Shown here in pieces: positions 1 to 44,628 of a stretch of 44,628 nucleotides of DNA. The position numbers and the translations under genes were made by a program. Below the pieces are notes generated by a model. The model saw only the letters and a program-made list of their open reading frames with translations, was not told the DNA's origin and did no database searches. The stretch lies in contig CAMBKF010000015.1 in assembly GCA_945868085.1 (NCBI GenBank), positions 1 to 44,628 of the forward strand. Reading direction: 5' to 3'. How positions within the stretch are numbered: position 1 is the stretch's first letter; every line of letters begins with the position of its first letter. Source of the stretch: an uncultured Oscillibacter sp. (GTDB lineage: Bacteria > Bacillota > Clostridia > Oscillospirales > Oscillospiraceae).

Positions 1-319
1 CGATGACATCCTGCGCATTGTCGGTCTTGGGAAGGCGCACCACCTGTACACCGGCCCGAACAACAGCCTCCAAGTCCTTAACGCCCAAGCCGCTGCTCAG
101 GTCATTGATGCGCACCACCGTTTCTTTTGTGCCGAAATGCAGGGTTTTTAGGGCGTTGTACACCAAAAAGCGGGCTGCGTCCTTCTCGGTATAGGCGACG
201 CTGTCCTCCAGGTCGAACATGATGGAGTCCGCGCCGTAGATGTGGGCGTCCCGGATCATACCGGGGTTGTTGCCCGGTACGAACATCATGCTGCGGCGCA
301 AGCGATCCTTCTTATACAT
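1..319 (-). CDS. citE: Citrate lyase beta subunit CitE, N-terminal part (runs off the window)
   Basis: CitE is the citryl-ACP lyase subunit of citrate lyase; it cleaves citryl-ACP to oxaloacetate and acetyl-ACP in the cytoplasm. The visible 106 residues start MYKKDRLRRSMMFVPGNNPG and continue with the family's conserved DSIMFDLEDSV block (the metal-binding acidic region follows in this family) and a VRLPKTD segment near the edge. The ATG at 319-317 overlaps the end of citD by 8 bases, so the two are translationally coupled, as in other citCDEFXG operons. The C-terminal two thirds, and any citF, lie outside the window. HpcH/HpaI aldolase-family relatives (malyl-CoA lyases) look similar, but the adjacent citD makes citrate lyase the better call. 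Confidence 0.88.
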   Translation of the reverse strand, partial: MYKKDRLRRSMMFVPGNNPGMIRDAHIYGADSIMFDLEDSVAYTEKDAARFLVYNALKTLHFGTKETVVRINDLSSGLGVKDLEAVVRAGVQVVRLPKTDNAQDVI

Positions 320-614
320 TCTGCCGCACCTCCCATGTGTAGTCATGGCATTGCGCTGCGCGGGTCAGGGCAGCGGCCACCCGAGCCCGGACGGTGCAGT
401 CCAGCGCGCCCTTGTCTACGGCGGTGATTACGGCATTCTTCACGCCGTATTCAGCCACCGTCTCCTTGATAACGGAGATGATCTGCTTGCCGAACTGCCG
501 ATAAACGCTGCTGGTCAGATCCACCTGTACGCCGCCCCCATCAGATGGCTCTACGGTGATCATAATGTCGTTGGATTCCATAGTCCCGGCATTGCCGGTG
601 GTGATGAGCTTCAT
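312..614 (-). CDS. citD: Citrate lyase acyl carrier protein CitD
   Basis: This is the 100-residue gamma subunit of citrate lyase. It carries the 2'-(5''-phosphoribosyl)-3'-dephospho-CoA prosthetic group on which acetyl and citryl groups are exchanged. The N-terminal GTMESNDI motif places a serine at residue 14, the position modified in characterised CitD proteins. The sequence also shows the family's QFGKQI and DKGALDCT blocks, and the length is normal. The start at 614 follows an AGAGGAG ribosome site. Upstream, 112 bases separate it from the C45 amidase gene, and that gap holds a strong hairpin; downstream it overlaps citE. Without citC, citX and citG in view, maturation of the prosthetic group must be encoded elsewhere or beyond the left edge. 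Confidence 0.93.
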   Translation of the reverse strand: MKLITTGNAGTMESNDIMITVEPSDGGGVQVDLTSSVYRQFGKQIISVIKETVAEYGVKNAVITAVDKGALDCTVRARVAAALTRAAQCHDYTWEVRQNV

Positions 615-675
615 TTACGTCATCTCCTCTGTCTGCTTTTGTTTCTTATTTCTTTCATATACGTATTTAGGACCA

Positions 676-701
676 GCGGCCCCTGGTCTTCCAGAGGCCG
701 C
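676..701 (-). other. Intercistronic hairpin between the amidase gene and citD
   Basis: An 11-bp stem (one G-U pair on the minus-strand RNA) closes a 4-base loop. No T-run follows, so it does not look like a classical terminator. It may protect or process the message between the C45 amidase and citD, giving different levels of the two parts. This role is inferred; the stem itself is visible. Confidence 0.55.
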
Positions 702-726
702 CGTGCTCGATGATGCCGCATCAAAA

Positions 727-1818
727 CTATAGAGGGAAGGTCTGGTATTCATTTTCGCAGGGGCATCCCTTACAGATGTAGGCGACCCCGGCTGTCAAAT
801 CATATATGGACGAGGCGATCGTTTTCCAAACCTTGCACTCATCATACTCGCCATGAGGGACATGGCTGCAAACAGCCTCTATGCAATTGGATTCGGGGTA
901 GGTATCCCCCGCTCCGGGGAATCGCTCATGGTTGCACAGAGCCTCACGGATATCAGAAAAGCTCAGCGTACCGTTTCCCTGCTGCAGCAGCCGCCGGAGA
1001 ACACCGTCCCGGAACTTTGTCCCCTGGTTCGTGCAGGCGGCCGCCCCCGCAATCATGTGATTTGCATGGGTAACAAGGCCATTTTCCGGTTGCACCTGAT
1101 AGATCTTTTGCGGTGTTGTTTCCAAATCCACAGCCATGTTTTCCGCGGATGCGAGCATGAAATTGCAGGAAACACCTCGTTTTGCAGATGTCACGGTATC
1201 TACCATCTCCTGGAAACAGCGGCTATTCAATGCCTTACGCCGCACGAAGGTCACAGGCGCACCAATATCACCACTGTCATAGATGGACGTCAGGTTGTTG
1301 GCGCAGAGGCCGATCCCGTGGTTGTTCATTCCGTTTCGCACCAGCTGCCCGGCCTCCGTAACACCGATGATATGCGTCCCCTGCAGGTCGTCAATATCTA
1401 CGATCACCGCATGGCGCTCCACCCATGGGCGGTAGTCCCAGTTTTGCAGCAGGTATACCTTCCCGCCGCTGGCCTCTTTCAGGATGGCGCCCGTCGTACA
1501 TTCCTGCAGCTTGAGCTTGAGAATCTCATAGCGGCAATTCAGTGCCATGATCTCATCCACGGCAACGCCGCTACCCTCCGCGATTCCGAGCATTTCCTGG
1601 AATTCCTCCGGATAGTGTTCGTTCACGAAGTCCGTATAATAATGGCTCCGCTTCACCACGGCATCCCACGACTGGCCTACCGACCTCTGAAATTGCCGGT
1701 GGTAGCCCTCGATCGCCCGGCGGATTAACGCTTCGGCCTGCTGTCCATACTGGACACCCCGGGCAAATGGGTCGCTTCCACGCAGCTTAACGCAAAGGAA
1801 CTGGTCAGTTTGTGCCAT
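727..1818 (-). CDS. C45 family autoproteolytic acyltransferase/amidase
   Basis: This 363-residue protein belongs to the Ntn-hydrolase family C45, related to acyl-CoA:6-aminopenicillanic acid acyltransferase. These enzymes self-cleave before a cysteine that becomes the N-terminal nucleophile and then hydrolyse or exchange amide bonds. The LQECTTGAI motif places the predicted nucleophile at Cys107, followed by the family's LLQNWDYRP block, a GMNNHGIGLCANNL segment and a later THANHM segment. The ATG at 1818 is preferred over a GTG one codon upstream; the gene overlaps the end of tctA by 14 bases. Because it sits between a TctABC transporter and citrate lyase subunits, it probably acts on an imported amide or N-acyl compound. 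The substrate is unknown, and a peptidase-like or lactamase-like role is possible. Confidence 0.83.
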   Translation of the reverse strand: MAQTDQFLCVKLRGSDPFARGVQYGQQAEALIRRAIEGYHRQFQRSVGQSWDAVVKRSHYYTDFVNEHYPEEFQEMLGIAEGSGVAVDEIMALNCRYEILKLKLQECTTGAILKEASGGKVYLLQNWDYRPWVERHAVIVDIDDLQGTHIIGVTEAGQLVRNGMNNHGIGLCANNLTSIYDSGDIGAPVTFVRRKALNSRCFQEMVDTVTSAKRGVSCNFMLASAENMAVDLETTPQKIYQVQPENGLVTHANHMIAGAAACTNQGTKFRDGVLRRLLQQGNGTLSFSDIREALCNHERFPGAGDTYPESNCIEAVCSHVPHGEYDECKVWKTIASSIYDLTAGVAYICKGCPCENEYQTFPL

Positions 1819-3334
1819 CACTGTCGCCCCCTACCCGTACCTTTTTTCTGCGCTGGATTGTATTTTTGATCATCGGCCAAAACAGCATGATAACGGCAAC
1901 AGCCAAAAGCACCAGCGCCAGTGGGCGGGTAAATAGCGATAAGGCATCACCCTTAAAGGTCATGATGGCTGTCCGGAAGTTCAGTTCAACGGTCGGTCCC
2001 AGCACATATCCCAGCGTCAGGGGCGCTATAGGAATATCCACCTGCTGGAACACATAGCCGAGAACGCCCATAGCAAAGAATACCCAAATGTCGAACACGC
2101 GGTTGTTTGTGGTAAACGCGCCTATCAGGCACATCAGCAGAATCACCGGCATCATGTAATTCATGGGCGTAGAGAGGATCTTGATAAAGTACTTCAAGAA
2201 CAGAAGATACATCACATACATAGCGATACACGCCAGAATGTACGCAAAGTAGATGGTGCCGATCACTTCGGGGTTGCTGCTGAAGAGCGATGCGCCAGGT
2301 GCCAGACCGTGTACGATAAGGCCGCTCATCAGCATCGCCGTAATCGTGTCGCCGGGAATGCCCAACGTCATCATAGGGATCAACGCGCCGCCGCACACCG
2401 CATTATTGGCACTTTCCGGTGCGACGATACCCTCCGCACAGCCGGTGCCGAACTTCTCCGGCTCCTTGGAGGAATTCTTTGCCTGATTATATGCCACCAG
2501 TGCGGCCGTGCTTTGGCCCACTCCCGGCAGTACGCCGATCAGTGTACCGATAATGGAGGAAATGCAGAGACTTTTCTTCAAGCCCTTGAATGCACCCTTA
2601 CGGGGCAGGACAGTCCTCCGCTCATCGCTGTCCACCTGATTCATGGGCTTGCCGAGGTTCTTCAGCTGCGAGAGGATCTCACCCAGTGCAAACAGGCCCA
2701 TCAGAACCGTCATCTCGCCGAAACCACCACTCAAGCGCCACCAGCCGAAGGTGAAGCGCTCCAGCGAGGACAGCTTATCCATGCCGATCATCGCCAGCAT
2801 CATGCCGATAATAGCGCTGATCAGTCCCTTAATCATATCATCGCTGCACAAGGAGATGACCACCGCAAGGCCCATAATGCCCAGCGCGAAATACTCCCAC
2901 GCTCCAAACATCAGACCGAAGCGAGCCAGCTTTGTGGCCACAAAAATCATGACTACACCGCTGAACAGGCCGCCGATCAGGCTGGCCGTTGCGCCGTAAC
3001 TCAACGCCCTGTAAGGATGTCCGTTTCTTGCCATGGGTGCGCCATCGAAGCATGTGACGATGGCAGCGGCATTTCCGGGGATATTCAGCATAATGGAGGC
3101 GATCAAGCCGCCGGATACGCCGCCCACATAAATACCAATCAAAACAGTAATGCCCTGCGTAGGGGACATTGCGAAGGTAAATGGCAGCATCAGCGAAACG
3201 CCAAGGGCGCCGGTAAGGCCCGGGATCGCGCCGAATACAATGCCGCCAAAAACGCCTATGAGAAAATAGAGGATAGTCAGCGGATCTTCAAAAATAGCTG
3301 CCGCACCGCTAAAAACAAGGTTTAATGCAGACAT
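1805..3334 (-). CDS. tctA: Tripartite tricarboxylate transporter large permease TctA
   Basis: TctA is the large membrane subunit (509 residues, about 12 membrane segments) of a tripartite tricarboxylate transporter, a secondary carrier driven by an ion gradient that takes up citrate-like carboxylates delivered by TctC. The N-terminal GAIPGLTGALGVSLMLP block and the following NIPGNAAAIVTCFDG segment are typical, and a related GVLPGVGQSTAALVAYN segment occurs mid-protein, in keeping with the internal duplication known for the family. The start at 3334 follows a GGAGGAG site. A 134-base gap separates it from tctC upstream; downstream it overlaps the amidase gene. Length and motifs are intact, so it looks functional. 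Confidence 0.93.
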   Translation of the reverse strand: MSALNLVFSGAAAIFEDPLTILYFLIGVFGGIVFGAIPGLTGALGVSLMLPFTFAMSPTQGITVLIGIYVGGVSGGLIASIMLNIPGNAAAIVTCFDGAPMARNGHPYRALSYGATASLIGGLFSGVVMIFVATKLARFGLMFGAWEYFALGIMGLAVVISLCSDDMIKGLISAIIGMMLAMIGMDKLSSLERFTFGWWRLSGGFGEMTVLMGLFALGEILSQLKNLGKPMNQVDSDERRTVLPRKGAFKGLKKSLCISSIIGTLIGVLPGVGQSTAALVAYNQAKNSSKEPEKFGTGCAEGIVAPESANNAVCGGALIPMMTLGIPGDTITAMLMSGLIVHGLAPGASLFSSNPEVIGTIYFAYILACIAMYVMYLLFLKYFIKILSTPMNYMMPVILLMCLIGAFTTNNRVFDIWVFFAMGVLGYVFQQVDIPIAPLTLGYVLGPTVELNFRTAIMTFKGDALSLFTRPLALVLLAVAVIMLFWPMIKNTIQRRKKVRVGGDSDGTN

Positions 3335-3468
3335 ATACTCTCCTCCTGGAGTTTTGAATAGGGTTTGCAGACCTCTTCATAAAAGCTGCCGCAGGGCCGA
3401 GAGGCGGCACTCCACACGGAGACAAATGCGCTCCCCGGCCCGACAGCTCATGGGTTCTGCCTCACAGC

Positions 3469-4461
3469 TTAGTCGTTGGCGTGCAGTCTGGCATAGATCT
3501 CCTGATAGACGCCATAGTAGTACTCGCCGTACTCATGCATTTCTTCGTTGGTCATCCAGTTGGGGTTCTGTCCCATCTCAAGCAGCTTTGCCTGGGTGTC
3601 AGCGTCATTCAGGCACTCATGCAGCTTCTCCGTCAGAATGTCCACGATCTCCTGAGGCGTGTCGGGATGGATGTCCCAGCAGCGGGTCAGACCCACCTGC
3701 AGGTCGCAGCCGATCTCCTTGAGCGTGGGGACCTCGGGCCAGAAATCAAGGCGCTCGCTGGAGCCGACGGCCAAGGCCTTCAATTCGCCGGAGGAAATGC
3801 TGCTCTTAGCACCGGAGGCGAAGGAGCAGAAAACATCCGCATGACCGCCCAAAACAGCCGCACGGCTCTTAGAGGCATCATCATAGGGAACATAGTTGAA
3901 CTCGCACCCGGCGACAGACCACAGGTTCTCCGAGTTCATCTGATTGAAGCCGCCGGCGCCCACAGCCGCCCAGTTCAGCTCACCGGGATGCTCCTTCGCA
4001 TAGGTGAACAGCTCTTCGATGGTGTTAAAGGGGGAATCTGCCGCAACGGAAATGCACAGGGGGTCATACACAAAGCAGCCGAGATAGGTGAACTGCTTAT
4101 AGAAATCCTCGTTGAGCTGGCCGGACACAAAGCCGGAGGCCATCACCTCAGGGGAATGCATGAACAGGGTATAGCCATCAGCGTTGCCGGAATCCTTCAT
4201 GTATTCGATGGCAGCGGCGGAGTCGCCGGATGTGTTCTGGATCACAACAGTCCAGCCAAACATATCGTGCAGGCGGGTCGCGATCGTGCGGGCGGTCAGG
4301 TCGTGCTCACCGCCCGCAGAAAACGGGACGATGACGGTAATGGGCTTTTCCGGATAGTTCTCAGTCTCTGCGCCATCGGACGTATCGTCCTTGGCGTTGC
4401 CACAGGCTACCAATGACAAACTCATGAGCAGCGTGAGGATAAGTGCAAGAATTCGTTTCAT
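3469..4461 (-). CDS. tctC: Tripartite tricarboxylate transporter substrate-binding lipoprotein TctC (Bug family)
   Basis: This 330-residue extracytoplasmic solute receptor of the TctC/Bug family binds the carboxylate substrate and presents it to TctA/TctB. A lipoprotein signal ends in LSLVACGNA, so Cys19 would be lipidated. Family marks are the YPEKPITVIVPFSAGGEHDL block, a GWTVVIQNTSGDSA loop and the VPTLKEIG segment near the end. The chosen start at 4461 is preceded by AAGGACGG at suitable spacing; a longer frame from 4503 lacks a ribosome site. The order tctB-tctC-tctA differs from the Salmonella tctCBA order. In Bug proteins the bound ligand varies widely (citrate, tricarballylate, amino acids, nicotinate), so the ligand cannot be read from the sequence. 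Confidence 0.9.
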   Translation of the reverse strand: MKRILALILTLLMSLSLVACGNAKDDTSDGAETENYPEKPITVIVPFSAGGEHDLTARTIATRLHDMFGWTVVIQNTSGDSAAAIEYMKDSGNADGYTLFMHSPEVMASGFVSGQLNEDFYKQFTYLGCFVYDPLCISVAADSPFNTIEELFTYAKEHPGELNWAAVGAGGFNQMNSENLWSVAGCEFNYVPYDDASKSRAAVLGGHADVFCSFASGAKSSISSGELKALAVGSSERLDFWPEVPTLKEIGCDLQVGLTRCWDIHPDTPQEIVDILTEKLHECLNDADTQAKLLEMGQNPNWMTNEEMHEYGEYYYGVYQEIYARLHAND

Positions 4462-4532
4462 TTCATTTTCCGTCCTTTTATAATTATATTTTTGGGTCTG
4501 CATCCACAGACAGGGAATACTTTTTTTGCGCG

Positions 4533-5021
4533 TTACTTAAAGATACCCGCCGGCAAGCGAACGCCCAGAGCTATAGAAAACAGGCAGTACACGACAGCGA
4601 CCGCAATAACGGTAATCAGCAGACATATCAGCACCTGTTTCAGCAATTCCTTTCCCCGTAGCTTTCCTTTGGCCTCAAGGGTGAAGAACAGCAGCAGGCT
4701 CAGAAGCATCAACACAGAAGAAACGATAAAGCCCAGTGTTTCCAGCAGTGCAATATACAGCGCGATGATCACCACAGTCACCAGCACTCGCTTTGTTACA
4801 ATCTTCGGCGCCGGCTCGGAGGGCCTTTTCCGTAGGCTGCGCACGATCAAGGCTACTGACAGAATGCCTAAAATGCCTGTCCACAGCAAAACATATGTAT
4901 CTGCGCGAGCCAAGAAGTATTTTGCGGATGCGTCCTGCATGATGTACGCGTACACGAAGCTGACCACGCTGAAGACCAATAGCACAATACCCAAGACAAG
5001 ATCCTGTATCCACTTTTTCAT
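4533..5021 (-). CDS. tctB: Tripartite tricarboxylate transporter small permease TctB
   Basis: TctB is the small membrane subunit of the tripartite tricarboxylate transporter. The 162-residue protein shows four hydrophobic segments: about residues 8-28, 43-60, 77-112 (a long double segment) and 130-150, as expected for the TctB family. A charged cytoplasmic stretch (RSLRKRPSEPAPKIVTKR) lies between the second and third. The start at 5021 follows GAGAGGTG and lies 10 bases after the stop of the upstream deacetylase gene, so the two are in one transcript. Small size and low sequence conservation mean the call leans on membrane topology and position next to tctC and tctA. Confidence 0.85.
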   Translation of the reverse strand: MKKWIQDLVLGIVLLVFSVVSFVYAYIMQDASAKYFLARADTYVLLWTGILGILSVALIVRSLRKRPSEPAPKIVTKRVLVTVVIIALYIALLETLGFIVSSVLMLLSLLLFFTLEAKGKLRGKELLKQVLICLLITVIAVAVVYCLFSIALGVRLPAGIFK

Positions 5022-5031
5022 AGCGCACCTC

Positions 5032-5859
5032 TCAAGCGTTGTTCTCTATGATATATCGGGCAATTTCCTTCCCTGTCGCTATCCAGATGTTTTTTCTGGA
5101 GAGCTTTTCCAAAACCGTGCGCAGCATGAACATCCGCCCGGGAGAACCAATCGTCTGCGGCGTGACGGACAGTACATAGCAGTATCCGCCGTCATAGGAA
5201 GCCTCCAGCTCCCGAAGCCAGTTGTCCAAAACCTCGTCATAAATCGCCACACGGTCATTGCCGGCGGGATAGCTGTCGCCCCACGCCAGATAGGGGAAAT
5301 CAAGAAGTTCCCATCGTGTGGGAATCTCCACCATATCCGTTTTCTCCCCATCCAGCTCGACACGGTAGGGGATATCGTGGTCGAAGAAGGAGTTATCGTA
5401 GAGAAAACCCTTGTCACAGATGACAGAGAGTGTCTCTTCTGTGCAGCCCCCTTCCGGCAACCGGAATCCCAACGGTTTTTCCCCGGTCATACGCTCCAGT
5501 ACCGTAATGCCCTTTTCGAGGATCTTCTCCTGCTCTTCTACAGGCAGCTTAGCGAAGTTCTCGTGGCGGTACCCGTGCAGTGCGATCTCGTGACCTGCAT
5601 CGGAAACCCGCTTGAGCACCTGCGGATATATTTCTGCGAAAAGGCCCGGGACAAAGAATGTTGCCTTGACGCCGAATTCCTCCAACAATGACAGGATCCT
5701 GTCCACGCCGCGCTTAGGGCCATACTCACCCATTGAGCGGTGCTTCGGGGTGTCGTACTTCTTTTCGTCCATTGCCAGCCAAATAAACTCGGCATCCAGC
5801 ATGACGCATAGCATGGCCGCTGACTGTTTACCGTGCGGCCAAATCATTTCCGGTTTCAT
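5032..5859 (-). CDS. Polysaccharide deacetylase family protein (PuuE/allantoinase-like), copy 1
   Basis: This 275-residue protein is a NodB-fold carbohydrate esterase 4 relative, closest in layout to the PuuE-type enzymes that hydrolyse cyclic ureides or amides rather than chitin. The metal site is visible as Asp22 (LDAEF) and the HGYRHE motif (His95 and His99). A FRLPEGG block follows, and near the C-terminus is SVTPQTIGSPGRMFML, a typical PuuE-like ending. There is no signal peptide, so it acts in the cytoplasm. The GAGGAGG site just before 5859 and the 12-base gap to the next gene upstream place it in the transporter operon. Its substrate is unknown. A second homologue lies directly upstream, so the two may act on different intermediates or form a heteromer. 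Confidence 0.82.
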   Translation of the reverse strand: MKPEMIWPHGKQSAAMLCVMLDAEFIWLAMDEKKYDTPKHRSMGEYGPKRGVDRILSLLEEFGVKATFFVPGLFAEIYPQVLKRVSDAGHEIALHGYRHENFAKLPVEEQEKILEKGITVLERMTGEKPLGFRLPEGGCTEETLSVICDKGFLYDNSFFDHDIPYRVELDGEKTDMVEIPTRWELLDFPYLAWGDSYPAGNDRVAIYDEVLDNWLRELEASYDGGYCYVLSVTPQTIGSPGRMFMLRTVLEKLSRKNIWIATGKEIARYIIENNA

Positions 5860-5871
5860 GTGTCGGCCTCC

Positions 5872-6720
5872 TCAATAGTTTGCACGCCACCACTCGGCGA
5901 TCTCTTTTCCTGTGGCGAACCATACATCGCCCTTGTCCAGCATATAGTCAAGCAACTCCTCCAGCATATATGCCCGACCGGGGATCCCGATGATCTGCGG
6001 GTGCAGCATAAATGTCATGCAGCCGCCTTCGCTGTAATATCCGTCAAACTCATGCTTCCAGTTGGAGAGCACACCACGGTAGCTGGATATGCGGCTCTGA
6101 CCTTTCGGCTGAGGCGGATCATAACTGTAAACAAAGAAAGGATAATCATCCAGCTCCCAGCGGGCGGGGATCTCGATGAAATCGGACTCCTGTCCGTGGA
6201 ACACCGTCCGATAGGGGCGGTCATCACCTCGCATGGAACTGGAGTAGGAAAAGCCCAGCTGCTCATGCCATATTTGCGGCGCATCCATCTGAAAATCGCT
6301 GGAGGTTGCCACATAGCCTACTGCGCGCTTCCCTATCAGACGCTGGAATGTATCCTGGGCACGGTTGACCACGTCAATCCACTCCTCCGTAGAGCGATCC
6401 GTATACATATGCTCTTCATGGTCGAATCCATGAAAGCCGATCTCATACCCACAGGCATCGATCTTCTTCACCATTTCGGGGTATCGCTCTGCGATTTGGC
6501 CCGGAATAAAGTAGGAGCAGGGTATCCCCTTTCGCTGGGTAAGTTCCAGCAGCCGGTCAACGGCCCGCGTGGGTCCGTATTTGCCGTAGGAAACGCGCCG
6601 TGGTGATGGGGCTTGCGGATTTCTGTTGTACAGTGATTCGCCGTCTACATGGATTGTAAGTAGAACAGCGCATTTTGCGTGATTTGGCCAGCGAATGGTT
6701 TCTTTTTCCGCTTGAAACAT
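5872..6720 (-). CDS. Polysaccharide deacetylase family protein (PuuE/allantoinase-like), copy 2
   Basis: This is the first gene of the minus-strand operon and a paralogue of its downstream neighbour (282 residues). It keeps the NodB metal triad: Asp26 in HVDGES, and His97 and His101 in HGFDHEEH. The C-terminal block MLHPQIIGIPGRAYMLEELL is well aligned with the PuuE-type family. No signal peptide is present, so a cytoplasmic hydrolase is expected. The ATG at 6720 is chosen because AGGAGGGAAAAGG lies directly before it; a longer frame starting at 6756 would contain that ribosome site and the palindrome. The two paralogues differ strongly in sequence, so they arose from an old duplication. The reaction is probably hydrolysis of a C-N bond; the substrate is not determined. 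Confidence 0.82.
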   Translation of the reverse strand: MFQAEKETIRWPNHAKCAVLLTIHVDGESLYNRNPQAPSPRRVSYGKYGPTRAVDRLLELTQRKGIPCSYFIPGQIAERYPEMVKKIDACGYEIGFHGFDHEEHMYTDRSTEEWIDVVNRAQDTFQRLIGKRAVGYVATSSDFQMDAPQIWHEQLGFSYSSSMRGDDRPYRTVFHGQESDFIEIPARWELDDYPFFVYSYDPPQPKGQSRISSYRGVLSNWKHEFDGYYSEGGCMTFMLHPQIIGIPGRAYMLEELLDYMLDKGDVWFATGKEIAEWWRANY

Positions 6721-6754
6721 GGTGACCTTTTCCCTCCTGCCTTTGTCAAATTGC

Positions 6755-6769
6755 ACATACTTTGTATGT
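6755..6769. promoter_or_regulatory. Palindrome in the divergent lysR-deacetylase intergenic region (candidate LysR site)
   Basis: ACATAC-TTT-GTATGT is a perfect 6-bp inverted repeat with a 3-base spacer, and it contains the T-N(n)-A symmetry (ATAC...GTAT) typical of LysR boxes. It lies about 35 bases upstream of the first operon gene, close to where the operon promoter should be. Binding by the adjacent LysR protein is inferred from position. Confidence 0.5.
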
Positions 6770-6847
6770 CACAGTCTATCACGAGGTGTCTTTTTTGTCC
6801 AATACCAAAGTCTATATGGGAGATATAACAAAAAACGCATATCTGTC

Positions 6848-6876
6848 TTGCAGACGCACATTCTCTGTGCTATCAT
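6848..6876 (+). promoter_or_regulatory. Sigma-A-type promoter of the lysR gene
   Basis: TTGCAG and TATCAT are separated by exactly 17 bases and lie 38 bases before the lysR start codon. The match to the consensus is 4 of 6 and 5 of 6. Confidence 0.55.
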
Positions 6877-6914
6877 ACTATCCAGAGTAGAACTATCCAT
6901 GTTGGAGGATCATC

Positions 6915-7910
6915 ATGCCTTATTCAAAATATCAGTATGTTGCAAAGGTCGCAGAGCTACAAAGCATATCGAAGGCAGCTGCTAAATTGTTTATCTCTCA
7001 GCCGGCGCTTACCCGGATTATCCTGAACATCGAAACGGAGTTAGGAACCACACTTTTCAATCGTTCTGTCCTTCCCATTCAATTGACCTACGCCGGAAAG
7101 CGTTATTTGGAAGAGGCTCGACGTATTTGGGAGATCGACAAATCCTTTCGGCGAGAGTTGCAGGAGATCTCCGAACTTAAGCGTGGTGTCTTGAACATCG
7201 GAATAAACTATGCAGCCGGGGCACTTTGGTTGCCGCTCATTTTGCCAGAATTTCACCGGGAGTATCCAGCTGTCACCATAAACTTGACGCAGCGCAGCTC
7301 CATGCTATTTGAGCTGGATCTGCTGCGCGGTAATATTGATTTAGCCTTTACCACACAGACAGATGCATCCGCAAACCTTACATATGAATATCTGTCCTCA
7401 GCTCGGATCCTGGCTTTCATTTACAGAGACCACCCCATCCTCCGCGGCATGAATATTGACGACAACGGCGTTGACAATCTTCTGACCTTGCCTCCGCAGC
7501 TTTTTGACGGGCAGGACTTTGTGCTGCTGCACTCCGCAGACGGGTTTGGACACACTGTGGAGAAAATGATGGAGAATTTAAACATCCGCCCGGCACACAT
7601 CATGTACGCGCCAGACATCGTATCCTGCTGCCGCTTAGCTGCTGCCGGGATGGGCATTACATTTGCAACGCCATATGCCACGCACTACACATTGCCAGGT
7701 GCTGTGCCGGTCATTGCCGGCGTGTCGACCAGCGTTGCCTATGAGCACAACGCCATCGCCTTTTCAAAGAAAAAAGAGCTGAATACGATTGAGAAGCGTT
7801 TTATCTCTCTTGCACGGGCAAAGATCTCGGATTCTCCGAGCTTGCATCCGCTGACGGGAGCACAGTGGCAGCAGCTTCGAGACGAGAAACACGAGATGAA
7901 CGGAGGCTGA
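6915..7910 (+). CDS. LysR family transcriptional regulator
   Basis: This 331-residue LysR-type regulator has an N-terminal winged helix-turn-helix (about residues 1-60; the recognition region reads SISKAAAKLFISQPALTRII) followed by a two-lobed ligand-binding domain. It starts at 6915 after a GGAGG site. It is transcribed divergently from the tct/citrate lyase operon, the usual arrangement for a LysR protein that activates its neighbour in response to a pathway metabolite. The effector may therefore be the transported carboxylate or a breakdown product, which is inference. The C-terminus is slightly extended and charged. No defect is visible. Confidence 0.9.
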   Translation: MPYSKYQYVAKVAELQSISKAAAKLFISQPALTRIILNIETELGTTLFNRSVLPIQLTYAGKRYLEEARRIWEIDKSFRRELQEISELKRGVLNIGINYAAGALWLPLILPEFHREYPAVTINLTQRSSMLFELDLLRGNIDLAFTTQTDASANLTYEYLSSARILAFIYRDHPILRGMNIDDNGVDNLLTLPPQLFDGQDFVLLHSADGFGHTVEKMMENLNIRPAHIMYAPDIVSCCRLAAAGMGITFATPYATHYTLPGAVPVIAGVSTSVAYEHNAIAFSKKKELNTIEKRFISLARAKISDSPSLHPLTGAQWQQLRDEKHEMNGG

Positions 7911-7986
7911 ATCTGACCCTTCTGTCAAGTGGTTTTGAGATATTTTTTGAAAAATCCCCAAAGCACATAGTTGCGAGTAAAGTCAA

Positions 7987-8154
7987 TCAGGCAATATCCG
8001 CTTTCTGCAAAGCCATTGCTTCTTCTTCAATCAGATTCTTTACAATCTCCTCCTGCGTGTGCCTTGCGTTCTCTGCGGGCATTGCGTTGACAACGAAAAT
8101 CGTACCGCCAATTTTCTCCACAAAAAAGCCGGTTTTCATATCCACCGCGGTCAT
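7987..8154 (-). CDS. TnpW-like transposon-encoded small protein (mobile-element remnant)
   Basis: The 55-residue product (key part KTGFFVEKIGGTIFVVNAM, then a ENARHTQEEIVKNLIEEE helix) resembles the TnpW family, small proteins carried by Tn4451-type and related conjugative or mobilisable elements of Clostridia. The start at 8154 follows GGAGGGAGGTG; the same frame runs open to 8394, but the extra N-terminal part spans two hairpins and lacks a ribosome site. No recombinase or mobilisation gene is in view, so this looks like the leftover end of an element. The function of TnpW is not known. The family call rests on pattern memory of a short sequence. Confidence 0.6.
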   Translation of the reverse strand: MTAVDMKTGFFVEKIGGTIFVVNAMPAENARHTQEEIVKNLIEEEAMALQKADIA

Positions 8155-8173
8155 CACCTCCCTCCGTAAAAAT

Positions 8174-8199
8174 ATGGGCGTCCGTTTCCAAACGCCCAT
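8174..8199. repeat. 8-bp inverted repeat upstream of the TnpW-like gene
   Basis: ATGGGCGT and ACGCCCAT form a perfect 8-bp inverted repeat around a 10-base loop, just upstream of the TnpW-like ribosome site. The GGGCGT core also appears in the larger inverted repeat about 90 bases to the right, which suggests the two hairpins are related or belong to the same element. Confidence 0.6.
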
Positions 8200-8284
8200 T
8201 CTCTCTTGAGACAGCTCGGCATACGGGGGCATAGCTGGCACCTCCTTTTTGCTGCCTAATTGCCGATTTGCTCCCGAAACGCAG

Positions 8285-8341
8285 AAACGCCCAAAATCGC
8301 CCTGAACCCATACAGTGGGGTCAAGGCGATTTTGGGCGTTT
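8285..8341. repeat. 17-bp perfect inverted repeat (8285-8301 / 8325-8341)
   Basis: The arms AAACGCCCAAAATCGCC and GGCGATTTTGGGCGTTT are exact reverse complements, separated by 23 bases that themselves contain ACCC...GGGT symmetry. It is one of the longest perfect stems in the window. It lies between the TnpW-like gene and the broken AbrB gene, so it may be an element end, a recombinase site or a transcript hairpin; the sequence does not decide among these. Confidence 0.75.
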
Positions 8342-8482
8342 TCCTTCGATATGAACGGCTTTGTTTTGGCGGCGGTTCCTTTACCGTCCGCCATTTAAAA
8401 AAGCCGCCGTTTGTCGCTTTCGGGTAACAATAAATATTTCACCCCTCGCGAGTCCCCACGGTCGCGCCCTCATCCTCCGTTA

Positions 8483-8665
8483 CTATGTACAATCCAGCCC
8501 CCATCTTCTTGACAGATCCAGCATAGCAAAGCAAAATCTCTCCCACCGTGTCAATGTCATCTGTGATGGGTCTCCCTCGCGGATACGCATGGTGCGGCGT
8601 ATCTCCTTGGGGATCACCACCCGCCCCAGGTCGTCGATGCGGCGCACGATTCCGGTTGCTTTCAT
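8483..8665 (-). pseudogene. Truncated SpoVT/AbrB family transition regulator
   Basis: The first 33 residues (MKATGIVRRIDDLGRVVIPK, then EIRRTMRIREGDP) match the N-terminal half of the SpoVT/AbrB swapped-hairpin DNA-binding domain almost exactly. After GDP the expected LEIF...GEVILKKY strand is missing and the frame continues with unrelated residues to a stop at 60 codons. A SpoVT protein would be about 180 residues. The ATG at 8665 still has an AAGGGAG ribosome site. The truncation lies close to the mobile-element remnant, so insertion or deletion there probably broke the gene. A functional short AbrB protein is less likely, because the DNA-binding fold is incomplete. Confidence 0.7.
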
Positions 8666-8938
8666 ATAAAAACTCCCTTTATTTCTTATTTTTGCAAAAA
8701 TAGTATTTGCCGGATTCGGGAGATTATGCGGCGCCCAGGCGGGCACATTTGTTTTTTCGGACGCGCTTGTTTTGCGCGCCGATGCACAGACAAAAAAAGA
8801 TGCGCAGCCGCAGGTGCGGGAGCCGCTGCGGCGCGGGACGGGCAAAAGTTTGTTGTTTTTTTCCATGAAAATTCCCGGCCCCCTCCCGGCCCACAAACGG
8901 CACATTTTACAAAAAATCCCCATTTTGCAAAATGACTG

Positions 8939-8967
8939 TTGACATTTCCCGCCCCGGCTGTTATTCT
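8939..8967 (+). promoter_or_regulatory. Sigma-A promoter of the T-box leader
   Basis: TTGACA and TATTCT are separated by 17 bases. Transcription would start near 8974, directly before the T-box stem I. Between this promoter and the AbrB remnant (8666-8938) no gene is seen. Confidence 0.75.
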
Positions 8968-8973
8968 CACACC

Positions 8974-9257
8974 ATCACAAACGCGATGACACAGAGTAGT
9001 AAGCAGGGCGATGCTCTCAGAGAAGTGCCGGGTGGTGCGAGGCACAGTGCGATCCAACTGCCGAACTGGTTGTACAGCGGCTGCGTTGAACCCCCAGTAA
9101 ACGCAGACGGGCGCTCCCGTTACAGTGCAGGAATATGATGGTATTCCGTTGAGTGTGCTTCGCGCGCCGCGAAGCAAAGAAGAGTGGTACCGCGGAGGGT
9201 TTTCAGCCTTTCGTCTCTTCTGCCAAAAGGCAGGAAAGACGAAAGGTTTTTTGTTTT
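8974..9257 (+). promoter_or_regulatory. T-box leader, tryptophan type (specifier TGG), with terminator
   Basis: The leader senses uncharged tRNA and lets transcription continue when the amino acid is scarce. The conserved T-box sequence AGTGGTACCGCGG is at 9183-9195. Stem I shows the AGTA loop-E strand near 8995-9001 and the opposing GAAC-TGG strand, giving the specifier TGG at 9067-9069 (tryptophan). The terminator is a long stem at 9207-9248 (CCTTTCGTCT...AGACGAAAGG) followed by TTTTTTGTTTTT. The tRNA-end-pairing bulge reads TGGT, which would pair best with a discriminator A, while bacterial tRNA-Trp usually has G; a G-U pair could bridge this. It controls the permease and dehydrogenase genes that follow. 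Confidence 0.92.
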
Positions 9258-9298
9258 TCTGCCAAACACCCAATCATTTTTGCAGGAGGAACAAAACA

Positions 9299-10522
9299 AT
9301 GAAAGCAAGCACCAAAAAGATCCCCAAGACCCCGTTTATAGCCGCCTTCTCCGTAGGCGCCGTGCTGTTCTCGGCCCACGCAGGCGGCGGCTTCGCCACC
9401 GGCAACCAGGCAAACACCTACTATGTGGGCCTGGGCTGGACCGGCGTTCTCTCGGCCGTTGTAGCCATGCTGCTGCTGACGCTGACCATGCGGGAGGCCA
9501 TGATCATGTATAACTCCCGGGGCCTGAAAACCTATAAGCAGCTTTTTGAGACCCTCTACCATCCCTTTGACAAGCTTGAGTGGGCCTTTGAGATATTCTT
9601 CTACATCATGGTCCTCATGGCTGTGGCCGCGGCCATCTCCGGCGCCGCCTCCGCCCTGAACAATTACTTCACTTTGGATTACTACATCGGCGTAGTGGTG
9701 GTGGGCCTCATCGTGCTGACCCTCACCATCTTCGGCGCAGGCATCGTCCGGGCCGCCTCCACCTACATGGGTCTGGCCATCCTGGTCACCGCCATCAGCA
9801 TCTACATCATCGGCATTTTCAAGAGCGACAGCAGCATCTTCTCCGTCCTGGCCGCTGACTTCCGGACCACCGGCTTTGCCAACATCCCCAAGGCCATTCT
9901 CAACGCCTTCACCTATGCGGGCTTCCAGTGTGTGACCCTGCCCACCATGGTGGCCTGCGGCACCACCATGAAGAACAAAAACGGCTGTGCCAAGGCCATG
10001 TGGATCTCCTTCGTCATGAACGCCGTGGCCCTGGTCCTCTCCGTGTTCATGCTCCTCAGCTGGCAGAGCGTCTATACCTCGGTGGAGGGCGGCAGCACCA
10101 TCCCCACCCTCACCGTGTGCAAGGTCATCGGCATGCCCGCTATGGTGGCCGTGTACGGCACCTGCCTGCTCCTGTGCCTCATCTCCACCGGCGTGACCAC
10201 CATCTTCGGTTTCGTGGCCCGGTTTGAAAAGCTCCGCATCTTCCGGGGCATCAAGTCCGCCCCCGTCCGCAGCGCCATCGTTTCCGCCTTCATCATCGTC
10301 CTCTCCATGACCATCTCCATGGCCGGCCTCACCAACATCATCAAGTACGGCTATGGCTACTGTGGCTACCTGGGCATTGCCGTGGTGGTGGTTCCCTTCC
10401 TCACCGTGGGCGTTTACAAAAACCGCAAATATTGCCGCGCGCACGCCTTTGCCAACGCCGCAGAGGAGACCGCCCAGGCGCCCCAGGCGGAGATCTGCCC
10501 CGATACCGTGGCCGCAAATTAA
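9299..10522 (+). CDS. YkvI-like membrane permease, probable tryptophan transporter
   Basis: The 407-residue protein has about ten to eleven membrane helices and starts with a FSVGAVLFSAHAGGGFATGN segment typical of YkvI-type proteins, distant relatives of the LeuT/APC-fold amino-acid transporters (the unwound first helix with the GGGFATG motif is the expected substrate-ion site). The ATG at 9299 follows a GCAGGAGGAAC site, right after the T-box terminator; a longer open frame upstream runs through the leader RNA and is not used. Control by a TGG T-box argues that it imports tryptophan or a close derivative. YkvI proteins are poorly characterised, so the substrate is inferred from regulation only. 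Confidence 0.82.
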   Translation: MKASTKKIPKTPFIAAFSVGAVLFSAHAGGGFATGNQANTYYVGLGWTGVLSAVVAMLLLTLTMREAMIMYNSRGLKTYKQLFETLYHPFDKLEWAFEIFFYIMVLMAVAAAISGAASALNNYFTLDYYIGVVVVGLIVLTLTIFGAGIVRAASTYMGLAILVTAISIYIIGIFKSDSSIFSVLAADFRTTGFANIPKAILNAFTYAGFQCVTLPTMVACGTTMKNKNGCAKAMWISFVMNAVALVLSVFMLLSWQSVYTSVEGGSTIPTLTVCKVIGMPAMVAVYGTCLLLCLISTGVTTIFGFVARFEKLRIFRGIKSAPVRSAIVSAFIIVLSMTISMAGLTNIIKYGYGYCGYLGIAVVVVPFLTVGVYKNRKYCRAHAFANAAEETAQAPQAEICPDTVAAN

Positions 10523-10567
10523 AACCGATATTTCCAGATCATATTATTATATAGTGAGGTGTACCTT

Positions 10568-11632
10568 ATGCAAAAAGCTCTTTTTCCCGGTTATACCGTA
10601 GGCCCCGACGCCTACGAGGACGTTGTGAACGTTTGCCCCGCTTACGGAAAAAAGGCCGCCATCATCGGCGGCAAGCACGCCCTGGCCGCCGCCGAGGATA
10701 AGATCCGCCAGGCGGTGGAAGGCTCCGGCATCCAGATCATCGGCACCTTCTGGTACGGGGGCGAAGCCTCCCGGGAGAACATGGATAGGCTCCGGCCCCA
10801 GGTGGCGGAGGCGGACATGATCTTCGCCGTAGGCGGCGGCAAGGCCATCGACACCTGCAAGGTCCTCTCCCACGAGACGAACCGCCCCTTCTTCACCTTC
10901 CCCACCATCGCCTCCACCTGTGCCGCCTGCACAAGCCTTGGCATCGTGTATCATCCGGACGGCAGCCTGCGGGAGTACTCCTTCTCCAAGATCCCGCCCA
11001 ACCACATCTTCATCGACACGGAGATCATCGCCAATGCCCCGGTGCGCTACCTGTGGGCCGGCATGGGCGACACCATGGCCAAGCACTATGAGTGTACCAT
11101 CTCCTCCCGCAATGATATCCCTGCCCACTCCGATGCCATGGGCATCGCCCTGAGCACCATGTGCGCCGAGCCCATCGTCCGCTGGGGCCGGCAGGCTATG
11201 GACGACTGCCGCGCCCACCGCATCACCCCGGAGCTGACGGAGATCATCGAGGCCATCATCATCTCCACCGGCTTTGTCTCCAACTTCGTCCAGGTGGACT
11301 ACACCACCGGCATGGCCCACGCCATGTATAATGGCTTCACCATCCTGCCCTCCACGGAGAAAAACCATCACCTCCACGGCGAGGTGGTGTCCTACGGCAT
11401 CCTGGTGATGCTGACGGCGGATAAGCAGTATGAGGAGCGGGACCGACTGATGCAGTTCAGCAAGTCCATCGGCCTGCCCACCTGCCTGGCGGACATCCAC
11501 GCCAGACCCGAGGATCTGCCTGCCGTCACGGAAAAGGCCCTGGCGGGCATCGATGTCCGGGTGTGGCCCTATCCCGTCACCCAGCAGATGCTCATTGACG
11601 CGGTGATGGAGCTGGAGCAGGCCCAGAAGTAA
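10568..11632 (+). CDS. Iron-containing alcohol dehydrogenase family, HcxA/GldA-like 2-oxoacid reductase
   Basis: This 354-residue NAD(P)H-dependent dehydrogenase of the glycerol dehydrogenase/HcxA branch shows the GGGKAIDT nucleotide-binding motif, the PTIASTCAACTSL block, WAGMGDTMAKHYE with a metal-ligand aspartate, and HAMYNGFTILP and HGEVVSYGILV with candidate metal-ligand histidines. The pattern is closest to E. coli HcxA (YbdH), which reduces 2-oxoacids to 2-hydroxyacids. The ATG at 10568 lies 6 bases after GAGGTG. It sits 45 bases after the permease gene with no terminator between, so it belongs to the same tryptophan T-box unit. Reduction of an aromatic 2-oxoacid such as indolepyruvate is therefore plausible but unproven. 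Confidence 0.83.
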   Translation: MQKALFPGYTVGPDAYEDVVNVCPAYGKKAAIIGGKHALAAAEDKIRQAVEGSGIQIIGTFWYGGEASRENMDRLRPQVAEADMIFAVGGGKAIDTCKVLSHETNRPFFTFPTIASTCAACTSLGIVYHPDGSLREYSFSKIPPNHIFIDTEIIANAPVRYLWAGMGDTMAKHYECTISSRNDIPAHSDAMGIALSTMCAEPIVRWGRQAMDDCRAHRITPELTEIIEAIIISTGFVSNFVQVDYTTGMAHAMYNGFTILPSTEKNHHLHGEVVSYGILVMLTADKQYEERDRLMQFSKSIGLPTCLADIHARPEDLPAVTEKALAGIDVRVWPYPVTQQMLIDAVMELEQAQK

Positions 11633-11666
11633 ACCGGACGAGAACCCCCGACACACCAACGAAACG

Positions 11667-11719
11667 CACCCCATTTGTCAGGCCATGCGGCATGCGGCCT
11701 GATAAATGGGGTGTTTTCC
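11667..11719 (+). terminator. Rho-independent terminator after the T-box operon
   Basis: An 18-base stem (CACCCCATTTGTCAGGCC with its near-perfect complement, one mismatch) closes an 11-base loop and is followed by TTTTCC. Confidence 0.85.
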
Positions 11720-11745
11720 TGCGCCAAAAGGGCCGGCGCGGACTA

Positions 11746-11774
11746 TTGCGCAAAAGGGCTTTGCCCTGTATAAT
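11746..11774 (+). promoter_or_regulatory. Promoter of tex
   Basis: TTGCGC and a consensus TATAAT are 17 bases apart, 41 bases before the tex start codon. Confidence 0.65.
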
Positions 11775-11815
11775 GGAGAGGAAATTTTTTGTGAGACGAG
11801 AGGAAAGAAACAGTA

Positions 11816-13984
<2,169 letters not shown>

Positions 13985-14056
13985 CCTGCACCCCCAACCG
14001 CTGTATATAAGCACTTCCAGATGCACTCGCCATGACGCGCATCCGCGGCGCAAGTA

Positions 14057-14095
14057 ACTATCCGCTCATCTTTTGAGATGGGCGGATAGTTTTTC
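14057..14095 (+). terminator. Rho-independent terminator of tex
   Basis: ACTATCCGC pairs with GCGGATAGT around an inner TCATCT/GAGATG stem, followed directly by TTTTT. Confidence 0.85.
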
Positions 14096-14147
14096 CGCAT
14101 TTCATGCTGCTTACGGTAATTTTGTGCGTCAGCCTATAAGAATCAAA

Positions 14148-14176
14148 TTGACTTCCCACTGTATGCATGCTATAAT
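14148..14176 (+). promoter_or_regulatory. Near-consensus promoter of the TetR-surface protein operon
   Basis: TTGACT and TATAAT are separated by 17 bases containing the palindrome ATGCAT. The start codon of the TetR gene lies 43 bases downstream. Such a strong promoter next to a TetR gene suggests repression by its own product. Confidence 0.85.
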
Positions 14177-14218
14177 TAGTACATATATTAGTTTGTAAAG
14201 GAAGGGCTGCATTTTTCT

Positions 14219-14923
14219 ATGAGAAAAGACGGCATGGCAACCAAGCAGAAGATCCTCACCGTGTGTGTCCGCCTGTTTTTGGAGCAGGGGTATAAGGAGA
14301 CCACCATCACGCAGATCACCGAGGAGGCGGGGGTGACCCGGGGCAGCTTTCAGAATCTGTTTCCCACCAAGGACGCGGTGCTGATGGAGCTGGTGGAGAC
14401 CATGTTCGGCGGCCAGTTCGGCGCGGCCCGGACCATCACGGGCGGCGGCCTGCCGCCGGTTTACGCCTACGCGGCGGAAACGGCCATCCAGCTGACCCTC
14501 ACGGAGCTGAACGAGAACCTGCGGGAGATCTACCTCGAGGCCTACACCCTGCCGGACACGGCGGAGTACATCCATCTGCACACCACCGCGGAGCTGAAGG
14601 AGATCTTCGGGCCCAGCTTCCCCGGGTACAGCGACAGTGATTTTTATGAAATGGATATTGGCACGGCAGGACTCATGCGCGGCTACATGGCGCGCAAATG
14701 CGACATTCATTTCCCCCTGGAGCGCAAGCTCGCCCGGTTTCTGACGGCGTCCATGCGGGTATTCAAGGTCCCGGAGGCGGAGCAGGAGCGGGTGCTGGCC
14801 TTCGTGGCAGGGCTGGACATCCGGAGCATCGCCGAGAACGTGATGGAAAAGCTCTTCACCATGCTGGAGATGAAATTTGACTTCAAACTGTCAGAGGATC
14901 AGGAAAGGGAGGAGCGCACATGA
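14219..14923 (+). CDS. TetR/AcrR family transcriptional regulator, coupled to surface-protein genes
   Basis: This 234-residue regulator has a TetR-type helix-turn-helix at about residues 8-55 (ILTVCVRLFLEQGYKETTIT then EEAGVTRGSFQNLFPTKDAV) and an all-helical C-terminal effector or dimerisation domain rich in acidic residues. An AAGGAAGGG site lies about 12 bases before the ATG at 14219; an internal ATG at 14234 is possible. Its stop overlaps the start codon of the collagen-like protein (ATGA at 14920-14923), so the two are translated together. TetR proteins are usually repressors of their own operon; here the regulated load would be two large surface proteins, not an efflux pump. The effector is unknown. 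Confidence 0.88.
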   Translation: MRKDGMATKQKILTVCVRLFLEQGYKETTITQITEEAGVTRGSFQNLFPTKDAVLMELVETMFGGQFGAARTITGGGLPPVYAYAAETAIQLTLTELNENLREIYLEAYTLPDTAEYIHLHTTAELKEIFGPSFPGYSDSDFYEMDIGTAGLMRGYMARKCDIHFPLERKLARFLTASMRVFKVPEAEQERVLAFVAGLDIRSIAENVMEKLFTMLEMKFDFKLSEDQEREERT

Positions 14924-16827
14924 AAAAACGGATCTTGAGCGTCCTGCTGGGTCTGCTGACGGCCCTGGCGCTGCTGCCCACGGCGGCGCTGGCGTCGGAC
15001 TTCACCGGCTGGACGGAACTGAAGTCGGGAAACTATAATTTGGGGATCGGCAAATATTATCTGACCAGCGACGTCAGCATGAGTGAGCTTTTCCGCATTC
15101 AGAGCCATGCCAATGTCACCATTGACCTGAACGGCCATGTGCTGAATGCGGAATGGGGCGTGCGGGTCGGTATGTACGGCAGCCTGACCATTCAGGACAG
15201 CGCTCCCACGGCGCTGCACACCGGCGATGATGCATCCCTTCCCGCCGGCGGCGTGATCCGCTGCCGGTACGATAATACCGTGGATGTAGGGGTAGATAGC
15301 TACGGGACGAGATATCCCGCCACGCTCTATCTGACCGGCGGCGCCATCATGGGCTGCCAGGTCAGAGTTATGTCCGGCGGCAAGCTTTACATGAGCGGCC
15401 CGGCACAGATCAAGAGCGGCACGGTCAATTTCGTGGCGAGCGATTATAACGCCGCGACCACGCTGTATGCCAACGGCGGCGTGGTAGAGGGCGGCGTGAG
15501 CGGCTATGGCATGGTAGAGAACACGGCTTCCACCGTTACGTCCATTTACGGGGATGCGGCGTATAATGTAAAGGTCAAGGGCGGGCTGTTTTACGGCGCA
15601 GAGCCGGGCGGCGTCAAAGAGGGCACCGTTGTGACCTATCAAAGCGGCGATGCGACCTACGCCCAGCAGGTTTTTCCCTCCGGCGGCAGGGCCACGGAGC
15701 CGGATGCCCCGAAAAAGGACGGCTGCATTTTCACAGGCTGGTTCAAGGATGACGGCACACGCTTCGATTTCCGCGCCAGCGTCACGGAGAATATCACCCT
15801 CACCGCCGGGTGGTTCGATCCTGCCGCTGCCGGCGGCAAGGGCGACCAGGGCGACCCCGGGATAACCCCGCAGCTGAAGATCGGCGAAGATAACCTGTGG
15901 TACGTCTCCTACGACAGCGGCGGGACCTGGCAGTCCCTGGGCGTGAAAGCCACCGGAGCCACCGGAGCAAAGGGCGACAAGGGTGAAACCGGAGCCACCG
16001 GCCCCCAGGGTGAAAAAGGCGACCGGGGCGATAAAGGCGACACCGGCGCCACCGGCGCAAAGGGCGATAAGGGTGACACCGGCGCCGCAGGCGCCCCGGG
16101 CCGGGATGGCCGGGACGGCACCGACGGCGTAAACGGCCTGACGCCCCGCATCGGCGAAAACGGCAACTGGTGGCTGGGTGATACCGACACCGGCGTGTGG
16201 GCCAAGGGCATACAGGGCGACACGGGAGCCACCGGTCCCCAGGGCGAGAAAGGCGAAAAGGGCGACAAAGGCGACCCCGGTGCCGATGGTCAAAACGGCC
16301 AGGACGGCCGGGATGGCGTAACGCCCCTGCTGCTCATCGGCGCGGACAATATGTGGTACATCTCTTATGATAACGGCACTACCTGGCGCTCTTTGGGCAT
16401 CGCCGCTACCGGCCCCCGGGGTGCCGACGGCCGGGACGGTGCCAACGGCATTAACGGCACCAATGGACTTGACGGCACCAATGGCACCGATGGCCGGGAC
16501 GGCCTGGGCATTGCCAAGGCGGAGCTCAGCGCCGCCGGCGACCTGATCCTTACCTATACCGACGGCACTACCGTTGACCTGGGCCGGGTGACCGGCGCGG
16601 ACGGCCAGGACGGCACGGACGGCGTAACGCCCCATATCGGCGAAAACGGCAACTGGTGGCTGGGGGATACCGATTCCGGCGTGTCCGCCGCGGCGGCCGC
16701 AGCCGACACCGCTGCTTCCCCCTGGATGATCGTTATCGGCGCTGCGGCGGGGATCTCCCTCCTGGGATGCATCGCCCTGGCCCTGGCGCTGCGCAGCGTA
16801 CTGAAGAAGCAAAAAACCATCGTGTGA
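14920..16827 (+). CDS. Collagen-like repeat surface protein with C-terminal membrane helix
   Basis: A 635-residue secreted protein. A signal peptide ends near TAALASD (about residue 26). Residues about 27-225 resemble a beta-solenoid (repeated short strands such as TIDLNGHVLNA, LYLTGGAIMG, TTLYANGGVVEGG). One InlB-type B repeat follows at about 227-300 (CIFTGWFKDDG...ITLTAGW). Residues about 308-590 are Gly-X-Y collagen-like tracts (units such as GATGAKGDKGETGATGPQGE) broken by recurring LWYVSYDSGGTW and GENGNWWLGDTD modules. The end has a hydrophobic helix and a KKQK tail, without an LPXTG-like motif, so it is probably membrane-anchored. It overlaps the TetR gene and lies 15 bases before the next surface protein. 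A role in adhesion or surface layering is inferred. Confidence 0.85.
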   Translation: MKKRILSVLLGLLTALALLPTAALASDFTGWTELKSGNYNLGIGKYYLTSDVSMSELFRIQSHANVTIDLNGHVLNAEWGVRVGMYGSLTIQDSAPTALHTGDDASLPAGGVIRCRYDNTVDVGVDSYGTRYPATLYLTGGAIMGCQVRVMSGGKLYMSGPAQIKSGTVNFVASDYNAATTLYANGGVVEGGVSGYGMVENTASTVTSIYGDAAYNVKVKGGLFYGAEPGGVKEGTVVTYQSGDATYAQQVFPSGGRATEPDAPKKDGCIFTGWFKDDGTRFDFRASVTENITLTAGWFDPAAAGGKGDQGDPGITPQLKIGEDNLWYVSYDSGGTWQSLGVKATGATGAKGDKGETGATGPQGEKGDRGDKGDTGATGAKGDKGDTGAAGAPGRDGRDGTDGVNGLTPRIGENGNWWLGDTDTGVWAKGIQGDTGATGPQGEKGEKGDKGDPGADGQNGQDGRDGVTPLLLIGADNMWYISYDNGTTWRSLGIAATGPRGADGRDGANGINGTNGLDGTNGTDGRDGLGIAKAELSAAGDLILTYTDGTTVDLGRVTGADGQDGTDGVTPHIGENGNWWLGDTDSGVSAAAAAADTAASPWMIVIGAAAGISLLGCIALALALRSVLKKQKTIV

Positions 16828-16842
16828 TAAGGAGGAAAGGGA

Positions 16843-19800
16843 ATGAAGAAACGAATATTAAGCATCCTGCTGGCCCTGTGCCTGGCTCTGAGCCTGCTGC
16901 CCACCCTGGCCTTTGGCCAGGAGACCGTGGGGCAGGCCGCCACGGAAGCCGAGCTGACCGCCGCCCTGGCGGACAGCGCCAACGACGTGGTCCGGCTGAC
17001 GGCGGACATCACCATTACGGCGGGGCTGAAGGTCCAGCACAATGTCACCGTGGACTTAAACGGCTGCGTCCTGCGCTATGACGAGGCGGCGGCCCCTGAC
17101 AGCATCTTCCGCGTCGCGGGGGGCAAGACCCTGACCATGACCGACAGCCGCCCTGCGGCGCAGCATGAGGATGAGACCCTCCCCGCCGGCGGCCTCATCA
17201 CCGGCGGCAAGGGGTTTAAGTATGACAATGGCGCGGGACAGTCCTTCTCTTACTTTGGCGGCGGCGTGTATGTGGATGTGGACGCGTCCTTTGTGCTGGC
17301 GGGCGGCACCATCTATGCCTGCGGCGTCCAGCGCGGAGCGAGTGGACAAGTGCAGGGCGGCGGCATCTACTGCCAGGGCGGCTCCGTCACCATCAGCGGC
17401 GGTGCGATCCGGAACTGCGCTGTCTCCGGCGGCCTTGGCGCCAGCGGCGGCGGCGTATACATTCGCTCCCGGACTTCCTGGCCTTCCTTTACCATGACCG
17501 GCGGCATCATCAGCGGCTGCTCTGCCATGAGCGGCGGCGGTATCATGGCATACGGGAGCGCCGTCCGGATCACCGGCGGCAGCATCGAGAACTGCAAGGC
17601 AAGCGAAAACGGCGGCGGCCTGTATGTTTCCGGCAACCCCGAAGACGGCCAGGCGGCTGTTCTGGACGCTGCGATCTCCGGCTGCGAGGCGGAAAACGGC
17701 GGCGGCCTGTACCTTGGTGGGTTTACCAAGCTGGAGCTGCGGAAGAACGCCCGCATCACGGGCTGCACGGCAGAAGACGGCGCCGTGGTCTATATGGATC
17801 TTGGCACCCCCTATTCCGCCAATGCTCCCGGCACCTTCCTCTATGCCAACGGCGGCCGGGTGGAGGGCACGGTGTATATCGGGGCAAACTACTATGGCTC
17901 AAGAGAGGGCTACTCCACTGTTGATGGCAACGGCGTAAAGGTCACCAACGCCATCGACCACACGGACGGTCAGCCCAGCACGGTCTTCACCGGCGATGTC
18001 TACTGCCAGGGCGACATCCGGGGCGGCATCTTCTACGGCAGCGTCACCGTGCTGGATCCTTATGACGACATGGTCAGCCCATCAGAAGATAACCTTTGGA
18101 AAATATGCAGCAACCTCTCCGGCGGCAGCTTCTATGGCCCCGTCCGCACGGAGTGCCATGTCTCCGGCGGCACGTACTACGCCGGTCTGAGCCTGGAAAG
18201 GAACGCCAAGCTCAGCGGCAAACCCATGGACACCGGCGGCGTGTTCAATGACGAGATCAACACCCCCGACCCCAAGGGCAAGCCCGTCACCGTGACCTAT
18301 GAATATGGGGACCTGGGCGGGATCTATGCCCAGCAGGTCGTCCAGAAGGGCGAGACGGCCATCCGGCCCACGGAGCCGAAAATGAACGGCTTCACCTTCT
18401 GCGGCTGGTACACGGACGCGGGCTGCACGGATGAGAGCAAGTATGACTTTACCGCGCCTGTGACAGGGAACATCACGCTGTATGCCAAGTGGGAAGGCAC
18501 ATTCTACGGCATCCGCATCACCGACAAGGACGGCGAAGTGTACTACGTCACCGACAAGAACGCAGACGATGTGCTGGGCGACGGCACGGTAGTCTACACG
18601 CCGGGAGATTGGAACGAAGCGGAGATTCCCGATGAATACTGGGCGGATGCTGCCCATACCACCTTTACCCAGGAAGCCTGGGAGAAGCTCATGGCTGGCG
18701 AGGAGATCCCGGGCATTCACTTCCCGAAGCTGACACTGAACGGTGCAGAGCTGCAGGAGATCGCAGCCCGTTGCGGCTGGGGAGCGGATCCGCAGACGCG
18801 GACGCTCAACACCTTCCTGCGTTTGGAGCTGGTGGGAAAGAACGCTATTTCCAATGCTGAGGAGCGCGGAGCCGGGATCTACTGCCCTCTCGGAATGAAC
18901 CTGCTGGTTTCCGGAGACGGCAGTCTGGATGTTACGGCGGACTGTGCCATTTCGACGGAGGGTGGCCTATTCTGTCAGCGCGGCGGCGAAGTCACGCTGT
19001 CGGCCAGACGCATGGGCATTGCCCACAGCTACTCACATTACCTCCGATTTTACGGCGGCAAGCTGACCATCCAGGTGACAAGCACGGAGAGCAACAACGA
19101 TTACGGTGCGCTGCCGTTCTACAACAGCGATGAAACGTTCCAGATCATGGACGGCGCTGCCTTCCGGGTGGGGAACTCGGCGGAAGACAATGTTCTCATC
19201 ACCCCGCCGTCGTCCGGTGAGTTCAAACCCGATGATATTTTCGACCAGCTGGAAGGAAAAGTCACAACGTCCAGACCGTACTACCTCTCCCTGACCGCCA
19301 ACTATACCGTGACCTTCGACACCGACGGCGCCGGCACCGTGGACACCCAGACCGTCCCCTACGGCGGCCGGGTGACAAAGCCCGCCACCCCCACCAGGAC
19401 CGGACATACCTTCGGCGGCTGGTATCTGGGGGAGGAAGAATATGATTTCACCGCCCCCGTGACGGAAAACCTCGCCCTCGCGGCTTTCTGGTTTACAGAC
19501 TTGTATACCATCACCTTTGACTCCGCCGGCGGCACCCCCATTATGCCCATCACCCAGGACTACGGCGTGGCCATCTCCGCCCCTGCAGACCCCCAGAAGA
19601 CCGGCTACGTCTTCGCGGGCTGGGACCAGGAGTTCCCGGCCACCATGCCTGCCCGGGACCTGACCCTCACGGCCCGGTGGACCCTCTGCACACACATGGG
19701 CAGCGCGACTCATCCCACCTGCACGAAGGGCTCCACCTGCACCCTCTGCGGCGAGACTCTGCCCGCTGCAGGCCATGACTACACCTGGCAGAGCGGCGGC

Positions 19801-20529
19801 GGTCTGTACTGGCAGCAATGCAGCATCTGCACCCAGGAAACAGCCAAAAAGCCCATCCCCCAGCTGACTATCAGCGGCGCGGACCGGGTCTGCCGCACCC
19901 AGGACTACACCTTCTCCTTCACCCTGCCTCAGGGCTGCCAGGACCCCACCTACGGCTATGATTTCATGGGCCTGCTGGGCGATGGCGGCCTGGAGGCTGA
20001 CCTGAAGGACGGCGTTTACAGCGCCGCCATTCGGACGGATTCCTACTACACCGCCGCCGGTTTCCAGGTGATGGTGTCGGCGCAGACGGAGGACGGCTTC
20101 GTGTTCACCGTGACCAAGGATGTTGCCATCGTGGACGGCCACCAGGGCGGCACAGCCACCTGTACGGATCAGGCTGTGTGCGAGATCTGCGGTGAGCGCT
20201 ACGGCGACCTGGACGCCGGGCACCACGGGGACCTCCGGCACGTCCCGGCCCGGGCGGCCACCACGGACGCGGAAGGCAATATCGAGTATTGGTACTGCGG
20301 CGGCTGCCATAAGTATTATGCCGACGCGGCGGCCACCCGGGAGATCACCCAGGCCGACACCGTAACGGCGAAGCTGCCCGCCCCGGTGATCCCGTCCGCC
20401 CCGGAAACGCCGTCTACCCCGTCCACCGGCGACGGCGGCGCGGCCCTGTGGATCACCCTGCTCCTGGTCAGCGGTGTGCTGGCGGGCATGGCCGTGACCA
20501 AGAAGAGAAAGCATAGCAAGAATGCCTGA
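16843..20529 (+). CDS. Large beta-helix and InlB-repeat surface protein with a sortase-like tail
   Basis: This 1228-residue secreted protein has a signal peptide (MKKRILSILLALCLALSLLP). Residues about 25-460 form a Gly-rich right-handed beta-helix region with repeated GGGxY and ITGG turns. InlB-type B repeats sit near residues 485-550, 825-885 and 890-945, each ending in a GW...W pattern. Two zinc-ribbon-like cysteine modules follow (CTHMGS...CTLCG and CTDQAVCEICG). The C-terminus is TPSTGDGG, a hydrophobic helix and KKRKHSK, a variant cell-wall sorting signal. It follows the collagen-like gene after 15 bases with a GGAGGAAAGG site and ends in a strong terminator. Its beta-solenoid opening resembles that of the neighbour (VDLNGCVLRY versus IDLNGHVLNA), so the two share an ancestor. 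Confidence 0.85.
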   Translation: MKKRILSILLALCLALSLLPTLAFGQETVGQAATEAELTAALADSANDVVRLTADITITAGLKVQHNVTVDLNGCVLRYDEAAAPDSIFRVAGGKTLTMTDSRPAAQHEDETLPAGGLITGGKGFKYDNGAGQSFSYFGGGVYVDVDASFVLAGGTIYACGVQRGASGQVQGGGIYCQGGSVTISGGAIRNCAVSGGLGASGGGVYIRSRTSWPSFTMTGGIISGCSAMSGGGIMAYGSAVRITGGSIENCKASENGGGLYVSGNPEDGQAAVLDAAISGCEAENGGGLYLGGFTKLELRKNARITGCTAEDGAVVYMDLGTPYSANAPGTFLYANGGRVEGTVYIGANYYGSREGYSTVDGNGVKVTNAIDHTDGQPSTVFTGDVYCQGDIRGGIFYGSVTVLDPYDDMVSPSEDNLWKICSNLSGGSFYGPVRTECHVSGGTYYAGLSLERNAKLSGKPMDTGGVFNDEINTPDPKGKPVTVTYEYGDLGGIYAQQVVQKGETAIRPTEPKMNGFTFCGWYTDAGCTDESKYDFTAPVTGNITLYAKWEGTFYGIRITDKDGEVYYVTDKNADDVLGDGTVVYTPGDWNEAEIPDEYWADAAHTTFTQEAWEKLMAGEEIPGIHFPKLTLNGAELQEIAARCGWGADPQTRTLNTFLRLELVGKNAISNAEERGAGIYCPLGMNLLVSGDGSLDVTADCAISTEGGLFCQRGGEVTLSARRMGIAHSYSHYLRFYGGKLTIQVTSTESNNDYGALPFYNSDETFQIMDGAAFRVGNSAEDNVLITPPSSGEFKPDDIFDQLEGKVTTSRPYYLSLTANYTVTFDTDGAGTVDTQTVPYGGRVTKPATPTRTGHTFGGWYLGEEEYDFTAPVTENLALAAFWFTDLYTITFDSAGGTPIMPITQDYGVAISAPADPQKTGYVFAGWDQEFPATMPARDLTLTARWTLCTHMGSATHPTCTKGSTCTLCGETLPAAGHDYTWQSGGGLYWQQCSICTQETAKKPIPQLTISGADRVCRTQDYTFSFTLPQGCQDPTYGYDFMGLLGDGGLEADLKDGVYSAAIRTDSYYTAAGFQVMVSAQTEDGFVFTVTKDVAIVDGHQGGTATCTDQAVCEICGERYGDLDAGHHGDLRHVPARAATTDAEGNIEYWYCGGCHKYYADAAATREITQADTVTAKLPAPVIPSAPETPSTPSTGDGGAALWITLLLVSGVLAGMAVTKKRKHSKNA

Positions 20530-20535
20530 CCCCCC

Positions 20536-20569
20536 GCGGCGGCTGCCTGACCGGCAGCCGCCGCTTTTT
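20536..20569 (+). terminator. Terminator of the TetR-surface protein operon
   Basis: GCGGCGGCTGCC and its exact complement form a 12-bp stem around a 5-base loop, followed by TTTTT. From here to 20778 no gene is seen. Confidence 0.9.
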
Positions 20570-20778
20570 GCGTTTTCGTTGGCGGATCCGATAGCTCCCG
20601 TGCGCCCGGTGCCCGGGGCAGGGGAGGGGTTTCCGCTGCCGACCCGGCCGGAAGAAACCGGTCATATACGGACCTGTGAGTATTGTTGCCAATGGCCTGG
20701 CATGTTTTTTGCTCCGCGTTTGTGCGTTTCGACAGAAAAATGTGAAATATTTTGGTAACTTATCCATGGGGAACGGCT

Positions 20779-20807
20779 TTGACATTTGCGCTGGAAGCTG
20801 GTAGAAT
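20779..20807 (+). promoter_or_regulatory. Promoter of the lacI-type regulator gene
   Basis: TTGACA and TAGAAT are separated by 17 bases. Downstream, the direct repeat TACCGG (near 20828-20845) lies in the untranslated leader and might be part of an operator. Confidence 0.8.
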
Positions 20808-20881
20808 AAAGAAAAAGTGGAAACGATACCGGAAATGTTACCGGGACCAACTTTTCATATTCTGCACCCGGAGGCTGCCCC

Positions 20882-21895
20882 ATGACCATTAAAGATATTG
20901 CCAGACTCAGCGGCGTTGGCGTGAGCACGGTGTCCCGGGTTCTCAACGACCGCCCCGATGTGAGCGAGGAGAGCCGCCGCCGCGTGCTGCAGGTCATCGC
21001 CGAATACAACTACCTGCCCAACAATTCCGCTCGAAGCCTTGTGCGCACGAAGTCAGATGCCGTCGGCCTGGTGGTGCGCGGTGTGCAGAACCCCTTTTAT
21101 ACCGGCATTATCCGTGCCATTGAGCGGGATTTGGATGCGGCGGATTTTACCATGGTCATGCGGCAGATTGGCTCCTGCGAGGACGAGATCAAGTGCGGCG
21201 CCATGATGGAGCGGGAAAAGCGCCTGCAGGGCATCATTTTCCTCGGCGGCCGGTCGGATTATACCCCGGCGGAGACGGCCTTGCTCAATGTCCCCTTCGT
21301 CTGCTGCTCCTATACCAATGCCTATGGCACCCTGGACCCCGCCAAATACTCCTCCGTCTCCATCGCCGATGAGCAGGAGGCCTACCGCGCCGTGATGGAC
21401 CTGGCGCAAAAGGGCCACCGCCGAATCGCAGCCCTGTCCACAGACCCCCGGGATTGCTCCATTTCCCAGCTGCGCTGCGCCGGCTATGCCCGCGCCTTGC
21501 ACGATTTGGGCCTGTCTCCCGAAGACGGAGAGATCATCCGTGCAGACGACTTCACCATTGAATCCGCTTACCGCGCCGTGGGGGAGCGGCTCAAGCGCCC
21601 GGCGGACTTCACCGCCATCTTCGCCATTTCGGACGATATGGCCATCGGCGCCATGCGGGCCCTGCGGGAGAGCGGGCGCTCCATTCCCGAGGATTGCTCC
21701 ATCATCGCCATCGACGGCCTGACGGTTTCCGAGTACATCTACCCCATGCTCACCACCCTCTGCCAGCCCACGGATGAAATGGGCGCCAGGAGCGTGGAGA
21801 TATTGATGAGCGTCATTCGCGGCGGCACCCATCGCCACCTGATCCTGCCCACCACGCTGCGCACCGGCCAGTCCGTGCGCAATCTGATTCAGTGA
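20882..21895 (+). CDS. LacI family transcriptional regulator of the alpha-glucan locus
   Basis: This 337-residue LacI-type repressor has the N-terminal helix-turn-helix TIKDIARLSGVGVSTVSRVL with the hinge-helix region NYLPNNSARSL, followed by a periplasmic-binding-protein-like sugar sensor domain ending in a TTLCQPTDEMG block typical of the family. The ATG at 20882 follows GGAGG. It precedes a sugar-binding protein, two permeases and malQ, so it most likely senses maltose, maltodextrin or a related glucoside. A 26-bp palindrome overlapping its stop codon is the likely operator for the transporter genes. Confidence 0.9.
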   Translation: MTIKDIARLSGVGVSTVSRVLNDRPDVSEESRRRVLQVIAEYNYLPNNSARSLVRTKSDAVGLVVRGVQNPFYTGIIRAIERDLDAADFTMVMRQIGSCEDEIKCGAMMEREKRLQGIIFLGGRSDYTPAETALLNVPFVCCSYTNAYGTLDPAKYSSVSIADEQEAYRAVMDLAQKGHRRIAALSTDPRDCSISQLRCAGYARALHDLGLSPEDGEIIRADDFTIESAYRAVGERLKRPADFTAIFAISDDMAIGAMRALRESGRSIPEDCSIIAIDGLTVSEYIYPMLTTLCQPTDEMGARSVEILMSVIRGGTHRHLILPTTLRTGQSVRNLIQ

Positions 21896-21920
21896 TTTTC
21901 CCGCGTAAACGCGTGAAAAT
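21895..21920. promoter_or_regulatory. 26-bp LacI-type operator palindrome before the solute-binding protein gene
   Basis: Two 12-base arms, ATTTTCCCGCGT and ACGCGTGAAAAT, match at 11 of 12 positions around a central AA. The core CGCGTAAACGCG is the kind of symmetric site bound by LacI-family repressors. It overlaps the regulator's stop codon and lies 28 bases before the binding-protein gene. Confidence 0.72.
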
Positions 21921-21947
21921 AAATATGATACAAGGAGAATGATGAAG

Positions 21948-23255
21948 ATGAAAATGAAGAAGTTCCTATCGCTTGTTCTCGCGCTCGTCATGGCTTTTGC
22001 CCTGGTCGCCTGCGGCCAGAAGCAGGGCGGTGACGCATCCGGCCGTGTGTTCTGGCTGAATTTCAAGCCCGAAGCCGATGCCACTCTCCAGAAGGTCGCT
22101 GCCATGTATACCGATAAGACCGGTGTACCTGTCACCGTCCAGACCGCTGCCTCCGGCACTTACAATGAGACCCTGACCTCCGCCATGGATAAGGATGCTC
22201 CCCCCACGCTGTTCGTGGTGGGCAACCAGGCCGCCGTGGGCACCTGGGGCGACTATTGCTACGACCTGAAGGATACCAAGGTCGCCGGCGAGCTGAGCAC
22301 CGATGCCTATAACCTGTATGATGACAGCGGCAAGCTCTGCTCCATCGGCTATTGCTATGAGTGCTACGGCATCATCGTCAATAAGGACCTGCTGCAGAAG
22401 GCCGGCTATGAGCTGTCCGACATCAAGAATTTCGACACCCTCAAGACCATTGTCGAGGATATCCACAGCCGCGCTGCGGAGCTGGGCTTTGATGCCTTCA
22501 CTTCCTCCTCCATGAGCGGCGATTCCAGCTGGCGCTTCACCGGCCACCTGGCCAACCTTGAGTATTACTATGAGTCCGTGGATGATCCCGATGCCTGGAA
22601 GACCTGCCCCGCCAGCATCAAGGGCACCTACATGCAGAACTACAAGAACCTGTGGGATCTGTACATCAACAACAGCGCCGTGGATCCTTCCACTCTGGCT
22701 GCCGGCGGCTATGACGCCGAGGCTGAGTTCGGCAAGGAGCAGGCTGTGTTCTATCAGAACGGTTCCTGGGAGTGGGCTGCTCTGACCGGCACTGGCGATA
22801 ACCAGTACGGCCTGGATAACCTGGCCATGATCCCCTTCTACTGCGGTGTCGCCGGCGAGGAGAAGGCCGGTCTGAACTGCGGTACCGAGAACTGCTGGGC
22901 CGTGAACGCCAAGGCTTCCGAGGCGGACATCCAGGCCACTCTGGACTTCATGTACTGGCTGGTCACCGATGCTGAGGCCTCTCAGATGCTGGTGAACGAG
23001 CTGGGTATCCTGCCCTATAAGCAGGCTGCCAAGACCGCCAACGGTTTCCTGGGCGATGCTGATGCCTACACCGCTGCCGGCAACTATGTCATGCCTTGGG
23101 TCACCAACTTCCAGCCCAATGTGGACGCCTATCGTGACGGTATCGTCTCCGCTATGAACCAGTATGATTCCGATCGTACCGACGCCAACTGGGAGCTGGT
23201 CAAGACGGCCTTCGTGGATGGCTGGGCTACCCAGTATGCTGCTGCCAACGGCTAA
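21948..23255 (+). CDS. Sugar ABC transporter solute-binding lipoprotein (family 1)
   Basis: This extracellular solute-binding protein (435 residues from the chosen start) of the MalE-like family 1 delivers an oligosaccharide to the permeases that follow. The lipoprotein signal ends in FALVACGQK, with the cysteine as the lipid anchor. The mature part shows the two-lobed family layout, including the VFYQNGSWEWAAL segment and a late MPWVTNFQPNVD block with aromatic residues suited to sugar stacking. Three ATGs lie close together (21939, 21942, 21948); 21948 has the best distance to AAGGAG. Codon use is biased to pyrimidine-ending codons (GTC, GCC), which suggests high expression. Maltodextrin as ligand is inferred from malQ downstream. 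Confidence 0.88.
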   Translation: MKMKKFLSLVLALVMAFALVACGQKQGGDASGRVFWLNFKPEADATLQKVAAMYTDKTGVPVTVQTAASGTYNETLTSAMDKDAPPTLFVVGNQAAVGTWGDYCYDLKDTKVAGELSTDAYNLYDDSGKLCSIGYCYECYGIIVNKDLLQKAGYELSDIKNFDTLKTIVEDIHSRAAELGFDAFTSSSMSGDSSWRFTGHLANLEYYYESVDDPDAWKTCPASIKGTYMQNYKNLWDLYINNSAVDPSTLAAGGYDAEAEFGKEQAVFYQNGSWEWAALTGTGDNQYGLDNLAMIPFYCGVAGEEKAGLNCGTENCWAVNAKASEADIQATLDFMYWLVTDAEASQMLVNELGILPYKQAAKTANGFLGDADAYTAAGNYVMPWVTNFQPNVDAYRDGIVSAMNQYDSDRTDANWELVKTAFVDGWATQYAAANG

Positions 23256-23289
23256 TTCGGTCTAAAACCGGATACCCTAAAACAAGCAA

Positions 23290-23322
23290 GGAGGGGCGGG
23301 CCTTCGCCCGCCTCTCCTTTTC
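23290..23322 (+). terminator. Terminator-like hairpin between binding protein and permease genes
   Basis: A 12-bp stem (GGAGGGGCGGGC, one G-U pair) with a 4-base loop is followed by TTTTCT. It lies inside the operon, so partial read-through would make more binding protein than permease, a common arrangement for ABC importers. Confidence 0.8.
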
Positions 23323-23390
23323 TATCACGGCAGGGACCGCGGGAGGTCCGCGCCGTGCTGTAATTTATTTTTTCGATGGGAGTGATCGAT

Positions 23391-24305
23391 TTGAAGCGTA
23401 AGAAAGGCTCTGCACCGGGCAGTCGGGCGCTGATCCGCCGCCCGCTTCGGCGCTGGTTCCCGCTTTTCATGGGGCCCGTGGTCTGCGCCTTCATCATCGG
23501 ATTCGTCTATCCGTTCTGTAAAGGCGTGTACCTTTCCTTCTGCAAGTTCAAAACGACTTCGGACGCGGAGTTTATCGGCCTGGGGAACTATGTCAAGGCG
23601 CTGCAGGATGCCAGCTTCATGCATTCCTTCTGGTATACGGCTCTGTTTGCGCTGGTGTCGCTGGTGTTCATCAATGTGCTGGCCTTCGCCGTGGCCTATG
23701 CCCTTACCCAGGGCATCAAGGGCAGCAGCCTGTTCCGCACGGTGTTCTTCATGCCCAACCTCATCGGCGGCATCGTCCTGGGCTATGTGTGGTCCATGAT
23801 TTTTGACGGCATCCTCACCCGCTACAACACTTCCATCCTCCTGGAAACGAAGTATGGCTTCTGGGGCCTGGTCATCCTCATGTGCTGGCAGCAGATCGGC
23901 TATATGATGATCATTTATATCGCCGGCCTGCAGGCCGTGCCGGATGATATGCTGGAGGCTGCGAAGATCGACGGTGCCAGCCGCTGGCAGACCCTTTGGC
24001 GGGTCACCATCCCCAACGTGATGCCCTCTATCACCATCTGCACCTTCCTCACCCTCACCAACAGCTTCAAGCTCTTTGACCAGAACCTGGCCCTCACCGG
24101 CGGCCAGCCCTTCCTGATCCAGCCTGACGGCTCCGCCATCAAAACCACGGAGATGCTGGCACTGAACATCTACAACACATTCTACGGGCAGAATGTCAAT
24201 GCCCGCGGCACCGCCCAGGCCAAGGCTGTGATCTTCTTCCTGCTGGTTGCCGCCATCGGCCTCATTCAGCTCCGTGCTACCCGCAAAAAGGAGGTGCAGC
24301 AGTAA
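23391..24305 (+). CDS. Sugar ABC transporter permease, MalF-like
   Basis: This is the first inner-membrane permease subunit (304 residues, six predicted helices) of a carbohydrate ABC importer of the MalF/UgpA type. The cytoplasmic EAA loop, which contacts the ATPase, reads EAAKIDGASRWQTLWRVTIP. A TTG at 23391 is the likely start because GGGAG lies 8 bases before it; the ATG at 23376 has no ribosome site and would contain GGGAG within the gene. It overlaps the next permease gene by one base (TAATG). It has no ATPase partner in the window. Confidence 0.88.
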   Translation: MKRKKGSAPGSRALIRRPLRRWFPLFMGPVVCAFIIGFVYPFCKGVYLSFCKFKTTSDAEFIGLGNYVKALQDASFMHSFWYTALFALVSLVFINVLAFAVAYALTQGIKGSSLFRTVFFMPNLIGGIVLGYVWSMIFDGILTRYNTSILLETKYGFWGLVILMCWQQIGYMMIIYIAGLQAVPDDMLEAAKIDGASRWQTLWRVTIPNVMPSITICTFLTLTNSFKLFDQNLALTGGQPFLIQPDGSAIKTTEMLALNIYNTFYGQNVNARGTAQAKAVIFFLLVAAIGLIQLRATRKKEVQQ

Positions 24306-25204
24306 TGAAAGGAACCCTTACCGCCGAACGCCGCCGCAAGTTGGTTTTGTCCATTGTGCTGGCGGTCATCTGCATCATCTATGTGCTGCCCATCTTCATG
24401 GTGGTGCTCAACTCCTTCAAGCTCAATACCTACGTCAAGACCGATACCTTTGCCTTCCCCAATGAGGAGAGCTTTGCCGGCTGGGCCAACTATATCAAGG
24501 GCATGACCTTCGGCAATTATCCCTTCTGGAAGTCTGCGTTTTACAGCCTGTTCATCACCGTGGTCTCCTCGGCGCTGATCCTGCTGTGTACCTCCATGGC
24601 GGCCTGGTATATTGCCCGGGTGGACAGCAAGCTCTGCCGCGCCATATATTACCTGTGCGTTTTCTCCATGGTCGTCCCGTTCCAGATGGTCATGTTCACC
24701 CTGTCCAAGACGGCCGACCAGGTCAAGATCCCGTACTTCAACTTTGCCGACATGGCCTTTGACAAGGTGGCCCTTAACACCCCCTGGACCATTCCCATTG
24801 TCTATTTGGGCTTCGGCGCGGGCCTTGCCATCTTCATGTTTGTGGGCTTTGTAAAGTCCATTCCCCTGGAGATCGAGGAGGCTGCCTCCATCGACGGCTG
24901 CGGCCCGCTGCGCACTTATTTTTCCGTGGTGTTCCCCATGCTGCGTCCGACCATGATCTCCGTGGGCATCCTGGAGATCATGTGGGTCTGGAACGACTAT
25001 CTGCTGCCCTACCTCGTGCTGGACAGCACCAAGTATTTCACCATTCCCATCCACATCCAGTACCTCAAGGGCAGCTACGGCACGGTGGACCTGGGCGCGA
25101 CCATGGCGCTGATTTTCCTGAGCATTCTCCCCGTCATCATTTTCTACCTCTGCTGCCAGAAATATATCATCAAGGGCGTCGCGGCCGGCGCCGTGAAAGG
25201 CTGA
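24305..25204 (+). CDS. Sugar ABC transporter permease, MalG-like
   Basis: This is the second inner-membrane permease subunit (299 residues, six predicted helices) of the MalG/UgpE type. The ATPase-docking loop reads EIEEAASIDGCGPLRTYFSV. The start codon shares one base with the preceding stop and is preceded by AAGGAGGTG, so translation is coupled. The long periplasmic stretch after the first helix (VKTDTFAFPNEESFAGWANY) is usual for MalG-like proteins. No ATP-binding gene follows; Gram-positive bacteria often use one shared ATPase of the MsmK type encoded elsewhere. Confidence 0.9.
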   Translation: MKGTLTAERRRKLVLSIVLAVICIIYVLPIFMVVLNSFKLNTYVKTDTFAFPNEESFAGWANYIKGMTFGNYPFWKSAFYSLFITVVSSALILLCTSMAAWYIARVDSKLCRAIYYLCVFSMVVPFQMVMFTLSKTADQVKIPYFNFADMAFDKVALNTPWTIPIVYLGFGAGLAIFMFVGFVKSIPLEIEEAASIDGCGPLRTYFSVVFPMLRPTMISVGILEIMWVWNDYLLPYLVLDSTKYFTIPIHIQYLKGSYGTVDLGATMALIFLSILPVIIFYLCCQKYIIKGVAAGAVKG

Positions 25205-25209
25205 TTCAT

Positions 25210-26691
25210 ATGGATCGTTCCTCCGGTATTCTGATGCCCATCTCCTCGCTCCCCTCACCCTATGGCATCGGGACCTTTGGCAAAGCGGCGTACCGCTTTG
25301 CGGATTTTCTCCATGAGGCGGGGCAAAAATACTGGCAGCTCCTGCCCCTGGGCCCCACCAGCTATGGGGATTCCCCCTACCAGGCCTTTTCCACCTTTGC
25401 GGGCAACCCCTATTTCATCGACCTGGATACCCTCATCGCAGAGGATCTCCTGACCCAAAAGGAGGTAGACGCCTGCGCCTGGGGGACGGAGCCGCGCTAT
25501 GTGGACTACGGCAAGATATACGAGAACCGCTTTACCCTGCTGGAAAAGGCCAAGGCCCGTGGCTGGGCCCGTGACCGGGAGGCGGTGGCTGCCTTCGAGG
25601 CGGAAAACGCCCGCTGGCTGCCGGACTACGCCCTGTTTATGGCGCTCAAGCGCCACTTCGGCATGAAGTCCTGGACGGAGTGGCCCGATGAGGGTGCCCG
25701 GCTGCACAGCCCGGAGGCCGTGGCGCGTTACCGCGCGGAGCTGCGGGAGGATGTGGAGCTGTTCACCTATATCCAGTTCCTGTTCTTCCGCCAGTGGAGC
25801 GCCCTCAAGCGCTATATCAACGGCTTGGGCATCCGCATCATCGGTGACATTCCCATCTATGTGGCCATGGATTCCTCGGATGTCTGGAGCGAGCCGGAAA
25901 ATTTCCAGCTGGACGAGAGCAAGAAACCCACGGAGGTTTCCGGCGTCCCGCCGGACTATTTCAGCGCCGACGGTCAGCTCTGGGGCAACCCCCTGTACGA
26001 CTATGACGCCATGCAGAAAAACGGCTTTGAGTGGTGGATCCGCCGCATCGGCGGCGCCACGAAGCTCTATGACGTCATCCGCATCGACCATTTCCGGGGC
26101 TTTGAGAGCTATTGGGCGGTGCCCTGCGGTGAGACTACCGCGAAAAACGGCCATTGGGTCAAGGGCCCCGGCATGTCCCTGGTGGGCGTGCTCACCGGCT
26201 GGTTCCACGATATTGAGTTCATTGCCGAGGATCTAGGCTTCCCCACGCCAGAGGTCACGCAGCTGCTGGCCGATTCCCGCCTGCCGGGCATGAAGGTGCT
26301 GGAGTTCGCCTTTGATTCCCGGGACACCAGCAGCTACCTGCCCCACAGCTACGGCGAAAACTGCGTCTGCTATACCGGCACCCATGATAACGCCCCCCTG
26401 GCCCTTTGGCGCACGGAGGCGGATCGGGCGGACATCGCCTTTGCCGTGCAGTATCTGGGCCTGAACGAGCGGGAGGGCTTCAACCGCGGCATCATCCGCG
26501 GCGGTATGGGCTCGGTGGCGAAGCTGTTCGTCGCGCAGATGCAGGATTGGCTGGATCTGGGGGCAGGCCATCGCATGAACGTCCCCGGCACCAGCTGCGG
26601 CAACTGGGCGTGGCGTCTGCTCCCGGGTGAGGCGAGCCATAGCCTTGCCAAGAGCATCCACGAGATGACCCGCATCTACGGCCGTCTTTGA
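25210..26691 (+). CDS. malQ: 4-alpha-glucanotransferase (amylomaltase, GH77)
   Basis: MalQ moves alpha-1,4-glucan segments between maltodextrins and releases glucose, letting the cell use short maltodextrins. The 493-residue protein opens with RSSGILMPISSLPSPYGIGT, the family start, and carries the GDIPIYVAMDSSDVW block, the nucleophile aspartate in VIRIDHFRGFESYW, the acid/base glutamate in FIAEDLGFPTPEV and the YTGTHDN block. Length is normal. The ATG at 25210, five bases after the permease stop, follows GAAAGG. It closes the alpha-glucan operon; no phosphorylase or amylase gene is present here. Confidence 0.95.
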   Translation: MDRSSGILMPISSLPSPYGIGTFGKAAYRFADFLHEAGQKYWQLLPLGPTSYGDSPYQAFSTFAGNPYFIDLDTLIAEDLLTQKEVDACAWGTEPRYVDYGKIYENRFTLLEKAKARGWARDREAVAAFEAENARWLPDYALFMALKRHFGMKSWTEWPDEGARLHSPEAVARYRAELREDVELFTYIQFLFFRQWSALKRYINGLGIRIIGDIPIYVAMDSSDVWSEPENFQLDESKKPTEVSGVPPDYFSADGQLWGNPLYDYDAMQKNGFEWWIRRIGGATKLYDVIRIDHFRGFESYWAVPCGETTAKNGHWVKGPGMSLVGVLTGWFHDIEFIAEDLGFPTPEVTQLLADSRLPGMKVLEFAFDSRDTSSYLPHSYGENCVCYTGTHDNAPLALWRTEADRADIAFAVQYLGLNEREGFNRGIIRGGMGSVAKLFVAQMQDWLDLGAGHRMNVPGTSCGNWAWRLLPGEASHSLAKSIHEMTRIYGRL

Positions 26692-26719
26692 AAAAAACCA
26701 TAAAACGCATTGAAATTCA

Positions 26720-26754
26720 AGCAGCCGGCGTTTACAGCGCCGGCTGCTCTTTTT
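26720..26754 (+). terminator. Terminator of the alpha-glucan operon
   Basis: AGCAGCCGGCG and its exact complement form an 11-bp stem with a 7-base loop, followed by CTTTTT. It lies between two convergent genes. Confidence 0.9.
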
Positions 26755-26788
26755 ACGCTCATATTTTTTCAAATCCAGCCTATTGCCG

Positions 26789-27448
26789 TCATGTTTTCAG
26801 GACAAAGTGGTTCTTGTGGAATTCCAAGAGCCCTTCCTTCCGCATTTTCCCCAGCTCCACGCAGAGCCCGCTGCGTTCCACAGCCAGATAATCCGCCAGC
26901 TGCTGACGGGAAAAGGGGATCGTAAACTCATTTCTGCCCAGCTTCTGGGCCTGGGCGGACAGATAGCTCATCAGCTTCGCCCGGGTGGTGCGCTGCCCCA
27001 TGTGGGTGAGTTTTTCGCTCAAATGCAGGTTTTTCCCGGCTAATTCCCCCAGGAGGTTTTGGAGAAAGCGGCTGTGATTCGCACAGGCGGTGCCGCACGG
27101 GGCCATGACCTGCTTCGCCTGCAGCCGCAGTACGGCGACCGGCGTCTCCGCCGCCGCGCTCACAGGCAGCACCGCCCCCGGTGTGCATGCGGCGGCCACG
27201 GCAAAGGCCTGTCCCGGCCCCACCTTGGACAGGATGTTTCGGTTGCCCCAGACATCCTCCTGCATGAGCAAAACGCTCCCCGCCAGCACCAGTCCGATCT
27301 CCTCCACCTCGCCCCCAGCGCGCAGCAGGAAGGAGCCCTTGGGAAAGTGTTGAATTTTGGCACCCAGGCAGGAGAGCATATCGGAGATTTCCTCCTCCGA
27401 AATGCCGGCAAACAACTGCGCGGAGTGGATCACGGGAAAAAATTCCAT
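26789..27448 (-). CDS. Crp/Fnr family transcriptional regulator
   Basis: This 219-residue regulator has an N-terminal cyclic-nucleotide-binding-like beta-roll (PKGSFLLRAGGEVEEIGLVL and the GSVLL...NRNILSKVGPGQAF run) and a C-terminal winged helix-turn-helix (IPFSRQQLADYLAVERSGLC). The beta-roll lacks the cAMP-binding arginine-serine pair, so the signal is not cAMP; candidates are haem, NO or redox state. The start at 27448 has AGAGGG 8 bases upstream; a longer frame from 27478 runs through the palindrome. It is divergent from a ferredoxin gene, with an Fnr-like palindrome between the two. It is most likely the activator of that gene and possibly represses itself. Confidence 0.88.
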   Translation of the reverse strand: MEFFPVIHSAQLFAGISEEEISDMLSCLGAKIQHFPKGSFLLRAGGEVEEIGLVLAGSVLLMQEDVWGNRNILSKVGPGQAFAVAAACTPGAVLPVSAAAETPVAVLRLQAKQVMAPCGTACANHSRFLQNLLGELAGKNLHLSEKLTHMGQRTTRAKLMSYLSAQAQKLGRNEFTIPFSRQQLADYLAVERSGLCVELGKMRKEGLLEFHKNHFVLKT

Positions 27449-27465
27449 TGCAAAAACCCTCTTTC

Positions 27466-27507
27466 GTTGAAAAATCAACAGACCATCTGCCTAAATCCTA
27501 CTATAAT
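27466..27507 (+). promoter_or_regulatory. Fnr-like palindrome and ferredoxin promoter (class II layout)
   Basis: GTTGA-AAAA-TCAAC at 27466-27479 is a perfect palindrome of the Fnr type (TTGA-N4-TCAA). A consensus -10 TATAAT lies at 27502-27507, but the -35 position (CAGACC) is poor. With a start near 27514 the palindrome centre falls at about -41.5, the classic position for a Crp/Fnr activator overlapping the -35. Read leftward, the same site lies 18 bases before the regulator's own ATG. Confidence 0.78.
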
Positions 27508-27535
27508 TGCCTCAGAAAAACAAGGAGGTTCTGTT

Positions 27536-28249
27536 ATGAAAAGACGGATCATTGCCATAGATGAAAGCAAATGCAACGGCTGCGGTGCCTGCGCCGCCGC
27601 CTGCCACGAGGGCGCCATTTCCATGGTGAACGGCAAGGCAAAACTCGTGCGGGACGACTACTGCGACGGGCTGGGCGACTGCCTTCCCACCTGTCCCACC
27701 GGTGCCATCACCTTTGTGGAGCGGGAGGCCGCCGCCTATGACGAAAAGGCAGTCCTGGCCAACAAGCAGGAGAAGATGCGCCGGGAGGGTGCGCCCTTGC
27801 CCGGCGGCTGCCCGGGCAGTCGGCTCCGGAGCATCCAACCTGCGCGGCCCGATGCCGGGGAGCCAGCTCCCGCTCAGCCGGTCAATCGCTTGGCCCAGTG
27901 GCCGGTGCAGATTAAATTGGTCCCGGCCAACGCCCCGTATTTCTCCGGCGCGAAGCTGCTGATCGCCGCCGACTGCACCGCTTACGCCTATGCCGCTTTC
28001 CATGAGCGCTTTATGAAGGGCCACATCACGCTGATAGGCTGCCCCAAGCTGGATGGCGTGGACTATGCCGAAAAGCTGACGGAGATCCTCCGGGAAAACG
28101 ACATCCGCAGCGTGACCGTGGTGCGCATGGAGGTGCCCTGCTGCGGCGGACTGGAGCACGCGGCCAAAACCGCCCTGCAAAACAGCGGCAAGTTCATCCC
28201 CTGGCAGGTGGTGACCCTCTCCACAGACGGCCGGATCCTGGATCAATAA
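27536..28249 (+). CDS. Ferredoxin-type 4Fe-4S protein next to a Crp/Fnr regulator
   Basis: This 237-residue cytoplasmic protein has an N-terminal double iron-sulfur region. The first site is complete (Cys13, Cys16, Cys19, Cys23 in CNGCGACAAAC). The second reads CDGLGDCLPTCPTG, with Cys43, Cys49 and Cys53, and a leucine where the second cysteine is usual, so it may hold an unusual or three-cysteine cluster. A Pro/Arg-rich linker leads to a C-terminal alpha/beta domain with further cysteines (IGCPKLDG and VPCCGGLEHA) that could form another metal site. AAGGAGG precedes the ATG at 27536. Anaerobic electron transfer or redox/NO response is likely; the exact reaction is unknown. Confidence 0.83.
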   Translation: MKRRIIAIDESKCNGCGACAAACHEGAISMVNGKAKLVRDDYCDGLGDCLPTCPTGAITFVEREAAAYDEKAVLANKQEKMRREGAPLPGGCPGSRLRSIQPARPDAGEPAPAQPVNRLAQWPVQIKLVPANAPYFSGAKLLIAADCTAYAYAAFHERFMKGHITLIGCPKLDGVDYAEKLTEILRENDIRSVTVVRMEVPCCGGLEHAAKTALQNSGKFIPWQVVTLSTDGRILDQ

Positions 28250-28275
28250 AAAGTATTTTGCCCCAAAACATGCTG

Positions 28276-28312
28276 AGCCTGTCGGCCCAAATGGCCGGCA
28301 GGCTGTTTTTTT
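28276..28312 (+). terminator. Terminator of the ferredoxin gene
   Basis: AGCCTGTCGGCC pairs with GGCCGGCAGGCT (one G-U) around CAAAT, followed by GTTTTTTT. Confidence 0.9.
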
Positions 28313-28372
28313 GCAGGAATTTTGCAGTGCGGCTGAGAGCCACACCCCATTCGTTGAGATTTTCAGCACCCG

Positions 28373-28401
28373 TTGACATCCTACCGCTCGGTAGTTATAA
28401 T
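28373..28401 (+). promoter_or_regulatory. Consensus promoter with a TetR-type operator in its spacer
   Basis: TTGACA and TATAAT are exactly 17 bases apart, and the spacer contains the perfect inverted repeat CTACCG-CT-CGGTAG (28381-28394). A repressor bound here would block RNA polymerase directly. The adjacent TetR gene is the obvious candidate, giving autorepression of the three-gene unit. Confidence 0.85.
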
Positions 28402-28437
28402 GAAACCGTTCCAATTTGTATGACGGAGGTGCGCACA

Positions 28438-29061
28438 ATGGACCGCAGCAATACCAAACAGCAGATCCTGGCGGCGGCACTGGATCTTTTTTCCACCCAG
28501 GGCTATGAGGCCACGGCCCTTTCTCAGATCGCGGACGCCGTGGGCATCCGCAAGGCGTCGCTTTACAGCCATTTTGCCGGCAAGCAGGAGATCCTGGACT
28601 GCCTCCTGGAGCAGCTTCGTGCGCGGTACGACAGCCGCTCCCTGTTTACCCGGGCCCGGTGGGATGATCCGGCCTTCGCGGCCCGGCAGGCGGACATCAC
28701 GCCGGATGCGGTGGTGGGGGATATCCTGGCCCAGATCCGCTATATCCTCCATGACCCGCAGATCAGCAAGGCGCGGAAAATGCTCCTTATAGAGCAGTTT
28801 CGCAACGAGCGCATGGCCCGTCTGCAAACCGAGATGAATTATGAAAACGTCCTGCGGTATTTTGAGGGGCTGATGGAGTTTCTCATCCGCCGGGGCAGCC
28901 TCCGGATCGGGGACCCGGAAATCATGGCGGCGCAGCTGTGCCTGCCCATCACGGTGTGGCTGGGTCTGTGCGACCGGGAGCCGGATCGCGAGGAGGAGGT
29001 TCTGGCGCTGATGGACCGCCACGTCCGTCGATTTTTCCAGATCAACGGCAGGGAGGCGTAA
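28438..29061 (+). CDS. TetR/AcrR family regulator, probable autorepressor
   Basis: The 207-residue regulator has a TetR helix-turn-helix at about residues 6-52 (QQILAAALDLFSTQGYEATA then IADAVGIRKASLYSHFAGKQ) and a helical C-terminal effector domain. The ATG at 28438 follows GGAGGTG. A palindrome in the promoter spacer just upstream is the likely operator. Two genes follow at once: a small membrane-anchored protein (3-base gap) and an alpha/beta hydrolase, so the regulator probably responds to a compound met by that hydrolase. The effector is unknown. Confidence 0.9.
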   Translation: MDRSNTKQQILAAALDLFSTQGYEATALSQIADAVGIRKASLYSHFAGKQEILDCLLEQLRARYDSRSLFTRARWDDPAFAARQADITPDAVVGDILAQIRYILHDPQISKARKMLLIEQFRNERMARLQTEMNYENVLRYFEGLMEFLIRRGSLRIGDPEIMAAQLCLPITVWLGLCDREPDREEEVLALMDRHVRRFFQINGREA

Positions 29062-29064
29062 AAT

Positions 29065-29463
29065 ATGCATAAAGCAAACATAAAAAAGCGGCTCCTGCCG
29101 CTGCTGGCGCTGCTGCTGGCCGCGGGAGCCGTATTTCTCCTGCTGCCGCGGGAGGAGTTCGACGGCGAACGCATCGCCCGCCCCGATGCCTATCAGCTGG
29201 ATATTCGTCAGATGACCGGCACGGACCGGCACACCATGGCTTTGCAGGCGGGAGATGTGCTGCAGGTCCGCTTTGCGTGCGTGTCGGGCACGCTGCACCT
29301 GGCTATTACCGCCCCGGATGGGACGAATATTTACAGCGGCGATGGCCGGCAGGCCACGCAGTTCTCAATCACGGTCCCGGCAGGCGGCGATTATACGTTC
29401 ACTGTCACAGCCCGCCGCGGGCAGGGACACCTGCAGATCCAAAAGGAGGAGAAAGGATCATGA
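29065..29463 (+). CDS. Small membrane-anchored exported protein of unknown function
   Basis: The 132-residue product has a basic start, one hydrophobic segment at about residues 9-27 (LLPLLALLLAAGAVFLLL) and an extracytoplasmic part. The latter is beta-rich with a run of alternating hydrophobic residues (TLHLAITAPDGTNIYSGDG, FSITVPAGGDYTFTVTARRG), like a small jelly-roll or GOLD/emp24-type sandwich. I do not recognise a named family. It lies three bases after the TetR gene with GGGAGG before its start, and its stop overlaps the hydrolase start (ATGA). Co-expression with a hydrolase under TetR control suggests a role in handling an external compound or envelope stress, but this is a guess. Confidence 0.68.
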   Translation: MHKANIKKRLLPLLALLLAAGAVFLLLPREEFDGERIARPDAYQLDIRQMTGTDRHTMALQAGDVLQVRFACVSGTLHLAITAPDGTNIYSGDGRQATQFSITVPAGGDYTFTVTARRGQGHLQIQKEEKGS

Positions 29464-30119
29464 AGCATTTAGTCATTTATATACACGGTAAAGGCGGCTG
29501 CGCTGCCGAGGCCGAGCACTATCGTCCGCTGTTCCCGCATAGCCGGGTGGTGGGCTTTGCCTATGAGGCCCAAACTCCCTGGGCCGCGGCGGAGGAGTTT
29601 CCCGCCTTCGTCCGGGCGCAGCGCCGGGGCTATGATGCCGTCACTCTCGTGGCAAACAGCATCGGCGCGTTCTTCGCCATGCATGCGCTGGATGAAAGAC
29701 TGGTGGATAACGCCCTTTTCATCTCCCCCGTGGTGGATATGGAGCGGCTCATCGCCAATATGATGGGCTGGGCGGGGGTCACGGAGGAGGACTTGCAGGA
29801 GCGCCGGGAGATCCCCACGAGCTTCGGCGAGACCCTGTCTTGGGACTATCTGTGTTATGTGCGCAGCCATCCCATCTGCTGGCGCGTCCCCACCTGCATT
29901 CTGTACGGGTCGGAGGATAGCTTAACCTCCCGCGATACGATCACCGACTTTTCTGAGCGCATCCACGCGCCCCTGACGGTGATGGAGGGCGGTGAACATT
30001 GGTTCCACACCCCCGATCAGATGGCTTTTCTGGACCGCTGGGTCACGGGTTCCATGGCAGCTTTCGTTCGCGGGGAGGACCCGACGGCATCCGCCGCCAT
30101 GCTCCTGGGCCTGCTGTGA
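29460..30119 (+). CDS. Alpha/beta hydrolase
   Basis: The 219-residue protein has an alpha/beta-hydrolase layout: LVIYIHGKGG forms the oxyanion-hole region near residue 10, the nucleophile elbow is ANSIGAFFAMHAL (Ser in N-S-I-G-A), the acid region is near TCILYGSEDSLT, and the likely catalytic histidine is in GGEHWFHTPDQ. The elbow has Ala in the first glycine position of GxSxG, which occurs in some esterase families. It has no signal peptide. The start at 29460 shares four bases with the previous stop, and AAAGGA gives the ribosome site. Substrate unknown; a small ester, thioester or peptide is possible. Confidence 0.83.
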   Translation: MKHLVIYIHGKGGCAAEAEHYRPLFPHSRVVGFAYEAQTPWAAAEEFPAFVRAQRRGYDAVTLVANSIGAFFAMHALDERLVDNALFISPVVDMERLIANMMGWAGVTEEDLQERREIPTSFGETLSWDYLCYVRSHPICWRVPTCILYGSEDSLTSRDTITDFSERIHAPLTVMEGGEHWFHTPDQMAFLDRWVTGSMAAFVRGEDPTASAAMLLGLL

Positions 30120-30241
30120 CAGGAGAAAAGCCGAATAACGGAACACCGCCCAATGGCAAAGATCGACACATCTGACCCGATCGTCCGCCGCCTGGGCGAC
30201 GTAGCTGCCGTTGCATTTACCAGGGCAAATTGCTTATTGGT

Positions 30242-30595
30242 TTAAGCTGGGCTTATAGGCCAAAGCGAAATTTTCGCAGCCAATGGGCTAATTCTAGAGA
30301 GAAATGCCATGGCAATCCAAATGGCTAACCAAATTCCTGTTCGTATCAGGCCGGAGATCATCATTGATCCGAAATCTGTTTCATATTTGAATTTTTTGAC
30401 TAAAATCGGGATAAGCACAATTGAATAAAGAGAGACTACCATAAATAGACTGGCACCTTTTGCAGCCAGTTCCATGACAGCAACAGCAATCAGTGCGATG
30501 CTTACCCATATGTAGCCTGTTTTTTTTGAATATGTACGCCGTGGTTTTCTGATATACCCAGGCTGCTTTGAGTATCTGCGTCTTGATTTTCTCAT
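30242..30595 (-). CDS. Small hypothetical membrane protein with a duplicated basic N-terminus
   Basis: The 117-residue product starts with two copies of a basic motif, RRRYSKQPGYI and RRTYSKKTGYI, then has three hydrophobic segments (about residues 30-46, 48-66 and 82-98). AAGGAG lies 8 bases before the ATG at 30595, so it looks genuinely translated. The gene is clearly more AT-rich than its neighbours and uses codons unlike them, which suggests transfer from another genome. I do not recognise a family. The motif-rich tail may contact nucleic acid or acidic lipids, but no function can be assigned. Confidence 0.6.
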   Translation of the reverse strand: MRKSRRRYSKQPGYIRKPRRTYSKKTGYIWVSIALIAVAVMELAAKGASLFMVVSLYSIVLIPILVKKFKYETDFGSMMISGLIRTGIWLAIWIAMAFLSRISPLAAKISLWPISPA

Positions 30596-30932
30596 AATGC
30601 GTGCTCCTTACTCTGTAGTTACTTAAACAGAGGTATTATGTTGTTTGATACGGTTCTTATTGAATCTATTCCTGCTCCGACCATATTTGTTATCCGGAAC
30701 CATGGTTTAGGAAGTGTTATGATCTCCTTGATTGGCGACAATGCCCTTTGTGTCGAAAACAAATTGTAAAATATGGATTTTCTCCCGACAGGGGGTGATT
30801 CGTACACCGTTTACGGTTAGAGCGTATTTATTATTTAAACTGCCTATGTAGGCGTAATAGGTGTAAATTGGCCCGAATCAAAAAGACCAAAAGCAACGCC
30901 AAGGGCCCGCGCACTTACATCAACATTTGTAT

Positions 30933-30948
30933 ATGTTGTTTACAACAT
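30933..30948. repeat. 16-bp palindrome ATGTTGT-TT-ACAACAT
   Basis: A perfect 7-bp inverted repeat with a TT centre. An overlapping, less perfect symmetry (CAACATTTGTATATGTTG) lies directly to its left, so the site could bind a dimeric regulator or a recombinase. It lies just downstream of the leftward TATACT element. Confidence 0.55.
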
Positions 30949-31131
30949 CCTTGAGATTTTTGCTGTATTTGTGTGATGTGACAACAGTATAGCATATACG
31001 CTCGAAAAAAGACAGAACAATTATCGTGAAATAAGCGAAGCCTTTCTCGCCGAGTGCGCGGCAGCCATTGGGGCCGACAAAGGCCGCCTGCAAAAAAACA
31101 AGCGCCCACCAAATGAAAGCATGCAAAGAGA

Positions 31132-31162
31132 AAACGGCGTAACCACAAGGGTTACACCGTTT
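31132..31162. repeat. 13-base-arm hairpin in the AT-rich region
   Basis: AAACGGCGTAACC and GGTTACACCGTTT pair over 13 positions with one mismatch around a 5-base loop. No T-run follows on either strand, so it is not a simple terminator. Confidence 0.55.
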
Positions 31163-31199
31163 CTGAGAACCGATTAACCTGGGATACAAGAGCAGTCCT

Positions 31200-31227
31200 G
31201 GGGCATCTTCCTTGCGGAGGATGCCCC
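31200..31227. repeat. 12-base-arm hairpin GGGGCATCTTCC
   Basis: A 12-bp stem (one G-U pair on the plus strand) with a TTGC loop lies about 70 bases beyond the end of the pilus operon. No clear T-run follows on the minus strand; it could still end or protect the pilus transcript. Confidence 0.5.
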
Positions 31228-31297
31228 GGGGCTGCTTCTTTTCACAAGCTATAAGTAAAATATATACCCCACAGGGTACGCCCTGCCATGGCGTATA

Positions 31298-31876
31298 TTA
31301 CGCTACCCCGCATCGGACGATGAGAAACGTCCCATTCTTTTTCACGAACAGGGTGAGCATATCCTCCGCATCGGCCAGAGTTTCGGCCCTGGCATTGTCA
31401 GCGTGGCTGATTTTGCGCACCGTGTACCGGAATATTCTGCCGGTCATATCGGTGAACGTAACTTCCTCGCCGGCGTCCAGCTGATCGGCAAAATCGAAAT
31501 TGCCGGCTTCGCTGCTCCCGCCTACGATCAGCGTGCCGTCATACACGCTGCCCGAAAATTTGGCCGGACGGAAGCCCTGCTGGGAGCTGTCCCATTCTGC
31601 GGCCACCGGCAGCTTAATGCCCCGGCCCGGCAGCTCCAGCAAGCCGATCATATCGACCCCGTCGATTTCCACGGCGGCCATGGTGCTGTCGGCGCGCTTT
31701 TCCATAACGCCCGCCGAGCGCTCCGGCAGAGCCGCTTCGATTTTTTCCACCAGAGAGGGGATGTCAGCCGCCCCTTGCTTTTCCCGCGTCAGGCGCATGC
31801 CCAATAGTGCCGCCGCCGCGGCCAGCAGTACAGCACCCAGCGTGACAAGAAGGATGGAAAACCCTTTACTTCGCAC
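31298..31876 (-). CDS. Sortase-fold protein lacking the catalytic residues
   Basis: The 192-residue product has one N-terminal membrane segment (about residues 7-27) and then a domain that follows the clostridial sortase pattern: GLLELPGRGIKLPV, FSGSVYDGTLIVGG, GEEVTFTDMTGRIFRYTV and a final LTLF...VRC. The expected catalytic His (HNY position) aligns with Ser121, the expected Cys after LTLFT aligns with Lys179, and the expected Arg aligns with Phe184. All three are replaced, yet the frame is intact. The start is a GTG at 31876 after GAGGAAGAAG, overlapping the pilin gene by 11 bases, so it is translated with the pilus operon. It may be an accessory or regulatory pseudoenzyme. Confidence 0.78.
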   Translation of the reverse strand: MRSKGFSILLVTLGAVLLAAAAALLGMRLTREKQGAADIPSLVEKIEAALPERSAGVMEKRADSTMAAVEIDGVDMIGLLELPGRGIKLPVAAEWDSSQQGFRPAKFSGSVYDGTLIVGGSSEAGNFDFADQLDAGEEVTFTDMTGRIFRYTVRKISHADNARAETLADAEDMLTLFVKKNGTFLIVRCGVA

Positions 31877-32816
31877 GGGACTTCTTCCTCAATACGATGC
31901 CCAGCACCAGCAGCGCCAGCCCGGATGCGGCCATCAGGACCACATACAGCGTCGTGTTCGTGGTGTCGCCGGTCTGCGGGTGATTCCCTGCGGGGGCCGC
32001 CGGCTTGGTGTTGGTAATGCTGAAGGTGTCGCCGCTGCGCTGAATGCCCACCGTGTAGCCCTCCGGCACATTCGTCTCATTCACGGTCCATACGCTGCCG
32101 TCGTCCACGGCCTTCCACGTATACATCCAGTTGTTCTCGGTGCTGAGGGTCACAGTCTGCTGCAGCTGACCGTCCTTGCGGATCTCAATGGAGACGCTGT
32201 CCGGACGGCTCTGGCCGCCGTCTTTCCAGGCCTTTACCACCTTGTAGGTGACCTCGTCCATGACCGGCGTGTGTACGCTCATTTTCGGCTTCGCGGAGAT
32301 GGAATACACCCACTGACCCCCATCGTCCACCCCCGGTACGGCCGCCAGGAAGGATTCAAACACATAGTATTTGCCGTCCTGCTCCGTGCGCACGGAGGAG
32401 ACCAGGTACAGCCCCGTCGTAAGATTATCAAAGGTGACCTTACCGCTTGCATCGGTCCTGGCGGTGCGGTCGGGCGCGATGCCATCGGCGAGAATGTACG
32501 CGTTCAGAGTGTTGGTCATCTCGTCCCACTCACTCTGGGAGGAGGTGCCGGTGACCTGGATAGGGTACGCCTGGAAGCGCCCGGCCAGGGTATACTGCGC
32601 ATCCTCGGTGATGTCCGCAATGTGCCAGAGCTGGATGTCCTGCCCGGCAAAGACCATCCCCTCGGCGGAATAGGTCACGTCCAGGGTGCAGTCGCTGCGC
32701 AGCTGGACTTTTTCGCCGGCCTCCGTGGTGGAGGCGGCGTGGGCCGTCACCACTCCCGACAGGAGCAGCACAGCGATGAGTATGAAGTTTGCGATCCGGT
32801 AGATTGTTTTTTTCAT
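31866..32816 (-). CDS. Minor pilin with Cna-B domain and HPQTG sorting signal
   Basis: A 316-residue exported protein with a signal peptide (about 1-27), a SpaA/Cna-B-like N-terminal domain including TFDNLTTGLYLVSSVRT, and a second Cna-B domain from about residue 190 (YKVVKAWKDGGQ ... WTVNETNVPEGY). The C-terminus is HPQTGDTTN, a hydrophobic helix and RKKSRAK, a sorting signal 38 residues from the end. HPQTG differs from the LPETG of the other two pilins here, which fits a base pilin attached to the wall by a different sortase. It overlaps the sortase gene before it (ATGA) and the sortase-like gene after it. The base-pilin role is inferred from position and motif. Confidence 0.85.
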   Translation of the reverse strand: MKKTIYRIANFILIAVLLLSGVVTAHAASTTEAGEKVQLRSDCTLDVTYSAEGMVFAGQDIQLWHIADITEDAQYTLAGRFQAYPIQVTGTSSQSEWDEMTNTLNAYILADGIAPDRTARTDASGKVTFDNLTTGLYLVSSVRTEQDGKYYVFESFLAAVPGVDDGGQWVYSISAKPKMSVHTPVMDEVTYKVVKAWKDGGQSRPDSVSIEIRKDGQLQQTVTLSTENNWMYTWKAVDDGSVWTVNETNVPEGYTVGIQRSGDTFSITNTKPAAPAGNHPQTGDTTNTTLYVVLMAASGLALLVLGIVLRKKSRAK

Positions 32817-33658
32817 ATCAGTTCTCCCTCGTCGTTGATGGGAAGTTTTCTCTTTGCGGGTTTGAAGCAGACGTACAGGACGAGCACCAGAATGATGGGC
32901 ATTGCCACCACCGGCGTTACGATCAGCCGGTCGATGATAAACGCATCCGAAATGGCGCCGAAGGAGCGCATATCCTCGGATTCGATCCTGTGCCCGCGGA
33001 CCAGCAGCCGGTGGGAATTGATGCCGTAGGGCGTGCAGGTGACCAGGGTGCAGAGTTCCTTCTCCTCATCGATGAGCAGGTCGCTCACGTCGTCCGGCAG
33101 CACGGTTTTGATCTGATCTACCTCGTAAATGAAGGTCTTGTCCAGCACCGTGATGCGGAAGGTATCGCCTACCTCCAGCTTGTCCAGGTCTGAGAACAGC
33201 TTCGCGCTGGGCAGGCCCCGGTGTGCCGAAATGGCGGCGTGGGTGCCCTTTCCCGCAATGGGGAAGCTGCTGCCCTGGATGTGTCCGCAGGCGTGGTTCA
33301 GCATGGACGGGTTCGTGCCGTGATAGATGGGCAGCTTCACCTGGATCTTGTCGATGTCGATGTAGCCGATGACACCGTCCCCGGCGGCATTGAGGCACTC
33401 GTCGTACCCGCTGACCTGCTGGTATTCCGACAGCGGGAACTGCAAATTCTTCAGTTCCTCGTTGTATTGCTCCGCCCGCTCGAAAAAGGCGGTGTAGTCC
33501 TTGGGCGACAGGCTCTTGACGATGGTGTCGTAGTCCACGATGGCCCTGGACTGGGTGATGGAGTTCCAGTAGCTGCTGATGGACGGATACAGCAGGAGAG
33601 AGAGGCCCACCAGGAAAACGCCCAGCAGTATTAAGGTGATCACTTTTCGTTTTCTCAC
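32813..33658 (-). CDS. srtC: Class C (pilus-polymerising) sortase
   Basis: This 281-residue class C sortase links pilin subunits by transpeptidation at LPXTG motifs. It has an N-terminal membrane helix, the catalytic domain with His146 (ISAHRGLP), Cys208 (LVTCTPYG) and Arg217 (SHRLLVRGHR), and a C-terminal membrane helix, the usual class C layout. The GTG at 33658 has GGAG 8 bases upstream; the frame is open further upstream to 33757, but without a ribosome site. It lies 180 bases after the major pilin gene, with a strong hairpin in between, and overlaps the next pilin gene by four bases. Confidence 0.93.
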   Translation of the reverse strand: MRKRKVITLILLGVFLVGLSLLLYPSISSYWNSITQSRAIVDYDTIVKSLSPKDYTAFFERAEQYNEELKNLQFPLSEYQQVSGYDECLNAAGDGVIGYIDIDKIQVKLPIYHGTNPSMLNHACGHIQGSSFPIAGKGTHAAISAHRGLPSAKLFSDLDKLEVGDTFRITVLDKTFIYEVDQIKTVLPDDVSDLLIDEEKELCTLVTCTPYGINSHRLLVRGHRIESEDMRSFGAISDAFIIDRLIVTPVVAMPIILVLVLYVCFKPAKRKLPINDEGELI

Positions 33659-33777
33659 GGGTTCATCTCCAGTTGCGTTCCAAAGCGCACGAAGCCGAAC
33701 ACGCGCTGGCCCGGCCGCCTGAAAAGCGCGCCGCCGGGTGTATTCGGATGCGTCCACCTTGGAAAAGAATATGCCGT

Positions 33778-33810
33778 CCGGGGGGCGGAGGCGAACCTCC
33801 GCCCTCCGGG
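33778..33810 (-). other. GC-rich hairpin between the major pilin and sortase genes
   Basis: CCGGAGGGCGGAGG and CCTCCGCCCCCCCGG pair around a 4-base loop on the minus strand, with a one-base bulge. No T-run follows. It probably stabilises the 3' end of the pilin message or attenuates transcription, so that pilin is made in excess over the sortase. Confidence 0.65.
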
Positions 33811-33837
33811 GCAGTACAGTGTGTCAGGGCTGCAGGA

Positions 33838-35259
33838 TCAGAAGGATTCCTTGCTCATTCTCTTGTTGGTCACCAGGAACACGCCTGCGCAGATCACGGC
33901 CAGGGCACCCAGGGCCACAAAGATGATGGTGCCGGTGCCGCCGGTCTCGGGCAGCATGGTGCCGGTGGAGTTGGCAACGCCCGTGGTCAGGGACAGGCCA
34001 GCCGCAGGAGTGGAGGCGGCATCATCGATGGTCGCGGTGCGGTTCTCGTTCAGCACGATGGTGATGTCCTTGGTGAGCTGGTTGTAACCGGCGGGAGCAG
34101 CGGTCTCCTCCAGGTAATAAGTACCGGCCTGCAGACTGTCAAAGCGAGCAGCGCCAGTATCGTCGGTGATGACCTCAGTGGCCTGTGCCTTGTCAGCGAC
34201 CCAAGAGACGACCTTAGCGGCGGTGTCATACTTGTAGTACTTACCCTCGGCGTTCTTCAGCACGAACTTGGCGCCCGCCAGCTTGGTGCTCTCGCTGCCG
34301 GTGGCATACTTGTTGATGACGATGTTGAAGGAGTACACGTCCACAGTAACAGTGGATTCCTTGAAGGAGTCCTTATTAGCGGGGTCATCGCTGTACTTGA
34401 GCGTAGCGGTGTTGGTTTCCTTGTCATGTACAATGGCACCGTCATTGACGGTAGCGGTGTAGGTGATCACAACGGCCGCATCGATCTTGCCCTGATAGTC
34501 CATCATATTGATGCTGGCAACAAAACCCTTATCGTTGTTGGTGATCGTTGCAGCAGCAGTCACATCCACGCCGCCGATGGTGACCTTAACGTCATCGTTG
34601 AAGATCAGGCCCTCGCTCATGGTATCCGTCACCTGATAGGTGAACTCAGTGTAGCCCTTGGTGGAGGGGACCTTGCCGGTGATGGTGTAGGTCAGCACCT
34701 GGCCGACTTCCACGGTGAGGTCGTCGTCGTTCACAGTCTTTTCGATCTGCGGCACTTCGTTCTTATCGCGGATCTCAACGTCCTTGGCAGTCACCAGCTC
34801 GCAGACCGAGCCGCTGGTGCCGGAGACAAAATAGTAGCCCAGTTCAAGATTAGAGGCCTTCATGGTCTCGCCAGCCTTAACGAAGTCAGTGCCGGCGCCG
34901 AGGGAACCCTCGTTCGTCTTCAGATACTGGGCGAAGGAGGCGGCAGAGAAGCCGGCGCCGATGCTCACATTAAACTTATTCGTGTTCGCAACGGGGGTCA
35001 GGGTGAGACCGTTGGCGGCCACATCGGCATATGCCTTGACGGTGGCGTAAGCGTCGTCGGTGTCGCTGATGGTGTAGGAGTAATTCTTCTGATCAGCGGT
35101 GTAGGTCACGTCAAAGATCTTGTGGGCGGTGTAGGTGTGCTCCCCCTGGGGATTGGTGATGGTGATGCTGCCGGTGTCTGCTGCAAAGGCGGTCACCGCC
35201 AGAGCCAGCGTCATGGCCACGGCCAGCAAAACCGTGAAAAGCTTTCTCATCGTTTTCAT
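33838..35259 (-). CDS. Major pilin backbone (isopeptide-forming fimbrial protein, LPETG)
   Basis: This 473-residue exported pilin has a signal peptide ending near TAFAAD, followed by FctA/SpaA-like Ig-type domains. Features expected for self-formed Lys-Asn/Glu isopeptide bonds are visible: lysine-bearing VINKYATG at the start of the last domain and the E-box YLEETAAPAGY near its end, plus an earlier pair of strands (VPQIEKTVND). The sorting signal LPETGG is 38 residues from the C-terminus, followed by a hydrophobic helix and a KRMSK tail. The ATG at 35259 follows AAAGGA; an upstream frame to 35364 lacks a site. It sits between the tip adhesin and the class C sortase and is likely the polymerised shaft. 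Confidence 0.9.
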   Translation of the reverse strand: MKTMRKLFTVLLAVAMTLALAVTAFAADTGSITITNPQGEHTYTAHKIFDVTYTADQKNYSYTISDTDDAYATVKAYADVAANGLTLTPVANTNKFNVSIGAGFSAASFAQYLKTNEGSLGAGTDFVKAGETMKASNLELGYYFVSGTSGSVCELVTAKDVEIRDKNEVPQIEKTVNDDDLTVEVGQVLTYTITGKVPSTKGYTEFTYQVTDTMSEGLIFNDDVKVTIGGVDVTAAATITNNDKGFVASINMMDYQGKIDAAVVITYTATVNDGAIVHDKETNTATLKYSDDPANKDSFKESTVTVDVYSFNIVINKYATGSESTKLAGAKFVLKNAEGKYYKYDTAAKVVSWVADKAQATEVITDDTGAARFDSLQAGTYYLEETAAPAGYNQLTKDITIVLNENRTATIDDAASTPAAGLSLTTGVANSTGTMLPETGGTGTIIFVALGALAVICAGVFLVTNKRMSKESF

Positions 35260-35360
35260 TGTGTGTATCCTTTCTGATTTAAGTGATTTTATCGAGTGGA
35301 CATCGTTCCTGCGGCGCGGGCACAGGTGTATTTCGCGTGGGCAGGAGAGGAGCAGGATCG

Positions 35361-37988
35361 TCAATCACCCTCCTTTCCGTACTTACGCCTCAGAAGACAT
35401 CCTGTAATAACGGCGGTGAGCATCAGGCCGATTCCGGCCACCAGGAAGATTTCCCGTCCGATGCCGCCGGTTTCCGGCAGCGCAACGCTGGATGTGTTGT
35501 AGACATCGATGGCAGCGTCATCGTTCATGGTAAAGGTATAGCTGCCGCTTCCCGCAAGAACGGCATCAGTGCCGGGGTCCTTCATAATAACGGAGTAGCC
35601 GTCGGCGGTGGTTTCCGTCACGGTGACCTGGGCGCCCTTGGGGATGCCCGGGATCTCGGCCGTGCCGTTATGCTGCAGCGTGACGGTCTTTTTCTGCGGA
35701 GTGCCGCTGGCGTCCGTATAGGAAACGGTGAAGCTGAAGTCGCCGTTCGCGTCGGGAGCGTTAACGATTTTCTTCAGCGTCAGCGTCCGCCCGCTATCCA
35801 CATAGGTGTTGGTAAAGGTGAATTCCGTGTCCGTGTCGATCTGCAGCCGGACGGCACTGTTGTTATCCGTTACGGTCAGGTCAAATCCGTCCAGCTCCGC
35901 GCCGCTCTCCACGATCTTGTAATAATCGCCGATGTCCTGATCCTTCATGGAGATGCGGGCCGACAGCGTCCAGGAGCCGTCGCCGTTCTGCGTCCAGCTG
36001 CCCAAGGCGCTGGCGGTGTAGGTCTTGACGGTTTCGGGATCGGTAAAGCCGGCGACAGCGGACTTTTGAACCGTAAAGGTCAGTTTCCCGGACAGAATCT
36101 GCAGGTCGTCCTCCGTCAGGGGGCCCACCACATTCTTGGTCAGCGTGAAATAGGGCTTTTCCGAGGAGGCCGGCGGGATCTGCTGGCTGAACCACACATT
36201 GTCGATGTGGTTGCCGATGTAGTCATTGTTGCCGGCCGTGCTTACGGCCATGAAGAAGAATCTGGTTTCATACTGCCCATCCGGTATGACATACTGCCCG
36301 GAGTGGGTGGTCCAGACTCCCTGTGCGGCGGTCAGGTTCGTTACGACTTTGGCGCCGTAGTTGCCCGGATTTGCCAGTACCTGCAGCAGTTGGGCTTGTG
36401 TGGTAACGGTCTTTGCCCGGCTTTCCGGCATCATGACCACAGCCATGGTATCCTTCCCGTCGCGGCCGCAGTGGTCCACAGACCAATACATGGTAGTTCC
36501 CGGGATGGTCGCTATGGTCTGATACAGCGCGCCCGCAGCGCCGGCGTTGATCTCGGCATACTGATTTCCCTGCGAGGCAGTGCCCTGTTTATGCCAGTTG
36601 GTCGCATTCGTCTTATGGGTTCCCTCACGTGTGTCGACGATCTCAATGTAGTGCTTTTTATCATTTTCGACGGTAGCGCTTCCGCCATATACGTGCTGAC
36701 TGCCTTCGGTATTCTCACCGGTGGTTTTCCAGAACAGACCCGTGGTTCCCTCGGGCACAAATTCCTGGTACTCATGGTTGGTCAGATCCGGCGCCTCAAA
36801 GCTGCCGTTCAGAACGGAGGCCTGATAGGTGGTGTTGATGCGGGTGGCCGACACGCTGTCATATTCGGTGCCGTCCACCTTCAGTACGGCCTTGTATGTT
36901 ACGGAGCTCAGCGAATCGCTGACGGTTCCGCCGTCCAGGGCCAGGAACAGCTTCTCGCTTCTGTCGCCGCTGATGTTGGATACGGTGCTGCTGCCCACAG
37001 TAAAGTTTCTCGCCTTTACGGCTGTGTAGCTCTTTCCGCCGTTGGTGCTCTTATACCACAGGTATCGGACGGTTTTCCCCTCCAGCGCCGTGCCGCCGCC
37101 GGTGACGCTTACCTCATAGCAGCCGGTGGTGGAAACATTGTCGTTGATGGTAAGGGTCACATCCGTGATAAGGCCGCTGGCGGCAGGCGCCCGGGCCGGT
37201 GTACTGGCCGCTGCATTCTCGGCAGGTGTATCGCCGTTGGCCGCGTTATCGCCCTGGACCGCATCCCCCGATGCGTCGCCGCTTTGATCCGCGTCGGCGG
37301 GCACATCCCCGGCGGGTGTTTCTCCGGCAGGCGTATCGCCAACGGCTGCGCCGTCAGCCGGCGTTTCGTTAGCGGGGATCTCGTCAGCGGGAGCATCTCC
37401 GGCGGGTGTATCATTGGCGGGTGTTTCGCCGGCGGGCACATCGCCGCTCTGCCCCTCGCCCTCCGGGGCGATGAAGCACGCTTCCGTGTGCTTGTGCTCC
37501 TCCACGGTACACACCAGGCCCTGGGGCTCGGTGGCGGGGACGGATACGACGCAGTCCGCTGTGTGCTGGTGCGCGATCCCCGTGACCAGGCCGCATGTCA
37601 GGCTGTCGCCGTCGTAGCATGCGTCCGTGTGGACGTGCTCGTCCTGCTCGGGCAGCGCGCATATCAGCTCGCCGCTGTCATCAAAGCAGAAGCTGTCGTG
37701 CCTGTGGACGATGTATTCGCCCTCGCCCAGGTCTGCCCCGGCGGCACACTGGATCTCCTTGTGGGCCGGCGTACCGGGGATCTCGTAGCAGTCGTCCGTG
37801 TGGATGTGCTCGGCGATGCCGCAGTAGGTATCCGGCGTGGATTCCATGGTGATGGCCGGCAGGATCAGCGCATACGTCGTCACAAAGACCACGAGGCATA
37901 TGGGCGCAGATAGGATCTTGTACCAGGTGCGCTTCCGGCGGTGCTTTTTGTTAAGCTGTTCAGCCTGCGAATGAATGTCCCTGTTCAT
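35361..37988 (-). CDS. Large LPETG pilus adhesin with five Cys/His repeats
   Basis: An 875-residue exported protein. A basic N-terminus and a long hydrophobic segment (about 25-47) precede five motifs of the form C-xn-H-x-H-xxx-C (His/Cys at 61/63/67, 95/97/101, 118/120/124, 140/142/146, 165/167/171). A Pro/Thr/Ala stalk (PAGETPAND-type repeats, about 183-255) leads to a lectin-like or carbohydrate-binding segment (about 390-600, NGSFEAP, VYGGSATVENDKKHYIEIV, YAEINAG). Two Cna-B-like domains and LPETGG, 39 residues from the end, close the protein. It is the third gene of the pilus operon and the likely tip adhesin. The lectin reading is inference. Confidence 0.85.
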   Translation of the reverse strand: MNRDIHSQAEQLNKKHRRKRTWYKILSAPICLVVFVTTYALILPAITMESTPDTYCGIAEHIHTDDCYEIPGTPAHKEIQCAAGADLGEGEYIVHRHDSFCFDDSGELICALPEQDEHVHTDACYDGDSLTCGLVTGIAHQHTADCVVSVPATEPQGLVCTVEEHKHTEACFIAPEGEGQSGDVPAGETPANDTPAGDAPADEIPANETPADGAAVGDTPAGETPAGDVPADADQSGDASGDAVQGDNAANGDTPAENAAASTPARAPAASGLITDVTLTINDNVSTTGCYEVSVTGGGTALEGKTVRYLWYKSTNGGKSYTAVKARNFTVGSSTVSNISGDRSEKLFLALDGGTVSDSLSSVTYKAVLKVDGTEYDSVSATRINTTYQASVLNGSFEAPDLTNHEYQEFVPEGTTGLFWKTTGENTEGSQHVYGGSATVENDKKHYIEIVDTREGTHKTNATNWHKQGTASQGNQYAEINAGAAGALYQTIATIPGTTMYWSVDHCGRDGKDTMAVVMMPESRAKTVTTQAQLLQVLANPGNYGAKVVTNLTAAQGVWTTHSGQYVIPDGQYETRFFFMAVSTAGNNDYIGNHIDNVWFSQQIPPASSEKPYFTLTKNVVGPLTEDDLQILSGKLTFTVQKSAVAGFTDPETVKTYTASALGSWTQNGDGSWTLSARISMKDQDIGDYYKIVESGAELDGFDLTVTDNNSAVRLQIDTDTEFTFTNTYVDSGRTLTLKKIVNAPDANGDFSFTVSYTDASGTPQKKTVTLQHNGTAEIPGIPKGAQVTVTETTADGYSVIMKDPGTDAVLAGSGSYTFTMNDDAAIDVYNTSSVALPETGGIGREIFLVAGIGLMLTAVITGCLLRRKYGKEGD

Positions 37989-38018
37989 GCAAATTTCTCC
38001 CCGTATTTCAAGGCGATG

Positions 38019-38612
38019 TTATTCTACGGAACCGATCCGTTTAATCGGCCACACTCTGAAAACGATTTTGCCTATGATTTCTTCTTTTTCCACGCAGCCC
38101 ACCAGGGATGACCGGGAGTCCACGCTGCTTTCCCGGTGGTCACCCAAGACAAAAAAGGAGTTCTGCGGTACGGTGTATGGATATTCAATGTCGGCGGTGC
38201 CGTAGGATTTTTCCGCCAGATACGGCTCGTCCAGCAAGGTGTTGTTCACATATACGTCGCCGTTGTCGGTGATGACGATGCTGTCACCGGGGCAGCCGAC
38301 GATGCGCTTGACCAGGACGCGGTTGTTGTAGTAGAAGGCGATGATGTCGCCGGTTTTGAACTGCGGGGACTTCACCGACACCACGATCTCACCCTCATAC
38401 AGGTTCGGGTTCATGGAGGTGCCGTATATCTGCAGCACCGGCAGCAGCAGCGTTGCCACCAGCACGCTGATGGCGGCCACGATCACCAGGGTATAGATGG
38501 TGCTGCGCAGCAGCTTTTTGTATCGGCTGTGATATTTTTCCCGATTGAGCTCACCGGTGAGCTCGTCCACGGAGGGCATAGCCGTATCGGTTGCTTTGTT
38601 TTCTGATTTCAT
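38019..38612 (-). CDS. lepB: Signal peptidase I (pilus-operon type)
   Basis: This 197-residue S26 family membrane protease has one N-terminal membrane helix (about 38-60). The catalytic serine is Ser66 in YGTSMNPNL, the catalytic lysine is Lys102 in VLVKRIVGCPGD, and box D/E sequences follow (VYVNNTLLDEPYL, FFVLGDHRESSVDSR). GGGAGG precedes the ATG. It is placed directly before the pilin genes, as in other Gram-positive pilus islands, where a dedicated signal peptidase helps process or fold pilins. It may also be a general secretion enzyme that happens to be co-transcribed. Confidence 0.92.
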   Translation of the reverse strand: MKSENKATDTAMPSVDELTGELNREKYHSRYKKLLRSTIYTLVIVAAISVLVATLLLPVLQIYGTSMNPNLYEGEIVVSVKSPQFKTGDIIAFYYNNRVLVKRIVGCPGDSIVITDNGDVYVNNTLLDEPYLAEKSYGTADIEYPYTVPQNSFFVLGDHRESSVDSRSSLVGCVEKEEIIGKIVFRVWPIKRIGSVE

Positions 38613-38631
38613 ACGGCCTTTTCCTCCCGAA

Positions 38632-39042
38632 TTATGTATGCGTGTTCAAAAACTCCTTGAATTGCTGGTTAAACAGTTCGATGCGCCGCTTGGCTTCCTG
38701 GTCCGCGTCGGCGAGAATGACCTGCCGCTGTGCCTCGGCAGAGTTGATGATCTCCTGGGCCTTGGTCTCGGCCTCGGCGATAATGCGCTCGGCGTTGCTC
38801 TCCTGCTCCCGGAGGCTGTCCAGATACTGTGCGGCAGCCTGGTCGGCCGCCTCAAAAATGCCGCTCAGCTTCAGCGCTGCCTCCGCCAATGTGCCGGAGG
38901 TGGTGATGGCGACGTTGCGCCGCTCCAGTTCTTTCCGGGCTGCCGACAGATCCTCCTCCACGCGGTTGAGCTTTTTGCTCTGGGCAATGAGCATTTCCAG
39001 CAGCTCCGCGCGGTTTAATTTTCTCAGTTCTTTTTCTGTCAC
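38632..39042 (-). CDS. Coiled-coil protein at the head of the pilus operon
   Basis: The 136-residue product is almost wholly alpha-helical: an opening ELRKLNRAELLEMLIAQSKK block, then long heptad stretches (VEEDLSAARKELERR and the Ala/Glu-rich AERIIAEAETKAQEI). It has no signal peptide or membrane segment. Similar short proteins starting with a LRKLxRxDLLEML pattern accompany sortase and pilin genes in other Clostridia; their function is not known to me. GTG at 39042 is chosen because GGAAAGGCGG lies 7 bases before it; an upstream ATG in frame at 39084 lacks a site. It may act as a cytoplasmic assembly or regulatory factor. Confidence 0.75.
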   Translation of the reverse strand: MTEKELRKLNRAELLEMLIAQSKKLNRVEEDLSAARKELERRNVAITTSGTLAEAALKLSGIFEAADQAAAQYLDSLREQESNAERIIAEAETKAQEIINSAEAQRQVILADADQEAKRRIELFNQQFKEFLNTHT

Positions 39043-39220
39043 TGTCGTGCCGCCTTTCCCCTGTTTCTGTGATGCTCCGGGCAAGCGAATCCCGGCAGAA
39101 ACTACTCTGATTTACATAATTTTACACATTATTTGAGCAGTATATTTCGCTGCGATCCGCACTTGTCGGATTTAAGGGGAAAATGGATACCCGAAAATCG
39201 CTCCCACCCGCGAAAAGAAA

Positions 39221-39554
39221 AGCCCCCGGCGATTGCCGAGAGCTTTTATGGCAGCGGGAGAAGGATTCGAACCCTCGGCGCAAGCGCCGAGGGCTGCGCA
39301 GGGATTTAAATGCTGTGAGGCTTCGGATCCCGTCTGCCGCGGATAAAGCAAAAGAAAAAGCCCCCGGCTATTGCCGAGAGCTTTTATGGCAGCGGGAGAA
39401 GGATTCGAACCCTCGGCGCAAGCACCGAGGGCTGCGCAGAGGATTTAAATGCTGTGAGGCTTCGAATCCCGCCTACCGCAGATGAAGCAAAGGAAAAAGC
39501 CCTCGGCGATTGCCGAGAGCTTTTTATGGCAGCGGGAGAAGGATTCGAACCCTC
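39221..39554 (-). repeat. Three tandem copies of the tRNA-Gln 3' end plus terminator (138-139 bp period)
   Basis: The block TGGCAGCGGGAGAAGGATTC plus the next eight bases occurs at 39249-39276, 39387-39414 and 39527-39554. Each is the complement of the last 28 bases of the tRNA-Gln gene (T-arm, acceptor strand and CCA) and is followed by the same terminator stem. In the two extra units (39221-39358 and 39359-39497) the rest of the tRNA is replaced by a shared sequence with a CCCTCGG...CCGAGGG hairpin. The extra copies cannot form a normal tRNA. Confidence 0.85.
39494..39525 (-). terminator. Terminator of tRNA-Gln
   Basis: On the minus strand AGCTCTCGGC and GCCGAGGGCT form a stem around AATC, followed by TTTTT, starting two bases after the tRNA 3' end. 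Very similar stems follow the two partial tRNA copies. Confidence 0.8.
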
Positions 39555-39600
39555 ACATACGGAGTCAGAGTCCGCTGTGCTACCTTTACACAATCCCGCT
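39527..39600 (-). tRNA. tRNA-Gln (anticodon CTG)
   Basis: The 74-base gene, CCA included, folds as a full cloverleaf. The acceptor arms are AGCGGGA/TCCCGCT, the D-stem GTGT/GCAC, the anticodon stem GCGGA/TCCGT with loop CTCTGAC (anticodon CTG, reading CAG) and the T-stem GAGGG/CCTTC around TTCGAAT. The loop and stem resemble other bacterial tRNA-Gln(CTG). The CCA is encoded. The short D-loop (AAAGGTA) is within the normal range. Confidence 0.93.
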
Positions 39601-39674
39601 GTGTCCCGAAGAACAAAAACTATTATACAGGATTTGGGAGGTTTGTCAACAGTTTTTTTCTTCAGGGACGGATT

Positions 39675-40238
39675 TTATTTTTGCGCCAATAGGTCGGCGG
39701 CGGTGAAATACTTCTTCAGCGGCTTATACAGCAGGGCGAATACCACCACGCACAGGATGATGCTGGGCAGCATGTAGCTTCCGTTGTAGAGCAGGGAGTA
39801 GAACCACGGGCTGGTCATGGTCATACCGAAGAACTCGTCGGGCATGTAAACGCCCCAGACAAACACGCCGATGAGATAGTGGACCAGGAAGCGCATCACG
39901 CCGCCGATGACGGTGCCATAGAACACGCTCCACTTGCGCTTGGCCAGCAGGCCCGCACCGAAGCCAAGGGCCACAAAGGCCAGGAAGTAGTCGCAGATGA
40001 TGGTGGTCCAGTCGATGGAGAACTTGTTGCCAATGAGGTAGGTGATGGCGCCGTATACAAGGCCGGCGCCGGCGCCCCAGCCGCAGCCGTACCGGGCGGC
40101 GAACAGGATGATGGGCAGCATCTCCAGGGTCACGGAGCCGCCGTTGGGGAACTCATAGAGCTTGATAAGGCTCAAGATCTCCGCCATAGCGATGAAAATG
40201 GCAGCTTCGCACAGCATTTTGGTTTTTGTGTTTTTCAT
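39675..40238 (-). CDS. thiT: ECF thiamine transporter S component ThiT
   Basis: ThiT is the substrate-binding membrane subunit of an energy-coupling-factor transporter; with the shared EcfAAT module it imports thiamine. The 187-residue protein has six membrane segments; the LIKLYEFPNGGSVTLEMLPI block near residue 25 is a strong ThiT mark, with the Glu and Gly-rich loop next to the ligand site, and Tyr/Trp residues in loops (DWTTIICDY, PWFYSLLYNGSY) fit aromatic stacking on thiamine. The ATG at 40238 follows GGAGGATACACC; a TPP riboswitch with a terminator lies directly upstream. Confidence 0.95.
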   Translation of the reverse strand: MKNTKTKMLCEAAIFIAMAEILSLIKLYEFPNGGSVTLEMLPIILFAARYGCGWGAGAGLVYGAITYLIGNKFSIDWTTIICDYFLAFVALGFGAGLLAKRKWSVFYGTVIGGVMRFLVHYLIGVFVWGVYMPDEFFGMTMTSPWFYSLLYNGSYMLPSIILCVVVFALLYKPLKKYFTAADLLAQK

Positions 40239-40253
40239 GGTGTATCCTCCGAT

Positions 40254-40300
40254 AAAAAATTCCCGCATGGCGAGCCACGCAGGCGTCGCAATGCGGAAAA
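40254..40300 (-). terminator. Terminator stem of the TPP riboswitch
   Basis: On the minus strand TTCCGCAT pairs with ATGCGGGAA around an inner GCGA/TCGC helix, followed by TTTTTT, between the aptamer and the thiT ribosome site. Formation when TPP is bound would stop transcription. Confidence 0.8.
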
Positions 40301-40318
40301 ACGATCGCTCGATATGTC

Positions 40319-40406
40319 GCATTCCTACGCCGGCATTACCCGGATCAGGTTTGAGGGACCGGGCGGCCATACGCCCATCTCAGCCGGCATGCGCCAGCAC
40401 CCCTTG
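40319..40406 (-). promoter_or_regulatory. TPP (thiamine pyrophosphate) riboswitch aptamer
   Basis: On the minus strand the conserved blocks appear in order: AGGGGTGC, GCTGAGATGGGCG, AACCTGATCCGGGTAATGCC and GGCGTAGGAA. These match the THI-box consensus, including the GCTGAGA pyrimidine-binding loop and the CTGATCC pyrophosphate side. It controls thiT through the terminator downstream. Confidence 0.96.
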
Positions 40407-40418
40407 GATTGTGGCACC

Positions 40419-40447
40419 AATATAGCATGGTTTTTTCCGGTTGTCAA
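40419..40447 (-). promoter_or_regulatory. Promoter of the TPP riboswitch-thiT transcript
   Basis: On the minus strand TTGACA (40447-40442) and TATATT (40424-40419) are separated by 17 bases. Its -35 overlaps the -35 of the divergent lipoprotein promoter. Confidence 0.83.
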
Positions 40448-40469
40448 TAGGGCATCGGCGTGTTATACT
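40441..40469 (+). promoter_or_regulatory. Divergent promoter of the DUF4430 lipoprotein gene
   Basis: TTGTCA (40441-40446) and TATACT (40464-40469) are 17 bases apart. The -35 shares five bases with the opposing thiT -35, so the two promoters may compete for RNA polymerase. Confidence 0.8.
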
Positions 40470-40493
40470 GCAGGGGAAAAGGAGGTAAGATCT

Positions 40494-40928
40494 ATGAAAA
40501 ATCTGAGAAAAATCGCAGCTCTTTTGCTGGCCGTGCTGATGGTCCTGGCCTTGAGCGCCTGCGCGAAGACCGCACCCATCCCGGCGGGTAAGACCACCGT
40601 GGGCGTGAAGGACGGCGAGACCCTGGGCCAGGGCAAAGCCACCTTCGCCGTGGAGGTGACGGACGCCGAGGGGGCCAAGACCTCCTTCACCGTCAAGACC
40701 GATGAAAAGACCGTGGGTGCGGCCCTGCAGGCCCTGAACCTCATCAGCGGTGAGGAGAGCGACTACGGCCTGTATATCAAGGAGGTCACCGGCATCACGG
40801 CGGACTACGATGCGGACGGCACCTACTGGGCGTTTTATGTGAACGGCCAGTACGCCCTCACCGGCGTGGACATGACGGACGTTGAGGACGGCGCGGTGTA
40901 CGGCTTCGCCGTGGAGAAAATGCAGTAA
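40494..40928 (+). CDS. DUF4430 domain lipoprotein
   Basis: The 144-residue product is a surface lipoprotein: the signal peptide ends in LALSACAK, with the cysteine as anchor. The mature part is a single DUF4430 (transcobalamin C-terminal-like, beta-grasp) domain, recognised by VTDAEGAKTSFTVKTDEKTV, the GLYIKEVTGITADYDADGTY run and WAFYVNGQYALTGVDM. AAGGAGGTAAG precedes the ATG. In Firmicutes such proteins are often linked to vitamin-uptake ECF transporters, and this one is divergent from thiT, so a role in thiamine or cofactor capture at the surface is plausible. A terminator closes this one-gene unit. Confidence 0.88.
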   Translation: MKNLRKIAALLLAVLMVLALSACAKTAPIPAGKTTVGVKDGETLGQGKATFAVEVTDAEGAKTSFTVKTDEKTVGAALQALNLISGEESDYGLYIKEVTGITADYDADGTYWAFYVNGQYALTGVDMTDVEDGAVYGFAVEKMQ

Positions 40929-40950
40929 AACAAAATCGGCAAAATAATGA

Positions 40951-40983
40951 AGCGGCCTCCGGTCAATCCGGAGGCCGCTTTTT
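40951..40983 (+). terminator. Terminator of the DUF4430 lipoprotein gene
   Basis: AGCGGCCTCCGG and its exact complement form a 12-bp stem around TCAAT, followed by a T-run. Confidence 0.92.
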
Positions 40984-41014
40984 GTTGGGACAGGCGCACA
41001 TCCTGTTATACCCC

Positions 41015-41233
41015 GTAGGGGCCGGCGTCCCCGACGGCCCGAACCGGCCTTGCACAAATTCTCTTGCCACCTGTAGGGCAGGGCCCGTGTGCCCTGCCGA
41101 GAGGTGCGGTGGCTCCGAGTTGTGCGTAGGGGAGGGGCTCTGCCCCTCCCCTACGAATGATTTGGAGATTGGTGTAGGGCGGCGTGCCCTCACGCCGCCG
41201 GGATGGTGTGGCGGACGACTCTGTCCGCCCGCC
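41015..41233. repeat. Cluster of five GTAGGG-type palindromic units
   Basis: Five short hairpin units lie in tandem at 41015-41041, 41073-41098, 41126-41154, 41174-41199 and 41207-41233. Four begin GTAGGG and have the form GTAGGG-(G/C-rich arm)-loop-(complementary arm); the third is a perfect 13-bp inverted repeat (GTAGGGGAGGGGC/GCCCCTCCCCTAC) with loop TCT. The fifth, GTGTGGCGGAC...GTCCGCC, is a diverged copy. Similar GC-rich palindromes occur in multiple copies in genomes of gut Clostridia. No frame in this stretch looks coding. Confidence 0.8.
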
Positions 41234-41269
41234 GGATCGAAGCCCATGCTTTGCACAGGCCCGGAGCGT

Positions 41270-42619
41270 TTACAATACCTCCGCCGCCGTGCGCAGCACC
41301 TGGGCGGCGGCGCTGCCGGCCACGGCGCTGCCGCCGCCGCCGTTTTCCACCAGGGCCACAAAGGCCAGGGGCAGGTCGTCGCTGTCCACAAACCCGGCAA
41401 ACCAGCTGTGAGGGGCCTTGCCCTGCCCCACCTCAGCCGTGCCGGACTTGGCGCACACCGGCAGGTCGCCGAAGCGGCTCTGGCCGTAGGTTTCCGTGAC
41501 GTTGTTGCGCAGCATGTCGGCCAGGGTCCGGCAGGTGTCGGCGCTCCACAGGTGCATCGTCCCGGAGGAGCCGGTGCTGCGGGCCGCTGTGCCGGTCATG
41601 GACGTGACCTTCTCCAGCAGATACGGCTCCCGGGCGGTGCCCCGGCCGCCGATGGCGCCCATCATGGTCATCAGGGCGCATGGACTTACCAGATCCTCGT
41701 ACTGTCCCACGCCGGACCAGCCCACCTCGCTGTCGTTTTCGCTGATGACGTAGGTCCCGGCGGCGGTGTCGATGCCGCTGACGCTGCCGCCGTTCAGCAG
41801 CCCGGCCTGCTGTGCGTAGCTGCAGAGGGTGTCACCCCCCAGCTCCACAGCCAGCTGGGCAAAAACGCAGTTGCAGGAGTTGGCCATGGCCCCGTAAAAG
41901 TCCATGTCCCCGTGGACATAGGGGCAGGTGATGGTGTCGCTGCCGATGGTGACGCTGCCGCTGCAGTGAAAGGCCCGATCCGCCACCCCCTCCAGCTTTT
42001 CCAGGGCGGCCGCCGCAGTGACCACCTTAAAAACAGAGCCGGGGGTGAAGGTGGAGGAGAGGAAACGGTTCAGATACACGCCGTCGTAGCGGCTGTCCCC
42101 GTCCTGGATCTCCGGGGGATCGGCGGGGTCAAAGCTGGGGGTGGACACCATGCACAAAATTTCCCCGGTTTTGTAGTTGTATACGCCGATGGTGCCCTTG
42201 TAACCGCCCAGGGCCTCGTAGGCCGCCGTCTGCAGCCGGCTGTCCAGGGTCAGATACACCCGCCCCCCGCCGCCGGCGGTGCCGGTGAGCAGGCTGTAGC
42301 CGACGAGCTGCTTCTGAAAGTTCTGCAGGGCGGAGGTGGAGATGTTCCCCGCCTTGTCGCCCACGGCGTGGAGGGTGGCCCGGCGGAGCTCACCGTCGTC
42401 GCTATATGTTCCCTGGGCGGCGTCGTATAGCACAACGCCGCTGCGGTCCAGGATCTGTCCCAGGGCTGGTATGCCGCCGTCGTATGCGCTCAGGTTTCCG
42501 GAGAAGGAGGCCCATCGGCTGCCCAGGGCCACATAGCGCACGGCGTACAGGACCTGGCCCGCCACAAACAGGATCAGTAATATATAAATAAGGAGTGTCC
42601 GCTGTTTGACCTGTTTCAC
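41270..42619 (-). CDS. Class B penicillin-binding protein (transpeptidase)
   Basis: This membrane-anchored D,D-transpeptidase cross-links peptidoglycan. The 449-residue protein has one N-terminal helix (about 8-28), a short dimerisation region and a transpeptidase domain with all three motifs: Ser195-x-x-Lys198 (TPGSVFKV), Ser248-Cys249-Asn250 (ANSCNC) and Lys391-Ser-Gly (AKSGTAE). It is shorter than FtsI or PBP2 and resembles the small PbpA/SpoVD-like enzymes paired with FtsW/RodA proteins. The GTG start overlaps the stop of the FtsW-like gene (GTGA) after a GGAGGAGG site, so translation is coupled. They likely form one synthase pair for growth, division or sporulation wall. Confidence 0.93.
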   Translation of the reverse strand: MKQVKQRTLLIYILLILFVAGQVLYAVRYVALGSRWASFSGNLSAYDGGIPALGQILDRSGVVLYDAAQGTYSDDGELRRATLHAVGDKAGNISTSALQNFQKQLVGYSLLTGTAGGGGRVYLTLDSRLQTAAYEALGGYKGTIGVYNYKTGEILCMVSTPSFDPADPPEIQDGDSRYDGVYLNRFLSSTFTPGSVFKVVTAAAALEKLEGVADRAFHCSGSVTIGSDTITCPYVHGDMDFYGAMANSCNCVFAQLAVELGGDTLCSYAQQAGLLNGGSVSGIDTAAGTYVISENDSEVGWSGVGQYEDLVSPCALMTMMGAIGGRGTAREPYLLEKVTSMTGTAARSTGSSGTMHLWSADTCRTLADMLRNNVTETYGQSRFGDLPVCAKSGTAEVGQGKAPHSWFAGFVDSDDLPLAFVALVENGGGGSAVAGSAAAQVLRTAAEVL

Positions 42620-44442
42620 TTGTCCTCCTCCTTTCCGAAGATCTCATCCACCGGGATGTCCGGCCGGTCGGCGAAGAAGCCCTCCTGGGCGGCCTTGGGC
42701 CGGGCCTTGGGCGGCGGTGCAGCTTTCTTCTGCTGCTGCGGAGCCAGTTTGCTCAGCCGCAGGGCAAAGCTGGCGTTCTGTCGGGTGTCGGCGGCCTTCA
42801 GATAGGCCATGAGCCCCCAGCAGGAGATCATGCTGGACCCGCCCATGGACACAAAGGGGAAGGTCACTCCCGTCAGCGGCAGCAGATCCACCGCGCCCAG
42901 CACGTTCAGCGCCATCTGGCACACCAGCATGGCCGCGGTGGCGCAGGAGAGAATGGTGTAAAAGGAGGACCGGGCCGCAGCTGCGCACCGCAGGGTGAAC
43001 ACAATGGGGATCACCAGAGCCGCCACGCAGCACAGGGCCAGCAGGAAGCCGAATTCCTCTCCCACCACGCCGAATACCAGGTCCGTGTTGGCCGCGCCCA
43101 CATATTTGAGCCAGCCGTCCTTTGGCCCCACGCCGAACAGCCCCCCCGAGGCCATGGCGCTCATGGTCCGGGTCTGCTGGTAGCCGATGTCCTGGGCGTA
43201 GTCCCAGGCATGCCGCCAGGCGGCGAAGCGGTCGGCGATATAGGGCTTGAAGCGCAGGATGATCCCGCAGCCAAAGGCTGCCGCCGCCACCATCATGGCG
43301 ATGGACGGCAGGTCACCGGTGCGCAGGAAAGCGATGCACAGAAAGGCCACGAAGAAGATCAGCGCCGTGCCGAAGTCGCTCATCAGCGCCAGGCATCCCA
43401 CACAGTAGGCGGAAAACAGGATGGTGAAGATCAGATTCCGCTTGGCGAACAGCCGGTCCAGGGTAGCGGCCCCGGCCAGAATAAAGGCAATCTTTACCAG
43501 CTCCGAGGGCTGGAAGGAGAGGGGGCCGATGGAGATCCAGTTTTTCGCGCCGAAGATGCGCTCGCCCAGTACCACGTTAAAGGCCAGCAGCGCTCCGGCG
43601 GCAATAGCCACCGGCCACCGGGCCCGGATGGATAGATGCAGATCCCGCAGCACCCCGCTCATGATAAGAAACAGCACCATGCCCATGACCACGGTAATGA
43701 GCAGCTTGTAGAGGGAGCCCGGGTCATAGGCTGCCGTCACCGCCGCACCCACGCTGATGAGCAGGAACACCAGAGACTCCAGCTCATAGGCGGATCGCTG
43801 AGCCGCCCGGTAGACACCATACAGGATCCAGGACAGCAGTACCAATCCGCCGAAGGCGACCCCTATGGGCAGCCGGTCCTCCGCCTGAGCTGTGAGAAAT
43901 ACCTGCAGAAACAGGAGGGCCTGACACAGGTTTACCAGCACCAGAGTCCCTGCCTGGGAGGTGTGCCGCCGCTGCTGCTCCTCCACCCGCCGCCGGGCCA
44001 CCTTGGCCTCGTCGGATTCCGTGGAAGGGAAGAAGTACATTTCCACGCCGCCCACGGCAATGCAATCCCCGGCCTTCAGCGATGCCGCGCCCAGGGCCCG
44101 CTCCCCGTTGAGCAGCACACCGCTGCTGTGGTTCACTGGGTATACCGTCCATTGGCCCCGGTCGTCCCGGCAGATGGCGGCGTGGCACCGGGACACGGAG
44201 GGGAAATTCACCCGCACGTCGGCGCTGCGCATCCGTCCGACCATGTTCTCCCAGTGGGTCAGGTCGTACCGGGCACCGTTGGACAGGCTGACAAAGCCCC
44301 ACACCTCCGGCGCCTCCCGATTGCCGAACAATGAAATGCCGCAGCGCAGCAGCACCCACACTGCCGCTGCCGCCAGCAGGATCCGCCCTACCCACAGCGC
44401 CGTGGGCAGTGCGGCGGCCAAGTTTGAAAAAAATGCAGCCAT
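42616..44442 (-). CDS. FHA domain fused to an FtsW/RodA/SpoVE glycosyltransferase
   Basis: The 608-residue membrane protein begins with a helix (about 11-33), then a cytoplasmic FHA domain at about residues 65-140 (VGR, PSVSRCHA, NHSSGVLLNG), which binds phosphothreonine. The rest is a SEDS-family polytransmembrane domain of FtsW/RodA type (WISIGPLSFQPSELVKIAFI, DFGTALIFF and TGVTFPFVSMGGSSM), the peptidoglycan glycosyltransferase. A Lys/Pro-rich tail follows. The ATG at 44442 has GCGAGG just upstream; a longer frame from 44508 is less likely. Coupled to the PBP gene after it. The FHA suggests control by a Ser/Thr kinase such as PrkC, which is inference. Confidence 0.9.
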   Translation of the reverse strand: MAAFFSNLAAALPTALWVGRILLAAAAVWVLLRCGISLFGNREAPEVWGFVSLSNGARYDLTHWENMVGRMRSADVRVNFPSVSRCHAAICRDDRGQWTVYPVNHSSGVLLNGERALGAASLKAGDCIAVGGVEMYFFPSTESDEAKVARRRVEEQQRRHTSQAGTLVLVNLCQALLFLQVFLTAQAEDRLPIGVAFGGLVLLSWILYGVYRAAQRSAYELESLVFLLISVGAAVTAAYDPGSLYKLLITVVMGMVLFLIMSGVLRDLHLSIRARWPVAIAAGALLAFNVVLGERIFGAKNWISIGPLSFQPSELVKIAFILAGAATLDRLFAKRNLIFTILFSAYCVGCLALMSDFGTALIFFVAFLCIAFLRTGDLPSIAMMVAAAAFGCGIILRFKPYIADRFAAWRHAWDYAQDIGYQQTRTMSAMASGGLFGVGPKDGWLKYVGAANTDLVFGVVGEEFGFLLALCCVAALVIPIVFTLRCAAAARSSFYTILSCATAAMLVCQMALNVLGAVDLLPLTGVTFPFVSMGGSSMISCWGLMAYLKAADTRQNASFALRLSKLAPQQQKKAAPPPKARPKAAQEGFFADRPDIPVDEIFGKEEDK

Positions 44443-44576
44443 AAAAACCTCGCATACATATATAATACTATTATAAATACGACCATATAATAGCATGTTT
44501 CTGCCCAAAATGGAAGAGCGCGGCGTGTGACATTAGTGTAAGTGAAGGCAGAAATTAAAAAAAGTAAAAATAAGGG

Positions 44577-44606
44577 TTGACAGGAGGGGGAGGGGTGTGG
44601 TAAAGT
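44577..44606 (+). promoter_or_regulatory. Rightward promoter at the window edge
   Basis: TTGACA and TAAAGT are 18 bases apart, after an A-rich stretch that could act as an UP element. The transcript would leave the window; its gene is not visible. The remaining 22 bases hold no recognisable feature. Confidence 0.55.
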
Positions 44607-44628
44607 AACAAAGTCGTCGAGAGGCGGC

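Follow-up and report, generated by a model that had tools for sequence, protein, structure and literature searches.

Gene content and the conserved module

The window, meaning the whole stretch of 44,628 nucleotides analysed here, is one entire MAG contig (G000:C15:1-44628) whose end truncates a citE gene. Eight genes lie on the minus strand, and all eight exceed their Pfam cut-offs: the citE fragment (2-319; citrate lyase beta subunit, PF03328), citD (312-614; citrate lyase acyl carrier protein), C45 (727-1821; autoproteolytic Ntn hydrolase/acyltransferase, GTG start with an ATG at 1818), tctA (1805-3334; large membrane subunit, PF01970, 465.4 bits), tctC (3469-4503; solute-binding lipoprotein of the transporter, PF03401, 121 bits), tctB (4533-5021; small membrane subunit of a tripartite tricarboxylate transporter, PF07331, 61.3 bits), and two NodB/PuuE-like paralogues matching PF01522, PuuE1 (5032-5859) and PuuE2 (5872-6720; ATG start, the reading frame extending to a GTG at 6756). 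A LysR-type regulator (6915-7910, plus strand; PF03466 and PF00126 above cut-off) is divergent from PuuE2. The gaps are 12 bases between PuuE2 and PuuE1, 10 between PuuE1 and tctB, 29 between tctB and tctC and 134 between tctC and tctA; tctA and C45 overlap (-17), and the 112 bases between C45 and citD contain a GC-rich hairpin (674-703, minus strand; 13-bp stem, 4-base loop, no T-run). An Rfam search of positions 1-9000 gave zero matches, promoter-like sites in 1-7200 stood at shuffle level (6 against a shuffle mean of 6.0), and terminator-like sites in 1-7200 numbered 9 against 5.7 in shuffles (sd 2.5).

We found the order PuuE2-PuuE1-TctB-TctC-TctA-C45, with the divergent LysR gene, again in the Oscillibacter MAG locus L008 at 65-87% protein identity (LysR 65%, TctB 68%, PuuE1 and TctC 77% each, TctA 86%, PuuE2 87%), with a sharply bounded stretch of homology that has one limit at the C45 end and the other within LysR. 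Judged by this conservation as a unit, the six genes together with LysR are a real module, and the LysR gene, which the sequence-only reading had left out, is part of it; citD is a neighbour outside it. A comparable hairpin of 14 bp follows C45 in L008, so that the hairpin at 674-703 may possibly be the end of the module transcript, and the citrate lyase genes probably have a transcript of their own. The earlier reading therefore had the order of the eight minus-strand genes right but overstated their acting together, given the hairpin in the C45-citD gap and the other ancestry of citD and citE; likewise, a search of genomes for its full gene set recovers the six genes as a unit in L008, but CitD and CitE are of other descent.

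The TctABC transporter named in that reading is confirmed, with TctA, TctB and TctC lying together and each above its Pfam cut-off. The solved chain nearest to TctC is 25hk, and the nearest chains bear names such as TTT substrate-binding protein and BugD. The three subunits are like those of other tripartite tricarboxylate transporters, whereas the window's copy is distinguished by being flanked by hydrolases inside a module. TctABC could import plain citrate for the citrate lyase, the PuuE pair and C45 having a side role at the locus, an alternative that we consider distinctly unlikely: the family takes its name from tricarboxylates, and one locus (L074, genome G112) has TctABC adjoining citDEF with PuuE and C45 absent, but its Tct proteins are distant from those of the window (TctA 34%, TctC 24%, no TctB match), citrate lyase operons examined in the genus have a CitMHS-type carrier instead (L069-L071; that of L069 scores 240.3, below the NCBIfam cut-off of 259.7 and above the Pfam one), and the window's Tct genes sit with short gaps in a conserved module, flanked by hydrolases on both sides.

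The PuuE-like pair and the C45 enzyme

PuuE2 and PuuE1 are 33% identical in pairwise comparison, and against the PF01522 gathering cut-off of 23.1 one of them scores 81.8 bits and the other 47.3. The active site of PuuE2 is complete (DHHH: Asp38, His109, His113 and His252, numbered from the GTG at 6756), and that of PuuE1 is DHHT, the final His being replaced by Thr; the roles of the Asp/His/His metal-site residues and of the later His we take to be those of the NodB family. Among paired genes, 9/9 pairs consist of one Asp/His/His/His member and one that has lost at least one of these residues, and the single PuuE-like genes retain Asp/His/His/His in 21/21 cases. This pattern marks the PuuE-like genes as a long-standing pair. 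The description of them as two NodB/PuuE-type hydrolases holds at the level of the PF01522 superfamily, but neither is a PuuE allantoinase, since PuuE1 and PuuE2 score 84.7 and 86.6 bits against the TIGR03212 equivalog cut-off of 424.6. PuuE allantoinase (3cl6) shares the fold family of the window's pair, and differs from it in that the window has two paired paralogues scoring far under the PuuE model cut-off. It opens a small cyclic amide and, in the excerpts of two papers used here, is metal-independent, whereas PuuE2 of the window retains the metal-site residues (PMC3084791, PMC10967932).

Profile matches to PuuE at E<=1e-30 occurred in 2/295 and 6/398 genomes (overlapping draws, with G000 in each tally), and a plasmid search returned 281 records for PuuE2, 286 for PuuE1 and 58 for C45. 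No annotated citrate lyase was located near plasmid PuuE-like genes in the 19 regions examined, which were hand-picked, not random, from 50 PuuE matches listed, with 2/19 unannotated and PLSDB annotation incomplete.

The C45 protein scores 214.9 bits against NF040521 (curated cut-off 85), and in alignment it matches 2x1d at the nucleophile Cys108 and at the Asn-Trp-Asp and His-x-Asn-His motifs, all of them invariant in 7/7 aligned relatives, which bears out its assignment as a C45 Ntn-hydrolase. It thus resembles the NF040521 family and 2x1d in cut-off, nucleophile and conserved motifs, and differs from the C45 acyltransferase/hydrolase family in its genetic context of Tct and PuuE genes. Such proteins are rare: the single protein found matches in 5/199 relatives (E<=1e-30), and the profile in 4/394 genomes of the order, 8/398 of the phylum and 4/255 of the family (all E<=1e-60) and 2/32 of the genus (E<=1e-50), all these draws overlapping and each tally counting G000.

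Citrate lyase beside C45

CitD scores 120.9 bits against TIGR01608 (equivalog cut-off 63.5). The citE fragment, being a fragment only, scores 158.9 bits across 101/288 positions of TIGR01588 (full-length cut-off 443.4), and its product is 99.1% identical to the CitE of L012, which reaches 459 against the same cut-off. The citD-citE segment has 90.6% DNA identity to G005:C18, and CitE only 48.6% identity to the Oscillibacter CitE of L008; on these identities, citD and citE of the window are neighbours of other descent than the module. The orthologous place in the congener G005 reads citD-citE-citF-citC-citXG, a bacterial citrate lyase operon (citDEF, citC, citXG) whose first two genes are the orthologues of citD and the citE fragment here. 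The sequence-only reading had noted a citrate lyase lacking citC, citF, citX and citG; none of them is indeed in the window, but the absence is probably due to the contig end, since G005 has them. No citF was found in G000, the assembly that holds the window (84.5% complete, the contig ending within citE). G005 has citF at the orthologous place, and in L008 it lies next to the module; the citE of L008 (360.2 against 443.4) and its CitG half (255.2 against 272.3) score below their equivalog or subfamily cut-offs. Because the citrate lyase of L008 is of other descent, module and citrate lyase were brought together in two separate juxtapositions.

Citrate lyase operons with neither C45 nor PuuE occur in same-genus genomes (L066, L069, L070 and L071). 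Unlike the window's citD and citE, those of L069-L071 lie with a carrier of the CitMHS type and those of L066, L070 and L071 with isocitrate dehydrogenase, and the four operons count in part against the joint pathway first proposed. The neighbouring enzyme could instead be a citramalate lyase, as we read a citDEF-type operon of the genus with methylaspartate mutase and ammonia-lyase genes (L072), but this idea is hardly credible and we rejected it: with the window's CitE, identity is 40.6% for that type against 97.2% for the copy in G005 that adjoins isocitrate dehydrogenase.

C45 adjoins citrate lyase in 4/7 close C45 loci, the three misses lying on short contigs, against 0/10 more distant ones (Fisher p = 0.0147, with loci treated as independent, which they are not); overall, 13/17 C45 loci have no citrate lyase nearby. 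The four positive loci represent three importer kinds; the cit label must change three times on the C45 tree, where it clusters no more than in shuffles (117/500 equally low). Two of them, L012 and L013, have other importers (Opp-type; AbgT), with Tct and PuuE genes absent from the stretches examined. Where the window has citD, the orthologous position in G005 carries another C45 cassette, with an Opp-type transporter, an M28 peptidase and a C45 of 43% identity. Elsewhere, a stretch of no more than 7 kb in L098 combines C45 with a PuuE-like gene, a carbon-nitrogen hydrolase and a permease of the cytosine/purine/allantoin type. Absence of cit genes was established by tblastn over about 9 kb each side for L091-L099 and from gene calls near C45 for L009, L010, L011 and L014 (no citF was found in the L014 genome). 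L015 and L099 denote one place and were counted once; the tree row of L094 is in the wrong frame, with a very long branch, and is to be disregarded in the tree, cit neighbours being absent by tblastn of its stretch. Genes at unannotated loci were called by a script based on codon usage, with genes of the window and of L008 as its training set, and several names (Opp subunits, NhaC-like, YtcJ, L013 citC and citXG, and others) were assigned by reading translations.

Citrate lyase deacetylases exist, and C45 might be one, stripping acetyl from the lyase acyl carrier as a form of thioesterase control. The C45 relatives include, by family name, acyl-CoA-dependent acyltransferases, and four loci have C45 next to citrate lyase, but C45 mostly accompanies peptide or amide importers. 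We rejected this role as highly improbable: no citF was found in genome G890, whose C45 (L011) is 57% identical, and in L009 and L010 citF is located on another contig.

A candidate route and its meaning

We tentatively read the locus, giving this slightly less than even weight, as a catabolic module under LysR control that handles a polycarboxylate bearing a ring or an amide; its place next to citrate lyase would follow from its product, either citrate itself or a compound that feeds citrate lyase. For this reading speak the module's conservation in L008, the recurrence of C45 next to citrate lyases that differ in descent and lie with different importers, the conserved C45 active site, the 9/9 PuuE pairs with one intact and one degenerate member, and the gene cluster of L098; against it stand the C45-citD hairpin, by which the cit genes may form a separate transcript, the C45 loci without cit genes, the cit label that does not cluster on the C45 tree beyond shuffles, the stretches of L012 and L013 without Tct or PuuE genes, and the TctABC-citDEF locus L074 without the hydrolases. 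TctC with TctAB, a transporter by family, would import the polycarboxylate; a PuuE2/PuuE1 heteromer, with PuuE2 catalytic and PuuE1 its degenerate partner, would open a cyclic amide or imide, a chemistry suggested by the family and a pairing suggested by conservation; C45, whose active-site residues are in place, would then cut the remaining amide to free an acid and an amine or ammonia; and CitDEF, with citF presumed beyond the contig end, would split citrate into acetate and oxaloacetate, a reaction established for the family.

A parallel exists in Aspergillus nidulans nicotinate breakdown, where HxnM, related to PuuE/HP0310, opens a cyclic imide and the amidase HxnN then frees the acid, according to the part of the paper used here (PMC9304392). 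That pair is like the proposal in that ring opening of a hydroxy acid's cyclic imide precedes amide hydrolysis, and unlike the window in having, in the same excerpt, a single imidase gene, another importer, amidase and product, and no citrate lyase (PMC9304392). By analogy with such relatives, PuuE2/PuuE1 may be a cyclic imide hydrolase. The joint pathway idea thus gains from the module's conservation in L008, the four C45-citrate lyase loci and the HxnM/HxnN precedent, and loses from the genus operons that do without these enzymes, from the different descent and probable separate transcript of cit, and from the TctABC-citDEF locus L074, which has neither PuuE nor C45. As the earlier reading had it, no described pathway with such a gene set was found in literature searches, and among the papers listed for beta-citrylglutamate, citrazinic acid and citrate siderophores with cyclic imides, none tied any of these to the enzymes here.

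The module may instead degrade an unrelated small amide, imide or hydantoin-like compound, citrate lyase being incidental in two or three genomes, which we think somewhat doubtful but a substantial possibility. It would fit the hairpin between C45 and citD, the separate ancestry of the cit genes, the C45 and PuuE-like genes that mostly lack cit neighbours (13/17 C45 loci, 0/19 plasmid PuuE regions with an annotated citrate lyase, 2 of the 19 carrying no annotation and PLSDB annotation being incomplete) and the MmgE/PrpD, ArgH-like or racemase-family genes beside other PuuE pairs, but the C45-citrate lyase neighbourhood recurs with lyases of different descent and with different importers. Rather unlikely, in our estimate, is a further reading: an undescribed route by which Clostridia-like bacteria would ferment a citrate conjugate, by TTT import, ring opening by a PuuE-type heteromer of one catalytic and one degenerate subunit, C45 cleavage and citrate lyase. 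The PuuE pair would have been kept from Bacillota to Pseudomonadota, and in related genomes no fewer than two other importer cassettes would lead into the last two steps; citryl amides and imides are candidate substrates only.

If the route is right, there would be a class of amidated or cyclised citrate substrates that anaerobes may ferment, by enzymes now annotated as 'polysaccharide deacetylase' and 'C45 peptidase'. Irrespective of the substrate, the canonical plus degenerate PuuE-like pair is a widely kept arrangement, and its function would help to explain the uncharacterised NodB group around 3rxz.

Gene content and boundaries of the module

The window is all of contig C15 in an assembly of 1.96 Mb and 84.5% completeness, and its first 6.7 kb hold the eight minus-strand genes that the sequence-only reading had listed, with a LysR gene (6915-7910) divergent from them and citE truncated by the contig end after 106 residues. 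Both hydrolases, PuuE2 (5872-6720, minus strand) and PuuE1 (5032-5859, minus strand), are members of the NodB/polysaccharide deacetylase superfamily (PF01522), and their closest solved structures are 3rxz and next 3qbu. Identification as PuuE allantoinase was rejected for both (84.7 and 86.6 bits versus a cut-off of 424.6). The C45 protein is over the NF040521 cut-off, and by alignment its Cys, Asn-Trp-Asp and His-x-Asn-His positions match those of the C45 structure 2x1d; its closest named relatives come from MAGs labelled Oscillibacter, Angelakisella and Eubacteriales, which makes the source probably an anaerobe of Oscillospiraceae type. Elsewhere in the window, two large neighbouring proteins of 635 and 1228 aa (14920-20529) are predicted to be secreted and have very similar signal peptides. 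Genes that, as read from translations, resemble a pilin-type surface protein operon (31866-38579) include a signal peptidase-like gene (38019-38579).

In L008, a locus of an uncultured Oscillibacter MAG, LysR, PuuE2, PuuE1, TctB, TctC, TctA and C45 share order and orientation with the window, and their proteins are 65, 87, 77, 68, 77, 86 and 69% identical, respectively. DNA similarity between the two loci forms three blocks from window position 752 to 7700, which is from the C45 end into LysR, and outside this interval it consists of a single 50-base match within citD. Judged from the sequences, the module has clear ends. After the module, L008 carries citC and citXG in reverse, and then citD, citE and citF.

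Relation of the module to citrate lyase

The citD-citE DNA of the window was 90.6% identical to contig 18 and 82.7% identical to contig 63 of G005, which are two loci in one genome of the window's genus, while CitE and CitD were 48.6% and 51.0% identical to those of L008. The module therefore adjoins citrate lyases that are not close kin in the window and L008. The two citrate lyase operons of G005 share 84.5% DNA identity over about 3.5 kb; the contig 18 operon (L012) has a C45 cassette and the contig 63 operon (L066) an isocitrate dehydrogenase. In the window, C45 and citD are 112 bases apart, and this gap contains a 13-bp GC-rich hairpin (674-703); a 14-bp hairpin lies downstream of C45 in L008, and no T-run follows either of them. 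The eight genes had been taken as one joint operon, a view that the hairpin between C45 and citD speaks against: the module and the cit genes are probably separate transcripts.

Upstream of the L012 citD, which is orthologous to that of the window, lies another kind of cassette that points the same way, made up of a Crp-type regulator, C45 (43% identical to the window protein and separated from citD by 1030 bases), an ABC transporter of the oligopeptide type and a peptidase of the M28 family. L013, in genome G104, has an Amidohydro_3 protein, AbgT and C45 (32% identical to the window C45), then reverse citXG and LysR, and then citD, citE, citF and citC. Cit genes adjoin four of the seven close C45 loci (window, L008, L012, L013), not the other three (L009, L010, L011, on contigs of 8.1, 4.3 and 9.5 kb) and none of ten more distant ones; by our estimate, as opposed to a control, about 1% of genomes of 2-3 Mb would have a random gene 10 kb or less from a single citF. 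The cit-neighbour label needed three changes on the C45 tree and 117 of 500 shuffles were equally low, so it is no clade trait. Since citF was on another contig in two of the three genomes behind the cit-less close loci, and was not found in the third (G890), C45 is not tied to citrate lyase. A separate locus, L098 (4282-11031), holds a PuuE-like gene, a carbon-nitrogen hydrolase, a cytosine/purine/allantoin-type permease and a C45 gene inside 7 kb.

Other citrate lyase loci read in the same genus carry a CitMHS-type carrier (L069, L070, L071) or isocitrate dehydrogenase (L066, L070, L071; names in L071 assigned from reading), and C45 and PuuE are absent there. A second type in the genus is the citDEF-type set of L072 (1673-11379), whose neighbours are genes for methylaspartate mutase, methylaspartate ammonia-lyase and a fumarase-type hydratase; it is probably a citramalate lyase branch of glutamate fermentation. 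The window CitE shares 40.6% identity with this type, against 97.2% with the copy in G005 that adjoins isocitrate dehydrogenase.

Paired PuuE-like genes

Adjacent PuuE-like pairs were present at nine loci: the window, L008, L033 and L034 (genomes in the window's phylum), L041 and L047 (Burkholderia), L076 (Caballeronia), L044 (Paracoccus) and L077 (Ochrobactrum). Scored at the Asp38, His109, His113 and His252 positions of PuuE2, the first member was DHHH at all nine loci and the second at none (DHHT three, NSCH three, DHHD, DHTR and SHIH one each), and all 21 single PuuE-like genes from other loci were DHHH. A tree built from all 18 pair members and 14 of the 21 singles separated pair members from singles (100/99); within the pairs, first and second members fell on the two sides of a branch (93/92). 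We infer one old duplication kept adjacent, after which the residues lost from the second copy differed between lineages, a pattern that would be expected of a catalytic subunit with a structural or regulatory partner.

Amino-acid ABC transporters and an MmgE/PrpD protein lie near all five Proteobacterial pairs (neighbours in L077 named from translations), an ArgH-like lyase near four, not being listed for Paracoccus, and arginase and ornithine cyclodeaminase near the Paracoccus pair. Near the L034 pair are a gene of the Asp/Glu/hydantoin racemase family and a binding protein of the amino-acid type. These settings are compatible with ring-closed amino or polycarboxylate compounds. Argininosuccinate forms cyclic anhydrides; it would suit the Proteobacterial pairs, which possibly serve to scavenge argininosuccinate or the cyclic anhydrides derived from it. 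On a Rhizobium plasmid (L079, 8968-15810), a PuuE-like gene and the IucA/IucC genes for siderophore synthesis are about 2.5 kb apart; the stretch read of a related Agrobacterium island (L100) has no IucA/IucC genes.

Proposed pathway

Two papers describe PuuE as an allantoinase that uses a small cyclic imide as substrate and needs no metal (PMC3084791, PMC10967932). HxnM, described in another, resembles HP0310 in structure, shares 64.2% identity with a cyclic imide hydrolase homolog from Pseudomonas putida and opens 3-hydroxypiperidine-2,6-dione, after which the amide hydrolase HxnN yields alpha-hydroxyglutarate (PMC9304392). By analogy, TctABC would import a cyclic or amidated polycarboxylate, a PuuE2/PuuE1 enzyme would open the ring, C45 would cleave the amide, and citrate lyase would complete the breakdown if the released acid is citrate. 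The sequences show the gene families, their conservation, the active-site residues and the recurrent neighbourhood; we infer the substrate, the order of steps, a PuuE heteromer and citrate as product. Against it counts genome G112 (L074, 9046-14794), in which TctC-TctB-TctA is directly followed by citD-citE-citF with C45 and PuuE absent; the Tct proteins there are distant from those of the window.

In the open-licence literature we found no description of the combination of tripartite tricarboxylate transporter, citrate lyase, PuuE-type and C45 genes, which is weak evidence of absence, nor of the canonical-degenerate PuuE pair. The enzyme families are already known, and the system would be a form of imidase-amidase catabolism with a putative link to citrate.
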